Shown piece after piece: positions 1-64,000 of a DNA stretch of 64,000 nucleotides. The stretch lies in assembly GCA_003612585.1 (NCBI GenBank), contig RAZH01000001.1:310001-374000 (forward strand), read 5' to 3'. The notes under the pieces are model-generated. The model was not told the origin of the DNA. It was given only the letters and a program-made list of their open reading frames with translations, and searched no databases. The stretch is from a bacterium 1XD42-54. Its GTDB lineage: Bacteria; Bacillota; Clostridia; Lachnospirales; Lachnospiraceae. Each line of letters opens with the position of its first letter. Positions within the stretch are counted from its first letter, which is position 1. Both the position numbers and the translations under genes were made by a program.

Positions 1-224
1 ATATGTTTTCTTTTCATACATGCACCTCGTCTCTTTCTGTCATTATTTATGTTACATATTTTCTTCTATTTTTTATTCTGTTTTCCGTTTCTCAGAGTGC
101 GCGCATCTCATGTTTTTATTTTACTTCATCCGGCCTGAAAAGTAATGTCTAAATATTTGTCCTTGGACTATCTGTTTTTGTTCTGACCGGTGCAAAAAAG
201 GATATTAAAAAGAATATTTTCGTA

Positions 225-1382
225 TCAGTCCACTGTATACGGATTCGGATTCGTATGGCTGAAAAGCCATTCACGGACTGACGCATTGCTGAAATTAGCC
301 ATCCATGACCAATGTGCATTCGGAACAACCGTACCGGCAATATATTCTGTGTAAAGTATTTCTGCGCCCGCAGCCTTCGCCTCATCCCATTCTCCCAGAG
401 CCAAGGCCGCCGCATCTTCTCCGCGAAGCCATCCGTTCCAGCCTCTGTCCTCTTTATTCTGTACAGTGACAGCGCCGGCTTCCTCCAGCTGAGCCACAAG
501 TGTTCTCACATCCTCAGAAGGATTGGTGGGATCATCCACTGCATTCAGGAACCAAATGCTTTTTCCTGCGATCGCGGCTACGTCTTCGCTGGAATAATAT
601 TTATCCACTCCAGAAGAGTTGATCTGCGCTGCAAAAAGCTCCGGATAATCCATAGAGAGACGTGCAATCCCTTTGGAGCCCTGGGAAAGTCCCGAACCAT
701 AAATACGTGAAGAATCCACATTATAATTTTTAATCACTCCATCTACGAGATGTTTTGCAGCCTGAAGCTGCGGCGTAATCGCATAATCCGGAACCTCTTC
801 TGTTCCAATGTCTTTTGTCCAGGCTTCTGTTACCACCGGATTCTGCGGTGCAAGAACAAAACACGGATGTACTTCCTGCGCTTTTTCACGGGCAAATTCC
901 AAGGCACTCGGATTCGCCAGAAGCTGCGATTGGTTGTTATACCCACGCTCGCCAGAGCCATGCAGGAACAGCACAAGCGGAAGCTTCTCCATTGTCTCGT
1001 CCATCTCCTCATATCCCTCCGGAATATACAGACGATAATTCAGCTCAAATCCCGATTCCGGATCAACAAACGTGCCGCTTGTAAACTGATCTGCCAGAAG
1101 ATTTGCTTCTCTCGTAATATCAAGACGTTTTCCGTATGCCACATCTCCTGACACAGTTACCAGGTCTTCCGTCTGCGTGATCAGCGCTTCCACCGGAAGG
1201 CGATGATTAATCTTTACCTCCATATCGTTCATTTTCCCGAAATACAGAGTCGTGCCAAGTGATGCGCCCGGAACATTGCTCGTTGCCAGTTCTACTATCA
1301 CATAATTTCCAGTATACGCCACGTCTCCCGTTTTTCCTGTATCATTCACATAAACTCTGGTAACTTCCCGTCCGTGAACCAA
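225..1382 (-). pseudogene. Alpha/beta hydrolase (prolyl-oligopeptidase/esterase-like), 5'-truncated
   Basis: ORF contains LPLVLFLHGSGERG and YGSGLSQGSKG (nucleophile-elbow-like). It starts at a TTG with no RBS or signal peptide, an in-frame TGA lies a few codons upstream, and REVTRVYV looks like mid-domain sequence. Confidence 0.6.
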
Positions 1383-1462
1383 ATTGTGAAAAATTCAGCA
1401 CTGTCCCTGCCAAATGTCAAAAAAATGCCCGGTTTCAAAAGCCCTTCCCCCTCCCCGTTTCC

Positions 1463-1491
1463 TTGACTTTCCATATACGCTTTTCTATAAT
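1463..1491 (+). promoter_or_regulatory. Sigma70-type promoter TTGACT-N17-TATAAT
   Basis: TTGACT at 1463-1468, 17-nt spacer, perfect TATAAT at 1486-1491, upstream of the ATG at 1530. Confidence 0.65.
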
Positions 1492-1529
1492 AAATGTATC
1501 AATTTAGTTTTTACAGGGGGAACGGCGGC

Positions 1530-2231
1530 ATGAAAAAACAAAACATTTTTCTGATTCTTGCTCTTTTGCTTTTTTCGGCAGCCGGAATCACCGTTCTTTT
1601 CCGGAAAACAGACAGTCCGGAGCTTTCCGCCCACCATCCGCGCATTGCTGCAATTATGATTGATCCTGACGTTATTTTCTGGAACGACGTCTGGCAGGGT
1701 GTGCGCGATACAGCCGCGGAACATCACATCGCGTTATCGGAATATCCATATGAACAGTATGATTCCGATGTATCCGATCTTGTCGAGACAGCGGTGCTCG
1801 CAGGCGTTGACGGTATCCTCCTTCGTTCGCAGGATACGCCCTCCGATTCCCTCCAAAATGCCTTGCAATCTGCCAGAAGCCACAATATTTCCATTGTAAC
1901 GCTAGATGTTGACGCCGGTGAAAATTACAGAGACGCGTTTATTGCCATTGACAACCAGGCTGCCGCTGCAGAACTAGCCAAAAAAGCGGCAGAACTTCTT
2001 GCAGAGGGCAAGTCTGCTGCCATGGTAAAGACTCCCGACAAATTTATGTCACAGGCCGCCTCCTCCCGCATAGCCGCTTTTCGGGATACGTTTGAAAAAA
2101 TCCTTCCGGAATGCAAGCTTACGGTTCTTGAGTTGCCCGTAGACGAAGGTCTCCGGCTGCCTGTTCTCATGCAGTTTCTTGAGGAAGAATCAAACCTCGG
2201 ACTGCTGTTCGGCTGTGCACATCTGATCTGA
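1530..2231 (+). pseudogene. Periplasmic sugar-binding (LacI/RbsB-like) protein, C-terminally truncated
   Basis: Signal anchor MKKQNIFLILALLLFSAAG, then a periplasmic-binding fold (RIAAIMIDPDVIFWNDVWQGV...GVDGILL). It stops at GCAHLI*; a family-like C-terminal tail (DLKKRKDLIPTPFRLITPDNFDSSF*) follows in another frame. Confidence 0.65.
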
Positions 2232-2318
2232 AAAAAAGAAAGGATCTGATCCCTACACCATTTCGGCTGATCACACCCGACAACTTTGACAGCTCATTCT
2301 GACCAAGGAGGAGGAACT

Positions 2319-3821
2319 ATGTATTCTTTGCTGATTGTGGAAGATGAATTATTGCCGCGAACCGCACTTCATTCAATGATTACAACTAACTTTCCGGAAT
2401 TTACCGATGTCCGCGAAGCTGCAAGCAGCGAAGAGGCAATGGAAATTATGCGTACATACCGGCCGGATATCCTCCTGGTAGATATCAACCTCCCGGGCCG
2501 GACAGGTCTGGAGCTGTGCCAGCAGCTTGCCGATCAGGGACTCGCCGGCCACACGATCATTACTACGGCTTACGGCCGCTTCAGTTATGCCAGACAGGCA
2601 ATGGACATTGGCTGCCAGGCCTATCTTCTGAAGCCGATCAATGACAGAGAGCTGGAGGCAGCACTCAAAAAATGCATTGCTCAGATAGAAAAAACAAAAC
2701 ACACCACTCATATCACCCAAGGCCTGGAAACCATGCGCAGCTACATCCAACCCTATATGCTGCGCAGTTTCAGAGAAAACGGCCTCGCTCCGTCACTGCT
2801 TCAAAACGGCTACGGATGGCCTCAGGACGGACATTTATCTTCTTTTTTCCTGAAATGGCAGACCGCACTTGACGACGAAGCCAGCTTAAACCTGCTGTGC
2901 TCCTGGAATTCTATTTTTCAGAGTGCCTTTCATATCATTGCTGACGTCTCCCATGGTACACTTTCTATTTTGCTGCAGCAGAAACCTTTTGCCAAACAGT
3001 GTCCTGTCCGTACTTCCTTCTGGCTCTTTACAAGTCTTGCTGTCCGGCAAAGTACAAAAAAAACCGGTACCTCCGGCAAACTCGCGTTTTCAGGTCCCTT
3101 TTCCGATTATCAGCAGTTAAATCATGCGTTTCAAAATGAAGCAGGCCTTCTCTTCGCCCAGACGATACCAGAACAGCCTTACCTTGAGGCCGGTTCTTTC
3201 CTTGGCAAAACCTGTTTTTCCAAAAAAAGACGAAACGTACTACGCCAGAAAATCGTACAGCGTTTCCGCGAAAAAAAGCTGGAACGCGCAGCGTCTATGC
3301 TGGATCGTATTGAAAAAGAGAATCCGGAGCAGATGATACAGCTTCTTCTCAAATCCCTTTGGACCTTTTGGCCGGCTCTTGATATCGCTGCCATCTGGAG
3401 TACCCTTGCAGACCTGTCTTTCGGCGCATCCGGAATCCATCGGTGGCTGCGCCAGATCTGGAAGCACCATCTTTCAGGATCACAGCAGCTTCCATCTGAT
3501 TCTGTTGACACCGCGCTACGGATTATGCAGACGCGCTATACGGCGCCCCTTTCTGAAGCCTGTGTTGCAGAGGAAGTCGGATTAAGCCAGTCTTACTTTT
3601 CACGGTTGTTTAAACAAAAAACAGGAGAAAACTTTTCAACTGTCCTGCTCAGAATACGCCTGCAGCATGCGCGCGAACAGCTGGACCGTGGCGCCAGTGA
3701 CCTCAATCAGATCGCCGCTGACTGCGGCTTTGCTTCCGGCCGATATCTTGATATGAACTTCAGACAGCTTTACGGACTTCCGGTCGCACAGTACTGTCTT
3801 CAGAAAGGAGAAGAAGCTTGA
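2319..3821 (+). CDS. Response regulator, REC + AraC-type HTH (YesN-like)
   Basis: REC motifs (LLIVEDE, LLVDINLPG, LLKPI) and C-terminal AraC HTH (VGLSQSYFSRLFKQKTGENFS). AAGGAGGAGG precedes the ATG at 2319. Confidence 0.9.
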   Translation: MYSLLIVEDELLPRTALHSMITTNFPEFTDVREAASSEEAMEIMRTYRPDILLVDINLPGRTGLELCQQLADQGLAGHTIITTAYGRFSYARQAMDIGCQAYLLKPINDRELEAALKKCIAQIEKTKHTTHITQGLETMRSYIQPYMLRSFRENGLAPSLLQNGYGWPQDGHLSSFFLKWQTALDDEASLNLLCSWNSIFQSAFHIIADVSHGTLSILLQQKPFAKQCPVRTSFWLFTSLAVRQSTKKTGTSGKLAFSGPFSDYQQLNHAFQNEAGLLFAQTIPEQPYLEAGSFLGKTCFSKKRRNVLRQKIVQRFREKKLERAASMLDRIEKENPEQMIQLLLKSLWTFWPALDIAAIWSTLADLSFGASGIHRWLRQIWKHHLSGSQQLPSDSVDTALRIMQTRYTAPLSEACVAEEVGLSQSYFSRLFKQKTGENFSTVLLRIRLQHAREQLDRGASDLNQIAADCGFASGRYLDMNFRQLYGLPVAQYCLQKGEEA

Positions 3822-5293
3822 AACACATTTTCTCACTTACATATACCAGTCTCCGCACGAATCTGATGATCCGCTGTATATCGCTCGTAGTTATGATTAC
3901 CGCAGCCATGGGGTGTCTGCTCGGGATTATGCGGCATGAAAATTCTTCTGTCCTTCGCATGCTGGAGCAGGAAATGATTTCGAATCATTACTTTTCAGAA
4001 ATCTCCCATTTGCAGGGACAGCTTCTTGCCTACATCAATACGGATTACGAAGAGGATGCGGAACAATGCCGTAAAATTGTCGAACAGTGCGTCTCTTACG
4101 CCGAAACACTGTCGAATTATTACGCCCATCCCCAATTTGACGATCAACTTCATATGGCGTTATCCTTACAGGAGGCGCTGGAGCTCTTCCTTGCCACCCC
4201 GAGCAGCAGTTCCTCGCATTTTTACCGCCAGGTAACCCATATCGCCAAACTGATCCAAAACGGCGAACGCTTTCTCTCCCGAATCGAACAACAGCTTATT
4301 GACGAAAATATCCGCGCCTTCCGCCGCATGCAGGTCCTGCGTACCGGAATGATCGCAGCTCTGGCTGCCGCTGTGCTATCACTTGGCTTGTGGTTCAGCT
4401 ATCGGATTGCCAATCGTATGGTGGAACCGATCGAACAGCTCACCGACCAGGTACAAAAAGCAGAATCCGAATTTCTTTCCTATCGACCGGAACAGAAGGT
4501 ATCGGAGAATTCCGATGAAATTGCCGTGCTTTCTCACGCATTCTACAGTATGATTACAACGCTTCAAACACAGACAAGAGAAAAAAATGAAAAAATAGAA
4601 ATGCAACAGAAATTAAATGAACTTAATTTTCAGAACATGCAGATGAAGGTCCATCTTGCGCAGAGCAAACTTTGTATTACGCAGGCGCTAATCCACCCTC
4701 ATTTTCTGTTTAACTGCCTGAACACGATTTCAAGCATTGAATATCTGGAAGGTGCAGTTCGATCCAGAAAAACCACGCAACTGATCGCAACGTTCCTGCG
4801 CGATGCGCTTTCCCGTGTGGGCAGCATTGTCAAAATCCGGGAGGAACTGGAAAGCATCCAGCGCTACGTGGAAATCCAGAAACTTCGTTTCGGAGAGCGC
4901 ATTGCCTATGAAGCATACGTCCAGGACGACTGCCTGGATGCCCGGATTCCGGCAATGTCTCTTCAGCCTATTATTGAAAACGCCATCGTTCACGGTATCG
5001 GCCGCACACCCCGCGACGGTCGTATTCTTTTAAATATCTCGCAAAAAGAGGAACGTGTTCACGTTCACGTATATGACAGTGGGCGCGGCATCTCTTACGC
5101 GCAGATTGCAAATATAAAGGAAGCCCTTCAAAAAAACATCCTCGATGAAGGCAATCCATACATCGGCCTGAAAAGTACTATGGCCCTTCTGAAATCATGC
5201 TTTCACGAGGATGTTGTGCTGGACCTGAAAAGTTTGGAAGGCCAGTATACCTCCGTGTATCTGGACTTTCCGCTGTTTCTCAGTGACAGATAA
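3818..5293 (+). CDS. Sensor histidine kinase (YesM-like, HAMP + His_kinase + HATPase_c)
   Basis: ALIHPHFLFNCLNTISS H-box, PIIENAIVHGIG N-box; 4-nt overlap with the upstream regulator. Confidence 0.9.
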   Translation: MKHIFSLTYTSLRTNLMIRCISLVVMITAAMGCLLGIMRHENSSVLRMLEQEMISNHYFSEISHLQGQLLAYINTDYEEDAEQCRKIVEQCVSYAETLSNYYAHPQFDDQLHMALSLQEALELFLATPSSSSSHFYRQVTHIAKLIQNGERFLSRIEQQLIDENIRAFRRMQVLRTGMIAALAAAVLSLGLWFSYRIANRMVEPIEQLTDQVQKAESEFLSYRPEQKVSENSDEIAVLSHAFYSMITTLQTQTREKNEKIEMQQKLNELNFQNMQMKVHLAQSKLCITQALIHPHFLFNCLNTISSIEYLEGAVRSRKTTQLIATFLRDALSRVGSIVKIREELESIQRYVEIQKLRFGERIAYEAYVQDDCLDARIPAMSLQPIIENAIVHGIGRTPRDGRILLNISQKEERVHVHVYDSGRGISYAQIANIKEALQKNILDEGNPYIGLKSTMALLKSCFHEDVVLDLKSLEGQYTSVYLDFPLFLSDR

Positions 5294-5296
5294 CTG

Positions 5297-6343
5297 CTAT
5301 TTCACAAAGAACCGATAGGACGTCGTTGTTCTGTATGGTTCTCCTGCCTTCAGAATCGGCTTCGGAAAGCCCTCCTGATTGATCGAGTTCGGATAATACT
5401 GGGATTCCAGACAGAAGCCCTGCCGTTTTTTGTAAATGACTCCTCCCTTGCCTTCGTGATCTGTGATAAAATTGCCGGCATAGAACTGTACGCCGCAGCA
5501 GTCGGTAAATGCTTCCATTGCAATACCTGTGCGGTCACAGTATGCCTCTGCCATTTTTTTCATCTCACCGTTCTTTTCAGACAGCACGTAATTGTGGTCA
5601 TAGCCTCCGACAAACTTCAGCTGCTCAAAATCAGCCTCTATATCCCTGCCAATTGGCTTTGCAACAAGGAAATCCATCGGCGTACCCGCTACCGGTGCAA
5701 TCTCTCCGGTCGGAATTGCCTTGCCATCCCTGACCGGTGTATACGCCTTTGCCAGAAGCAAAAGCTCGTGATCCTCCATCGAACCTCCGTCATGGCCCGC
5801 CAGATTGAAATACGAATGGTTTGTGAGATTTGCTACCGTATCCTGATCGGACATTCCTTCATAAGCCAGAATGATTTCATTTTCATCCGTCAGCGTATAG
5901 GTAACAGATACCCGGAAATTCCCTGGGAAGCCCTGGTCTCCATCGGGACTTTCGATTGTGAAAGTAATCTTGTTTTTTGTTTCATCCAGGTCAGACACCT
6001 GCCATTTACGTCTGTCAAAACCATCCTGCCCGCTGTGCAGGTTGTTCTCATTGTCATTCTGGTACATCTGGTACATTGTCCCGTTTATTTCAAAACGTCC
6101 CTGGTCAATGCGGTTGCCGCTACGCCCGATTACTGCACCAAAATAGCATGTATTCTTGAGATAAGCCTCCGGCGTATCGTAGCCCAGAACCACATCGCGC
6201 ACGACGCCCTCCCGGTCCGGAAGCTGTACGCTCACAAGTGTCGCACCTAAATCAGTGACAGCCATTGTCATGTTGTTTTTGTTGGTAAACGAATACAGGG
6301 ACAGCGGGGTACCGTCCGGCATCGTTCCGAAATTCTTCTTCAT
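5297..6343 (-). CDS. galM: Aldose 1-epimerase (galactose mutarotase)
   Basis: LTNHSYFNLAGH, GGYDHNYVL, GVQFYAGNF motifs. Confidence 0.9.
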   Translation of the reverse strand: MKKNFGTMPDGTPLSLYSFTNKNNMTMAVTDLGATLVSVQLPDREGVVRDVVLGYDTPEAYLKNTCYFGAVIGRSGNRIDQGRFEINGTMYQMYQNDNENNLHSGQDGFDRRKWQVSDLDETKNKITFTIESPDGDQGFPGNFRVSVTYTLTDENEIILAYEGMSDQDTVANLTNHSYFNLAGHDGGSMEDHELLLLAKAYTPVRDGKAIPTGEIAPVAGTPMDFLVAKPIGRDIEADFEQLKFVGGYDHNYVLSEKNGEMKKMAEAYCDRTGIAMEAFTDCCGVQFYAGNFITDHEGKGGVIYKKRQGFCLESQYYPNSINQEGFPKPILKAGEPYRTTTSYRFFVK

Positions 6344-6361
6344 ACTTTTACTCCTGCCTGA

Positions 6362-7846
6362 TTATGCAAATGGATTTTCTGTCCGATATGGTACATGCTT
6401 CGGATGATTGTAGCCGATCTCATCCGGGCAGACACCGATGTATTTAAACACCTCGTACAAAGCCTTGCCATGGTGACCGAATGCCACCGCTCCGTGATGC
6501 GGATAGTTACCCTCGATCAGCACATGACGGTAAAAACGTCCCATCTCCGGAATTGCAAAGATACCAATACCGCCAAAGGACCGCGTTGCCACAGGAAGAA
6601 CCTCTCCCTGCGCCACATATGCGCGCAGCACATTGTCTGACGTACTCTGCAGACGGAAGAATGTAATATCACCCGGAACAATATCTCCCTCCAGCGTGCC
6701 CTGCGTCACCTCTTCCGGAAGGCTTCTTGCCATAATCAGCTGGTATTTCATATCGCACGAAGACAGCTTCTTCGCATTTGTGTTGCCGCAGTGGAATCCC
6801 ATAAAGGTATCCTTATGTGTATAATCAAACTTGCCTTTGATCTCAGATTCATACATATCTGCCGGTACAGAATTGTTAATATCGAGCAATGTAACGATAT
6901 CGCCGCTCACACAAGTTCCGATAAACTCAGAAAGTGCGCCGTAAATATCTACCTCGCAGGACACCGGAATCCCGCGGCCCGTCAGACGGCTGTTTACATA
7001 GCACGGTACAAATCCGAACTGTGTCTGGAACGCCGGCCAGCACTTGCCTGCTATTGCAACGTACTTCCGGTACCCTTTGTGCTCCTCCACCCAGTCAAGC
7101 AGCGTCAGTTCGTACTGCGCAAGCTTCGCAAGAATTTCAGGCTTTTTATTTCCTGCTCCAAGCTCTACTTCCATGTCCTTTATCACATCAGGAATACGTG
7201 GGTCATCCGCATGCTTATTAAACGCTTCAAACAAATCAAGCTCTGAATTTTCCTCAATCTCCACGCCGAGATTATAAAGCTGCTTGATCGGTGCATTGCA
7301 TGCCAGGAAATTCAGCGGACGCGGCCCAAAACTGATAATCTTCAGATTTTTCAGTCCAACAACTGCACGTGCGATCGGAACAAACTCATGAATCATATCT
7401 GCACATTCCTCTGCCGTCCCTACCGGGTACTCCGGAATGTATGCTCTGATATTTCTCAGTTTCAGATTGTAGCTAGCATTGAGCATGCCGCAGTACGCAT
7501 CGCCGCGCCCCTGCATCAGATTATCACCGGTCTCCTCAGCTGCTGCCACAAACATAGCCGGTCCGTCAAAATGCTTTGCAAGAAGTGTTTCAGAAATCTC
7601 CGGCCCGAAATTGCCAAGATAAACCACAATCGCCTCACAGCCAGCAGCCTTTACATCTTCAAGCGCCTGTACCATATGGATTTCACTCTCAACGATGCAC
7701 ACCGGACATTCATAAATATCTGCTGCATCATACTTTGCCTTGTAAGCCTCCACCAGAGCCTTTCTTCTGTTCACAGACAGAGACTCCGGGAAACAGTCAC
7801 GGCTTACGGCCACGATTCCAATTTTTACTTTTGGAATATTGTTCAT
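6362..7846 (-). CDS. L-fucose/L-arabinose isomerase-family protein
   Basis: Fucose-isomerase-family architecture (CWPAFQTQFGFVPCYVNSRLTGRGIPVSCEVDIYGA; GNYPHHGAVAFGH). Start placed at MNNIPK after AGGAGG. Confidence 0.8.
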   Translation of the reverse strand: MNNIPKVKIGIVAVSRDCFPESLSVNRRKALVEAYKAKYDAADIYECPVCIVESEIHMVQALEDVKAAGCEAIVVYLGNFGPEISETLLAKHFDGPAMFVAAAEETGDNLMQGRGDAYCGMLNASYNLKLRNIRAYIPEYPVGTAEECADMIHEFVPIARAVVGLKNLKIISFGPRPLNFLACNAPIKQLYNLGVEIEENSELDLFEAFNKHADDPRIPDVIKDMEVELGAGNKKPEILAKLAQYELTLLDWVEEHKGYRKYVAIAGKCWPAFQTQFGFVPCYVNSRLTGRGIPVSCEVDIYGALSEFIGTCVSGDIVTLLDINNSVPADMYESEIKGKFDYTHKDTFMGFHCGNTNAKKLSSCDMKYQLIMARSLPEEVTQGTLEGDIVPGDITFFRLQSTSDNVLRAYVAQGEVLPVATRSFGGIGIFAIPEMGRFYRHVLIEGNYPHHGAVAFGHHGKALYEVFKYIGVCPDEIGYNHPKHVPYRTENPFA

Positions 7847-7975
7847 CTTTTTATCCTCCTGATTCTTATTTTTTATATCATTGAAGTGTACACAGTACAC
7901 TTTTGTTTCCTCTATCTTACGGTCAGTCCGGAATTTCCGGTCATCAGATACCGGCCCTGACTTTATCCTTTTTCA

Positions 7976-9445
7976 CTACAACAACGCTTCAAAGAGCGGC
8001 CTGCACGTCGGATAAATCTGTTTAAACTGTGCATACCTTGCCTCATATTTTTCTACCAACGCTGCCTCGGGTTCTACTGTGTCCACAATCCGCACCAGCT
8101 TTTCTGCCGCATCCTCCACCGATGCAAACACTCCGCAGGCAACGGCTGCCAGCATCGCACCGCCAAGAGCCGGACCTTCCTCGCTCTCAATCACATCGAC
8201 TTTCAGGTTCAGTACATTGGCAATAATCTTCTTCCACAGAAGACTTTTTGCTCCGCCGCCACAGATCTTTGTGCGTTCAATCTGAATGCCAAGTGCCCTG
8301 GCCACTTCAAGTGAATCCCGCAACGCAAATGCCACGCCTTCCAGTACAGCCTGCGTCATATCGGCTCTCGTCGTATCCATCGTCATTCCAATAAAGGTCG
8401 CACGCGCATTCGGATTGTTATGAGGCGAACGTTCTCCCATCAGATACGGCAGAAAATACACATGGTTTTCGCCCAGCTTTTCAATCTGTTTCTGCTCACC
8501 GGCATAGTCTTTTGTGCCGATAATCTCATCCATCCACCATTTGTTGCACGAAGCCGCACTCAACATACATCCCATCAGATGATAATGCCCGTCTGCATGT
8601 GCAAATGCATGTAACGCATTAAACTTATCTACGCCGAACTTTTTCGATGAAATAAAGATCGTACCACTCGTTCCAAGGGATATATTACACATGCCGTCCC
8701 CGACTGTTCCGGTACCGACTGCTGCTGCCGCATTGTCTCCGGCTCCTGCCACAATCTTTACCTGCTCCGGAATATCAAGTTCTTTTGCAATCGCCGGAAG
8801 AACGGTCCCCACTGCTTCGTAACTCTCGTATACCTTTGCCATCTGTGCTTCCGACACACCACAAATCTCGAGCATTTCTCTCGACCAGCACCGGTTCTTT
8901 ACATCAAAGACCAGCATGCCCGATGCATCTGATACGTCCGTACAGTGCACACCGGAAAGCCGGTAGGCAATGTAATCCTTCGGAAGCATAATCTTTGCAA
9001 TCCTTGCAAAATGTTCTGGCTCTTTATTTTTAACCCAGAGAAGCTTCGGCGCTGTAAAACCGGTAAATGAAATATTTGCCGTATATTCCGACAGCTTTTC
9101 CTTTCCGATCACCTGATTCAGATAATCACATTCTTCGTATGTACGCCCATCGTTCCACAGAAGCGCCGGCCGGATCACCTGATCCTTATCGTCAAGAATC
9201 ACAAGGCCGTGCATCTGGCCGCCAAAACTGATCCCCGCAACCTGGCTCCGGTCACAGTCTGCGAACAGCTCTTTTAATCCTGCCATCGTCTGCTCATACC
9301 AGTCCTCCGGATTCTGCTCAGACCAGCCCGGATTGGGAAAATAAATCGGGTACTCTTTCGATACAATCTTGTGAATCTTCCCGGATTCGTCCATCAAAAG
9401 AAGCTTGACAGCCGAAGTACCGAGGTCAATACCTGCATAAAACAT
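7976..9445 (-). CDS. xylB: Xylulokinase-like FGGY carbohydrate kinase
   Basis: GIDLGTSAVKLLL, ISFGGQMHGLV, GAGDNAAAAVGTG, CGGGAKS. Confidence 0.9.
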   Translation of the reverse strand: MFYAGIDLGTSAVKLLLMDESGKIHKIVSKEYPIYFPNPGWSEQNPEDWYEQTMAGLKELFADCDRSQVAGISFGGQMHGLVILDDKDQVIRPALLWNDGRTYEECDYLNQVIGKEKLSEYTANISFTGFTAPKLLWVKNKEPEHFARIAKIMLPKDYIAYRLSGVHCTDVSDASGMLVFDVKNRCWSREMLEICGVSEAQMAKVYESYEAVGTVLPAIAKELDIPEQVKIVAGAGDNAAAAVGTGTVGDGMCNISLGTSGTIFISSKKFGVDKFNALHAFAHADGHYHLMGCMLSAASCNKWWMDEIIGTKDYAGEQKQIEKLGENHVYFLPYLMGERSPHNNPNARATFIGMTMDTTRADMTQAVLEGVAFALRDSLEVARALGIQIERTKICGGGAKSLLWKKIIANVLNLKVDVIESEEGPALGGAMLAAVACGVFASVEDAAEKLVRIVDTVEPEAALVEKYEARYAQFKQIYPTCRPLFEALL

Positions 9446-9517
9446 GAAATCCCCCTTTTCTCTCAACTCTCTTTCAATTCTACAGAAACAGGCCTGACAG
9501 AGCGTACGCTGTTCTTT

Positions 9518-10438
9518 TTAGCTGGGAATTACATGCAGCTGTGAATCCGGCGAAGCCCCCGTCATAATCTCAATCGCTTCTGGAAGATTCCAAAGCTCCA
9601 CCTCTGTATGCTCTCCGCCATTCTCGCCGTCCCGTGTCCATGCCACCGGAAGCGCTGATGTTATTTTAAGATACTTTGTTTTAAACCGCACGACATTTTT
9701 GCTTGTCTCATCCTTCATCAGAATCGCCGTAATAACCTCCGGCCAGTCAGCCAGATTCTGAGGCGTGCGTACCAGCATAACCTCAAACAGCCCGTCATTC
9801 AGCTCCACATTTTTCCCGGTTAGCCCACGGATGCCCGCCACTGAGGTAGAATTGGAAACCATCCCATACATGAACTCTCCCTCATCGGTGAATTCCTCGC
9901 TCTCTATCCGAAGGAAATAGCTCTTCCAGCTTCCCACCCGCTTCATGCCCTCCAGGAGGTAGGCAGTATGGCCCAGCATGTTTTTCAGCTCCTGATTCGT
10001 CTGATAGGAAACATCGGTCAGAAAACCGAAAGCCGCCACATAAACGAAATACGCATCATTGAATTTACCGATATCACATGCAAAAGGATCTCCTTTTACA
10101 ATCAGCTCTGCAGCCTGCTCCATCTGCTTCGGAATACCGAGACTGTTTCCAAAATCATTCGTACTGCCCGCCGGTATGTAACCGATGGTCCGCTTTACTC
10201 CGCTTTGCATCAGCCCGCTTACCACCTCGTCCAGCGTGCCGTCGCCGCCGCTGCAGACCACCTCGTCGTAATCCCCGGCACATCTTTTTATAATATCGCT
10301 GGCATCCAGACCTTTTTTCGTCGGATATACCGTTATCTCATAACCATTTGCTGAAAAAAGCTCCAGAATTGCTGAAAGATGGTTCCTGATCAATCCCTTT
10401 CCTGATCTGGGATTGTACACAAACAGCATTTTTTTCAT
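9518..10438 (-). CDS. Diacylglycerol kinase family lipid kinase (YegS/DgkB-like)
   Basis: FVYNPRSGKG, CSGGDGTLDEVVSGL, GYIPAGSTNDFGNSLG. Confidence 0.9.
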   Translation of the reverse strand: MKKMLFVYNPRSGKGLIRNHLSAILELFSANGYEITVYPTKKGLDASDIIKRCAGDYDEVVCSGGDGTLDEVVSGLMQSGVKRTIGYIPAGSTNDFGNSLGIPKQMEQAAELIVKGDPFACDIGKFNDAYFVYVAAFGFLTDVSYQTNQELKNMLGHTAYLLEGMKRVGSWKSYFLRIESEEFTDEGEFMYGMVSNSTSVAGIRGLTGKNVELNDGLFEVMLVRTPQNLADWPEVITAILMKDETSKNVVRFKTKYLKITSALPVAWTRDGENGGEHTEVELWNLPEAIEIMTGASPDSQLHVIPS

Positions 10439-10514
10439 ATCCTGTCTCCTGTACTGTTTTCTATCTTATAATTTTGCCTGATCTCTCACAAGACAAATTA
10501 TTGTCAAATTATCT

Positions 10515-12383
10515 TCATTTTTTGTTATAAATACGGTCCGCGTCGCGCTTTTTCACCTTGCAGATTTTCCGGTCATACGTGTACAGGCCATTGATCTCTT
10601 CTTCCACATCGCACACCTGCGTATATACGGCTCCTGCAAGTCCCTCCTGCTCCAGCGCGCGTATCTGTTTCTGGAGCTGCACAAAAGCCTCCGCAAACTC
10701 TTCCACGTTCTGATAAGAGCGATATCCATAAGAAACGCTTGCATACATGTGGCCCGGAACCGGACAGGAATACCCTCCATATTCCGAGAGCACAAAAGGA
10801 CGCCTGCCTTTCTGTACCCGAAGCGGCCGGAAATAATTGTGGACACTCCGAATATCCCCGCCTCCCTGGTCAAACCAGCCGCTTGCATGGTCCACCAGAC
10901 GCGTAGGATCTTCACGTTTTATTTTTTTAGTCACGCGCAGCGCGTCAAACTGTCCCCAACCTTCATTAAACGGCACCCACATGCCGATACAGGGACAATT
11001 ATAGAGCTGCATCACTGCCGCAATACATTCCTCCAGCCACTGCGCGCGGGCCTGTTTATCAGTCCTTGCGAAAAAACTGTAATGGCTGTCCTTCACCTGC
11101 GTGCCCGCAGGCGGCAACACGGTCGGCAGATAGCACAGGCGTTTCAAATCCAGTGGTCCGCCTCCGTTTACCATATCCTGCCACACCAGCATGCCGATAC
11201 GGTCACAGTGATAATACCAGCGCATCGGTTCAATCTTCACGTGTTTGCGTAACATATTAAAACCAAGCTCTTTCATCTTGGTAATATCGAATACCATCGC
11301 CTCGTCACAGGGCGGCGTGTACAGGCTCTCCGGCCAGTACCCCTGGTCAAGTACCCCGTTCACAAAATATGGCTTATTATTCAAAAACAGCCGTGCAATC
11401 CCGTTTTTATCGTGCCCTGTCGAAAATTTACGCAGAGCAAAATAGCTTCTTATCGTGTCCTCACCCGCACGAATCACCAGATCATACAAAAAAGGATCCT
11501 CGGGGCTCCACACATGAACCTCCGGCAGCGTAATCACCGTCGTTGCCATTACCTTTTCAATCTGCTCTCCTGCATATACGCTGCATCTGCCCTCTGCCCC
11601 TCTTTCCGCCGCCACAAACGACGATGCCGGAATCTGGTGCAGATAAGAACTCCACCTGCCGCTGACCAGCACCGCCACATCCAGCGGCTCCGTCATCGTC
11701 AGCTCCAGCTTCACCTCTCCCTCATCAAACCGAGGCGTAATCTTTATATTCTCGATATAATTTTCCGGAACCCATTCCAGCCACACAGTCTGCCAGATGC
11801 CGCTTACTGCCGTATAAAACATTCCCTCCGGAGCCAGCGTCTGCTTTCCGCGTGCCGCCTGGCCCTTGTCCGTATCGTCCTGCACACGTACCCAGATCGT
11901 ATTCTTTCCCTCATGCAGCTGCTCTGTCACATCAAATGTAAAGGACAGATATCCTCCTCTGTGTCCGCCCAGAAGCTTTCCGTTCCACCAGACAATACAT
12001 CGCTCATCCACTGCCCCAAAATGCAGCAAAAGACGCTTGCCTTTTGGAACCTCCGGAATCTCCACACTACGAAAATACCAGAGGTATTCCCCTGGATGCA
12101 GCTTTTTCCCAACTCCGGACCGGCTGCTTTCCGGCGCAAACGGCACCAGAATCCTGCCGTCAAAATTCTCCGGTCTGTTTCCCTTTTTTGTAAATGCGTA
12201 ATGCCAGTGCCCATTCAAACAAATCCACTCACTGCGCTGCATCTGCGGCCTTGGATACTCCTTTGGTACCGCCTCCGATGCCGCCTGCTCACTCCAGACG
12301 GTCTGCAACTCATATGTTCTTTTCTTTTTCTTCTGTCCCGCCTTTGCCGCTGTCAGGGCATCCAATATGCGCATTCTGCTCAC
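10515..12383 (-). CDS. Glycoside hydrolase family 2 protein
   Basis: GH2 sugar-binding, Ig-like and TIM-barrel pattern (LGGHRGGYLSFTFDVT; FVNGVLDQGYWPE; MWVPFNEGWGQFD acid/base; VLSEYGGYS nucleophile). Confidence 0.9.
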   Translation of the reverse strand: MSRMRILDALTAAKAGQKKKKRTYELQTVWSEQAASEAVPKEYPRPQMQRSEWICLNGHWHYAFTKKGNRPENFDGRILVPFAPESSRSGVGKKLHPGEYLWYFRSVEIPEVPKGKRLLLHFGAVDERCIVWWNGKLLGGHRGGYLSFTFDVTEQLHEGKNTIWVRVQDDTDKGQAARGKQTLAPEGMFYTAVSGIWQTVWLEWVPENYIENIKITPRFDEGEVKLELTMTEPLDVAVLVSGRWSSYLHQIPASSFVAAERGAEGRCSVYAGEQIEKVMATTVITLPEVHVWSPEDPFLYDLVIRAGEDTIRSYFALRKFSTGHDKNGIARLFLNNKPYFVNGVLDQGYWPESLYTPPCDEAMVFDITKMKELGFNMLRKHVKIEPMRWYYHCDRIGMLVWQDMVNGGGPLDLKRLCYLPTVLPPAGTQVKDSHYSFFARTDKQARAQWLEECIAAVMQLYNCPCIGMWVPFNEGWGQFDALRVTKKIKREDPTRLVDHASGWFDQGGGDIRSVHNYFRPLRVQKGRRPFVLSEYGGYSCPVPGHMYASVSYGYRSYQNVEEFAEAFVQLQKQIRALEQEGLAGAVYTQVCDVEEEINGLYTYDRKICKVKKRDADRIYNKK

Positions 12384-12560
12384 TCCTTCTCCCTCAGTTC
12401 AGGGGCTACCCCAAAATCGGTATTTTGGTAACAGTTCCCTCGCTACCAACAGTATAAATCATTTCTTCTCATGAACCAAGTAGATTCTTAAGATTTAAGA
12501 TAATCTTTATGAATTTAAAAAAATGCTATACTGGTTTCTTTTTCTTTTTGCCATAATAAA

Positions 12561-12597
12561 AGGCCTTCTATGAACTAGATTTTATCATAGAAGACCT
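12561..12597 (-). terminator. Rho-independent terminator downstream of the 12656 gene
   Basis: 13-nt arms AGGCCTTCTATGA / TCATAGAAGACCT (one mismatch), followed on the minus strand by TTTTATT. Confidence 0.65.
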
Positions 12598-12655
12598 GAT
12601 ATTCAAACTTTTACAGACTTTTTTCACAGTCTTTGTTTAAATAAATATTTTTAAA

Positions 12656-13477
12656 CTATTTGTAACTATTTAAAATTTCTCCAACTGCCTTTTCCACCGT
12701 ATCAAATTGTGCATACCCATCCAGATACAGACAGATATTCCCCTCCTCACCAATCAACAAAACATCCTTATCAAAAGGATCTTCCATCTCACTGGCGATA
12801 CGCAGCAATTCTTCTTTCTCTGACTCTTCACCAATCAAGACGATACGTTGTATTCTACCGCTTTCCTGTTTCAGCAGCTTGAGTATATCCGGAATAGAAT
12901 CCTCCGTCTTTTCCTGCTGTACGGACAAATATCCCATTCCATGATCGAAGACGTTTTGGAGCAGTTCGTCTGAGACATCCTTATTAAAAATCAGGAGACC
13001 AAAAGAATCTGTTTCTGGAAACGCAAATTTTATTTTCGTTTCTGCTTCTTTTTCCGGATTCTCTTTCGCTTTTACAGACACAAGCCCGACATTGTTCAGC
13101 TCATCATTTGTCCCCAGCGTAATGCCAAATATCACCTCATTTTTCTCATAGCTTAAAGTAAAATTGGCAGACATAAGCGTCTCGTTTTCTACATAATTCA
13201 CGTCTGTCACTTCCAGAACCGATCCGTAGCTGTTTTCCAGGGAAAGCCACAAATTCTCCAGGGAAGAAGGATATCCCCCTAACGCCCCTACAAGTTCCAA
13301 ACTGCATTCCTCAAACACAGCGTCATAATCTTTTTCCAGAAAATCCTGCATAATCGAGACTGCTTTCTTTTCAGTCGCATTTTCTGCAGGTAAATCCAAT
13401 TCCAATGCCAACCCGGAGATTGGTATCAGCAGACTGAAAACTATACTTCCTACATAACTCATTTTTTTCAAAAACAC
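12656..13477 (-). CDS. Secreted DUF3887-like protein
   Basis: N-terminal signal peptide; KKAVSIMQDFLEKDYDAVFEECS resembles the DUF3887 region. Confidence 0.5.
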   Translation of the reverse strand: MFLKKMSYVGSIVFSLLIPISGLALELDLPAENATEKKAVSIMQDFLEKDYDAVFEECSLELVGALGGYPSSLENLWLSLENSYGSVLEVTDVNYVENETLMSANFTLSYEKNEVIFGITLGTNDELNNVGLVSVKAKENPEKEAETKIKFAFPETDSFGLLIFNKDVSDELLQNVFDHGMGYLSVQQEKTEDSIPDILKLLKQESGRIQRIVLIGEESEKEELLRIASEMEDPFDKDVLLIGEEGNICLYLDGYAQFDTVEKAVGEILNSYK

Positions 13478-13609
13478 GTTCTATCCCTCTTCCTCTAGAT
13501 AAACCAGAACTAAAATTTTTGCAATCCTACACAAACATTTATTTTCAGGTATCTAATATGCCGGCAGAATATGAATACATTTCCAGCAATATTCTGCCGA
13601 CTTTCTCGC

Positions 13610-16600
13610 TTATTTTGCAAAAGCGTCAATCTCAGCCAACTGAATAGTACCGTCCTCTGTATGTGGCGTCGCATTAAACATATAGATCCGTATTCGATCC
13701 GTAGTAACTGTATCAAAGGAAAGGCTAGTTGCTTTCAGACTTTCTTCTGCAAAAGTTATCTCTGTATTTGCCGCCGCTTTCCAACTCATTCCATCCCAGT
13801 AGTATACCTTAATATCTCCTGGAAGCGATGCGATACGCGGAGCCATCGTATTCATACTATAATAACCCGCATCCTCTATCACATCCGGAAGTGTTTCCCC
13901 GATAACAAAGTACAGATCCATAGCGTTCAGGGTCTGATATTCCTCCCAGGTAAACTCAATATACGTATCCTCCAAAGATGTATCACCTGCCACCATAATA
14001 TCATAGTTGAGTGACGTGGAGTTCTTTACCCGGTTGTCCCAGCAGGAGGCAAGATCTCCATCAAGCACATTTGCTATTTGTCTCGTTGAATTACTGGTAA
14101 AGCTAGCGGTAGAAGCGATGGAAAATGCGGATGCATCTAACAAATCTTTGCTTTCCTCATATGTTATATTGGCAGTAACCTTACAATCTGAGTATTCTAT
14201 CATCCCTTCCATACCGTTCCAGGTAACCTGTTCAAAACCTGTCAGCCCGTCTGAATAAGTAACTTTTACCCGTTTCGGTAAAACCGCCTCCGCTTCACCG
14301 TAAACTGTTAAGTTTACAGGCTCCACAGCTGTAATTTCATATACGACAATATTAGCTTTTGCCCCAAGATCAGAAACAATTTCATATTCTCCCGCTGCAC
14401 CGGTATCCGGTATATTCGGCCACTTGACGTTTACAGATGTTACGCTTCCATCACTATGAACTGCATTGATCTCCTCCGGAAGTTCAAGCTCTGCTCCGAC
14501 AGGAATGCGTATATCAACATCCTGATAGCCAATTACATCTTTGGAATCATCCTCTGTGGTAAAGAGATGAAGCGTACCAGTTTCCAGATCATCCCCATAT
14601 ACTTTTACAGTTACCTCTCCTGCCTCTTCAGACTGAAGTGCAATTTCCATCAAGCCCATGTGTGACGAATGTTCACTATAATAAGAGAACTGTGTTCCTC
14701 CGTATTTCCAAGCTTCATGTTCGCCCTGATAACCATTTGATACTCCGGCAATTTTCGCGCCTTCTGCCACAATCTTTAAATCTTTATCTGCATCACGGCA
14801 CAATACGCCGTTTTCATCCACGATGGATGCCGTAACATAAATCATTCCGTCGCCATCGCTCTTCATTGCGTTCTTGTCTGCTTCCAGTTCAATGGATTTT
14901 GGCGCACTGTACGTATCAACCTCATATTCGGCTAGGGCGGTTCCATCCTCATCATAAGCAACCACTTTCAAATTCCCCGCTTCATACGGAACATCCCATG
15001 TCAGGTGAAGGTATCCGTATTCTCCGTTGGGGCTCAAATATCCGCCCGTATTTACGTCGCTGGTATTCGTTGCATCATCCGCCGTAGCTTCCATGGTCTC
15101 ATAATAATCAATACCAAAGGTTGTTGTCTTCTTTGCAAACTTTCGTACTCCCAATGATTCTCCGTTCAAAAACAGCTCTGCTTTCGGGCAATTCGTATAA
15201 ACTTCAACTAATACATCATCTCCATCGCTCCATACGTTCCAGTCATCCGGGACAATGTATGCCATTGGAGCATCCTCTTTATTTGTCCACTGACTCTGAA
15301 ACAGATAATACGAATCCTTAGGGAAACCGGCAAAGTCAACAAATCCATGATGACTAGTTGCGACCATATCAGGCTCATTCGGAATCTTTGGATCAATTCC
15401 TTCTCCCATATAATCAATACCGGTCCAGACAAACGTACCGCCATTTATATTTCCATAATCGCGAATATACTTCAAACCATATTCTCTAGTAGGCGATAAG
15501 GCAATCTCTCCATTATTGTAACCGCCACCGCCGACACGCCCCGCCGTATAATCTCTGCTAACCGTAAGTTCGCCAGCACCATAATAAGAACCTTTTGCAG
15601 TCAGCAAATGGAGTCCCTCTGTTTCACAGGTTGCCAGATTCGGGAACCATTCGCGAATTGCTTTCACAGTTTGCACAACACTGTACTGTGTTCCCAGAAC
15701 TCCGCCAATGCTTTCCAGATATTCTCCGACATTAATCCACTGTTCCCCATATGTTTCTCTCGTCGCTTCAACACCTCCGCGGAAAGCGTCCGTTGCCTGA
15801 CAAATTACATGATATGGGTCTACCTGGAGCGCTCTTTGCGCAAGACGAATCACTTCAGTATCTATGCCAAATTCCGGCTCCGGATTAAACTCTGCACCAT
15901 ACAGTTCGCGCAGGAGTTCTTCTGTCGCCCATTCCGGCTTTTCGTTCAGATTACGCAGCTCATTTGCTGTCGACCACATGATGATACATGGATTGTTTCG
16001 ATGACGCATAATCATTTCCTGAATATGCTGATCTCCCCAGCAGTACGGCGCTTCCTTATATTCACCATCAACGGCCAGCGTTACCTCTGGATATCCTCCA
16101 TCCGGTGTTCCCGCCCAGTCCACTGGAACCTCGTCATTAAACCATTTTCCCCAGTCATACGCACTCTTTCCGCCTGTTACATGGTCTGCACTCTCTTCAA
16201 GCACCATAACGCCCAGTTTATTACATGCATCTATAAATTCCTGGTTTTCCGGATTATGTGCTGTACGGATTGCATTCACGCCCATCTCTTTCATAATCCG
16301 GACTTTTCGCTCTAATGCATCCGGTTCAGAAACCGTCCCGATCATGCCGTTTTCGTGATGCAGATTGACTCCCTGGAGCAAAATATATTCGCCGTTAAGG
16401 GAAAATCCGTCGTTTGCGCTTACCTCAAACCATTTGAAACCAAAAGGTGTCGTATAGCAGTCCACTGCCTGATCTCCGTCAAACAATTCCACTACTGCTG
16501 TATAAAGATTCGGATTCTCACAATCCCACAATTCGGGATTCTCTACATGAACCGTCTGAAGAATTGACTGTTTCTCATTTGCTGAAACCGATACTCCCTC

Positions 16601-17524
16601 GGAGGTCCCTGTAATAAATACATCTCCTTTTTCATCGTACAGTGTTGTAACTATTTTTGCATCTGAGATATCCTTCACGGAATAGATTTCCGCTGTTACC
16701 TGCATTTCTGCACTTTGATCCTTCGGATACGTCTCACTGATTTCCGGTGTGGCAAGATAAACGCTATTGCGAACAAAACGGGTATCCGTATCTACCAAAA
16801 TACGAACAGGTCGATAAATTCCTCGCCCAGAGTACCATCTGCTGGAAGCCACCTTATCGGAGCACCTTACTGCAATCACATTTTCTTCCCCATACTTCAG
16901 ATACGGGCTGATGTCATAACAAAATCCCATATATCCGCTTGGGTATTCTCCAACCAGCTCACCGTTCACATAAACGGTCGAGTCCATATAAACTCCGTCG
17001 AACTCAACCGAAATCTTTTTGCCCTTTAATTCCTCCGGAACCATAAATGTTTTGCGGTAGAAGCCAACTCCTCCTGGCAGAAATCCTGCCCCTGCAGTCG
17101 TTTCACCATTTTCGCTACGATAACGGGCAAACTCAATCCCCCAGTCGTGTGGGACATCTACTGTCCTCCACCCACTGTCGTCAAAGTTTGGCTGGATCAT
17201 TTCCACTGTTGAAGGACCCTCTACCCCATCTTTTAATCCTTTTTTAATGGAAGTGTTTACTACTTTTCCTTCAGCATCCAGAGTTTCTTCTACAAAATCT
17301 GTTTTTACAGTAGACAAATAGAATTTCCAGTCAGAGGTAAAATCAATTTCTCCAAATTCAACCTCATCCAAGCTCTGGACTTCATATCCCGATTCATCAT
17401 ATGCTGCCGTTGCCAGGCCATTTTCTTCCGATGCCGTCAGCGCCAGTATATTTCCCGAGAACAATGTGGTGACCATAACTGCTGATGCCGTTAAAGCTGC
17501 TGTTTTCTTAAATTTTTTCAGCAT
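13610..17524 (-). CDS. Large secreted GH2 beta-galactosidase-like enzyme with Ig-like and F5/8-type C-terminal domains
   Basis: Signal peptide; VDVPHDWGIE, GVNLHHENGMIG, RTAHNPENQEFIDACNKLG, IIMWSTANELR, FVWTGIDYMGE. Bacterial Ig-like repeats and a discoidin-like C-terminus (NVLDGDLASCWDNR). Confidence 0.92.
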   Translation of the reverse strand: MLKKFKKTAALTASAVMVTTLFSGNILALTASEENGLATAAYDESGYEVQSLDEVEFGEIDFTSDWKFYLSTVKTDFVEETLDAEGKVVNTSIKKGLKDGVEGPSTVEMIQPNFDDSGWRTVDVPHDWGIEFARYRSENGETTAGAGFLPGGVGFYRKTFMVPEELKGKKISVEFDGVYMDSTVYVNGELVGEYPSGYMGFCYDISPYLKYGEENVIAVRCSDKVASSRWYSGRGIYRPVRILVDTDTRFVRNSVYLATPEISETYPKDQSAEMQVTAEIYSVKDISDAKIVTTLYDEKGDVFITGTSEGVSVSANEKQSILQTVHVENPELWDCENPNLYTAVVELFDGDQAVDCYTTPFGFKWFEVSANDGFSLNGEYILLQGVNLHHENGMIGTVSEPDALERKVRIMKEMGVNAIRTAHNPENQEFIDACNKLGVMVLEESADHVTGGKSAYDWGKWFNDEVPVDWAGTPDGGYPEVTLAVDGEYKEAPYCWGDQHIQEMIMRHRNNPCIIMWSTANELRNLNEKPEWATEELLRELYGAEFNPEPEFGIDTEVIRLAQRALQVDPYHVICQATDAFRGGVEATRETYGEQWINVGEYLESIGGVLGTQYSVVQTVKAIREWFPNLATCETEGLHLLTAKGSYYGAGELTVSRDYTAGRVGGGGYNNGEIALSPTREYGLKYIRDYGNINGGTFVWTGIDYMGEGIDPKIPNEPDMVATSHHGFVDFAGFPKDSYYLFQSQWTNKEDAPMAYIVPDDWNVWSDGDDVLVEVYTNCPKAELFLNGESLGVRKFAKKTTTFGIDYYETMEATADDATNTSDVNTGGYLSPNGEYGYLHLTWDVPYEAGNLKVVAYDEDGTALAEYEVDTYSAPKSIELEADKNAMKSDGDGMIYVTASIVDENGVLCRDADKDLKIVAEGAKIAGVSNGYQGEHEAWKYGGTQFSYYSEHSSHMGLMEIALQSEEAGEVTVKVYGDDLETGTLHLFTTEDDSKDVIGYQDVDIRIPVGAELELPEEINAVHSDGSVTSVNVKWPNIPDTGAAGEYEIVSDLGAKANIVVYEITAVEPVNLTVYGEAEAVLPKRVKVTYSDGLTGFEQVTWNGMEGMIEYSDCKVTANITYEESKDLLDASAFSIASTASFTSNSTRQIANVLDGDLASCWDNRVKNSTSLNYDIMVAGDTSLEDTYIEFTWEEYQTLNAMDLYFVIGETLPDVIEDAGYYSMNTMAPRIASLPGDIKVYYWDGMSWKAAANTEITFAEESLKATSLSFDTVTTDRIRIYMFNATPHTEDGTIQLAEIDAFAK

Positions 17525-17656
17525 GATTTTCTCCTTTTGCTCAGTCAATAAAATAAGTGATCAGTTAACGGAATTAAGGATATCATACGCCCTTTTTCAT
17601 CGATATAATTTTTGTAAGCATATATAACAGTATCGTCAGCTTTTCCCGCTGATTTC

Positions 17657-17685
17657 TTTACTAGCACCGGCTTTCATCGTATAAT
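17657..17685 (+). promoter_or_regulatory. Promoter TTTACT-N17-TATAAT for the HK-RR-SBP operon
   Basis: TATAAT at 17680-17685, 17-nt spacer from TTTACT, upstream of the ATG at 17721. Confidence 0.55.
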
Positions 17686-17720
17686 GCTATTAAATATTTT
17701 CCACATAAAAAGGAGTGTTT

Positions 17721-19460
17721 ATGAATTTCAGAAACCATACTAAAGCTGCCTTTTCCCGCCTTCGTATTAAGCACATTTTTTTAATTATTCTATTGATTAT
17801 TTCTGTCATTGCTGTGTTTGCGTTCTTCTGCGTCAGATCATTAACTTCTTCCCTAGCCTACCGGCAGATTGATAAAACCAATCAATCTGTTCTTTCTTTT
17901 GTATCTCAGAATCTGAATACATCTGTTTCACAAATTGATCAGGAATTTTACTATCTGTTGAACAGCAATCCGGATACTACTATACTTGAAACTATGTCTA
18001 CGGATTTTAATCATTTTCATGCCGCCTCCTCCCTTGTCCAGGCCATAAAACGTATTTATGAAAGCTCCGGGCTGCTCGAAATGGTATTTTTATATTCTCC
18101 CGCCGGAGAGACACCGGAGTATCTTCTGTACAGTGACCAATTATTCAGTGTTTCTGACAGTACCGTATTAAAAGAACACAGTATGAAACTTTGTGAGTCT
18201 TCTCTGTCCGGTTCGAAGCTTCCCAGTACAAGCTGGTTTAACCAGGAAATTAATGGGATACCTTATTTGACCAGAATCGTACGAATAGGACAGACGTTTT
18301 GCGGAGGTTTTATCCGTCTTTCGGCTTTGCTCGAGCAATTGAATACTCATTTCCGGGCCGTTGGTTCCTGCACAATCTTTTCCTCTGACGGACAATGGCT
18401 CTGCGGCGATCATACGTTTTCAGCCCAGGAAACAGTTTCTCTTTCTGATACTTTTACATTACTTCAGAAGGACCGTGAACAATATATTGTATCCGTTGCT
18501 ACCCCGCAATTATTGGATATCTGCATTGCGATGTATTTACCAGTAAGTCAACTTCCCGGATCCATTTTTCAAGACTATATTGACTTTATTTTTATCTGCT
18601 TCCTCCTGATCCTCCTGACTGTCCTGATCTATATTTGCTTTGTTTTAATGAACAGACCCTTTTTGTACCTGTCCAGAGCCATGCAGATTATTATTCAGGA
18701 TAATCCAAACTTTCGTATTGAAAAGAAATCCTATATCTATGAAGCGTCTCAAATTTATGACACCTTCAACCATATGTTGGACGAACTTGAACATCTTAAA
18801 TCCGAACTTTATGAGAAAGAAAAAGTCGTGAGACAGTTTTTACAGACACAGTTAAAGTCCCACTTTTTTCTAAACTGCTTAAATATTATTTATTCCATGG
18901 CACAAACCGGACGATACAATCTGATTCAGAAGCTGTCCATGTGCCTGGTCAAACATTTTCGCTATCTTTCGTTAAACAGCGAAGAACTCATTCCACTGCG
19001 CAAGGAACTCGAACATATAAATAACTACATGGAAATACAGCAGCTGCGTTTTCCGGGAAAAATCACATATCAGTGTAACATTAAAGAAACCCTGTATGAC
19101 TGCCCGATCCCGCTTCTTATGCTCCATACTTTTCTCGAAAATTCCGTCCAATATGGCCGTAATGACTCCGCTGTTTCATCCATTATTCTCTCTGCTGAAT
19201 TTGCACTGCATCAGGAGAAAAAAGGTATTCTCTTTATGATCCGGGATTGCGGAAAGGGATTTTCAGACGAATTACTTGCCTTTTATCGGCAAGAACATAC
19301 CCATGTCACTCCAGGCTATGAACATGGGATTGGTATTTTAAATATACAGAGCCGGCTACATTTTATTTATAAAGGGGATGAGTTCCTTGAAATCACAAAC
19401 CACGTATCTGGAGGAGCTCAAATCAAAATCTGGTTACCTATTGACAATAATTACACTTAA
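17721..19460 (+). CDS. Sensor histidine kinase (YesM-like)
   Basis: LKSHFFLNCLNIIYSMAQ, LHTFLENSVQYG, two TM segments; AAGGAG upstream. Confidence 0.9.
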   Translation: MNFRNHTKAAFSRLRIKHIFLIILLIISVIAVFAFFCVRSLTSSLAYRQIDKTNQSVLSFVSQNLNTSVSQIDQEFYYLLNSNPDTTILETMSTDFNHFHAASSLVQAIKRIYESSGLLEMVFLYSPAGETPEYLLYSDQLFSVSDSTVLKEHSMKLCESSLSGSKLPSTSWFNQEINGIPYLTRIVRIGQTFCGGFIRLSALLEQLNTHFRAVGSCTIFSSDGQWLCGDHTFSAQETVSLSDTFTLLQKDREQYIVSVATPQLLDICIAMYLPVSQLPGSIFQDYIDFIFICFLLILLTVLIYICFVLMNRPFLYLSRAMQIIIQDNPNFRIEKKSYIYEASQIYDTFNHMLDELEHLKSELYEKEKVVRQFLQTQLKSHFFLNCLNIIYSMAQTGRYNLIQKLSMCLVKHFRYLSLNSEELIPLRKELEHINNYMEIQQLRFPGKITYQCNIKETLYDCPIPLLMLHTFLENSVQYGRNDSAVSSIILSAEFALHQEKKGILFMIRDCGKGFSDELLAFYRQEHTHVTPGYEHGIGILNIQSRLHFIYKGDEFLEITNHVSGGAQIKIWLPIDNNYT

Positions 19461-19479
19461 AACAAGGAGGACATTTCTT

Positions 19480-21081
19480 ATGTTTCACGTTCTGGTCGTA
19501 GATGATGATACGTTTTCTGTCGAAGCAATATTATGCTCCATTCATTGGGATTTGCTTCACGTAGAACGTGTCTTTTCTGCCAGCAGCTTAAAAGAGGCCA
19601 AAAATATTTTCCTTCAGGAACAAATTGATGTGATGTTGTGTGATATCGAAATGCCTGGCGGAGATGGAATTGCGCTCATGACCTGGGTCAAAGAAAATTT
19701 TCCCCAAACCGTAAATCTCTTTTTAACATGCCACAGCGATTTCCACTATGCACGTGAGGCCGTCAGCCTCGGCGCTTTTGAATATTTATTGAAACCGATT
19801 GAATATGACAAGCTACAGCAATACCTGTTTCGCGCTCTTTCTGAATTTCAAAACCGCAGTGAACTTCTTTCTGGAAAAAAGAAATGGTTTTTTCATCATG
19901 AAATCATGGTCGACCGTTTTTGGCATGACCTGCTTTTGGAAAAATGTAATCCGTCGTTGGACTTTCTGCAGGAGGACGCTTTAAAAAAAGATATTGCCTT
20001 GTTGCTCGATGGCTATTATCTTCCAATCCTTATTACTATACAAAATTATACAAAATTACTTGACTCCTGGTACGGAAATGATATTGATTTTATCTTCCGA
20101 AATATTGCTTATGAGGTTCTCTCCATTCAGGATTTCTCATTATTCATTACTGCTACTTCAGATTCATGCAAAGTGCTTTTGTTTTGTTACCAGCCCAAAT
20201 ACAGCCTTGAGCAAAATGGAGCTCCTCAAATCCCCACGGAACTCTTTACGCTGATCCAAGATAAACTGTACAGTCTGATGGAAATCCTTACCTCTTACTT
20301 TCACGCTCAGGTTACCTCTAAAATAGGAACTCCCTCTACCCTGGAGCTTTTATCTACAGAATACCGCAATCTAATACAGGATTCTTCCTCTAAAGTCCTA
20401 CCAGGTCCTTCTTTGCATTATCCTCATCTTGTCAGACAGAAGGAATACTATCAGGATTCCAATCTGAATCTGTTGCTCAAGCAATGGTTGGATCTGGTCT
20501 TTTCCAATGAGCCGGGGAAACTGATTGTTTCATTCAATAATTACTGTTCAAAATACTTTCAAAATAGCCTCCGTATTTATGAATTACTGTTTCAGGTCAT
20601 ACTCATTGAATTATTAAAGAAAAATATAAATGTTTATACGATTTATACAGACAAACGGATCAAAACACCGGACCACCGGCTTGCTGCCATTGAAATCCCA
20701 GGTCAACTTCGTACCCTCTGTCTTATCATTCGTGAGAATCTTGGCGCTTTTACAACCGGCGAAACAGTAATTACACAAGTGCAGGATTATATTAAAAACC
20801 ATCTGATGCTTGATCTTTCCCGTGAGACCCTGGCAAAAAAGTTTTTTCTGAATCCAAATTATTTTTCCATGCTGTTTAAAAAGAAGACCGAAATTTCACT
20901 GCAGGATTATATTTTACAGGAGCGCATCAAAAAGGCCCGTTTTCTTCTGGATACAACAAAACTTTCTATCAGCGAAATCCACCAACAGATCGGGATTTCG
21001 AATAGTTCTTATTTTTCGAAAATCTTTAAACGGGAAACAGGTATGACTCCCATTCAATATAAAAGGAGGAACGAAAATTGA
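19480..21081 (+). CDS. Response regulator, REC + AraC HTH (YesN-like)
   Basis: VLVVDDDTFS, VMLCDIEMPGGDG, LLKPIEYDK; C-terminal FFLNPNYFSMLFKKKTEISLQDY. Start set at the ATG after AAGGAGG. Confidence 0.9.
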   Translation: MFHVLVVDDDTFSVEAILCSIHWDLLHVERVFSASSLKEAKNIFLQEQIDVMLCDIEMPGGDGIALMTWVKENFPQTVNLFLTCHSDFHYAREAVSLGAFEYLLKPIEYDKLQQYLFRALSEFQNRSELLSGKKKWFFHHEIMVDRFWHDLLLEKCNPSLDFLQEDALKKDIALLLDGYYLPILITIQNYTKLLDSWYGNDIDFIFRNIAYEVLSIQDFSLFITATSDSCKVLLFCYQPKYSLEQNGAPQIPTELFTLIQDKLYSLMEILTSYFHAQVTSKIGTPSTLELLSTEYRNLIQDSSSKVLPGPSLHYPHLVRQKEYYQDSNLNLLLKQWLDLVFSNEPGKLIVSFNNYCSKYFQNSLRIYELLFQVILIELLKKNINVYTIYTDKRIKTPDHRLAAIEIPGQLRTLCLIIRENLGAFTTGETVITQVQDYIKNHLMLDLSRETLAKKFFLNPNYFSMLFKKKTEISLQDYILQERIKKARFLLDTTKLSISEIHQQIGISNSSYFSKIFKRETGMTPIQYKRRNEN

Positions 21082-22577
21082 GTAAGAAATCTTTGATATT
21101 AAAAGCTATTTTTCTTTGTACAATCCTGTCACTGTGTACAGGCTGTAATTCCAAGCTACAAGAGAAGCACACTGCTTCGAAATCCTCGGAATCCACGCTT
21201 CCTATCATCACTATATATGCATACTGCAATGACAACAGCCTTCGAGACGCTGACACCGTCGTAGCTGCCATCAATGAATATATCAGACCACTCATTCAGG
21301 CTCAGATTACCGTGGAATTTATGCCTTTTGGCTCTTATCGTTCTCAGTTAGATCAGATTTTAGATTCGGATGATCCTTTAGACCTTTTTCTTTCCAGCAA
21401 AGCCTTTGATCTACACAGAGAAGGTTTAACTGTTCCCATGAACTCACTTCTGGAAAAATATGGCGGCGGTATTCTGGAGGCTCTTGAACCTGAATATCGG
21501 CAGCTCGGACACGACATGGTCTCCGGCGATTACTATGGCATTCCGACCTGCTTTGACTATGCAACCCGTCTCGGTATTGAATATCGCAAAGATATTGCTG
21601 AGAAATATCACATTGACATGAGCAAGATACACACCCTCAATGACCTTACTGATGTCTTTCATAATCTGAAACAGGCTGACCCACAGATCCATCCTCTCAT
21701 ATCTGCTTCGGCCTACCATCCCTGGGATTCACTTGGCGACAATTTTGGTGTATTGATGCAGGATGCCCCTGATACGCAGCTTGTTAATTTATACGAATCT
21801 GAAGAATATCTCGAATACCTTCTTCTTCTTAGAAGCTGGTATCAAAATGGTTATCTTTATGACAAAACTGCGAACCCCGGAAGTGATGCTTATTATCTGC
21901 GATCAGATGAATATTTTGCTGCTTTCGTCAGTGCAAAACCAGGTTATCTGGTTCAGGAAGAACGTTATATCGGCAAACCACTGGATTTCCTGCCCCTTGC
22001 AGAAGACTTTATTACTACAGACTCAGCAAGCAAGTTTCTCTGGGTTATCCCGGAAAAATCCCGTTATAAAGAGAAAGCCATGCAATTTTTAAATTTACTG
22101 TACCAGGATCCCGTTGTCATCAACCTTTGGATTTATGGGCTGGAGGGAATTCATTATGTCATAAAAGATCAAGAAAAGGGAATAATCGGTTTCCCTGACG
22201 AAATTAACTATGCCACCAGTGGTTTTGCCCCTTTTATGGGCTTTGCATGCGGCAATCAATATCTCTCCTATGTCTGGGAAGGCAATTCTGAAAGTATCTG
22301 GTCTGAAACGCAAAGTTTCAACGATCAGGCTCAGCGCTCCCGGGCTTTTGGTTTTCATTTCGATTCCTCTTCCGTCATCAATGAGGTCAATGCCTGTAAA
22401 ATTATTCTTGCTCAATATGAGCCCGGATTTATGGCTGGTGTTTATGACCTCGAAGAAGTACTTCCTGTATTTCAGGACGCATTACGCAAAGCAGGAATTG
22501 AAACAATTATCAAAGAAAAACAACGCCAGCTTGATGCCTGGCGCCTTCTGTCTTATCCAAAAAATTCTGGCTCGTAA
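21078..22577 (+). CDS. Extracellular solute-binding lipoprotein (carbohydrate ABC type)
   Basis: Lipobox LSLCTGC; solute-binding fold; TTG start overlaps the RR stop by 4 nt. No cognate permease adjacent. Confidence 0.85.
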   Translation: MSKKSLILKAIFLCTILSLCTGCNSKLQEKHTASKSSESTLPIITIYAYCNDNSLRDADTVVAAINEYIRPLIQAQITVEFMPFGSYRSQLDQILDSDDPLDLFLSSKAFDLHREGLTVPMNSLLEKYGGGILEALEPEYRQLGHDMVSGDYYGIPTCFDYATRLGIEYRKDIAEKYHIDMSKIHTLNDLTDVFHNLKQADPQIHPLISASAYHPWDSLGDNFGVLMQDAPDTQLVNLYESEEYLEYLLLLRSWYQNGYLYDKTANPGSDAYYLRSDEYFAAFVSAKPGYLVQEERYIGKPLDFLPLAEDFITTDSASKFLWVIPEKSRYKEKAMQFLNLLYQDPVVINLWIYGLEGIHYVIKDQEKGIIGFPDEINYATSGFAPFMGFACGNQYLSYVWEGNSESIWSETQSFNDQAQRSRAFGFHFDSSSVINEVNACKIILAQYEPGFMAGVYDLEEVLPVFQDALRKAGIETIIKEKQRQLDAWRLLSYPKNSGS

Positions 22578-22802
22578 CACTCTAGCCTGTTGCTTTCTTT
22601 TTTCATCCGCAGAGATTATTCTCAACCAGTCCTGCATCCGTCCAAACGTAAACCGATCCACGTTCGTCTGGCGGGGCGGCCTCAACTATTACCTTGCCGG
22701 CCTGCTGGATTCCATCGATGCCCTTTATGCAAAGAAGTTAAAAATCGGTATTAACCGACAACCTCTTTGCTGGAAATTATGAAATAGCGAGCTTCACAAA
22801 AA

Positions 22803-22833
22803 GGGCAACCCGGACTGTCACGCCGGATTGCCC
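22803..22833 (-). terminator. Rho-independent terminator overlapping the stop of the 22818 gene
   Basis: Arms GGGCAACCCGG / CCGGATTGCCC (one mismatch), then TTTTT on the minus strand. Confidence 0.65.
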
Positions 22834-23201
22834 CCATGCTGATATGTGTCAAAAATGGTCTGTGGATTTTCATAGTAAAAACTGCCGTTATAATTCTGAA
22901 TCAGATTGCTTGTTTTGGAATGATACGCTGCAATCAGAGCATCTATCGCTTCTATCTCCTCTTCCCTAGCAATCATGAGAATCAGCCTTTTATATACCTT
23001 TCCAATGTCCCAGTGTGTCGGAACAGAATACTCACAGATGGAAATATTGTCAAAGCTTCCGCAGGGAATCCCGCGTTCTTCTATGTAATCTGAAATAAAA
23101 TTGTAGATCTGGTCATTCGCCATTGTGCCTATTACAATATCATAATCATGCGACTGGCCGCTGCGGCATAATATAATAAAATCAAGCCATGCATCTGTCA
23201 T
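22818..23201 (-). pseudogene. DUF3990-like protein fragment (N-terminus missing)
   Basis: Reads KAKILEFKTMTDAWLDFIILCRSGQSHDYDIVIGTMANDQIY with an in-frame TGA just upstream, matching the middle of DUF3990-type proteins. The N-terminal fold is absent. Confidence 0.5.
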
Positions 23202-23483
23202 TGTTTTAAATTCCAGAATTTTAGCTTTTCATTCAAAAGCAGGCCATACGTATTGATTTAAGGTTTTCGCCTTCGATTAATAATTGTGTATCGTATCTGA
23301 AATCTAACATCTTTCTTCCTCCTCAATCCTTTGGCTGCTCAGACTTCTGACACTGATAATTTATCACCAATCCAGATTTTATTCAATGTCAGTTTCCGCA
23401 GCAATAAGATTCAGATGCATAAAGCTTATAATGTCATGTTTACTCATCTTTCCGAGTATTTCTATAACAACATCCAAATCAAG

Positions 23484-24737
23484 TTATTTTATTATATATT
23501 TCGTGCCTCTGCCTTTGCCTTCAAGAAGTACCACACCTTTTTGTACCAAATCTTTCAATAATTGTGTCGTCTTTGATTTGCCAAAAGGTACATACGGTGT
23601 AATTTCGCTTATTGGTTTCAGCATTGTCTTGCTTAAAATTTTATAGATTGCACTTTCATCTTCCGTTAAATTCAAATCGTTTTCAAAAACCGGAAGCACG
23701 ATTTTTATAGTATTTTCTGATACTTCAAAATCTGGTTTTATGAAACCTTCTTCATAGAGTTGTTTTATTCTTGTGATTCCTGTTCCGAATATCTCGACAA
23801 AACCCAATCTATAAAATACATTTGCAAGATTTCTATTTCTTAAAACAGAAAGTTTACCAGATAAATATTCTTCCGCTGTTATTCCAGATGGCAAACCACC
23901 AGGAGAAACCACTTCAATTCTGTCATCAAACATCAAAACTCTGATTTGAGATTCAACATCCCAAACTCTGTGAATCAAAGCATTGGCAATTGCCTCTCTA
24001 AAAGCAACTTCCGGTATTTTCTCCATCTTTTTTCTATCAACCCCCTGTATTACTTCATATTGGTAATAATCTCTAAATACAGGTATCGACTTTTCATATG
24101 CATCTAATATGGAGATATGCTCAAATGTCGTTCTCTTTTGAATAATGCTGATGTTTTCACCGAATTTCACTATATCAATTCCTGGAAAATGATTTTTATC
24201 TGCCAAAAGACCTGCCGCATTATTATATCCATTGACATTGTCATATAAGTTTAGTGTTTTTAATGTATCCTGGTTAAATGTTTCAATCTGAATACTTTCT
24301 TCCAACTTACGATGCAAAACTTCAAAAGACAGTTCCTGTTCTTTACATGGCAACTCTTCAAATCTGATGTTTTTCCCATCCAAAATAAGCCTTGAGAATT
24401 CCAGTGTATCTACCTCTATCGTTGCTGTATCGTTTCGCTTATATGCTTTTGATTTATATAAATACGGCTTCTGAAGTCCACTTTTTACAAGGAGTTTTAT
24501 CGTCTGATCATTATTCTGTACTTCAAGTGTATAATTAGGTTGAGGAAAAATACTGTCATTGATTTTATTTTCAATATCCAAACAAGATTGTTTTACATCT
24601 GGCAATCCTTTCATGTTGCCATCATCATCAACCCCAAAAAGGATTGTTCCACCATCATAATTCGAAAAGGCACTAACTGTTTTTAAAAAGGTATTCGTAA
24701 CCGTTTCCTTAAATTCTAATGTTCTCGTTTCACGCAT
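23484..24737 (-). CDS. AlbA_2/Schlafen-AAA_4-type ATP-binding putative transcriptional regulator
   Basis: LEFKETVTNTFLKTVSAFSNYDGGTILFGVDDDG; AFREAIANALIHRVW; EVVSPGGLPSG; FGTGITRI; C-terminal wHTH. Confidence 0.85.
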   Translation of the reverse strand: MRETRTLEFKETVTNTFLKTVSAFSNYDGGTILFGVDDDGNMKGLPDVKQSCLDIENKINDSIFPQPNYTLEVQNNDQTIKLLVKSGLQKPYLYKSKAYKRNDTATIEVDTLEFSRLILDGKNIRFEELPCKEQELSFEVLHRKLEESIQIETFNQDTLKTLNLYDNVNGYNNAAGLLADKNHFPGIDIVKFGENISIIQKRTTFEHISILDAYEKSIPVFRDYYQYEVIQGVDRKKMEKIPEVAFREAIANALIHRVWDVESQIRVLMFDDRIEVVSPGGLPSGITAEEYLSGKLSVLRNRNLANVFYRLGFVEIFGTGITRIKQLYEEGFIKPDFEVSENTIKIVLPVFENDLNLTEDESAIYKILSKTMLKPISEITPYVPFGKSKTTQLLKDLVQKGVVLLEGKGRGTKYIIK

Positions 24738-24780
24738 ATGAATCGTATTCCTCCAATCTTATTGATTATATTATATGCAG

Positions 24781-24832
24781 AAACAAGCGAAAAAACAATC
24801 GTATTTTTTTACGATTGTTTTTTCGCTTGTTT
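24781..24832. repeat. Perfect 23-bp inverted repeat with 6-nt loop
   Basis: AAACAAGCGAAAAAACAATCGTA-TTTTTT-TACGATTGTTTTTTCGCTTGTTT, upstream of the AlbA_2 gene. Confidence 0.85.
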
Positions 24833-24943
24833 TCAATTATAAAATTTATATTTCACTTAGAAATATGTCTTGCTAACCTGCCTTGTTCCCTGCAAAATCC
24901 GGCCATATAACGTCTTAATATTTTTTCAATATACAACCATCTG

Positions 24944-27900
24944 TTATTTCACTGTCACCTCGCAGGTCGTTTTCACCTTTCCTGCCATTACAGTAATTAC
25001 TGCTTTTCCCTTCTTCTTTGCTGTGATTTTACCTTTTGTATTTACGGATGCCACTTTACTATTTGAGGATTTAAAAATGATTTTTGCTTCAGCATCCTGT
25101 GGTATGAGCTTTGGCTTTAAGGTCAGCGTTTTTCCCTTTTTCAATGTCCTGGCTGTTGGCACGCCTTTCAATGCTGTTGGGGCTGTTTTTGCTACCGTTA
25201 CAGTCACAACCACTTTTTTATTTCCTGACTTTACTGTTATCTTGGCCTTTCCAGATGCTCGGGCTATAATCACGCCCTTTTTGCTGACAGTGGCAACCTT
25301 TTTATTCGAAGTAGAATAAGTGATTTTGTCCATTGACGTAATCGGTGTTAAAATCGGCGCCAATTTCAGCTTTTTCCCTTTTTTCATGGATACCTTCTTT
25401 TGAATATTGCTGATTTTTGATGTTTTAACAGCTCCTTTCTGCACGGTTACCGAGATCTTTTTACGCAATCCGCTTGCAAGGGTTATGGTTACTGTAGCTT
25501 TTCCTGTTTTCTTCTGTGCGGTAATTTTCCCCGTCCTGCTGACTTTAACAATTTTCGTATTGCCCGACTTCCAAGATACAACAGAATCGCCTGCGGCAAG
25601 TCCGCTCACTTTCAGCTTTGTCGTGCTCTGTTTTACCTTCAGAGGTATTTTCGTAGCGTTTACCTTTATTGTAGGCTTCAGTTTTGTGCCAATGCTCCGT
25701 TCTTCCTTCTGGCCGCATACCGCACAGCTGCGGCTTTGCTTTTCTGCTGAAAATACAGTTGCCTGACTCACTGTCTGCCAGGAATTCCAGGTATGTACTG
25801 TTGTTTTCACAATTATTTCTGTTCTTACCACACCACATACTGTACAAGTATACGTTTTTACTCCTGATCCCGCACACGTCGCACGCTTAGTAACTGCCGC
25901 CTCACCATAACTATGTCCAGCAGCCGGGATCATCTCACTATGCACTGTCTCATTGCATACTGTACACTTTTGCATTCGCATTCCAGAATCAGTACAAGTT
26001 GCCGCTTTTGTAATGATCCAGTCTCCTGTTACATGGCTATGTTCTTCCGTTTCAGGAGCTTTTGGTGGTTTTCCGTAAATCACTGTCGCAGCTTGCCCAT
26101 CCCCGTTTTTCAATGTATAAGAAAAAGAAAGGGTTCCCTCCTGGTCAGCATTCTTCTGAGCGATATATAAAAGATTTTCAGGTGCAAATAGATCCTGTGC
26201 ATCTTTGTCTTTTACAACTGTAAATACATAGGAAGCACCGGGTACAAGCTTTGTATACACCGATGATTGTGTGTCTGATGCAGGTACTGCCTCACTGTAC
26301 ATAACAGGCAACTTTTCTTCAATTATGATATCTTCCGGTTTATCCGGCACAGTTATTACGTTATCTGGCAATAAGCCATCTTCTTGTAAAATGACATCTT
26401 CAATCAAAATTTCCAGTTCTGTATCCGTTATACTCTCCGTGCCCTGTTCTGAACTGCCTTCCGATTCTGCTCCATTTTCCAAATCATATGAATCTGTCTC
26501 GCTAATATCACCCTCCTCCCCGTTCGTTTCTGAACTTTCTGACCATAAATCCTCTGTTTCTTCAAATCCATCCAATACTATGTCCAGATCAATCTCATCG
26601 TCCACTGTTGCCGGTTTCAAATCTTCCTCGCGCTCAGCAGAAGCCATAGTCGGTGGATTAGCCGGGTCATAAGGAATCCAGATAACTCCCGTATGGCTGT
26701 CTGAAATTCCTTCCCAGGTAGCATTATTCTGCGGATAATATGCAGTGGCCTTCCAATCACAAAAAGTATCCATTGATGGTTTGTCACCTTTAAAAAGTAT
26801 CGTTTCTTGCTTACCACAGTCTGTAAATGCAGCCCTTCCGATATTTGTCACGCTTTGCGCAATACTTATGTTAGTCAAATTATAACATTTATGGAACGCC
26901 CAGCCGCCTATATCTCTCACGCCTTCCGGAATCTCAATGTCTGTCAGGCCGGTACATCCATAAAATGCAGATTCTCCAATATTTATCACACTTCCCGGGA
27001 TTTTTATATCCGTCAGGCTCGGACACTGCGAAAAAGCACGGGCTCCAATAACAGTCACACCGTTTGGAATGTTTATCTTTTCCAGGCTCCTGCATCCTGA
27101 AAAGACCGTATTTCCAATACTTGTCAAACCTTCCGGAATTTTTATATCAGCTAAATTGGAACAATACTCAAAGGCTTCGTTACCGATACTCTTTATACTT
27201 TCTGGAATACTGATATTGGTCAGGTTCGTACAATTGGCAAATGCATCTACTCCAATAGAGACCACTCCTTCTTCAATCATTACATCGGTCAGACCGGTGC
27301 AGTCATGAAATGAATAATTGGAAATATCTGTTACTCCCCTAGGAATTATTATGCTTGTTAAACTATTGCAGTTTTCAAAAACATTTTGACCTATAGCTGT
27401 TAAATTCTCCGGAAGGGTCACATTTATCAAACTACTGCAGTCTTTAAATGCATACGCACCAATAGTTGTCACACTACCAGGAATATGTACTTCTGCCAGA
27501 CTGCTGCATCTCAAGAATACAGCTGTTTCAATGCCCGTCATTTTCTCCGGGATCCTCATACCTGTCAAATTACTGCACCCGGCAAATGCATATCTGCCAA
27601 TAGTAACTACACTCTCCGGAATACTTATTCCAATCAGGCTGCTGCAATTTTTAAATGCCTCGTTTCCAATCTGCGTTAGGCTGCCAGGCATTTTTATATC
27701 GCTTAGATTACTACAGCCTTCAAAAGTATTGTCACAAATAGCAGTTACACCCTCTGGAATTGTTATACTTGTCAAACCAGTACAATTCTCGAATGCACAC
27801 CCGCCGATATCTGTCACCTGATTTGGTATTGCAATATTCGTCAGGCCAATGCAGCCAGAAAAAGCGCCTTCTCCTATTACCTGCATAGTATCCGGAATTA

Positions 27901-30742
27901 CTATACTGCTCATCCCAATGCAGCCAGAAAATACATAATCTCCGATACTGGTTACACCTTCGGCCATTGATATATTTGCCAGATTACTGCAATCTCTGAA
28001 TGCGCTATGCTCAAGCTTTGTCACACTTCCTGGAATATTAATATCTGTCAGACTGGTACAGCCTTCAAATGCCCCAATTCCAATGCTGGTCACGCCGTCT
28101 TGAATGACCAGTTCCCTTAGATTGCTACATCCTGAAAATGCGCAGTATGCGATATCTGTTACACTCCCCGGAATCGTTATGGTTTCGATACTGCTACAGT
28201 TATAAAAGATATTATGTCCGATGTTTATCACAGTGTCCGGAATTTTTACTCCAGTCAAACTACTGCATTCTCTAAATGCTCCTTCACCAATGCCTGTCAC
28301 TCCATCCGGAATATTTATATTCATCAAACTGCTGCATTCTCTAAATGCCCACATTCCAATACCTGTTACCCTATCTGGTATATTTATAGTGGCTAAGCTG
28401 CTGCACCCGTTGAATACCTCCCGCCTGATATTCGTCACCTGATCCGGTATATTTACTCTTAATAAACTGCTGCATCCAATAAAAGCACTTTTCCCAATCT
28501 CTGTTACGCTTTCTGGCAATTTTACAGCCCTTAGCTTACTGTAGTATGCAAACGCGTCCTTTCCGATACCTGTTATCCCGTTGTCTATTGCGACAGAAGT
28601 AATTTTATCACTGTAGGCACCCCATGCATCGTAAACATATCCTGGCACCACTCCTGTCCCGCTGATTTTCAACCGGTATTTCTCATTTAACGTCCATGTC
28701 AGATTATCGCCGCAGGTACCTGAATCAATAATGACATTATTTCCAAGGACAAGCGGTAATGCCGTACTCTTATCTGATATTGTAAGTTCACCTGTCGCAA
28801 TATCAGAATCTTTTTCAACTACTACTTCATATGTTCCATTCGGAAGATACTCCACCAGTTTGCCGCTACTATCTGTTTTTCCGGCCTTACTTATTCCTTT
28901 GTTTTTTGAATAGAGGGTCACTTCTGCTTCCGGCACCAGATCCCCCGCCTCATCTTCAACTGTTATGGATGCGCGATAAGAAATATACGGACAAGTTGAC
29001 CAGCCAAATTCCATCCGGTCATCTGAAAAATAGAAATCACTGATTTTGGTAGTATCATCTATCAGATCTTTCTTTATCTCCACAACATCCTTCAACAAGT
29101 TCAGACTCACACTGACCTTCAATTTGGCATTCAATATTCCTGCGAAACAGAGATTACAGTCATGAATAAAATCCTTTTCTTCTTCCGGAAGAAGCGCCAG
29201 TTTCGCTTTCGCCTCTGCCTCAATCCCGGCCTCCGTTGATACTGACGCTTTGCACAGATCTTCATCTATAATGTCAATATAGAGTTCCATTTTAAGGCCT
29301 ATAGACAGCGTTCCTTCAAATCTAAATTCACTGCTGACCTTAGGTGATATACTGTCATTTTTTAAACCATCTTTGCTGTCATAGTTAAATCCTATTCTCC
29401 AGTTTAATTTTCCTGTCCACGTAACTTTACCGGACGCTTCGCCAACAAATTTTGGTGTAAACCCAATATTCACGCCTGTGATTAGCGGCCCCTTAATTTC
29501 TCCCAGCGAGAGTTCCCACATATCTATCTTCCCGGAAACGCTCACCGATGCTACTGCTTCATAATCCAGCCCAAAAGAAATATGTTGATGTCCCAACGAT
29601 ATGTAATAAGAAAACTTTATTGTGAATCCGGAGGAAATACTGCCATCCAGTGTAAGGTTAGGCCCCAATTTTTCTTTGAACTCATAAGAATGCGTTATGT
29701 TCTTACTAATATCATGTTTTTTATTTTCTGCTCTTGCTTTCCGAGATTGTACATTTCTTTTTGTGTTATCATCTTCTATATTTTTCTGTAAGCTTATCGC
29801 TTTTTCTGCCGCTTCTTCGCCTGATCCCAGATAAGTAACACCATCCGCCAGATTACTGTTATCCACAGCCAGGTTGCTGCCATCTTCAGTTGCCTCCAGC
29901 TTGATATAATCAAAAAAATCAGTCAAATCTGCATTGCTGTCCTTGGTAACCGTGACCGTCGTTCCATCAGCAGAAACTTCTGCCGCTTTCACAAGCAATA
30001 TATTTCCATCACCATAAGCATACGAAAAGGTGTCCCCTGCTACCATGTTCACAAAACTGCTGTCTGCATTTGTAACTGTATAGCTTCCGTCTCCATTGTC
30101 TGTTATCTGGTTTATTTCTCCATCTGCCGCAGCAAAAACTGTGTCTGCATTGTATACTGCAAAATTGGTATTCGGATCATTATCTAAATTTAATACAAGC
30201 TCCTCATCATAATCGTTTACTGTAGAGCCTTTCAGATCCTGCATGCTTTGCACGTACATGCTCGTAATATATGGATCGCACAGCGCTTCATGTGACTCTG
30301 TATCCAGCATGTATACCGCTGCCATAAAAAACTCCGGCATATTTTCAGCAGATATCTCTACGGTTGCTGAATTGCTTCCCGCCGAGACCGTACACCTTCC
30401 TGAGCCGAACATATGCAGCATCGTCTCATCATAAACGGCAACAATAATATCCGCACGATATTCTGTACAGAATGTTACTTCAGCCGTTTTTTCATTGATC
30501 ACAAGTCCCTGAATATAATTATTTTCTGCTGCAAGTGCTGAATTTTCTGCCTGCTTTTGTGAAATTGCATCTGCAATCATCGTACTTACAGAGTCCGTTC
30601 CATTCACTTCAAACTCAGTAGTTTGCATCTCATACATATTTTCCTACTGTGTTTCTTTCGCGTCGGCATATTTTAAATCCCCAAAGAAGCACAGTAACAC
30701 GGTCAATAATAGTAAAACACTTTTTCTGAATTTTCTTTTCAC
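24944..30742 (-). pseudogene. Giant BspA-like LRR_5 surface protein; signal peptide separated by an in-frame TAG
   Basis: ORF 24944-30637 has many tandem ~23-aa LRRs (AFxGCSSLTxIxIPxxVTxIG) and Ig-like group 2 repeats. The same frame upstream encodes VKRKFRKSVLLLLTVLLCFFGDLKYADAKETQ then TAG (30644-30646). GTG start at 30742 with GGAGG. Confidence 0.75.
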
Positions 30743-30790
30743 GCTCGTTTCCTCCACCCGAAAAATTAGTACACCCTGTACCAAACGGAA

Positions 30791-30837
30791 AAAGAGCGCA
30801 GACATCTCTGCTATTTCTCCTGACATCTCCGCTCTTT
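30791..30837 (-). terminator. Terminator-like hairpin downstream of the 30842 gene
   Basis: AAAGAGCG / CGCTCTTT arms, followed by TTTTT on the minus strand. Confidence 0.5.
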
Positions 30838-30841
30838 ATGC

Positions 30842-31516
30842 CTATTTTAATTTCTTCTTGCGATTAGCCGCTGTGTTTGCTGAAAGGGTATATGTCTTTA
30901 AGCTTTTCATATATTTTTTATATTCACTGTCATATCTGCTTTTTGAGACCTTTTTCTTGTTTATAAAATATCCGGAGCTTTTGCACCATGGTTCGCTTGG
31001 TATGGATCCATATTTATCTTTTCCATACCCGTATTGTGCATATAAAAATATTTTATTCGTCAACTTGTAATTTTTGATGGTATAAAAATGGTGCGGCATA
31101 TAGGAAGCAACTTGATACCGTGCATAAATAGCTTTATACTTTTTACTGATTTGGACACTTTTCGAATAATCCTGTTTAATACCGGCTGAACCAACATAGA
31201 CCACCTTTTTATTTTTAACTGTAAATATATAAGCAAGTGGCTGACAAGGCATATTAGATGCGCCAAACTTTTCTTTAACAATCAATTCCTTGATTCCGTT
31301 TCCATCAATATCAACGGTCGTAAAGTAAGCGCCTTTTAATGAAACCTTATCATAATACTTATCCGGGATCTTCACTGTCTTTTTTGTCAAAAAAGCTCTG
31401 TACAGCGAGTTTACTTTAGAACTGCTTATTTTTGCAGCACTTGCATTTATAGACAGCAGCCCTGTCAGTAAAGAAAAAATAATTACTGATAAAATACGTT
31501 TTAATTTTTTATTCAT
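30842..31516 (-). CDS. Secreted hypothetical protein
   Basis: Signal peptide (LKRILSVIIFSLLTGLLSINASA); repeat-free basic protein. Confidence 0.6.
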   Translation of the reverse strand: MNKKLKRILSVIIFSLLTGLLSINASAAKISSSKVNSLYRAFLTKKTVKIPDKYYDKVSLKGAYFTTVDIDGNGIKELIVKEKFGASNMPCQPLAYIFTVKNKKVVYVGSAGIKQDYSKSVQISKKYKAIYARYQVASYMPHHFYTIKNYKLTNKIFLYAQYGYGKDKYGSIPSEPWCKSSGYFINKKKVSKSRYDSEYKKYMKSLKTYTLSANTAANRKKKLK

Positions 31517-31534
31517 TTTGTTATTCCTCTTATT

Positions 31535-34500
31535 TTAATACTTTTTATAAACCGCTTTCGCGCTTATTCCGCTTCCACGCAGAAGCTTCTTATACGCGTT
31601 CAATTGTTTCTTCGGGACTTTCACCACAATCCTCTTCGCTGTTCCTGAAAATGCCTTGCTCCCTACCTGCTTTTTCCCCAGATGCTTCGTCTTAATTAAG
31701 ATGCTCTTTAAGCTCTTGCATCCATAAAACGCCTGCGCCTTGACCATTTTTACATTGCCCGGAAGTGTGATCTTGGTCAGCGCCGTACATTTTCCAAATG
31801 CCTTTTTCCCGATTGTATGCAGCACGGATGACAGTGAAATACTTTTCAGTCTGCTGCACCCGTAAAAAGCATTATCCCCTATCGCTGCCACCCGTTTGCC
31901 GCCGCTTACCTTCGTCAGCTTTTTGCATCCATAAAACGCATTCGCTTCTATACTTTGCACAAAATCCCCAATCGTAACACTGACAAGGCTTTTATTCGAC
32001 TGGAATGCCTTCTTTCCTATGCCCGTAACCTTACATACGTGATTTTCTGCCTGAATGCTTTTCGGGATTACTACCTTCGACGTTTTGGCATTTATCGGTT
32101 TTACATACGTAACTGTTTCAAGGTCCTTATTCACACGGTAAACCCCACCGCTCTTTTTGTCCTTTATCACCAGACCTACATACCAGTTCCTGCTTCCTGT
32201 TTCTTCTGCCGATGGCTTCTGGGGATCCGGCTCTGGTTTTGGTTCGGACTCCGACTGGGCCGGAAGCACCGCTGTCGTTTCTATTTTTTCTTCCTGGCAC
32301 ACCGTACACGAGTATACAATGACTCCCTTCTTCCCGACCTCTGCCGGATAGAGGGTTGTTCCTGCATCCCATGTATGCGGCAATACACCGGTTACGCTTC
32401 CTTCCTGCAGGACTGCCCCGCAGATCCCGCAGCATACGTCTCCCGTATAGCCTGGTTCCTTACAGGTGGCCTGTTTCACATTTTTCACTTCTGTTATACC
32501 TGCATGGCCCAGGGCAGGCAATTCTTCCTGCATGGTTGTTCCATCTATGGTACAGGTATAGGTCTTTATCCCTGTCTCCGTACAGGTTGATGCTTTTGTT
32601 ATTACTCCTGTATCCCACTTATGTCCAGTTTTTGGTATGATATTCCCTGATTCAACCACCTGCCCACAGGCCTTGCAGTAAATATCCCCGGAATACCCAT
32701 CCTCTGTACAGGTTGCCTCTTTGCTGTCACGCAGCTCGCTCTCTCCGATATGTCCAACGCTTTCCACTTGCTCTGTCTCTGTCTTTCCGCAGGCTGTACA
32801 CCGGAACTGAATTTCTCCTGGCTCCTGGCAGGTTGTCTCTTTTACCGTCTCCCCTGTGCTCCAGGTGTGCCCCAGCGCCGGAATGCTTTCCGTATAACAG
32901 TCTCCACAGCCTTCACACGTAAATGTTTTGACTCCCGCTTCCTCACAGGCCGCCGCCTTTGTAACCTTTCCTTTGTTATAATGATGGATGACCCGAATTG
33001 AAAAAACGCCTGTTGCAGGATCGTGATTGGTATCACCGGCAGCAGTAACTGTAATCTTTACACTTCCGGCTTTTTTAGCAGTCAGTTGCCCTTTTGCATC
33101 TACTTCTGCTACCGCAGGGAGATCGGATGCATAACTCAGCTTTCCATACCCGCTTACCCCCAGCGTTACAGTTTCCGTATCCTCTACCGTGAGGCTGTCC
33201 AGGCCCAGGCCTATGAGCTGCGGTATCTTTTGGATAGAAAAATGTATGCTCTGTGTGCCAGTGTAGTATCCACGCCCTTCTGCCTTTACTGTTGCGCTGC
33301 CTGCATTTATATTGTTTTCATAGGAAACTGTATACGATGACTGGGATAAGACCTGTCCCCTGCTGTCCTTCAGCGTGACCCTTGGCTTCTTTGCGGTTCC
33401 GTCATAGCTATAAGCTGTTTTATCCAGCTCCATCGTACAGAGCGCAAGGCTTTCTTTCGCTGTAAGGCTCACCGCAGCGCTATTCCTTTTCCCTCCTGTC
33501 GCCGCATTCTTTGCCTGTACGCAAATCTGGTACTTACCGGCTGCCAGTTTCATCAAATATGGAGCACCCTCCAGATCCTGGATACGCTGCTTTATTTCCG
33601 TTCCGGCTTCGTCATAAATAAGGATATCATAGGATGTAGCATTCTGCGCCCCAGTCCAATGGATTCTGACATTTCCCGCTTCCTGTTCCGGCACTTCCTC
33701 TACTGTTACGGTTGGGGTTCCAATAACAACGTCTCCTGTCTTTTCGATATCAAACAGCTGGTTTGACGAATACTGCAGACGGAAAGTCCCCAACGAGCCT
33801 TTTGCTGCATTATCCCCTCCAAGGACGTCGAACACGCGGCCATTCCCGGATGATTCCACGGTATACCCGTCTGTACTGTTTCCGTAAATAAACCACTTCT
33901 GCAGCTCTGATCCGCTGTAGCCCGCAACCTGAACCGGCGTGTCCCCCTGCGCCTGTGCAGTGATAACGCCCTTTCCTTCTGCACTGTAAATCACGTAGGA
34001 ACCATCCGACTGCCGTTCAAATCTCCAGACCTGTGACAGAGCGTCAGATTCTTGCACGTGCCCATTGATCCTTCCGTTTTCGTAACCGATCGGGCTACGA
34101 CTGTCCGTCGTATAAATTTTGGCCAGGAAACCGGTACCCAGATTGACTGGTGTAGAAGCTGTATCCTCCCTTACTGTGAATTTGACAACGTTACTCTTCG
34201 TGCACGTATAATCGCAGGATGAATCAATATATGCCTCATACTCTCCCGCCGGAAGACTGACAGAACACTTCGTCCCGGTAAGCCCCCACAGACTTTTTAC
34301 ATTTTCTCCCTCCTGGCATTTTCCTTTGTATATCCGCAGGTTATAATCCTTAGTATCAGAAGTCGCACTCCATTCAAAACTGGTTTTGGAATAACTGGTT
34401 CCAGGACTGCACGTCAGCTCTGATTTTCCTGGCACCGGATATCCCCAGAACTCAAACCTCTGCGCGTCGGAATAATTCAGTCCATACAGTGCCACGTTAT

Positions 34501-36199
34501 CGCCGGAATTGTTATTGCCATGTGTGACATCCAAAACACGGCTGGCGCATTTCGGCTTTAAATAATACTCGCCGTTCCACCGCCCGTAAATATACCACTT
34601 CTGTCCGTCCCCGCCGTTATAGTCCCATACCTGGACGTTCGTTCCATCTGCATTCCTTCCGTTGTCCACATCCAGAACCTTCCCGTCCTTCACGCTCCGT
34701 ATCACGTACGAGCCGTCGCCCTGCCGTTCCAGCTTCCACAGCTCTTCGTTCGTTCCCGTATTGTAGCCAAGCGCGACATTGCCATTATCATTCGAAAGCG
34801 GGTGCCAGTTTTTCTTAATCAATATCTGTACGTATTTACTGTCCCCGATATCTACCGGCTGTCCGTCACTGATCGTAAAGCTGAAGTTGTTTTCACTTTT
34901 GGCAAGTGAATAGCCATTTTTATAATCTACATACCCTTCATAATATCCTGCCGGAAGGTTTATTTCACAAGACGTCTCCCTGAGCCCCTCCAGTATCTTA
35001 TATGGTTCGCCTTCCCAGACTTTTCCTTTCCAGATTTTCACATCATAACAATCCGCATTGGTATTGTCCCACCATATGGAAGTCGGCGTATAAGTGCTTC
35101 CAGCTGCAACACATGCATGGCCAGATTTGACGGCATCTTTTCCCCAGATAGAAAATTTCTGTGCTGAACCGCCATGCCTTTCCCACATCTGGACATTCGT
35201 TCCGTCTTCAGATGAATCCCCGCTTACGTCAAGTACGTTAGAACTGCAGGCTGCCCGAAATTCGTATGCGCCTGATTCTCCTGTAATATACCAGCGCTGG
35301 TTATTGGCCCCACTATACTCATACAATGAGACGTTGGTTCCCTTCTCAGTGCCGCCCATTTCTACATCCATACACCGGCCATCCTGGGCTGTAATCTTAT
35401 AGCTTCCATCACCCTGCCGCTCAAAATGCCAAACTTTACTGTCTGCATCTCCGCTGGATATGGAAATGTTATTTCCGGAAAGATCCGGCGTTACATGTTT
35501 CCAGGATTTGGTGTTGATTATGTATGCGTAGAAGTTGTCTCCGAGGTTGACGTAAGGCTGAACCGATGTTTGAACTGATTCAATTATATAAAAAGTATTT
35601 CTTACACCTATTGAAGTCAACTGAGATTCTGTTTTCCACGCATAGCCTTTTGAAGTACCTCTATTTGATGAAGGGAAGGAATCCAATAACAGATATTCAT
35701 CATTTGAACTTTTATAATCGACAATACACATAATATGACCTGGTTTGCTGCATATCGCTACTGCACCCTTAATCAAATAATCTTTTAATTTTGAATATCC
35801 CACAACTGTTTCTGCATATTTTATTCCATAACTATCACCCTTTTTATCTGCAAAATTTTTGTATAAACCATATGCTGTCCCACTTCCATTTACCCGATAC
35901 CCATTATTAACTGAATAATCTGCCAACATCTTAGGCTCTATAAAAGAATCGTTTAAGTAGTAAACTGCATTTGTATATGATAATATTCCACATCCTGCTT
36001 CCCCGATCGTTGTCTTTTGAGTACCGGCTGCATCTTTATAACCATACGAATGAGAAGACCACCTACTATCTTTTTGTTTATATACAGTTATATCGCTTGC
36101 ATATACGATTTTAAAATTAGAACCAACAATCATCAAAAGAGCTATTACTATTACAGCATTCCAAATCCCTAATCTACCAATAAATTTTTTTATGTTCAT
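31535..36199 (-). CDS. Secreted multidomain protein: C39-like cysteine peptidase, three ricin-type lectin modules, Ig-like/Cys-rich repeats, C-terminal LRR_5
   Basis: Signal peptide; GEAGCGILSYTNAVYY (Cys), KPGHIMCIVDY (His); three QRW/QKW ricin-like blocks; TCTETGIKTYTC repeats; C-terminal BspA-type LRRs. Confidence 0.8.
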   Translation of the reverse strand: MNIKKFIGRLGIWNAVIVIALLMIVGSNFKIVYASDITVYKQKDSRWSSHSYGYKDAAGTQKTTIGEAGCGILSYTNAVYYLNDSFIEPKMLADYSVNNGYRVNGSGTAYGLYKNFADKKGDSYGIKYAETVVGYSKLKDYLIKGAVAICSKPGHIMCIVDYKSSNDEYLLLDSFPSSNRGTSKGYAWKTESQLTSIGVRNTFYIIESVQTSVQPYVNLGDNFYAYIINTKSWKHVTPDLSGNNISISSGDADSKVWHFERQGDGSYKITAQDGRCMDVEMGGTEKGTNVSLYEYSGANNQRWYITGESGAYEFRAACSSNVLDVSGDSSEDGTNVQMWERHGGSAQKFSIWGKDAVKSGHACVAAGSTYTPTSIWWDNTNADCYDVKIWKGKVWEGEPYKILEGLRETSCEINLPAGYYEGYVDYKNGYSLAKSENNFSFTISDGQPVDIGDSKYVQILIKKNWHPLSNDNGNVALGYNTGTNEELWKLERQGDGSYVIRSVKDGKVLDVDNGRNADGTNVQVWDYNGGDGQKWYIYGRWNGEYYLKPKCASRVLDVTHGNNNSGDNVALYGLNYSDAQRFEFWGYPVPGKSELTCSPGTSYSKTSFEWSATSDTKDYNLRIYKGKCQEGENVKSLWGLTGTKCSVSLPAGEYEAYIDSSCDYTCTKSNVVKFTVREDTASTPVNLGTGFLAKIYTTDSRSPIGYENGRINGHVQESDALSQVWRFERQSDGSYVIYSAEGKGVITAQAQGDTPVQVAGYSGSELQKWFIYGNSTDGYTVESSGNGRVFDVLGGDNAAKGSLGTFRLQYSSNQLFDIEKTGDVVIGTPTVTVEEVPEQEAGNVRIHWTGAQNATSYDILIYDEAGTEIKQRIQDLEGAPYLMKLAAGKYQICVQAKNAATGGKRNSAAVSLTAKESLALCTMELDKTAYSYDGTAKKPRVTLKDSRGQVLSQSSYTVSYENNINAGSATVKAEGRGYYTGTQSIHFSIQKIPQLIGLGLDSLTVEDTETVTLGVSGYGKLSYASDLPAVAEVDAKGQLTAKKAGSVKITVTAAGDTNHDPATGVFSIRVIHHYNKGKVTKAAACEEAGVKTFTCEGCGDCYTESIPALGHTWSTGETVKETTCQEPGEIQFRCTACGKTETEQVESVGHIGESELRDSKEATCTEDGYSGDIYCKACGQVVESGNIIPKTGHKWDTGVITKASTCTETGIKTYTCTIDGTTMQEELPALGHAGITEVKNVKQATCKEPGYTGDVCCGICGAVLQEGSVTGVLPHTWDAGTTLYPAEVGKKGVIVYSCTVCQEEKIETTAVLPAQSESEPKPEPDPQKPSAEETGSRNWYVGLVIKDKKSGGVYRVNKDLETVTYVKPINAKTSKVVIPKSIQAENHVCKVTGIGKKAFQSNKSLVSVTIGDFVQSIEANAFYGCKKLTKVSGGKRVAAIGDNAFYGCSRLKSISLSSVLHTIGKKAFGKCTALTKITLPGNVKMVKAQAFYGCKSLKSILIKTKHLGKKQVGSKAFSGTAKRIVVKVPKKQLNAYKKLLRGSGISAKAVYKKY

Positions 36200-36312
36200 T
36201 TTTAGTACACCAGTCTTTCTAAGATTTTATAACACACATTTCTCAAGATCCTCTCACAATTACTATGTATTCTCCGATAAACATTCATTAAATCTCTATA
36301 CTAATTCTGATT

Positions 36313-36978
36313 TCATACCCGAAGATCCAGGTAAGTATCTATAATATACCTTACGCATTGATCTTGGCTCCCATATTCACTCAGCAACATAATTTTGAGC
36401 TTATCTCCCCTACTTTTATGATATCTCCGTTCATCAGTATTTCTTGCATGACAAAAATCCCGGTAAATAGACTCCGCTGCATTTTCATATTCCCAATATT
36501 CATTTGAGCCACTCGCTAATTGAGGGCTAACTTTTTCTACATTCTGTACATCCTGATAAGAGCGGTTATCATATTGATCTGAGGCCACAATACTACTGCG
36601 CTCATAGTTAGATTCAACTACCCTTCTGTCACTATTTTTACTGCTATCGTATGAATTGCCCAAAAATAATTTATAAAGCAAAAAACCTACTACACAAAAT
36701 CCTATAAGTTGTGCCAGCGCTTCTATATTAAAGGCCGCTCCGTCCATCCCGAATTTTGATATTTTCGCTACAAGCAATATACTTGTACTCAATATGCACG
36801 ATATAATCGTATGCTTTTTTACAATCAAAAAGGCAAAAACAATCCATAATAAGAAAGCAAGAAACCCACTAATCTCTGCGCCTCCTATATCTCGAGTATT
36901 AGCCATCAATGTTGCCACAAGTGTTACCCATAAGAAACCGCAAAATCCAATAAATATTTCTTTAATTCCTTTTAACAT
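36313..36978 (-). CDS. Hypothetical multi-TM membrane protein
   Basis: Several N-terminal hydrophobic segments and a soluble C-terminus. Confidence 0.5.
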   Translation of the reverse strand: MLKGIKEIFIGFCGFLWVTLVATLMANTRDIGGAEISGFLAFLLWIVFAFLIVKKHTIISCILSTSILLVAKISKFGMDGAAFNIEALAQLIGFCVVGFLLYKLFLGNSYDSSKNSDRRVVESNYERSSIVASDQYDNRSYQDVQNVEKVSPQLASGSNEYWEYENAAESIYRDFCHARNTDERRYHKSRGDKLKIMLLSEYGSQDQCVRYIIDTYLDLRV

Positions 36979-37446
36979 TATTCAGCTTTCCTCCCTACTA
37001 TTTTTTCCGCAGTATACTGCAAAATTAATAATGGAAAATGTATAGTTATCCCATACAGAATTCTTCTGTTCGATCTGTGTGAATACGTATCAAAAGATTT
37101 GCAAAGGCAAGCAGAACAGGGATATAGTTCATATTTGGGGCGAGCCCTCTGTACACCGCTTTTCAATAAGCAACTACTATTTTACAATTATGAATGCTCT
37201 GCTTTACATCGAATAGATGATTTTCTGTTTTCAATCGCTTCATCCCATCGGATTCCCTGATAATCATTGGGCAGCTTGATGTACAAAGGTCATACATTCA
37301 TCTGGCATTCCGGACACAAACACTTTTTGCTATTCAGTGTTCCTATGTATTGGGCTATATTAAGATAACCAAAATCACCTACACAACCGCATCATTTCAT
37401 CTGCTTCTGTGTAATTTCTTTGTACGCAAGTATACAATATCTCATA

Positions 37447-38595
37447 TCATGCTAATGCATTTGCTATGTCAGCCACATATTGCGGAACTGCAATCCATTC
37501 TGTTATAACCTGATCCCGAATTGTTCCGTCCTTATAGAAATAAGTATATTTAATCTCATTACCAAAACTGTCATATTCCCACTCTTCCCAATTGCCTCCG
37601 AGAAAACACTTTATTGGCTGGTTATTGGAATTATATTCCCACTTTCTCCATATCTCTTCTCCCACGCCGTCTTCCGTTACATCGTGTAATTCATGCGTAA
37701 TATTACCATAGCTATCATACTCAAACTCGTCATACGGATATCCATCATAGTAATCTAAATCACTCCATCTTCGCATAGTTCTAAGGCTTCCAGTCTCGTC
37801 ATACTCATAGTCTTCCGTAAACATTTCATGCCTCCAATCGTCCTTATAGATCACCTCCCCTTTTTCGTCATAGGAATAAAAAATAATGCCATAATCATAT
37901 TCTTCCACCATCGCATTTTCTTCATCAAGATATTCAAATATACATTCATTTGTTATATCCTCTTCCCACCCTTTACTACTGTAAACATTTAATTCATGGG
38001 TTGTTACTTTTTTAATTCTATCTTTTTCATCATACTCATATACGTTATAGCCTTTGTTAAAAATAGAAACGCTATTATCCGTGCTATATTTTCTTCCGTC
38101 TGTATTATATTCGATTACCCTCACATATTGCTCATTATCAAATCCGTCAAATCCTTTCATTTTTATTAAATCATCGGAGGAATTATACTCATATACGGTA
38201 CTCTTTATAATATCATTATTTGCATTATGCGATGTTTCTTTTACAAGTTTACCATTTTGATCATATTCGTACCGATACAAATGTTCCAGCACCTCTTTAT
38301 CATTTATGCACTTTTTTTCAACTAACTGCTCACTATCATTAAATGACATCAGAGTACTCTCATTTACTGTATTTGAATCATCATAAAAATCTGAATAATC
38401 GTGAAACGTTGTCAATGTCAAAACATTTCCATCCCAACTATAACAGCTTTCTGGATGATTAATTTCTTGATGGTTTTCATATGTTGTTATCTTTGAGCCA
38501 ACAATATACTGCACATCCTCCTGTCCATAAACCGCTACGGGTGCCGACAGCATTAATACAAACAGCACTCCTAATACTTTTTTATTCTTCGCCAT
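37447..38595 (-). CDS. Secreted YD-repeat-like protein
   Basis: Signal peptide; repeated [YF]EYD.x[GD] units (YRYEYDQNGKLVKE, YEYDEKDRIKKV, YEYDETGSLRT, FEYDSYGNIT). Confidence 0.6.
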   Translation of the reverse strand: MAKNKKVLGVLFVLMLSAPVAVYGQEDVQYIVGSKITTYENHQEINHPESCYSWDGNVLTLTTFHDYSDFYDDSNTVNESTLMSFNDSEQLVEKKCINDKEVLEHLYRYEYDQNGKLVKETSHNANNDIIKSTVYEYNSSDDLIKMKGFDGFDNEQYVRVIEYNTDGRKYSTDNSVSIFNKGYNVYEYDEKDRIKKVTTHELNVYSSKGWEEDITNECIFEYLDEENAMVEEYDYGIIFYSYDEKGEVIYKDDWRHEMFTEDYEYDETGSLRTMRRWSDLDYYDGYPYDEFEYDSYGNITHELHDVTEDGVGEEIWRKWEYNSNNQPIKCFLGGNWEEWEYDSFGNEIKYTYFYKDGTIRDQVITEWIAVPQYVADIANALA

Positions 38596-38656
38596 AACGT
38601 CTCCTCTTTCTTTTTCTCATCAATCGTTCTTTCCTTCCATTTCGTTGCCTCAGTAA

Positions 38657-39541
38657 TCAACTGGCCAGATTTATCCCATAAAACCAACGTCTGTTCTGAT
38701 AAAAATAGTTACTATAGTTACCGACCTTCTGCCATCCGGTTTTTCCGTTCTTCTTGAATTGCAAATAAGCCTTCCCGCCGCTTACCTTAATCTTCGTCAA
38801 CGTCAGTACGTCGTTGCGTTTTGCTGTGAACGCTTTCTTCTTCAGGTTAGTGCTGGTATAGAAGGAAACGGAATTTGCAACCCGGAAACTATTCTTTTTC
38901 GCCAGATAACTTGACTTAACAGCAGCCGTATTCGATTTTAATTTGAATTTTCCGTTTTTATAAGTATATGTAAATTTCCAGTCGATCCACCCCGTCTCTG
39001 GAGGCTGATAAGATTGCTGTACTTTGATCTCACTGCCGGAAACACTTACCACCCTGCCGTCATAGCAGGCAAACGATTTCTTTTCTGACGGAAGTTCCAA
39101 TACACGTACCAGCTTTTTGGTCTTTTTATCATAGCGGTATATTTCATTGAGTACATTTGTGGAACTGTCGCCATTGGCAATGATTTGAATAAATTCCTTG
39201 TTTTTGGCCATATAAAGATATTGGACTGTCAAGTCATTAAAATATAATGCCTGTTTAGAAAGAGCCTGTTTGCCATTTACTGAAACGGTAAAGCCATCAG
39301 TTCCTTTTGATCTTTTCATTTTGACCTTAACCGTGTCGCTTTTGCCATCTCCGGTGACATCTTTTGAAAAAGTAAGATTTTTCACCTGCCTCCAGCTGTT
39401 TATCTTCCCCTGTTTAGCAGCCTGCACTGGCAGAGAATACATTGCAAATACAGCAGTTAAGCATAAAAATACACGTATCAGCTTTCTGATCATTCTTTTG
39501 GTTTTCATGTTCCTTCTCTCTTTCCTTCTTAATTTTTTCAT
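38657..39541 (-). CDS. Secreted hypothetical protein, SH3-like C-terminus
   Basis: Signal peptide; C-terminal region VSFYTSTNLKKKAFTAKRNDVLTLTKI...GKTGWQKVG resembles SH3-like modules. Confidence 0.5.
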   Translation of the reverse strand: MKKLRRKERRNMKTKRMIRKLIRVFLCLTAVFAMYSLPVQAAKQGKINSWRQVKNLTFSKDVTGDGKSDTVKVKMKRSKGTDGFTVSVNGKQALSKQALYFNDLTVQYLYMAKNKEFIQIIANGDSSTNVLNEIYRYDKKTKKLVRVLELPSEKKSFACYDGRVVSVSGSEIKVQQSYQPPETGWIDWKFTYTYKNGKFKLKSNTAAVKSSYLAKKNSFRVANSVSFYTSTNLKKKAFTAKRNDVLTLTKIKVSGGKAYLQFKKNGKTGWQKVGNYSNYFYQNRRWFYGINLAS

Positions 39542-39638
39542 TGTTTTACCCAGGTGAACCTATCATTCTCCTATTTTATAAAATCTTCCATCTCCAAACA
39601 ATATGTGCCCACAATTGTTCCATCCATATTTATCCCAA

Positions 39639-40616
39639 CTACCTTTGCACATAATAAATCATCTTATTCCCATCAAAGTCTATTTCCATACTCAGCCTTC
39701 CGTTACCTGTCACTATTTCTTGTGGCAGCGTACAGCCAAACATATAATATCCTTCACACAGTGATTCTATTTCTCTCAGCCCTTTTTGTTCGGCTTCTGA
39801 AACATCCATAGCAATTACTGCATTTTCATTTTCAGAATCTGTTTCGTATTGAAATGCCCAACCCTGATATCCGTACTTTTCATCAGATTTCATCTTTACT
39901 GAAAAATCGTTCAGATACTTTTTCTTAGACGTGGTTGTATTTAATACCCTTATCTTCAAAATGGCATAGTCCGCATCATCCCCTGACATTTGTATCTTAT
40001 TCATACCATCATATAAATGCTGAAATGTATCTGCAAATTCAAATGAAAGTACCGTCAACTCACCAAATCCATCAATTTCAACCGTATCTCCAATCTTCAG
40101 ATCACCCACAGCGGTTGCGTCGGCCTCTGCTTTTTCATTCTGATGCAGGACAGCGTCAAAATTCTGCACATCACCTTTCATGCCCTCCGTACTGCTATTC
40201 ATTTCAATGTATTGGTATATCGGATCATAAGAATATCCTGTTTCGTCTAATCTGTATCCGTCTGCTGCTATTTGCATTTCTACCTTGCTCAAAAACTCTG
40301 CATTCGTCTTTTCAAAACTGTTGAAGACTCTGTCGCTGAATTCTTCCGGCTTTATTATTCCTATGTACCAGCTTTGTTCATCGAAATATTTCTGCAGTTC
40401 CTGAGACTGAAAGAGCCGGCCGCGTCTTGCGTATATTTCATTCTTGGCGTAATTAATCACCTGCAGGGACATACCGGCAACATCCTCATTATTTAAGTAT
40501 CTGCTGTCTGAATCAGGAATAATATAAAGTTCTGAATCAGCAGTTGCTCCCAGCCCTAGTATCAAAAAACAAACCACAGCCCAAAACCATCCTAACATTA
40601 TTTTTCTTAATGCCAT
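39639..40616 (-). CDS. Secreted YARHG-domain protein
   Basis: Signal peptide; YAKNEIYARRGRLFQSQELQKYFDEQSWY (YARHG); C-terminal domain similar to ORF 42249-42824. Confidence 0.65.
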   Translation of the reverse strand: MALRKIMLGWFWAVVCFLILGLGATADSELYIIPDSDSRYLNNEDVAGMSLQVINYAKNEIYARRGRLFQSQELQKYFDEQSWYIGIIKPEEFSDRVFNSFEKTNAEFLSKVEMQIAADGYRLDETGYSYDPIYQYIEMNSSTEGMKGDVQNFDAVLHQNEKAEADATAVGDLKIGDTVEIDGFGELTVLSFEFADTFQHLYDGMNKIQMSGDDADYAILKIRVLNTTTSKKKYLNDFSVKMKSDEKYGYQGWAFQYETDSENENAVIAMDVSEAEQKGLREIESLCEGYYMFGCTLPQEIVTGNGRLSMEIDFDGNKMIYYVQR

Positions 40617-40769
40617 AATTTTTCACTCTAATTTCCTTTCGTAAATATATTGTAATATAATCCGTTGCTTTTAATTTTCTCGTACATGATGTGCAACTTT
40701 TCAGGATGTTCAAACATTCATTTAAAATCTGTGTTCTAATTTGCCAGAAGAGTTACAACAATACAATAT

Positions 40770-42161
40770 TCAAAATTCCCACTCGCAAATATATCCTTTT
40801 ACCTTGTGTTCTTCGTTTTTCGTATCATCCCATAACCCGGAATTGTATATCTCTAAACATGACCCGTTTCCATTAGGTTCTCCCGAATCCCAATTGCTGT
40901 ATTCCATGCTTTCTCCCGTAATCCACCTCCAATTCTCGTTTTTATATCCACCCAGCCAGTATTGTTTATACTCACCTTCATTTTCCAGACATTCACTGAT
41001 AATCTGCTGCTCTTCCTCGGAAGTAATAGTTGCCAAATGGCCGCCCATTTGTTCACAATATTCTTTTGCTTCATCCCATCTATAATAATATCTATCCGGT
41101 TCCACAATATTAACAACCATATAAAAATGATTTTCCCAAGGTACTATATTTACTGCCGTTTCAGCTGCATATTTATCAATTTGATTTACAGAATTTTCTG
41201 ACTTATAAGGAAAAACATTACCCAGAAGCATCCAATAATTTATACCGCCATCTATATTGTTAATATCAAATGGCTCGCTCCAGGTATCATCAAGCAAACT
41301 AATTTCCATTGTCAACGTATCTTTTTCTGCTGTACTTACAATCAAAGGAACATGATATACTAACTGTCCCTGAATCACCTCAAGGGTATCCAACTGTTCT
41401 TGGGGCAATATAACCTGTGCCTCAAACCCATATGTGTCCATATATGTCAACATTGAATATAAGGAATCTTTTATATCTCTTTTCGAATTTCCCCAGTTGA
41501 TCAACGAAATTTCCTGGACAATCCACTTATATTTTTCATCTTCTTCTCCGTTCCATTTATCCAGCATAGCTGCAGAACCCAGGCTGAATTCTAGCTCATC
41601 ACTATTGCGCGACACATAATCAAAAGGCATCTCTGTCTCTTTAAATGTCTGTCCGGCAACCGTTTCCAATTTAACCTTCTCATCATAACCTTCATTTAAA
41701 ACTCTCATTTCCACTCTTAATTCGTCTTCCTTTGCCATTGCCACAATATTCGGAACAGTAAATGTAATCGTCCCGTTTAAATTAATCAACATTCCTATCC
41801 GGGTTTCATCTGCGAAATCTATCTTTGCATCATATTCATATACATCCTGATAATACAGCCTTGCCCCGATCACATCACTAATCTGATATTCTTCTGTTGC
41901 CCAGTTCATCAGACTAACATTAAGCACAATATTGCTGTACACTTCATTTATACAATTTATACTATACTCATTTACAGAAAGGACCAAACCTTCTTGTTTT
42001 ATGTTAGTCTTAGTAGAATTTTCACCATCTGGAGTCAAAATAACCACTCCTTCCAGTCCGTCAAACTCTTTTCCTGATATACCTATGGGTAACAGCAGTA
42101 TAAAAATCATACTGGCAAACAACCCTTTTATTTGCTTCATTGTATTTCCCCTCTTTCCCAC
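40770..42161 (-). CDS. Secreted protein with C-terminal C-type-lectin-like domain
   Basis: YYRWDEAKEYCEQMGGHLATITSEEEQQII...YWLGGYKNENWRWITGESMEYSNWDSGEPNGNGSCLEIYNSGLWDD...GYICEWEF. Confidence 0.8.
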   Translation of the reverse strand: MGKRGNTMKQIKGLFASMIFILLLPIGISGKEFDGLEGVVILTPDGENSTKTNIKQEGLVLSVNEYSINCINEVYSNIVLNVSLMNWATEEYQISDVIGARLYYQDVYEYDAKIDFADETRIGMLINLNGTITFTVPNIVAMAKEDELRVEMRVLNEGYDEKVKLETVAGQTFKETEMPFDYVSRNSDELEFSLGSAAMLDKWNGEEDEKYKWIVQEISLINWGNSKRDIKDSLYSMLTYMDTYGFEAQVILPQEQLDTLEVIQGQLVYHVPLIVSTAEKDTLTMEISLLDDTWSEPFDINNIDGGINYWMLLGNVFPYKSENSVNQIDKYAAETAVNIVPWENHFYMVVNIVEPDRYYYRWDEAKEYCEQMGGHLATITSEEEQQIISECLENEGEYKQYWLGGYKNENWRWITGESMEYSNWDSGEPNGNGSCLEIYNSGLWDDTKNEEHKVKGYICEWEF

Positions 42162-42248
42162 TATTTAAATTGGTTGATCGAAAAGCAGGCAGATATTTTG
42201 ATCTGCCTGGAAAATCACTGTTATATATTGTCCTTCTAAAAATTCTTC

Positions 42249-42824
42249 TTATTTCCGTACATTATAAGTAATCTCATTTCCGTCAAAATTAATTTCCATA
42301 CGCAATGGTGCTTTCCCTTCTACTACTGCATTTGGCACTGTACACCCAAACATGTAATATCCTACATATAAAGGATCAATTGTTCCTGTATCTTCTGAAA
42401 CCCTCATTGCGTAATAATCTTCATCATCTCCTTCACACTGAAGGGCCCACCCCTGATACTCATATTTATCGTCATATATCATTTTTACCTCAAAGTCATT
42501 CAAATACCTTTTTGCACTTGTATTTGTATTTAACATCTTTATTTTTAATATTGCAAAATCCGCCTGGTCACCTGTCCTTTTCCAGCCATCACTTTTCATA
42601 TAAAACTCATCTTTAAACTCAAACAAAAGTGCTGTCAGATCTCCAAAGCCTTCAATCTCAACAAAATCGCCCACTTTCAAATCCTCCAATGTTACACTTT
42701 CAGCCGCATCTTCTTCTCCCACCGGAGTCAACGCAACCACACCCAAATCCTGCTCCGCCGCATAGGCCGTTCCCCCTAACATCATTGATGCAACAAGTAT
42801 TCCTGCAAAAATCTTTTTCTTCAT
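42249..42824 (-). CDS. Secreted paralogue of the C-terminal domain of ORF 39639-40616
   Basis: Shared DLKxGDxVEIxGFGxLTxLxFEF, ADxAILKIxxLNTxTSxKxYLNDFxVKM, YMFGCT, MEIxFDGNxxxYxV. Confidence 0.7.
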   Translation of the reverse strand: MKKKIFAGILVASMMLGGTAYAAEQDLGVVALTPVGEEDAAESVTLEDLKVGDFVEIEGFGDLTALLFEFKDEFYMKSDGWKRTGDQADFAILKIKMLNTNTSAKRYLNDFEVKMIYDDKYEYQGWALQCEGDDEDYYAMRVSEDTGTIDPLYVGYYMFGCTVPNAVVEGKAPLRMEINFDGNEITYNVRK

Positions 42825-42900
42825 TCTTCTGATCCTCGTATTATTAAATAGTAGTATTTATGAATCCCTCTCCAGGGATAAATGATATACTGTTGAAGAT

Positions 42901-43050
42901 ACTGTGGATTGGTTTTCTAATCCTACCACACAGATGGTTTAATGGAGGCTCCAACCACAGTCTCTTTGTATATTTGTTAATCAGTTAGATACCGCATGAC
43001 GGTTTATTTAGAACGAGGTTACAATCGCAAGGAGTACCTGTGGTTCTAAA
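42901..43050 (+). ncRNA. Candidate IS110 bridge RNA (two hairpins with internal loops in the 5' non-coding end)
   Basis: Hairpin 1: ACTGTGG-A-TTGG (42901-42912) pairs with CCAACCACAGT (42951-42961). Hairpin 2: TTTAGAAC (43007-43014) pairs with GTTCTAAA (43043-43050), with inner AGGT/ACCT pairing. Confidence 0.5.
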
Positions 43051-43081
43051 CAGTATCAATACTTTTCAAAGGAGATTTCTT

Positions 43082-44260
43082 ATGATTTACGTTGGAATTG
43101 ATGTCGCAAAAGATAAGCACGACTGCTTTATCACTAACTCGGATGGAGAAGTGTTGTCTAAATCATTTACCATCTCAAACAACCGCAAAGGATTTGACAC
43201 TCTGTTTCAGAAAATCATATCTGTATCAAATGATCTGTCCAAAGTAAAAGTAGGACTGGAAGCCACCGGACACTACAGTTACAATCTTCTGGGATTCCTT
43301 CTTGATAAAGGTTTGCCGACCTACGTTATCAATCCGTTACATACCAATCTTTACAGAAAAAGCCTAAGCCTTAGAAAGACCAAAACGGATCAAGTTGATT
43401 CCCGTACCATTGCCACTATGATGATGTCTGACATGAACTTAAAGTCCTACTCAGACACATCTTACCACAATGAGGAATTAAAGTCACTCTCTCGTTATCG
43501 TTTTGATAAAGTAAAAGAACGGGCAAAACTGAAGATTTCTGTTTCAAGGCTTGTGTGCATTCTTTTTCCAGAACTGGAAAAACTCGTTCCCACACTCCAT
43601 ATGGCTTCCATCTACGATTTGCTTTCCGAATTTCCAAGTGCTGACGCTGTCGCAGCCGCACACCTTACAAGGCTTTCCAATCTGCTGTCTGAAAGTTCTA
43701 AAGGCAGATATGGAAAAGATACTGCTGTCATGTTTCGTGAAGCTGCAAGAAGTTCTATCGGTTCTCATATGCCTGCTAAGTCCCTGGAACTGAAGCACAC
43801 CATCAAACTCATTCATGAATTAACGATCGAGATTGACGAAATCGAAACAGCCATCAAACGAATCATGGATGAAGAAGTCCAGTCTCCAATCCTTACCATT
43901 CCCGGTATCAGTTACCGGATGGGTGCAATGATCATCGCCGAGATTGGGGATTTCAGCCGTTTTGATTCCGCCGATAAGATACTTGCATATGCAGGAATGT
44001 CCCCATCCACCTATCAATCAGGTCAATTAGATAACTGTCATTCCCACATGGAGAAACGGGGTTCCAGATACCTTCGGTATGCCCTTTACAACGCCACGAA
44101 GTATGTCTGCCATTGGGATGAATCCTTCGGAACCTATCTTGAGAAGAAACGCTCCGAAGGCAAGCATTATAATGTTGCATTATCTCATGCCACAAAAAAG
44201 CTTGTGCGGCTGATTTTCGCAATGGAAAAATCAAGACGGGCATACATACCAGTTCCTTAA
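43082..44260 (+). mobile_element. IS110-family transposase (DEDD + Transposase_20)
   Basis: MIYVGIDVAKDKHDCF, VGLEATGHYS, KTDQVDSRTIA; C-terminal LTIPGISYRMGAMIIAEIGDFSRF...AYAGMSPSTYQSG. Element ends not determined. Confidence 0.93.
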
Positions 44261-44495
44261 CTTGTTCTGTAAATTTCTCCTTTTAGAGCACCTGTAAAGA
44301 TGCTCTTATTGTCATGCAGTTTTCAAGGTTCCAATGTATCTGAAATGCCTTCCGGCAATTCATTCAAAAAATTTTATTTTAGACTTGACTTTTAATAGTT
44401 AGTCTCCATTTTTCATCATTACTTTTCATTTTTTCTAAACAACATTCATAAAACACACTTGGAAATATATTTATTTCACCTATTTCTTTGGGAAG

Positions 44496-45635
44496 TCAGC
44501 TCCCTTTCTGTTCTCTTTCCCACCTCCTCAGCCTATCAATATCCTGGCTCTGTACAGACGAATGTACAGATTGCAAAGCTTCGGTAAAATCTCCCTCCAC
44601 AATGCAACTTGTACTTCCGGACTGCACTGAACGTCCAATGGCTAAGTCTTTCACAAAACCACAGAATGCCACGATATCTGCCGCATTATAGCCATCTGTC
44701 CTTCTTGCCCAATTCCCAAGTTCCACCTGTGTATCACAGGGAACCCCCTGGAAGGCTTTCGTCATTAAATAAAGCCTTGCCTCATAATCCGGCAGCCCTA
44801 CATAAATCTTTTCTGTTAATCTGGGAGGGCGCAGGAATGCACTGTCAAGGTCCCATGGGCGGTTGGTCGCGCCAAGTACCAGAATATTATTCTTTGTTGC
44901 CTCGCTAAACCCATCCATTTGGCTGAGTAATTCCGGAACCAGGCGGTTCATAACAGAGGAATCACTTCCCCGCTTTGAAGCCAAAGCTTCAAATTCATCA
45001 AAAAATACCACCGCCGCGTCGCATGCCCTGGCTGCTTCAAACAGGCTTTTTACATTCTTTTCTGCTTCCCCAAAATATTTTCCAACAATATCTGAACAGC
45101 GCACCGAAAAAAAATCGGCATCCACTTCATTCGCAATTGCTTTTGCAACCATGGTTTTTCCTGTTCCCGGCGGGCCATAGAGAAGAATCCCCCCGCCCAC
45201 TTCCCGATGGAACAGCTCATATAGCTCTGGATGCTGCCTTGGCATGACGACCCTTTTTTGAATACTCTCTTTTACTTCATAGAGTCCGGCAATATCCTCA
45301 AATCTTACGTTTGTTTTTCCGAAACTTCTCCAGATCGTTGTATTTTCATCAGAATTTCTGTTTCCCTCAGCTCCTCCATTTAAATTGGGGGTAGCTTTTC
45401 TTTCTGCATAGATCTTCTCCGGAAGCACTATCTTATCTGCCAAACATTGTAATTTATCCGACCTCCGGATAAGCGCAGCCTTTGTTTCCCCGTCCGTTTC
45501 CCGCGCAGATTTCAGCAAGGCCTCGCTTGCCAGAAGATACATATGCTTTGCTTCTTCTAACCGCCCTTCCTCTTCTGCCCGAACCGCTTTTTGATAATAT
45601 TCCTCAAACATCCGGTAAAATATATCCGAACTCAT
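44496..45635 (-). CDS. Vps4/katanin-like AAA+ ATPase with N-terminal MIT-like helical domain
   Basis: MIT-like YYQKAVRAEEEGRLEEAKHMYLLASEALLKSA; FEDIAGLYEVKESIQKRV; Walker A GPPGTGKT; pore loop GKYFGEAEKNVKSLF; Walker B VVFFDEFEAL; ILVLGATNRPWDLDSAFLRP. Confidence 0.85.
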   Translation of the reverse strand: MSSDIFYRMFEEYYQKAVRAEEEGRLEEAKHMYLLASEALLKSARETDGETKAALIRRSDKLQCLADKIVLPEKIYAERKATPNLNGGAEGNRNSDENTTIWRSFGKTNVRFEDIAGLYEVKESIQKRVVMPRQHPELYELFHREVGGGILLYGPPGTGKTMVAKAIANEVDADFFSVRCSDIVGKYFGEAEKNVKSLFEAARACDAAVVFFDEFEALASKRGSDSSVMNRLVPELLSQMDGFSEATKNNILVLGATNRPWDLDSAFLRPPRLTEKIYVGLPDYEARLYLMTKAFQGVPCDTQVELGNWARRTDGYNAADIVAFCGFVKDLAIGRSVQSGSTSCIVEGDFTEALQSVHSSVQSQDIDRLRRWEREQKGS

Positions 45636-45640
45636 TTTCT

Positions 45641-46225
45641 CTACTCCTTCAGTGCCGAGCGCTTCTTTTCACTTTCTGCCAGCCTACGGTCAATTTCCTC
45701 ATCCAGGACACTGATCTTCGCTGCCCCTGTCGCATCTATCATATTTTCAATTTCTTTATCAATATCTGCCTCAGTTCCTGCTTCAAATGCCATTCCGGAA
45801 CCCTCCAGAAAACCTTCCAGTTGTTCCATTGCCGTTTCTGCTGAAAGCATCCCTTTTTCAAAATCCATCTGGTTTTTCAAAAATTGAGTTGCTTTCGTTA
45901 CCTTACTGACTTCTTTCCCTACGTTTCCCATTAATTTAACAAATTGAGAACTCATAGTAGTCAAATCCCTCATTGATTCTGTCATTTCTATTTGGAGAAT
46001 CATCGCCTTGCAACGTTTCTGATAGGCATATACCATCTTTAAACCACTCACAGCTACGCCATACTGCTGCATAATTCCCTGTTTTTTAGCCTCCTGCGCA
46101 TAAGAAATCAACTCATCTTTCTTCTTTTCAAGGGAACGGTCACATTTTTTCAACTCATTAATTCCCTGCCGGATGGCGAGTTTCGCTTCCATTGCTTTTT
46201 CTGCTTTGGACTTAAATAATTTCAT
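45641..46225 (-). CDS. ESCRT-III/Snf7 (CHMP2-like) protein with MIM1-like C-terminus
   Basis: Basic N-terminus, long helical core (INELKKCDRSLEKKKDELISYAQEAKKQG...SMRDLTTMSSQFVKLMGNVGKEVSKV), acidic linker, terminal EEIDRRLAESEKK resembling MIM1 (LxxRLxxL[KR]). Confidence 0.65.
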   Translation of the reverse strand: MKLFKSKAEKAMEAKLAIRQGINELKKCDRSLEKKKDELISYAQEAKKQGIMQQYGVAVSGLKMVYAYQKRCKAMILQIEMTESMRDLTTMSSQFVKLMGNVGKEVSKVTKATQFLKNQMDFEKGMLSAETAMEQLEGFLEGSGMAFEAGTEADIDKEIENMIDATGAAKISVLDEEIDRRLAESEKKRSALKE

Positions 46226-47181
46226 GCCAGCTCCCCTTTCCCATTCCGTGTTTCCCTGTCATTCCCCTGTTTATCTGTATCTCCTAAAATGGGAACCTCT
46301 TCCTGTGCCGTTTCTGCCCTCTCTGTTTTTATTTCTTTCTTTCGCAGCTGTACCAGCTCATCAAATTCCTGCGTATGTGAATATCCTTTCACTTCTGAAG
46401 ATGCCTGAATTCTGTTTTCATATCTTTCAATGCCCTTTTCCATCTCTGCCGTATTCTCTGACAATTCTCCTGTTTCTTCCGCAATCCATTCCATCATAGC
46501 TTCGGACCGGCTGATATCCGGAACAAAAGACTTAAGTTCAAAGGTTGTTCTTCCAGTCTGAAGCATTGCATGATACCTGGAACTGTTTTCTAGGGCCTTT
46601 GCATAGAGCTTAAGCTGCTGTTCAAGCGCCCGTATCTGTGGGAGTAATGCTACTGCCTGTTGTCTGATCTGCTTATACTCATTACTATCCGGAGATATGG
46701 CAGCACACTTTGCAGCTTTTTCTTCAACCTGTTTTGTAACAGCAGACAGGTTATCATAAAGATCCCCGATTCTTTTTTGGATTTCAAAAATCTTCTGTTC
46801 CGCTGCTGCTTCCTCCCTCTGAAACAAAACTTCCTGTCCCCTGTCTTTGTCCCATGGCAGTTTACTTTTTACCTTTTCCAATAATCCCATCTTTTTTCTG
46901 CTCCCTGCTTCTTTAATCACGGACTGATTTAATTCATCCACACGTCCCAGACAGATCTGTGCAGCATGATATCTCCTATCTTTCAACGCAGATAATGCTT
47001 CTTCCAACAAAACGATCTTTTCTTCTGCCAGAACAACAGGCGTATCCATAATTGTAAAATTGCGGTACAACGTCCTGCACAGTTTTTCTGTTGCTGCATC
47101 GTTTCCCAGATCCTCACATTCCTGCAAAACATGTAACAACCATCTTTTTTGTTCCGCCGCTTTTCTCTTTTTTCCTGCCAT
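46222..47181 (-). CDS. Coiled-coil protein, probable second Snf7/ESCRT-III-like subunit with N-terminal extension
   Basis: Helical pattern IQALEQQL-like (QIRALEQQLKLYAKALENSSRY) followed by VPDISRSEAMMEWIAEETGELSENTAEM. ATGA overlap with the next gene. Confidence 0.5.
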   Translation of the reverse strand: MAGKKRKAAEQKRWLLHVLQECEDLGNDAATEKLCRTLYRNFTIMDTPVVLAEEKIVLLEEALSALKDRRYHAAQICLGRVDELNQSVIKEAGSRKKMGLLEKVKSKLPWDKDRGQEVLFQREEAAAEQKIFEIQKRIGDLYDNLSAVTKQVEEKAAKCAAISPDSNEYKQIRQQAVALLPQIRALEQQLKLYAKALENSSRYHAMLQTGRTTFELKSFVPDISRSEAMMEWIAEETGELSENTAEMEKGIERYENRIQASSEVKGYSHTQEFDELVQLRKKEIKTERAETAQEEVPILGDTDKQGNDRETRNGKGELA

Positions 47182-47187
47182 AATCCC

Positions 47188-47880
47188 TTATTTCTTTAAG
47201 GCCCTGCATTTCTGGTTCCGTTCAGCCAGGAGGCGCTGTAATCTGTCAATCCTTACAGAAATCTTTTCATTCTCTCCTTCCTCTGCTTCTTCACGCAAAA
47301 GAGTAATATTATGCCGGATACGTTCTTCCAGATCGGCAAGTGCAGTTTGTCCCAAGGGATCACTATACCGCAACAGATCTCTGAGTGTACTTAACTTCTC
47401 CCGCAACTGTGTTTCTGCGACAAACGTCTCTATCGTATCTATTTCTGCTACTAAGAGCTGCTGGTCCATCACCTTTCGTCCGTCTATATCATCCTGTCCC
47501 TGCACACTGCTTGTCCCGGCGCGGAACACTAAAACAATTACCACATAAACACTCAGCAAAAGCAATCCCACCAACCCTGCTGTTTTCGTCGATAAATCAG
47601 GTATTGCCATTGCTGCAATCCCGCCAAGAATAAACTGTACACAAAAATAAATACACGAAAGCCCTGAGGCCGCCAAATCAAACATTGGGTATGCCTTTTC
47701 TGACCCGCTCTGGAAACAGACGCCTGCCAGTAAAACCAAAAAAGCCACCATCGTGTATCCATAGGCAATCCAGGAAGCTAAATTAAAATTTTTCTTAAAA
47801 GCAAACAAAAGAATGCTGTAAATTACAGCAGCAAATACTATGGCAAACCCTTTCCATACACCTGAATAATTTCTTTTCAT
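47188..47880 (-). CDS. Multi-TM protein with cytoplasmic coiled-coil tail
   Basis: About four hydrophobic segments in residues 1-120, then a charged helical tail. Confidence 0.6.
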   Translation of the reverse strand: MKRNYSGVWKGFAIVFAAVIYSILLFAFKKNFNLASWIAYGYTMVAFLVLLAGVCFQSGSEKAYPMFDLAASGLSCIYFCVQFILGGIAAMAIPDLSTKTAGLVGLLLLSVYVVIVLVFRAGTSSVQGQDDIDGRKVMDQQLLVAEIDTIETFVAETQLREKLSTLRDLLRYSDPLGQTALADLEERIRHNITLLREEAEEGENEKISVRIDRLQRLLAERNQKCRALKK

Positions 47881-47890
47881 CCCAATTCTC

Positions 47891-49123
47891 CTACAGGCTA
47901 TTCAATATTTCTTTCCGTTTTTCACGGTACTCATCTTCTGTAATCAATCCGTTTTCAAACCAATCCTTTAGATCCTCTAACCGTGCTTTGCGGTCTGCGG
48001 CTGTCCCAGTGCTTCCCGGCATCTCTGCTGCAAATGGATGGATTGCCGTTTTTACAATGTCACTTGCTGTTCCGGCTGGCGATTGTGGTATTCTGACTAC
48101 CGGATTATAAAAAGGCGTCCCTGCCAGTGTTCCCATGGCAGCCGTATTCGGCCCGGGATTCCCTGCCAGTATTTCTGCTACTGAAAATGCCTTTCTCTGG
48201 ACTTCAGTAATTCCCTTCGCCTGGTTGATCTGGGCCTCTGTCAGCCCCTGCCCAAGAAGCACTGCATTCTTCGCTTTCCCTTCTTCCTGTATACGCCTTG
48301 TATCTACATCAATTTTCAGTTTCTCTATATTGGCTTTTCCGGTTTCAAGTATCGTATCAATCTTTACGCCCTTTAATGCTTCCTGAATCTCTTCCAGTCC
48401 ATAAACTTTCACGGCGCTGACTGCAAAATGGTTCAGCTCCAGGCCATATGCAAGGAAAACATCGGAAAGCAATGTTTTAATCTCTCTTGACAGATAAATC
48501 AGTTGGGTATTCACATGCAGTGCCCCAATCTGTTTTCCTTCCATCACGTTTGCAATACAATCCCGGATGTGGGCCGCCATTATTTCCGAAAAATATGCCC
48601 TGATGTTTTCCTGGGTGTAGCTTTTAACGGTTCCTACTAATTTAATCAGAAATTTGCGTCCATCTTTTACCCGCAGGGAAAAATCGCCATAGGAAGTCAG
48701 TTTTACCGGGAGTCTGTATTCCGCATCCAGCATCTCTATCGGAGAATCTGTTCCCCATGGTATGCCCATTGAAATGGCTTTGTTTATATAGTAAACCTCG
48801 CAATGGAATGGACAGATACCGCCCATAGATAATCCTACTATATTCCGCAGTATCGGAATATTCTGCGTCTCCAAGGTATATCGGCCTCCCGGGAAAGTAT
48901 CCAAAGCCTGCCCATTCCGGAAAAAAATTGCTTCCTGGGATTCATGGACAATCAGCTGGGATTTCGTATTAAAATCCTCACAAGGATGCTTCCAGACAAA
49001 TACATCCTGCGGTCCTTCATATTTTATTACGTCTAATATAGGATTTTTTTTACCAAACAATACATATTCCTCCCTGAATGAATCAAATGCATTTGTAATA
49101 CAGTCCAGCCCGTCACTCCGCAA
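47891..49123 (-). CDS. SPFH-domain (YdjI/virion-core-like) protein with C-terminal SHOCT domain
   Basis: VWKHPCEDFNTKSQLIVHESQEAIFFRNGQALDTFPGGRYTLETQNIPIL typical of YdjI-type SPFH; C-terminal RLEDLKDWFENGLITEDEYREKRKEIL (SHOCT). Confidence 0.85.
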   Translation of the reverse strand: MRSDGLDCITNAFDSFREEYVLFGKKNPILDVIKYEGPQDVFVWKHPCEDFNTKSQLIVHESQEAIFFRNGQALDTFPGGRYTLETQNIPILRNIVGLSMGGICPFHCEVYYINKAISMGIPWGTDSPIEMLDAEYRLPVKLTSYGDFSLRVKDGRKFLIKLVGTVKSYTQENIRAYFSEIMAAHIRDCIANVMEGKQIGALHVNTQLIYLSREIKTLLSDVFLAYGLELNHFAVSAVKVYGLEEIQEALKGVKIDTILETGKANIEKLKIDVDTRRIQEEGKAKNAVLLGQGLTEAQINQAKGITEVQRKAFSVAEILAGNPGPNTAAMGTLAGTPFYNPVVRIPQSPAGTASDIVKTAIHPFAAEMPGSTGTAADRKARLEDLKDWFENGLITEDEYREKRKEILNSL

Positions 49124-52100
49124 TATTTTCTAATCCTACCGTATACACCGCGCCGATCCGGTTGCCTGCTTTTACCCTTAAATAGTATTCTCCGGCCGGT
49201 ATCTGTAATTTCTGCCTGAGTCCCCCGCTCTCCCCTTTTACATTTACCGACCATTGGGACTTCCCGTTCTGCTCTAACTGCAAAGCAAAAGCCGTCTTAC
49301 TGCTTGCCGTCTGCTCAAACTGGAATGACAATGTAACCATTGTGTCCTCTGAAAACGATACCCTGTACCAGTCTATATCTTCCTGTGTTGACAAAACCCC
49401 TGTAAGGGTCTGGCCCATGGCAAGCTCTGTAGCACGGGCTAAGGTATCGTTTGGCTCCGCTTCTGCTGCATCTATCTGCATTGCTGCCACAGTTAAGCTA
49501 TAGTCCTGATGAATAAATTGCGGATTTTCCAGCTTAATTGTATATGTTCCGGCTTTCAACGCGATTGGGGCAATTACTTTCCCAGATTCCTTCCCCCCAA
49601 TATTTATTGTAAAAAGGCTGTCTGTCTCTCCCAGTACTGTCAAAACATAGGTTTTTGAGGAACTTTCTAATGGTGCAAAGGCCAATTTCGGCTGGATAAC
49701 CATATCCTGATCCAGTGTGAGGCTGTAACAGTCCACATCTCCTTCAATCCCGAAAGAACCGCTTACTGCAGTATTGAGGGATATTTGTGTCGCCGTATCT
49801 GGTGTATCATTGCTTTCCTGTTCAATTGCTTCCGCCTTCTGATACTCAACAGTAAGTCCATAATCCCAGGAAGACCACTCTTTTCCCGGGCTAACCTGAA
49901 CCATATACTGGCCTTCACTTAAATACACCTTTCCCATTGATGCAGTTTTAACATTCCCCAACATCTGATTTTGGGATAATAATCTTCCATTTATCAGATT
50001 AAAAAGCTTCACTTCATATCTGGATTTTTTTGAGTCGATATCATCCGCCTGTAAAACTACATCTACGGCTCCCGGGGCATCCAGCCTGAACACAAAACAA
50101 TCCACGTCATTCTTCTGGAACAGGCTTGCCCTGTATTCCTGGTTTACTTCAATCGCATTTGCGCTTTCCGGATTGTTGTTTTCCTCCTGCTCCACATACT
50201 GCTCCGCCTGCGCTTCCATCGTCAGCTCATACTCACAGTCTTCGTAACTTTTCGCTTCTACTTGTATGTAATACACACCTGCTTTTAAAAACAGCGGAGT
50301 CGCCATCTGCCTGGCTGGGGACAGCTTTAGTTCATATGCCGTTAATGCTTCGGATAAATCTTCTGCATCATATAGACTTACATAAAATGCCGTTCTCTTA
50401 CCCTGTTTTTCTCCTGCTTTCCAAAACATCTGAACGCGCGAAGCCTCCGGTAAGAGCATACGGTATATATGTTTGTCCTCTGAATCCTGTAATTTGTCTG
50501 TTACGGCCGCATTTAACGATAGAAGCGGCATTTCTGTGTTACTTTCCCGCTCATCCATTCCCGGTGCAAAGGCATCTGAAAATCCTACAATTTTCCATCC
50601 ACTGTCATAAATTACTGCCGCATAAATTTTGCATTCTTTGCCCTCTGATTGATACCTGACTTCTTCCAGTACAATCCCTGCTTCTGTATAATATGCACTG
50701 CTTTCTACTTCATAAGGGGCTTCCGGCATGTCCTCCGGCACATCAAACCCAAAGCCAAGTTTTCCGTATAGAGCTTCAGCCTGAAGCAGTCCTGCCTCTT
50801 CTTCAATCCCATATCCCTTTGCCTCAAAAAAACGTTGGATTGTCTCTTCCGGAGTCTCTGGGTATGGATATTGGTCTTCCTGCCAGTCTATTTCTACAAC
50901 TGTGGGCGGAACAGATAACGCGTCCAGCGAATATTCATAACATGTATTTCTTTCAATAGAACCATTCAGCGGTTTTCCAAACGTGATTTTTTTGCCGTCC
51001 CTTTTATAATTAGTAAGCCCCTCCATTCCTATTAACTTCTGGATTTTCCCATCGCCATAGGAATAGCTTGCAAAAGAACAGCTGGCCTCTGCCTCTAACA
51101 AAAAATCATGACTCACTAATTCGATTGCCGGTCTTTGCAAATCAGTTTCTGTATTCCATACCTGCTTAAATTCCGCTTCAAAGGCATATATTTCAAGAAC
51201 GCCTTCTTCCGTAACTGCCAGCAATTCTTCCCGCCCATCCTGGTTCCAGTCAATAAACTCGTAATCTGAAAGCATCGTCTCTTCCGATGCAACCTTTAAC
51301 GCAGCGCTATGATAAACACCTTCCGTATCGCCATCTTCTATACCTATCTCTTTCGCATATTCTATGAGCACAAAAACATCCTGCGGATCTATTTTCAACC
51401 GCTCCCATTCCTGAAGGCTTTTTATTAATTCTTCTTTCAGTTTTTGCTTCTGTACCCCCTGTTTTTCAATATCTGTCTCCGATATTTCTACAGCAAGTTT
51501 CCTTAAATCAATACGCGTCTTACATAAGTCAAGTACTTCTGCCGTATCCTCCAATATTCCATAAATATCGGCCCCATAATTATATGCTTCTTTAAATTCT
51601 TCTACACAATATGGATCTTTATGAGAGGCTAAGTCTTTCGCATACTCTAAATGAATCTCTGCTGTTTTTAATTTATAATCCTCTGACAATCCATGTCTCT
51701 CTATAGCCTTGGAATATACGTCGGCAAATGCCGCCCACTCTTGCAATCCATCTGCTTTATCTGCTTCTGCATAACATTTCCGAATTTCCATATCATACAA
51801 AAATTGAAATGCTTCATCCTCGCCAATTAAATCATAAGCATATTTCGCATCGGTAAGCGCAGCTTCATAATCTTTTTCCGCTTCTTCCTCTGATGCACGT
51901 TTTTGATAAATATTTCCCAGTTTTTTCGCACAATCAACCGTAGAAGCAGCTTTATATGCTGCCTGGTAAAGAACCAATGCTTCATCGGCATCTTTCCCCA
52001 AAATTCGATCTCCAAACTGTACCAGGCAATCCGCCATTGCATTTTCGTTAATCACTACTTTCTCATTCGTTTCCAAATTCATTCGATAAACAGTTACTAT

Positions 52101-52841
52101 TTGCTCCGGTTGCAGAACGACCAATTCCGCTTCACCATCTTCATCCATATCTTTCACATACCAGTCAAGTGCGTCTTCGTTAAGCATATGGACATGTGCT
52201 TCTATAGAAAGCGTTTCTGTATCTAATAAATTATCTTTATCTAATGTTTTTACTTTAGGCAACAAAAGAAGTAAGCCTTCCGGTGTGATTTCATGTGCTT
52301 TCCAGTCAGCCACTGCTAAAATAACTGACTCCTTTAATTTCTCATACGCTTCATCCTCCGACTGCCCTATCTGGTCGATTTTTTCTATAGCAACGTTTAT
52401 ATTATTATCCGCTAAGGCAAGAAATGCTTCGCAAAGCATTACGTTCTCCTCACTATTCCTATAGTTTATCCCTGAGAACCGTTCTAATGCTTCACCATAC
52501 ACGCCCTGTCTCAAAAGCTTTACTGCGTCATTATATTCTTGTTCTGGCAATATACGAAACCAGAGAATCGCTGCTGCAGCTGCCATCCCCACGAGTAAAA
52601 CAGCTGTCGCTTTAAGAGTTCTTGCTTTTCTTTTCTTACTCTTCTCTGCGGCTCTTTTTCGTTGCTCCAGTTCTTTTATCTCATCTTTATATTTTTGATT
52701 CAGTTCATTTGCTTCACTCTGGGCACTGGCATCATAAGGAAACCATTTTTCATGATAGGCACAAAAACCTGCCTTCCCACTTGCAGATATTTTTTCAAAT
52801 GGCCGACCACACTGCGGGCATTCCCGGAATTTATCGAACAT
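49113..52841 (-). CDS. Zinc-ribbon / TM / TPR-like / pre-peptidase C-terminal (PPC) repeat giant membrane protein
   Basis: CPQCGRPF...CAYHEKWF; TM TAVLLVGMAAAAAILWF; helical repeat region; three PPC-like repeats beginning EENNNPESANAI, EQESNDTPDTATQI and EAEPNDTLARATEL. Confidence 0.75.
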   Translation of the reverse strand: MFDKFRECPQCGRPFEKISASGKAGFCAYHEKWFPYDASAQSEANELNQKYKDEIKELEQRKRAAEKSKKRKARTLKATAVLLVGMAAAAAILWFRILPEQEYNDAVKLLRQGVYGEALERFSGINYRNSEENVMLCEAFLALADNNINVAIEKIDQIGQSEDEAYEKLKESVILAVADWKAHEITPEGLLLLLPKVKTLDKDNLLDTETLSIEAHVHMLNEDALDWYVKDMDEDGEAELVVLQPEQIVTVYRMNLETNEKVVINENAMADCLVQFGDRILGKDADEALVLYQAAYKAASTVDCAKKLGNIYQKRASEEEAEKDYEAALTDAKYAYDLIGEDEAFQFLYDMEIRKCYAEADKADGLQEWAAFADVYSKAIERHGLSEDYKLKTAEIHLEYAKDLASHKDPYCVEEFKEAYNYGADIYGILEDTAEVLDLCKTRIDLRKLAVEISETDIEKQGVQKQKLKEELIKSLQEWERLKIDPQDVFVLIEYAKEIGIEDGDTEGVYHSAALKVASEETMLSDYEFIDWNQDGREELLAVTEEGVLEIYAFEAEFKQVWNTETDLQRPAIELVSHDFLLEAEASCSFASYSYGDGKIQKLIGMEGLTNYKRDGKKITFGKPLNGSIERNTCYEYSLDALSVPPTVVEIDWQEDQYPYPETPEETIQRFFEAKGYGIEEEAGLLQAEALYGKLGFGFDVPEDMPEAPYEVESSAYYTEAGIVLEEVRYQSEGKECKIYAAVIYDSGWKIVGFSDAFAPGMDERESNTEMPLLSLNAAVTDKLQDSEDKHIYRMLLPEASRVQMFWKAGEKQGKRTAFYVSLYDAEDLSEALTAYELKLSPARQMATPLFLKAGVYYIQVEAKSYEDCEYELTMEAQAEQYVEQEENNNPESANAIEVNQEYRASLFQKNDVDCFVFRLDAPGAVDVVLQADDIDSKKSRYEVKLFNLINGRLLSQNQMLGNVKTASMGKVYLSEGQYMVQVSPGKEWSSWDYGLTVEYQKAEAIEQESNDTPDTATQISLNTAVSGSFGIEGDVDCYSLTLDQDMVIQPKLAFAPLESSSKTYVLTVLGETDSLFTINIGGKESGKVIAPIALKAGTYTIKLENPQFIHQDYSLTVAAMQIDAAEAEPNDTLARATELAMGQTLTGVLSTQEDIDWYRVSFSEDTMVTLSFQFEQTASSKTAFALQLEQNGKSQWSVNVKGESGGLRQKLQIPAGEYYLRVKAGNRIGAVYTVGLENIAE

Positions 52842-52887
52842 AGTTTTTCCCTCAATTCATTTTGTCATTAACCAAATATGGAATATA

Positions 52888-52911
52888 AATCAAAAGGTGT
52901 ACCTTTTGATT
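52888..52911. repeat. Palindromic recombination/operator site L: AATCAAAAGGT-GT-ACCTTTTGATT
   Basis: 11-bp arms around a 2-bp GT core. The inner 20-mer (52890-52909) is the exact reverse complement of the 20-mer at 53028-53047. Confidence 0.85.
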
Positions 52912-52978
52912 CATGTTTCATTCCCAGTTATATTTGTCAAAATTTCATAAATTCCAAACTACACAATTGTGAAATCCA

Positions 52979-53007
52979 TTGATTTCCATATGATTTTGTG
53001 CTAAAAT
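52979..53007 (+). promoter_or_regulatory. Promoter-like TTGATT-N17-TAAAAT with extended -10 (TGC), pointing away from the ESCRT-like operon
   Basis: -35 at 52979-52984, 17-nt spacer, TGC-TAAAAT at 52999-53007. It lies between the two inverted sites. Confidence 0.4.
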
Positions 53008-53018
53008 AAGGCTTAGAA

Positions 53019-53665
<647 letters not shown>

Positions 53666-53731
53666 CCGGATCCCTCCTATTTTCGTATCATAAAAACAGC
53701 CTGCTCCACACAGACTGTTTTATAATAAACG

Positions 53732-53920
53732 CTAATTTTGGCAAACCTCTCGCTTAAATACATCAAGAAATCCCTCTACATCCTCCGACGGTTCTTTTGA
53801 ATACAGGATTCCATAAGGAACCTTATAATCCCATCTGACAGGAAGCGTTATTAAAAACGGGTGAATGTCCGCCCATGCGTCAAGCGTAAGCAGTAATGCC
53901 CCGGTTCTGACCATGATCAA
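53732..53920 (-). pseudogene. LysR-type regulator C-terminal fragment
   Basis: DAWADIHPFLITLPVRWDYKVPYGILYSKEPSEDVEGFLDVF resembles the end of a LysR effector domain. No HTH present. Confidence 0.45.
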
Positions 53921-53969
53921 CCCACGTACAGGTCACGGAGCGTCAGCTCTTTCTTTTCCACTAGGGGAT

Positions 53970-54601
53970 GTCCTTTGGTATCTTCGGTCTGGAAGTCTAT
54001 ACCTTCTCAGTTGGCAAAAGAGAACAAAAAATTCATTTACAAGGTTGTCAAAGAAGGGGCCAGAGCCCGTGAATATGAGAACGCTCTACAGTGGCTGGTA
54101 GATGCCTGACTGGTGCATAAAATCTATCGCAGCTTCACTCCTGGCCTTCCTGTAGCCGCTTATGATAACCTGTCAGCTTTTAAGATTTATCTGGTAGATG
54201 TGGGTTTGCTCCGCCGCCTGGCGCAGTTAACGCCCACCGCCTTCGGTGAGGGCAATCGCCTGTTCACCGAATTCAAAGGCACATTGACTGAGAACTTTGT
54301 ACTTCAAACCCTGGTTACTCAGTTTGAAGTGACTCCCCGCTACCGGACACAGACCAATCCTCCGTACGAGGTGGATTTCCTGATCCAGCGGGAGAATGAT
54401 ATTTTTCCTGTTGAAGTCAAATCCGAATCTAATACATCCAGCAAGAGCCTTAAGAAGTTCAAGGAACTGTTCCCTGATAAGGCAAAGCTCCGTGTACGCT
54501 TCTCCCTGGGCAATCTGAAACTGGAGGATGATGTGCTGAATATCCCGCTGTTCATGTCTGATCAAACAGATCGACTAATTGGCTTGGCATTAGAACAGTG
54601 A
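53970..54601 (+). pseudogene. ATP-binding protein/DUF4143 C-terminal fragment with in-frame TGA
   Basis: VWKSIPSQLAKENKKFIYKVVKEGARAREYENALQWLVDA*LVHKIYRSFTPGLPVAAYDNLSAFKIYLVDVGLL...YEVDFLIQ...PVEVKS. TGA at 54107-54109; the N-terminal AAA part is missing. Confidence 0.75.
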
Positions 54602-54765
54602 CAGACGAAGCTTTAACAAAAACAAGGCATTGTATCATTCGGCAATCACAACAGGGAGCTTGTTTTCAATATGCTCTTTTCCTCATGGGTGCGGTCAAGA
54701 TGGAAGGCCGTGTCGTTAGAGAAATGATGGGCTTGTAAAGGAGGACGCAATGGAGCGGTGGAAAC

Positions 54766-55164
54766 TTATAGCTCCACCCCTTCAATATCCAGAAATTGCG
54801 CTACGGTCATGCACTTGGGATGTTCCATATTTAGACTAAGGAAATCCTTGTCACCCGTCAGTATGATGTCAATGCCATAGAGGATGGCGGCATTTAGGAT
54901 AGGCTGGTCCTTTGCATCCCGTATCAACTTTTGTGCGTGGGGAGCAGCGGGGATTAAATCGTAAGAAAGCTCCGTCAGTAATACTTCCGCATCGGGCAGA
55001 GCCTGCGGTGTTTTCCTGTTAAGAACTTCCCGAAATTCCGTCAGATTCTGGTCACACAAGACCATTTCATGGTTTTCTGCGGTATATACTAATGCTTTCG
55101 CAGGTTTTGACCGTGGGAACAGTACGGCGGAAATCAGAATGTTGGTATCTACAAGTATCTTCAT
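54766..55164 (-). CDS. PIN-domain toxin
   Basis: MKILVDTNILISAVLFPRSKPAKAL...DAKDQPILNAAILYGIDIILTGDKDFL. Confidence 0.85.
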   Translation of the reverse strand: MKILVDTNILISAVLFPRSKPAKALVYTAENHEMVLCDQNLTEFREVLNRKTPQALPDAEVLLTELSYDLIPAAPHAQKLIRDAKDQPILNAAILYGIDIILTGDKDFLSLNMEHPKCMTVAQFLDIEGVEL

Positions 55165-55421
55165 TCTTTTCCCTTTCCGTAGCGCACTTCGTCAACCAAA
55201 GCCTGTACGTCATCCTCGTTATACACGCCCATCTGCTCGGCAACGCCCTCGAATGCTTTCTGGGCTTTATAAATTGCTTGTGCGGAAGCGTTGTTGATGA
55301 CGACCTCGCCGCTTGGTTTCTGGAAGAACAGTATCTTGTCGCCAGATTTCAGACCGAGCAGACGGCGTATCTCGGCAGGCACGGTAATCTGCCCATTGGC
55401 AGAGATTTTTGCTAAGTTCAT
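55161..55421 (-). CDS. AbrB/MazE-family antitoxin
   Basis: AKISANGQITVPAEIRRLLGLKSGDKILFF; 4-nt overlap with the PIN toxin. Confidence 0.85.
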   Translation of the reverse strand: MNLAKISANGQITVPAEIRRLLGLKSGDKILFFQKPSGEVVINNASAQAIYKAQKAFEGVAEQMGVYNEDDVQALVDEVRYGKGKE

Positions 55422-55578
55422 ATAAACCATCCTTTCTTATGGCTGTACCGCCTGGCACAGTCGAATATACAGAATTCTTGAAATCTAAAGAATACTTTAG
55501 ACTTCTACCTCTATTATATCCCAAAACCAGAGAAAGTAAATGGATTTCAAAAAGATTTTCAACCGAATATCAAATATT

Positions 55579-56980
55579 CTATTTCTCCAGCAAATTTCTG
55601 ACAATCTGCTGCCTGGACCGCTCCTGCCGGAGCTCCTCCAGGCACAGGCTCCCCTTGTTCCTGCCCATCCGGTCCAGAAACAGAATCTTATTGCACAAGG
55701 CTCCCCAGCTCGTCCGCGTCCGGTGAAATCAGGAGCACGCAGGCGCCTTCCTCGAGAAGGCTGTGAATCTCACGGTATACTATGCTGTGCGTCCACATGT
55801 CGATGCCGAGCGTCGGGTGTACGATCACGTATATCTGCGGCTTGAGAATTCTGCATTTCCTAAGCGCCAGTAAAAATGCCTGCAAATGCGATAGCGCCGC
55901 AGGCAGCATCCCGCCGTCTACGCCATCCATATCCCTGAAACAGTTTTCACTGATATAGTCCTGCACCTCCTTTTGCATTTTTCCGTACTTCCGCCCCATA
56001 AGCAGCGGTGTAAAAAAGTTCACGCTCTCATACAGCTTCATTGTGGGAAAAAGAGCCGTATGGTACGGGGCTTCCGGAATGAGCACAATCCCGTTTCGAA
56101 GCGCGTCTGCGGCGCCTGCAAATTTCTTATTCTCCTGCTTTACAGAAAGGCTGCCGCCCTGCAGCGGTCTGAGCCCGAACAGGGCCTCCGCAATCTCCAC
56201 CTCCTCCAGGCGGTACAGCTCTTCCCCGGTTTCGATGACCGGCTCCGGTTCCTTCGGCACAGCGTTCCCGGCAAGCAGCCGGATTACCGCGATATCGGAA
56301 AACTCGTCCTGAAACAGAACCCGCACGATCCTGCCTGCCTTTAATACGGCCGTCCGCCTCGCCTTATGTAAAATCGAATCGATTCCCTGCTGCACATACA
56401 CAACCGCAATTCCTGCGTCAGTCATGCCCCTGATCAGGTCTGACAGACGCCTGTACTGACTCTCCGTATATCCCGCCGTAATGCAGTCAAGAATCACCAT
56501 GCGTGCCCCGGATACAAGCGCCCGCGCCAGCAAAGCCAGATGCGTATCCGCCTTATTCAGCGCAGCAACCGGGGATTCCAGATCCAGCCCCACGTCCCAC
56601 TTTGTACAAATATCCCGGATCCTCCTGCGCAGTTTCTTCTGCGTCCTGATCAGCCCGTATTTTTGCATAAACACAGGCAGCCCGATATTCTCATACAGAT
56701 CCATGCTTTCAATCAGGCGGTTGTGGTAATACATATACATGATGTGATGCTTCGCTAATGCATCCGTATCGCGCATACGGACAGCTTCGCCATCCAGATA
56801 AACAGTGCCGGAATCCGGCTGGCACAGCCCGCACAGCAGCTTCGCCAGAGCGGTTTTCTCGGACTGGTTCTGCCCCACAATACCGAGCAGCTCTCCCTGA
56901 TAAATAGTAAGCTGAATATCCTCCAGAATCGTCTCACACGAAAGATTCACATGCTCCAGCCTCAGAAATTCATATCTCAT
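55579..56980 (-). pseudogene. Degenerate sugar-type ABC ATPase (RbsA/MglA-like), C-terminus frameshifted
   Basis: Walker A GQNQSEKT (Gly to Glu) and Walker B region MVILDCITAG (no catalytic Glu). ORF ends at 55688, but +1 frame reads ALCNKILFLDRMGRNKGSLCLEELRQERSRQQIVRNLLEK* to 55579. Confidence 0.65.
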
Positions 56981-57959
56981 TTACTTTTTCCTCAATCGAC
57001 CTTGCCCAGCGCTCATCCACTGCGGGAATCGTCACCTCCACATTTGTGCCGAATCCCTCCGTGCTGGAAAAATACAGGCCAAACGTTTCCCCAAAATACA
57101 GCTTGATTCGCTGGTCCACATTGTAAATTGCCATGCCGCGCTCCGTCTGCGGCTTGATCTTGTCAGCTGTAATGTCATTCAGCCATTTCACCGTTTCCGT
57201 CGTCATCCCGCAGCCGTCGTCCGAAATGTGCAAAACCACCCGCTGATCGGAGCGCTCCATGCGCACCTGGATCCTGCCCTTGCCTGTTTTCTGTGTCAGG
57301 CCGTGGCTGATCGCATTTTCAATCAGCGGTTGCAGTGTCATTTTCGGAATATAGAGATTCTCCAGATCGATTTCCTCTTTCTCGTTCAGATACTCAATCG
57401 AAAACCGTTTTTGAAAACGGTACTGCTGAATCAGAAAATAATGCCTGATATTATTCACTTCCTCCGCCAGCGTCACCATACGTCCCTTCTGGCTGATGCT
57501 GTAGCGGAAATAGGCCGCCAGGGCTTCCGTCATATTGGCGATCTCCATCTCCCCGTCAATATACGCCTTGCCGCGGATGGACTCCAGGGAATTGTACAGA
57601 AAATGTGGCTTGATCTGCCCTTGCAGATACCGGATCTCCGCCTGCCGGATCAGCATGTCCGCCTGGTATCCCTTTTCATAATTAATAATAATGCTGTCAA
57701 TCAGCCCTTTCAATTCGCAGTCAGGCATAACTGCCGCAATCTCGTTCAGCGTTAGCTGCTTCTTCTGAAAACCGAGAAGCAGGTTCTTCCTTTTTCGTAA
57801 CGGAACCATAAATAAAACAATAAAAACAAGCAGAACGGCTACTGCGCTCAGAAAACGGACGCATGGCCCGCACAGTGCAGCCATTGTCTGCACCAGCAGC
57901 AGGATGCTGAATCCAATGCTGCACTGAAACAAATGAAAGCAATTTTTTCTGTTTTTCAT
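56970..57959 (-). CDS. Sensor histidine kinase (YesM-like)
   Basis: QIKPHFLYNSLESIRGKAY, PLIENAISHGLTQKTGKG, DDGCGMT. Confidence 0.9.
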   Translation of the reverse strand: MKNRKNCFHLFQCSIGFSILLLVQTMAALCGPCVRFLSAVAVLLVFIVLFMVPLRKRKNLLLGFQKKQLTLNEIAAVMPDCELKGLIDSIIINYEKGYQADMLIRQAEIRYLQGQIKPHFLYNSLESIRGKAYIDGEMEIANMTEALAAYFRYSISQKGRMVTLAEEVNNIRHYFLIQQYRFQKRFSIEYLNEKEEIDLENLYIPKMTLQPLIENAISHGLTQKTGKGRIQVRMERSDQRVVLHISDDGCGMTTETVKWLNDITADKIKPQTERGMAIYNVDQRIKLYFGETFGLYFSSTEGFGTNVEVTIPAVDERWARSIEEKVNEI

Positions 57960-59544
57960 AAATGTATTTTCCTGTATTTCTTCGGTGTGATTCCAACACG
58001 TTTTTTGAACTGTTTACTGAAATGGCGTTCATCATCGTATCCTACGAGACGCGCAATCTCGGAAACATGGTAATTGATATTTTTCAGAAGTTGCTTCGCC
58101 TGCTCCATCCGGTACTCGATCAGGAAATTGATGACCGTATCTCCCGTTTCTTTTTTAAATAAAGTTCCAAAATACACCGGATTCAGCGACACCTGCTCTG
58201 CAAGCTCCTCCAGGGACAGCGGATGCATGTAATTCTTATAAATATAATCTTTTGCCCTTTTTACCACCGCACTCTCATAGATTCTGTGTTTTTCCCGGAT
58301 GCCGTCCACATCCATTTTCAGGCCTTTTTTCACCTCTGCCTGTAGCTCCTGCAGCGTATTGCAAAACAGATAGTCTGCGGTAAGCTCCGTCTGATATCCT
58401 TCTGCCTCATAAATTCCCTGCACAGACCGCAGATACACCCGCGTAATTTCTTCCGCCATCCGATATAAGACAGACGCATCCCGGGGATATTCTCTGCGCA
58501 CTCCTTCATACGCTGCGTACACGCACCGCTCCAGCTGCTCATAATCAAACACCTCCGCGGCCCGTTCCAGCTGCCGGATTTGCACCTGGTCAAGAAGACA
58601 CCTTTTTTCTTCCCGGAATTCATTCCGGATGATCAGCTTATTGCACCCCAAAAGCAGTCTCTCTTCCAGGGCCCCGCGGGCCGAAATAGCAGATTTCCAG
58701 ATTTCTTCCTCCTCCGTAACTGCGCATCCGGCCCCGACCGTAACCTGGCAGAGCTTCATTTTCATCAGTTCATTCGAACCTGATGGAGCGTGTCCTGAAG
58801 CGCCGCTTCGATTCTCATCCATTCCTGCGCCGGATAATGCAGGAGAAACAGCTCCCCGCGGACCTGTTCCACAGAGCTGCACAGAGGCTCTGCCGCCTGC
58901 CTGATCTTTTCACAGACACACTTCATGCAGTTTTCCCGGTAGACTGCTACAACGCCTTCCTCCTGCACGTCCAGAAGCACGTGAAGAACCCGAAATTCTC
59001 CGTCCAAAAGCACAGAAAACCCTTCCGCCTTTTCCGGCGCCAGGTGTCCTTCCCGTCTGCCTGGCGGCAGCACAAGCTTCCGCAAAAATTCTTCCTTCAG
59101 CTTTCTTTTCGCATCGTGCATATCCTCAAGCAGCTGTGTCCGGGCCTCCTGCTCCTCCTGAACCGTCCGCTGTTCCTCGACAATTTTCCGGAGAACACTC
59201 TGCAGCTCTTTCTGATTGATCGGTTTGAGGATATAATCGCTCACCCCGTATTTGATCGCTGTCTGTGCATAAGAAAAGCAGTCAAATCCGCTGATCACAA
59301 CAAAGTGAACCGGATGCTCCTGATACAGCGCTCTGCTTCTTCGAATCAGTTCAAGTCCGTCAATCCCCGGCATGCGGATATCGGTAATCACAATGTCAGG
59401 CCGTTCTGTCTGAATACATTCCCACACGTCAAGGCCGTCCGAGGCAAGCCCGGCCAGCTCGATCCCAAACTCCTCCCACTGTACCATTGCCGAAATCATC
59501 TGACAGATATACGGCTCGTCGTCCACCACAATTGCTCTCAACAT
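57956..59544 (-). pseudogene. REC-AraC response regulator split by a frameshift (58765-59544 and 57956-58882)
   Basis: N-terminal ORF (IVVDDEPYICQM, VITDIRMPGIDG, YILKPINQKE) ends HQVRMN*. The overlapping ORF continues the same protein (LMKMKLCQVTVGAGCAV...AraC HTH) in another frame. Confidence 0.7.
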
Positions 59545-59606
59545 AGCTTTGTCACCCTGACCTCTCCTTCAGAATTGGTGGTTGCGAAACTGCTTCGAAA
59601 AAGGCG

Positions 59607-59682
59607 TCCCCTGGAAAAGCATATAAAAACAGGGTTCCGACGCAAACAAGTCACCCTTTATTTTATATGCTTTTTCAGGGGA
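59607..59682. repeat. Long inverted repeat (22-bp arms, 1 mismatch) between the ABC operon and the RR-HK genes
   Basis: TCCCCTGGAAAAGCATATAAAA / TTTTATATGCTTTTTCAGGGGA. Confidence 0.8.
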
Positions 59683-59815
59683 CTGACTTTGAAAAACAGC
59701 TTCACAAACGCCTGCAGGCAGACAGTACACCTCAAATGAGCGGTACCATCTGCCTAAACCTTACTTGATATGATGTTCTTTGTCAAAAAATGTCTGTACT
59801 TTTCTATCTGTACCT

Positions 59816-60784
59816 CTATTTTTCTGCGGCATATTCCTCCGCTGCCTCTACGACCCAGCTCATGTGCTCGGCCGGTGTGCTCTCCTCGATGGAACAGTCG
59901 GCAGAAAGAATCAGGCCCTGGTCTCCGGCCTCCCGGATAATCCGCTTCGTCTCGTCTTTAATGCTCTGCCTGTCCCCGCAGTACAGGATGCCTTCCGGGT
60001 TCCGGTCAAAGCCTCCCATGACATTCGTGCCCGGTTTAAAATAGCTGCGTCCCTGGCCAAGCGTCATTGCCTCAGGATAAACGCCCCAGTTCACGGTTTT
60101 GTAATCCAGATCCTTCCATACCTCCATATGGTTCGGTTCATTTGCCCAGGAGCACATATGAATGATATTGTTCTCATAGCGGTCGTTCGCTGCTTTGAGG
60201 TAGCGCTCGTCCCACGGATGCAGTATTTCCATGTACTCTTCAACGGAAAAACGCCATTTTTCACCGTTTTGCAGGGAAAGAAACAGGCCGTCAATTCCGG
60301 TCTTTGCCTTCAGCTCATCCATCAGCAGCTCGTGATCTTCCATGATCACATTCATCGCATGCTTGATGCACTCCGGGTTTTCCCGGTACAGCTTATGGAA
60401 GTACCAGTGCCCGCCAACCTTTCCGGGCATCGTATGCCGGATTGTCGAAAACGGGGAATAAAACATGTAGAACATCGGGACGTCCGGCAGCGCCTCCGCC
60501 ATACGCGCGGCGCGGTCTACCTGGCCCGCGATATAGTAATCATCCTTTTTGTGCGGTTGGATTTTCCCCCAGTCCTCCGGCGTCAGAAGCGGTCCTGCCC
60601 AGTGAAAATGCATATATCCGTCTATTCCGATACAATACAAATCCATGTTCGCATCTCTGCAGTAATCCGTCTGAAATGTTACCGTATTATCGTACAGGTT
60701 CGGACAGTGCCCGTAAAAGGTCACGGGAACACGGTCCACCTTTTCTCCATGCATCGCTACAAGTACTCGTTCTCTCTTATTCAA
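59816..60784 (-). CDS. Uroporphyrinogen decarboxylase-family protein (possible corrinoid/methyl transferase)
   Basis: MNKRERVLVAMHGEKVDRVPV start; URO-D-like barrel; KPGTNVMGGFDRNPEGIL; ILSADCSIEESTPAEH. Confidence 0.8.
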   Translation of the reverse strand: MNKRERVLVAMHGEKVDRVPVTFYGHCPNLYDNTVTFQTDYCRDANMDLYCIGIDGYMHFHWAGPLLTPEDWGKIQPHKKDDYYIAGQVDRAARMAEALPDVPMFYMFYSPFSTIRHTMPGKVGGHWYFHKLYRENPECIKHAMNVIMEDHELLMDELKAKTGIDGLFLSLQNGEKWRFSVEEYMEILHPWDERYLKAANDRYENNIIHMCSWANEPNHMEVWKDLDYKTVNWGVYPEAMTLGQGRSYFKPGTNVMGGFDRNPEGILYCGDRQSIKDETKRIIREAGDQGLILSADCSIEESTPAEHMSWVVEAAEEYAAEK

Positions 60785-60804
60785 AATAGTTTCCTCCTGA
60801 TTCT

Positions 60805-61761
60805 TTACGCCTCCCGCGCCTCATTCGCATACAGCATCCGGAAGCAGTTAATTCCTACTACTACAAGCAGTATCACACCCTTGCAGATCATCTGCCCGTA
60901 TGTATTCACACCCATAATACCAAATCCGTTACTGATCACGCCCATGACCAGCGTTCCGATGATCACCTGCGTCACCTTACCCTTGCCGCCTTCCATGGCC
61001 ACGCCGCCCACAACAACGGCCGTAATCACATCCATCTCCATCCCGGTTCCTGCGTTTGCCTGACCTGCACCGATACGTGCCGTACAGATGACACCGGCCA
61101 GTCCGACAAAGAAACTGGAAATCACATAAGCAAGAATCTTAATCCTGCGGGTGCCAAGTCCGGAAAGCCTTGCTACCTCCTCGCTGCTGCCCACTGCATA
61201 AATGTAGCGCCCGAGATACGTTTTCGCCATCACAAAATGTGCCAGGGCAAACACGGCTGCCAGAAACAGAACCGGAATCGGTATCGGTCCAAGATAGCCC
61301 TGTCCGATAAATTTCATCCCATCCGGAAGACCGTAGATCGGCATTCCGCCCGTGATCGTAAACGACACGCCCTCCAGAACCTTCATCATTGCCAGCGTTG
61401 CAATAAACAGCGGCATATTCGTAGCCGTAATAAACAGGCCGTTCAGGCATCCCACGCCCGTTGTCACAAGAATTCCAATCACGCACGCCACAACCGGCGG
61501 CGCACTCTGCTTCGTAATCAGCCATGCGCACAGTACCGTACAAAGCGACAGGTTCGTTCCTACCGACAGGTCGATTCCTCCGGAAATGATAACCACAGCC
61601 ATTCCCGCAGCCACAATTCCCATAATGGAGCACTGCCTGAGAATGTTAAACATATTTTTCATGGTTGCAAAGCCTGTCGTTGTGATGCTGAAAATAATAA
61701 CCATGATTACGAGCAGTAATATGACCATATTTTTCTTTAAAAACTCAAGTACTGATTTCAT
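60805..61761 (-). CDS. Sugar ABC transporter permease (RbsC-like)
   Basis: Multi-TM; GMAVVIISGGIDLSVGTNLSL and GTRRIKILAYVISSFFVGLAGVI typical of RbsC-family permeases. Confidence 0.92.
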   Translation of the reverse strand: MKSVLEFLKKNMVILLLVIMVIIFSITTTGFATMKNMFNILRQCSIMGIVAAGMAVVIISGGIDLSVGTNLSLCTVLCAWLITKQSAPPVVACVIGILVTTGVGCLNGLFITATNMPLFIATLAMMKVLEGVSFTITGGMPIYGLPDGMKFIGQGYLGPIPIPVLFLAAVFALAHFVMAKTYLGRYIYAVGSSEEVARLSGLGTRRIKILAYVISSFFVGLAGVICTARIGAGQANAGTGMEMDVITAVVVGGVAMEGGKGKVTQVIIGTLVMGVISNGFGIMGVNTYGQMICKGVILLVVVGINCFRMLYANEAREA

Positions 61762-61781
61762 AATATTCCACCCCTCACCGG

Positions 61782-63272
61782 TTATTTTCTTCCTGACGCA
61801 ATATCAAGTACCTTTTCCTGCGTAAAATCTTCTCTGGACGTGAGCTCCCCGGCAAAGCATCCTTCATGCAGAATGATCATCCGGTCAGCAAGTCCGAGCA
61901 TTTCTTCCATGTCAGAGGTAATCAGAATTGTTGCCATTCCTTCCTCAGCCAGCCTGTGGATGAGCTGATAAATCTCCTGCTTTGCCCCGATATCAATTCC
62001 CCTCGTCGGTTCATCCAGAATCAGAATTCTGCTGCCGTTTGCCAGCCACTTTCCAAGCGCAACCTTCTGCTGATTTCCGCCGCTCAGATCACGGACAGAC
62101 TGCTCCTGCGAAGCAATTTTGATTCGTATCATATCTCTGTATTTTTCCGTAATCTGTGCTTCCTCTTTTTTATTTACAACCGTCAGTTTCGAAATCTTTT
62201 TCAAAATGGGAAGTACGATGTTGTCCCTCACGGAAAGATCAACCAGAACTCCCTGGAGCTTCCGGTCTTCCGGGACAAGCCCGATCCCGGCCGCCACAGC
62301 GTCTTTGGGCGAGGCAATGCGGACTTCCCTGCCATGTATCAGGACTCTCCCCCCGCTTTTCCGGTCAGCCCCGAAAATAGCCCGCACCAGCTCGGTACGA
62401 GAAGAGCCCATCAGCCCTGCAATGCCGAGGATTTCCCCTTTTCTGACAGAGAAGGAAACATCGTGCACCCTGCTGTTTGTGATATGCTCTGCCTGCAGCA
62501 CAATCTCACCGATTTTCCCGCTGCTCTCCAGAAACGTCTCCGAGAGCGTCCGTCCGACCATGTGGCGAATCAGCTCGTCACGCGTCAGATCTGCCGTCTC
62601 CTTTGTCACGATCAGGCATCCGTCCCGCATCACGGACACACGGTCCGTTATTTCAAACACTTCGTTCATACGGTGTGAGATATAGACAATCGTAACTCCG
62701 TTTTCCTTCAGATTTCGAATCAGGCGAAACAGAATTTCAATTTCGCCAACCGAAAGCGCCGCCGTCGGCTCGTCCATAATGATGACCCTGCTGTCCTGTG
62801 CAATCGCCTTTGCAATCTCAACGAGCTGCTTCTGTGCCACAGTCAGCGTCTCAACGATTGCATCCGGCCTGATTTCAATCCCGAGCTTCTTTAAAAGCGC
62901 CTCTGTTTTTTCATAAATCTCACGGTACTGTACCAGCAGGCCCTGCCTCTGCAAATCTTCCAGATAAATATTTTCTGCGACTGAGAGCGGAAGGATCAGA
63001 TTCAGTTCCTGATAAATGAGCTGGATTCCCTGTTCCTTAGCCTCCTTCGGCGTAATGCTGCTGTATTCTTTTCCGTCAATCACAAACGTACCGCTCTCCG
63101 GGTGCACGGCACCGGCAAACATCTTCACTAAGGTTGATTTTCCGGCGCCGTTTTCTCCCATAAGCGCATGCACTTCGCCTTTTTCAAAGTCCAGAGAAAC
63201 CTGATCGACCGCAAGAATTCCACCGTATATCTTGGTTAAACCGACAGCAGATAAAACAGTCGTTTTTTTCAT
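61782..63272 (-). CDS. Sugar ABC transporter ATP-binding protein (RbsA-like, two cassettes)
   Basis: GENGAGKSTLVKMFAG, LTVAQKQLVEIAKA, IIMDEPTAALS; second-half DLSGGNQQKVALGKWLA, LILDEPTRGIDIGAK. Confidence 0.93.
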   Translation of the reverse strand: MKKTTVLSAVGLTKIYGGILAVDQVSLDFEKGEVHALMGENGAGKSTLVKMFAGAVHPESGTFVIDGKEYSSITPKEAKEQGIQLIYQELNLILPLSVAENIYLEDLQRQGLLVQYREIYEKTEALLKKLGIEIRPDAIVETLTVAQKQLVEIAKAIAQDSRVIIMDEPTAALSVGEIEILFRLIRNLKENGVTIVYISHRMNEVFEITDRVSVMRDGCLIVTKETADLTRDELIRHMVGRTLSETFLESSGKIGEIVLQAEHITNSRVHDVSFSVRKGEILGIAGLMGSSRTELVRAIFGADRKSGGRVLIHGREVRIASPKDAVAAGIGLVPEDRKLQGVLVDLSVRDNIVLPILKKISKLTVVNKKEEAQITEKYRDMIRIKIASQEQSVRDLSGGNQQKVALGKWLANGSRILILDEPTRGIDIGAKQEIYQLIHRLAEEGMATILITSDMEEMLGLADRMIILHEGCFAGELTSREDFTQEKVLDIASGRK

Positions 63273-63286
63273 ACAGGATCCCTCTT

Positions 63287-64000
63287 CTATTCTTCTGCCT
63301 TGTAATAATCATCAATATTAGAAGTCGTAATTTTCTCCATTACAAAGTAATTATACTTTTCTCTTCCTTCTACCTCAATATCATTTACATAGTCCAGCAT
63401 ATACTCTGCCATATCCGTTCCGATCTTCTCGCTGTCAATAAAGACCGTTCCCTTATAAACGCTGCCCTTTGCGATCTGCTCCAGCGCTTCCGGTATCGCG
63501 TCAGCTCCAAAACATCCTGTCACTGCCGGATCCTTGCCTGCAGCCTTGAAGGTTTCTGCTCCTCCCATTGTGTACGAATCGCACACTCCAACCAGCACAT
63601 TCATATCCGGATACGTCTGCATCCAGTTTTCAGTCATATTCATCGCTTCACTCGTATTGGAGGGCTGCTCTGCGCGCACAACCTCTGCTTCCGGACATAC
63701 GTTGGTAAGCCCCTCCACAATTGCCTCTGTACGTGAAACGAAGTCCGGCGTATTGCGGTATTCAAAATTTCCGGCAATTGGCTTGATTCCTGCAGGGATC
63801 AGCACTTCGTTCGCCCACTCGCCTGCCATCTCACCGATCATGTAGCCAAGTCCGTACTGATCTGCCAGGAAGCAGTACTGGATCTTCGGAATCTGCTCGT
63901 AATCGCTGTCATACTCCACAATGACCATTCCCTTGTCAAGCGCTTCCTTCAGCGTGTCAACACCTGCCTCCAGATTCATATTGTTCTGAAGGATGATACC
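63287..64000 (-). CDS. Sugar ABC substrate-binding protein (RbsB-like), runs off the window
   Basis: Type I periplasmic-binding motifs (VLVGVCDSYTMGGAETFKAAG, GCFGADAIPEALEQI). Frame remains open to position 64000. Confidence 0.8.
   Translation of the reverse strand, partial: GIILQNNMNLEAGVDTLKEALDKGMVIVEYDSDYEQIPKIQYCFLADQYGLGYMIGEMAGEWANEVLIPAGIKPIAGNFEYRNTPDFVSRTEAIVEGLTNVCPEAEVVRAEQPSNTSEAMNMTENWMQTYPDMNVLVGVCDSYTMGGAETFKAAGKDPAVTGCFGADAIPEALEQIAKGSVYKGTVFIDSEKIGTDMAEYMLDYVNDIEVEGREKYNYFVMEKITTSNIDDYYKAEE

Follow-up and report, generated by a model that had tools for sequence, protein, structure and literature searches.

The window analysed here, a 64,000-nucleotide stretch from the bacterium 1XD42-54 (Lachnospiraceae), contains six consecutive minus-strand genes (44496-52841), all of them present as open reading frames at the coordinates listed in Table 1. 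Read from the ATPase gene upwards, the junctions between them are +5, -4, +6, +10 and -11 nt, the last being an 11-nt overlap of the SPFH gene with its upstream gene that rests on a TTG listed as the SPFH start, with the next possible start 63 nt further in. A preliminary description had proposed a tightly packed six-gene operon, and coordinates and junctions bear this out. The order proposed there (Zn-ribbon giant, SPFH-SHOCT protein, transmembrane coiled coil, two coiled coils and MIT-AAA) agrees with the open reading frames, Pfam and hydropathy; the one descriptive element not borne out was the naming of the 319-aa product as Snf7-like. The same co-linear gene set was found in at least five further genomes spanning two orders, and the arrangement is therefore not a matter of chance. 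By sequence comparison, filament candidate, MIT-AAA, coiled-coil partner, small TM protein, SPFH protein and Zn-ribbon giant form a conserved unit, with identities to the proteins of locus L027 of 66% for the filament candidate, 57% for the ATPase and 26-31% for the remaining four. Rfam gave no match within the window.

Table 1 Features of the operon and its surroundings (positions in the window).
Feature	Coordinates	Strand	Basis
Secreted 325-aa protein containing a YARHG domain	39639..40616	-	Pfam YARHG 3e-21
Secreted 463-aa protein, C-type lectin domain at C-terminus	40770..42161	-	Pfam Lectin_C 8.1e-18
Secreted protein, 191 aa	42249..42824	-	First gene past the transposase beyond the ATPase
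IS110-family transposase	43040..44260	+	Pfam IS110 2.6e-42; between operon and secreted genes
MIT-AAA+ ATPase, 379 aa, Vps4/CdvC-like architecture	44496..45635	-	Pfam, NCBIfam, invariant motifs
MIT domain segment of the ATPase	45396..45635	-	Pfam MIT 3.2e-5, PDB MIT matches
ESCRT-III/Snf7-like filament candidate, 194 aa	45641..46225	-	PDB profile matches, Pfam Snf7, Foldseek, charge
Cytosolic coiled-coil protein CC3, 319 aa	46222..47181	-	L027 relative (28%), AF2 model
Small membrane protein, 230 aa	47188..47880	-	Hydropathy, relatives
SPFH/Band-7 protein of 410 aa, SHOCT at C-terminus	47891..49123	-	Band_7_1, SHOCT; TTG start
Giant single-pass membrane protein, 1242 aa	49113..52841	-	Pfam, hydropathy, relatives
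20-bp inverted repeats TCAAAAGGTGTACCTTTTGA / TCAAAAGGTACACCTTTTGA	52890..53047	.	118 bp apart
Serine recombinase gene, one in-frame stop	53051..53665	-	Pfam Resolvase 1e-12, adjoins inverted repeats

The ATPase has an MIT domain at about residues 7-70, an AAA module at about 110-340 and a C-terminal helix. Pfam scores its AAA module at 2.2e-39, Vps4_C at 0.0012 and MIT at 4.7e-4 over the whole protein, which improves to the value in Table 1 when the N-terminal 80 aa are searched alone; the best MIT score among family members is 9.6e-7. MIT precedes AAA in six of six loci, and across these the Walker A motif GPPGTGKT, the sensor ATN and the arginine fingers R269 and R272 are invariant, with a Walker B of FFDE that reads FIDE in a second order, distinct from that of the host. 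The MIT-AAA architecture assigned earlier stands, with MIT at the N-terminus and an intact AAA module that may or may not belong to the Vps4 clade rather than to Cdc48, FtsH or PAN: the NCBIfam CdvC model matches residues 8-375 at 8.3e-61 and 206 bits, far below its cut-off of 650, and the Cdc48 model gives about the same score, 208 bits. When the MIT segment was searched with a better profile, the leading natural full-domain PDB match was the Chs1 domain, which we take to be an MIT domain, followed by Sulfolobus MIT. A TPR in place of MIT was considered for this segment, of which helices 1-2 match designed TPRs, but Pfam gives only MIT here.

The 194-aa product encoded directly upstream is the best conserved of the six proteins and a candidate ESCRT-III-like filament subunit, as judged from profile matches of modest score and a predicted fold. 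Against Pfam Snf7 the window protein itself scores weakly (E 0.038) in a co-linear match of residues 13-170 to model positions 1-157; Snf7 is matched by 10 of 34 family members, the best at 8.2e-7, and the next Pfam family by three. Because the Snf7 model stays below its cut-off even in Sulfolobus acidocaldarius, weak scores are to be expected for real distant members. Family profiles find human CHMP3 as best PDB match with profile A6 (E 7.5e-5, co-linear and nearly gap-free) and CHMP2A with profile A13 (E 8.1e-4); the CHMP2A score depends on the profile, with E 0.88 for A9 and 0.062 for A16, and the window protein used alone as a query of the PDB found no CHMP. The AF2 model, of moderate confidence (pLDDT 66, pTM 0.49), places helices at 7-49, 52-108, 112-142, 152-163 and 173-193, a long helical hairpin followed by C-terminal helices as in ESCRT-III, with its alpha1-alpha2 hairpin and distal C-terminal helix. 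Foldseek ranks CHMP2A (probability 1.00), CHMP3 and Asgard ESCRT-IIIB as the first three matches, with Vipp1, CHMP1B/IST1, CdvB, Shrub and Snf7 lower down amid de novo bundles, every match having an E of at least 0.001. Of the two coiled coils that the preliminary description took for Snf7 relatives, this one retrieves ESCRT-III folds, and the CHMP matches together with the conserved pairing support the earlier view of it as an ESCRT-III-type filament protein paired with an MIT-AAA motor.

The charge distribution fits this assignment, and the tail may do so as well. A basic N-terminal and an acidic C-terminal half are an ESCRT-III trait, and the 194-aa family has them with the same sign in 17 of 17 members (mean +9.2 and -12.1); the trend recurs in CC3, so the polarity is not specific to the filament protein. 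A relaxed MIM1 pattern occurs in seven of 19 family tails, compared with 0.35 in shuffles, and the strict pattern in two. The MIM1-like tail claimed earlier is accordingly present in several family members, but that of the window's own protein is partial, its C-terminal helix lacking the basic residue of MIM1 and the third of the hydrophobic positions. Single-protein searches of viral contigs, plasmids and phages gave no real match to the filament. Five weak matches from a separate search were, where inspected, not true relatives, the one in L002 being an ABC-transporter gene.

In every six-gene locus the gene for the second coiled coil, CC3, immediately precedes that of the filament candidate. 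Its product is not supported as a second Snf7, with an hhalign probability of 0.3% and support from neither the PDB profile search, AF2 (pLDDT 69) nor Foldseek, in which ESCRT proteins are missing from the best matches. That the same pipeline yields no ESCRT pattern with CC3 provides an internal negative control for the fold result obtained with the filament candidate. Short CC3 relatives occur in 18 of 27 filament-positive genomes as opposed to none of the 18 negative genomes tested. In one genome (G1186), a CC3 gene lies 60 nt upstream of an MIT gene and the interval holds no filament gene; because of this adjacency CC3 may possibly still be a second filament subunit.

The remaining three genes encode putative membrane or platform proteins. 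The SPFH protein scores 9.9e-40 with Band_7_1 and 1.8e-5 with SHOCT and has relatives in other loci. Hydropathy predicts four TM segments in the 230-aa protein, with a cytosolic coiled coil behind them; relatives are found in L027 and L030 and one-TM versions in L040 and L041, and it is possibly a membrane anchor. The giant protein carries a zinc ribbon at residues 8-30 (CPQC...CAYH, that is CxxC...CxxH), a single TM segment at 75-100 and a large portion, predicted to be extracellular, in which FG-GAP-like and PPC-like regions occur, the Pfam PPC match being weak. Full-length relatives exist in L027 (31%), L032 and L034, and the second order has other Zn-ribbon giants in its place (L040, L041); TIR_2 is present in the giants of L054, L036 and L030 and absent from that of the window. 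The SPFH and Zn-ribbon membrane partners noted earlier beside the filament/motor pair are thus conserved with it as a unit.

To what extent filament and motor genes are linked can be read from their distribution. The filament gene is found in 27 of 248 genomes of the second order and in one of 392 in the order of the host. MIT-ATPase genes are present in 25 of the 27 filament-positive genomes and in none of the 221 filament-negative ones, counts that ignore shared ancestry; six of the 27 had contributed sequences to the profiles, and among the other 21 the MIT-positive genomes number 19. The MIT gene usually follows the filament gene at a distance of tens of nt, and in 22 genomes both are on one strand with MIT downstream at no more than 600 nt. 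Homologues in other genomes thus co-occur with the ATPase, and on sequence evidence the two genes travel together. Neither outcome named in advance as contradicting the preliminary description, non-ESCRT folds for both coiled coils or homologues lacking the ATPase, was therefore seen. The motor module itself varies: MIT is fused to CbbX-type and to RuvB-type AAA modules directly after filament genes in other loci, and in L072 the filament is fused to an FtsK-type motor. It is somewhat better than an even chance that Clostridia of several families have genuine ESCRT-III/MIT-ATPase machines at an SPFH platform, in which MIT is carried by Vps4-, CbbX- or RuvB-type motors or the filament is fused to an FtsK-type motor. 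If so, bacteria have made ESCRT-type remodelling modular, using motors not known from archaea or eukaryotes.

Beyond the ATPase lie three genes for secreted proteins, the 191-aa protein and the YARHG protein having a stretch in common. In L032 and L034, too, genes for secreted proteins come after the operon, with a C-type-lectin gene on the same side in L032 (8.3e-13) and, by sequence, in L034; the 191-aa and lectin genes are probably accessory to the locus and the YARHG gene possibly so. The intervening IS110 transposase is not at the equivalent place in L032 and L034. A PIN/MazE toxin-antitoxin pair also lies near the operon. Upstream, the inverted repeats sit in the only intergenic region preceding the operon and may possibly be recombination sites or bound an invertible promoter segment; promoter-like sites there occur on both strands at chance frequency. 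An intact relative of the adjoining recombinase, with the same repeat pair, is located elsewhere in the host genome (L074, 2424-3038). In L034, L035 and L040 the operon is flanked by housekeeping genes, those for ClpX/Lon, IscS/IscU and anaerobic RNR.

Together, these observations suggest that the locus is probably a bacterial ESCRT-III/Vps4-type membrane-remodelling system, and SPFH-anchored, ATP-driven membrane remodelling or repair is its most likely function. The giant, together with the small TM protein, would locate the SPFH protein to the inner side of the cytoplasmic membrane, which is what YdjG/H do for YdjI in B. subtilis; there it could nucleate filaments of the 45641 product, perhaps copolymerised with the 46222 product. 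The MIT domain of the ATPase would bind the acidic C-terminal helix of the filament subunits and thread them through the AAA pore, and this threading could bring about polymer turnover and work on the membrane. The giant ectodomain, possibly with the downstream secreted lectin and YARHG proteins, may convey an outside signal. The likely output is membrane repair or reshaping triggered by envelope stress in a genome without PspA, with vesicle release as an alternative. PspA_IM30 (PF04012) matches nothing anywhere in the host genome at E 0.001, with nine control genomes positive, and FtsZ is above cut-off in 25 of 25 carriers tested, the host included; because of these two results a role in stress and remodelling is favoured over division, and replacement of FtsZ by a Cdv-like system was rejected on the latter.

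SPFH proteins commonly scaffold AAA proteases, and the 194-aa protein could serve a Cdc48-like unfoldase as its coiled-coil adaptor or its substrate, in an SPFH-scaffolded system for membrane-protein extraction or quality control resembling HflKC around FtsH, with MIT merely docking the motor on the adaptor. The Cdc48 and CdvC models give the AAA module similarly high scores, and swapping with CbbX and RuvB modules would suit a generic motor. We nevertheless consider this unlikely, as CHMPs, Asgard ESCRT-III and CdvB head the ESCRT-type matches in sequence and fold, the filament protein has the charge polarity and MIM-like tail and is better conserved than the other five, which is unusual for a mere adaptor, and the loci are without a protease or ubiquitin-like partner. 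Descent from PspA/Vipp1 would make the system an offshoot of pspA-ydjGHI that later gained an ATPase, its likeness to CHMPs stemming solely from the shared superfamily. The SPFH and Zn-ribbon partners are common to the B. subtilis locus, Vipp1 is among the Foldseek matches and bacterial PspA-AAA associations have been reported; yet the filament gene is itself among the host genes that PspA_IM30 leaves unmatched, this family is never among the listed Pfam matches of filament members, CHMPs outrank Vipp1 whether sequence or fold is searched, an MIT domain and a MIM-like tail are characteristic of ESCRT systems, and Pfam finds no TPM-domain YdjH at the locus. We regard such an origin as improbable.

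A role in conflict or phage defence, as an accessory system with ESCRT-like components acting at the membrane, would fit the TIR_2 domains of some giants, the patchy spread within the two orders and the IS110, recombinase and PIN/MazE genes close by in the window. It seems to us a slim prospect: the window giant is without TIR, the flanks in three other loci are housekeeping, no phage or plasmid copy was found, and PADLOC gives only a generic AAA likeness to IetA with no IetS or other effector. Identity with IetAS itself was rejected, as the AAA resembles IetA (7e-35) but none of the six proteins matches IetS.

If the ESCRT-type reading is right, a compact bacterial operon of filament, MIT-ATPase and SPFH protein would offer a genetically simple model for ATP-driven ESCRT remodelling and for a link between ESCRT and SPFH, and would bear on whether the filament/MIT-motor pairing is ancient or transferred. 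The swapped motors would allow the specific part, the MIT-tail contact, to be told from the generic part, the AAA engine.

Among known systems, B. subtilis pspA-ydjGHI (PMC8581546; PMC11237479) likewise brings together an ESCRT-III-superfamily protein, SPFH, a Zn-ribbon membrane protein and a membrane anchor, and localisation of PspA there depends on SPFH (PMC8581546). The present operon differs in having no PspA match or TPM-domain YdjH and in having a dedicated MIT-AAA, which pspA-ydjGHI lacks. Eukaryotic CHMP2A/CHMP3 with VPS4, from the ESCRT machinery that severs and mends membranes in human cells, provide the best sequence and fold matches of the filament and share the MIT-AAA partner, the charge polarity and, in several members, the MIM1-like tail; in contrast, no CHMP4/CHMP6 nucleators or ESCRT-I/II are seen in the Clostridia loci, the motor can be of CbbX or RuvB type and the window tail motif is incomplete. 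The main survey of ESCRT evolution found ESCRT homologues not identifiable in bacteria (Makarova et al. 2024, PMC10936438). The earlier statement that no equivalent was known is tempered by Ravi et al. 2024 (PMC11237479), who describe occasional, scattered bacterial Snf7+AAA operons that carry ABC transporter and OmpA/PBPB genes, as well as transferred Vps4-like ATPases, whose gene has its snf7 partner displaced by a TPR-6TM gene; the passages on these cases name neither an SPFH partner nor Clostridia. Archaeal ESCRT/Cdv systems, above all the Meth_adaptin loci (PMC10936438), also have an ESCRT-III gene directly upstream of MIT-AAA together with SPFH and Zn-ribbon partners. Unlike these, the present loci are in a bacterial host, genes for an adaptin appendage, wH or ProX were not seen in them, and they add a TM coiled-coil protein, a giant ectodomain protein and TIR variants.

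Gene calls confirmed six tightly packed minus-strand genes at 44496-52841, with junctions of +5, -4, +6, +10 and -11 nt from the ATPase gene to the giant gene, the last being an overlap between the giant gene and the TTG-started SPFH gene. The host genome is nearly complete (3.7 Mb), and the 718-kb contig has a GC content of 0.43 in the operon, 0.41 in the stretch left of it and 0.49-0.51 in the far flanks. All six genes recur in related loci, in the order TMcc-CC3-filament-ATPase-giant-SPFH in L027/L033, L032 and L034, and as SPFH-TMcc-CC3-filament-ATPase-giant in L040 and L041, both from reduced genomes in a different taxonomic order. The window has these arrangements in circularly permuted form, giant-SPFH-TMcc-CC3-filament-ATPase, and the TMcc-CC3-filament-ATPase block is unchanged across all of these loci. 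Between the window and L027, the filament protein and ATPase are 66% and 57% identical and the remaining four proteins 26-31%; thus the two predicted core ESCRT-like proteins are the slowest-changing of the set. For L034, only the intact 3' part of the filament gene was used; in this MAG the gene is frame-shifted after ~38 codons at an A-rich run, possibly an assembly error.

Features of the window and of related loci (L numbers; L074 is a second stretch of the host genome)
Feature	Location	Strand	Description
Giant (gene 1 in transcription order)	49113-52841	-	1242 aa; zinc ribbon, one TM, large ectodomain
SPFH-SHOCT protein (gene 2)	47891-49123	-	410 aa
TMcc (gene 3)	47188-47880	-	230 aa; four TM segments and coiled coil
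CC3 (gene 4)	46222-47181	-	319 aa; coiled coil
Filament protein (gene 5)	45641-46225	-	194 aa; helical
MIT-AAA ATPase (gene 6)	44496-45635	-	379 aa
IS110 transposase	43040-44260		between ATPase and secreted-protein genes
Secreted proteins	39639-42824		C-type lectin and YARHG domains
Very large secreted surface proteins	24944-36199		BspA-type LRR, ricin-type lectin, Big_2; adjoin the secreted genes
Inverted repeats	52890-53047		two of 20 bp, 118 bp apart
Repeats and serine recombinase gene	52890-53665		one in-frame stop
Second copy of repeats and recombinase	G000:C11:48263-49038 (L074)		one mismatch; recombinase intact
PIN-toxin/MazE-antitoxin pair, DUF4143 fragment	54113-55430		adjoin recombinase, marking a mobile region
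MIT-like fusions to CbbX-type or RuvB-type AAA	L036 8054-9175, 10589-12916; L037 8834-9970, 10625-12772; L035 1013-3115		each adjoins a filament gene
Filament-like N-terminus fused to FtsK alpha and FtsK/SpoIIIE domains	L072 163-2064	-	DNA-translocase-type motor
FtsK-like gene	L063 2093-3562		immediately upstream of a filament gene
Frame-shifted filament gene	L034 10001-10120
Zn-ribbon/TPR giants with TIR domains	L030 14-3070; L036 31-4455; L054 1-1491		some with BspA-type LRR; beside SPFH and coiled-coil genes
CC3 gene without filament match	G1186:C3:158796-159619		immediately upstream of MIT gene

The Snf7/CHMP-like character proposed for the filament protein held up in both profile and structure searches. 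Taken singly, the protein gave a weak full-length Pfam Snf7 match (E 0.038, residues 13-170 to model 1-157) and no ESCRT match was found in the PDB. Adding relatives makes the signal specific: with family profile A6 the best of 177,635 PDB sequences was human CHMP3 (7.5e-5) in a co-linear, nearly gap-free alignment, and with profile A13 CHMP2A ranked first (8.1e-4), though the signal shifts with profile composition (CHMP2A at E 0.88 in one profile and at 0.062, still the top match, in another). Snf7 was matched by 10 of 34 family members, the most of any Pfam family (best 8.2e-7; runner-up family, 3); the same model falls under its cut-off even in the Cdv organism Sulfolobus acidocaldarius. 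The AF2 model (pLDDT 66) has a predicted helix order like that of ESCRT-III, and Foldseek placed CHMP2A, CHMP3 and Asgard ESCRT-IIIB at ranks 1-3, with Vipp1, CHMP1B/IST1, CdvB, Shrub and Snf7 interspersed with designed bundles below. Charge averages +9 over the first 110 residues and -12 beyond. A MIM1-like tail is present in 7/19 members versus 0.35 in shuffles (strict motif in two); the tail previously noted in the window protein itself, DEEIDRRLAESE, is a partial match.

The first 80 residues of the ATPase match MIT as the sole Pfam family (3.2e-5; 9.6e-7 in the best family member). Helices 1-2 of this domain are also matched by TPR designs; with a better MIT profile, the leading natural full-domain match in the PDB was chitin synthase 1 (2mpk), an MIT domain, followed by Sulfolobus MIT. 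Walker A, Walker B, the sensor and two arginines are invariant across six loci. NCBIfam CdvC covers residues 8-375 at 206 bits, far below its cut-off of 650, and a Cdc48 model scores equally. We therefore name the product MIT-AAA, Vps4-like in architecture.

Conserved co-occurrence of the two proteins, as anticipated, was found in the order of L040's genome, where the filament gene occurs in 27/248 genomes (18/115 genera) and the MIT protein in 25 of these 27 and in 0/221 filament-negative genomes (Fisher p 2.6e-32, counting genomes as independent and uncorrected for ancestry). Six of the 27 supplied profile sequences; outside that set, 19/21 have the MIT protein. In 22 genomes its gene follows the filament gene in the same orientation at a distance of no more than 600 nt, typically 12-41 nt. 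Among 392 genomes of the order to which the host belongs, and among 300 in a phylum-wide sample, the host alone has the filament gene. The family centres on one order and occurs sporadically in Lachnospiraceae, a distribution that suggests transfer.

The motor itself varies. L036 and L037 each carry two filament-type genes, and the MIT domain encoded after one of them sits on a CbbX-like AAA (AAA_lid_6), that after the other on a RuvB-like AAA (RuvB_N, RuvB_C); in L049 an MIT protein begins with a CbbX-like AAA and runs on into a second AAA. The RuvB-type fusions additionally carry a TnsA-endonuclease-like domain. Since filament genes repeatedly adjoin unrelated motors, we infer that the conserved functional element would be the filament-MIT contact.

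CC3, initially read as a second Snf7-like protein, was not supported as one: the same AF2/Foldseek route returned designed repeats and axonemal coiled coils, with Vipp1 no higher than ranks 43 and 47. Its relatives occur in 18/27 filament-positive genomes versus 0/18 negatives tested, mostly immediately upstream of the filament gene. Because in G1186 the CC3 gene adjoins the MIT gene directly, CC3 may itself be a client of an MIT-ATPase. Filament and ATPase genes are absent from the 6.5-kb contig of L030, and SPFH, TMcc and TIR-giant may therefore form a module wider than the operon.

In L032 and L034, too, the operon is followed by genes for secreted proteins, a C-type lectin among them, so the lectin/YARHG genes past the ATPase and transposase are probably part of the locus. 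Of the rabbit-MAG loci, L036 is flanked by a TIR-LRR giant recognised by Pfam, and L037 by a secreted protein judged LRR-like by eye. Inverted repeats occupy the sole intergenic region upstream of the operon, beside the recombinase gene. They could possibly bound a phase-variable, invertible promoter segment; promoter-like sites there occur at chance frequency. Alternatively, they may be no more than part of the recombinase element, as ends of a small mobile unit. A single further copy of the repeat pair, with one mismatch, accompanies an intact recombinase gene elsewhere in the genome.

From the gene set, domains, linkage and conservation pattern documented here, a mechanism can be proposed in which the giant and TMcc would anchor the SPFH protein, which would recruit the filament, whose tails the MIT-ATPase would pull. 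Recruitment has a precedent in YdjI, required with YdjG/H to bring PspA, an ESCRT-III-superfamily protein, to the membrane (PMC8581546). PspA was not found in the host genome and FtsZ is present in 25/25 carriers tested, which favours a role in envelope repair or reshaping over division.

ESCRT homologues have been described as not identifiable in bacteria (Makarova et al. 2024, PMC10936438). The preliminary description knew of no well-characterised equivalent; likewise, a search of published, mostly open-access literature found no account of a system in Clostridia that combines MIT-AAA and SPFH proteins and exchanges its motors. For the components the statement needs qualifying: Ravi et al. 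2024 (PMC11237479) describe bacteria that received Vps4-like ATPases by transfer, the snf7 gene having been displaced, and occasional bacterial operons that join Snf7 and AAA genes to transporter genes. Archaeal Meth_adaptin loci have SPFH and Zn-ribbon partners, as does the window operon (Makarova et al. 2024, PMC10936438).
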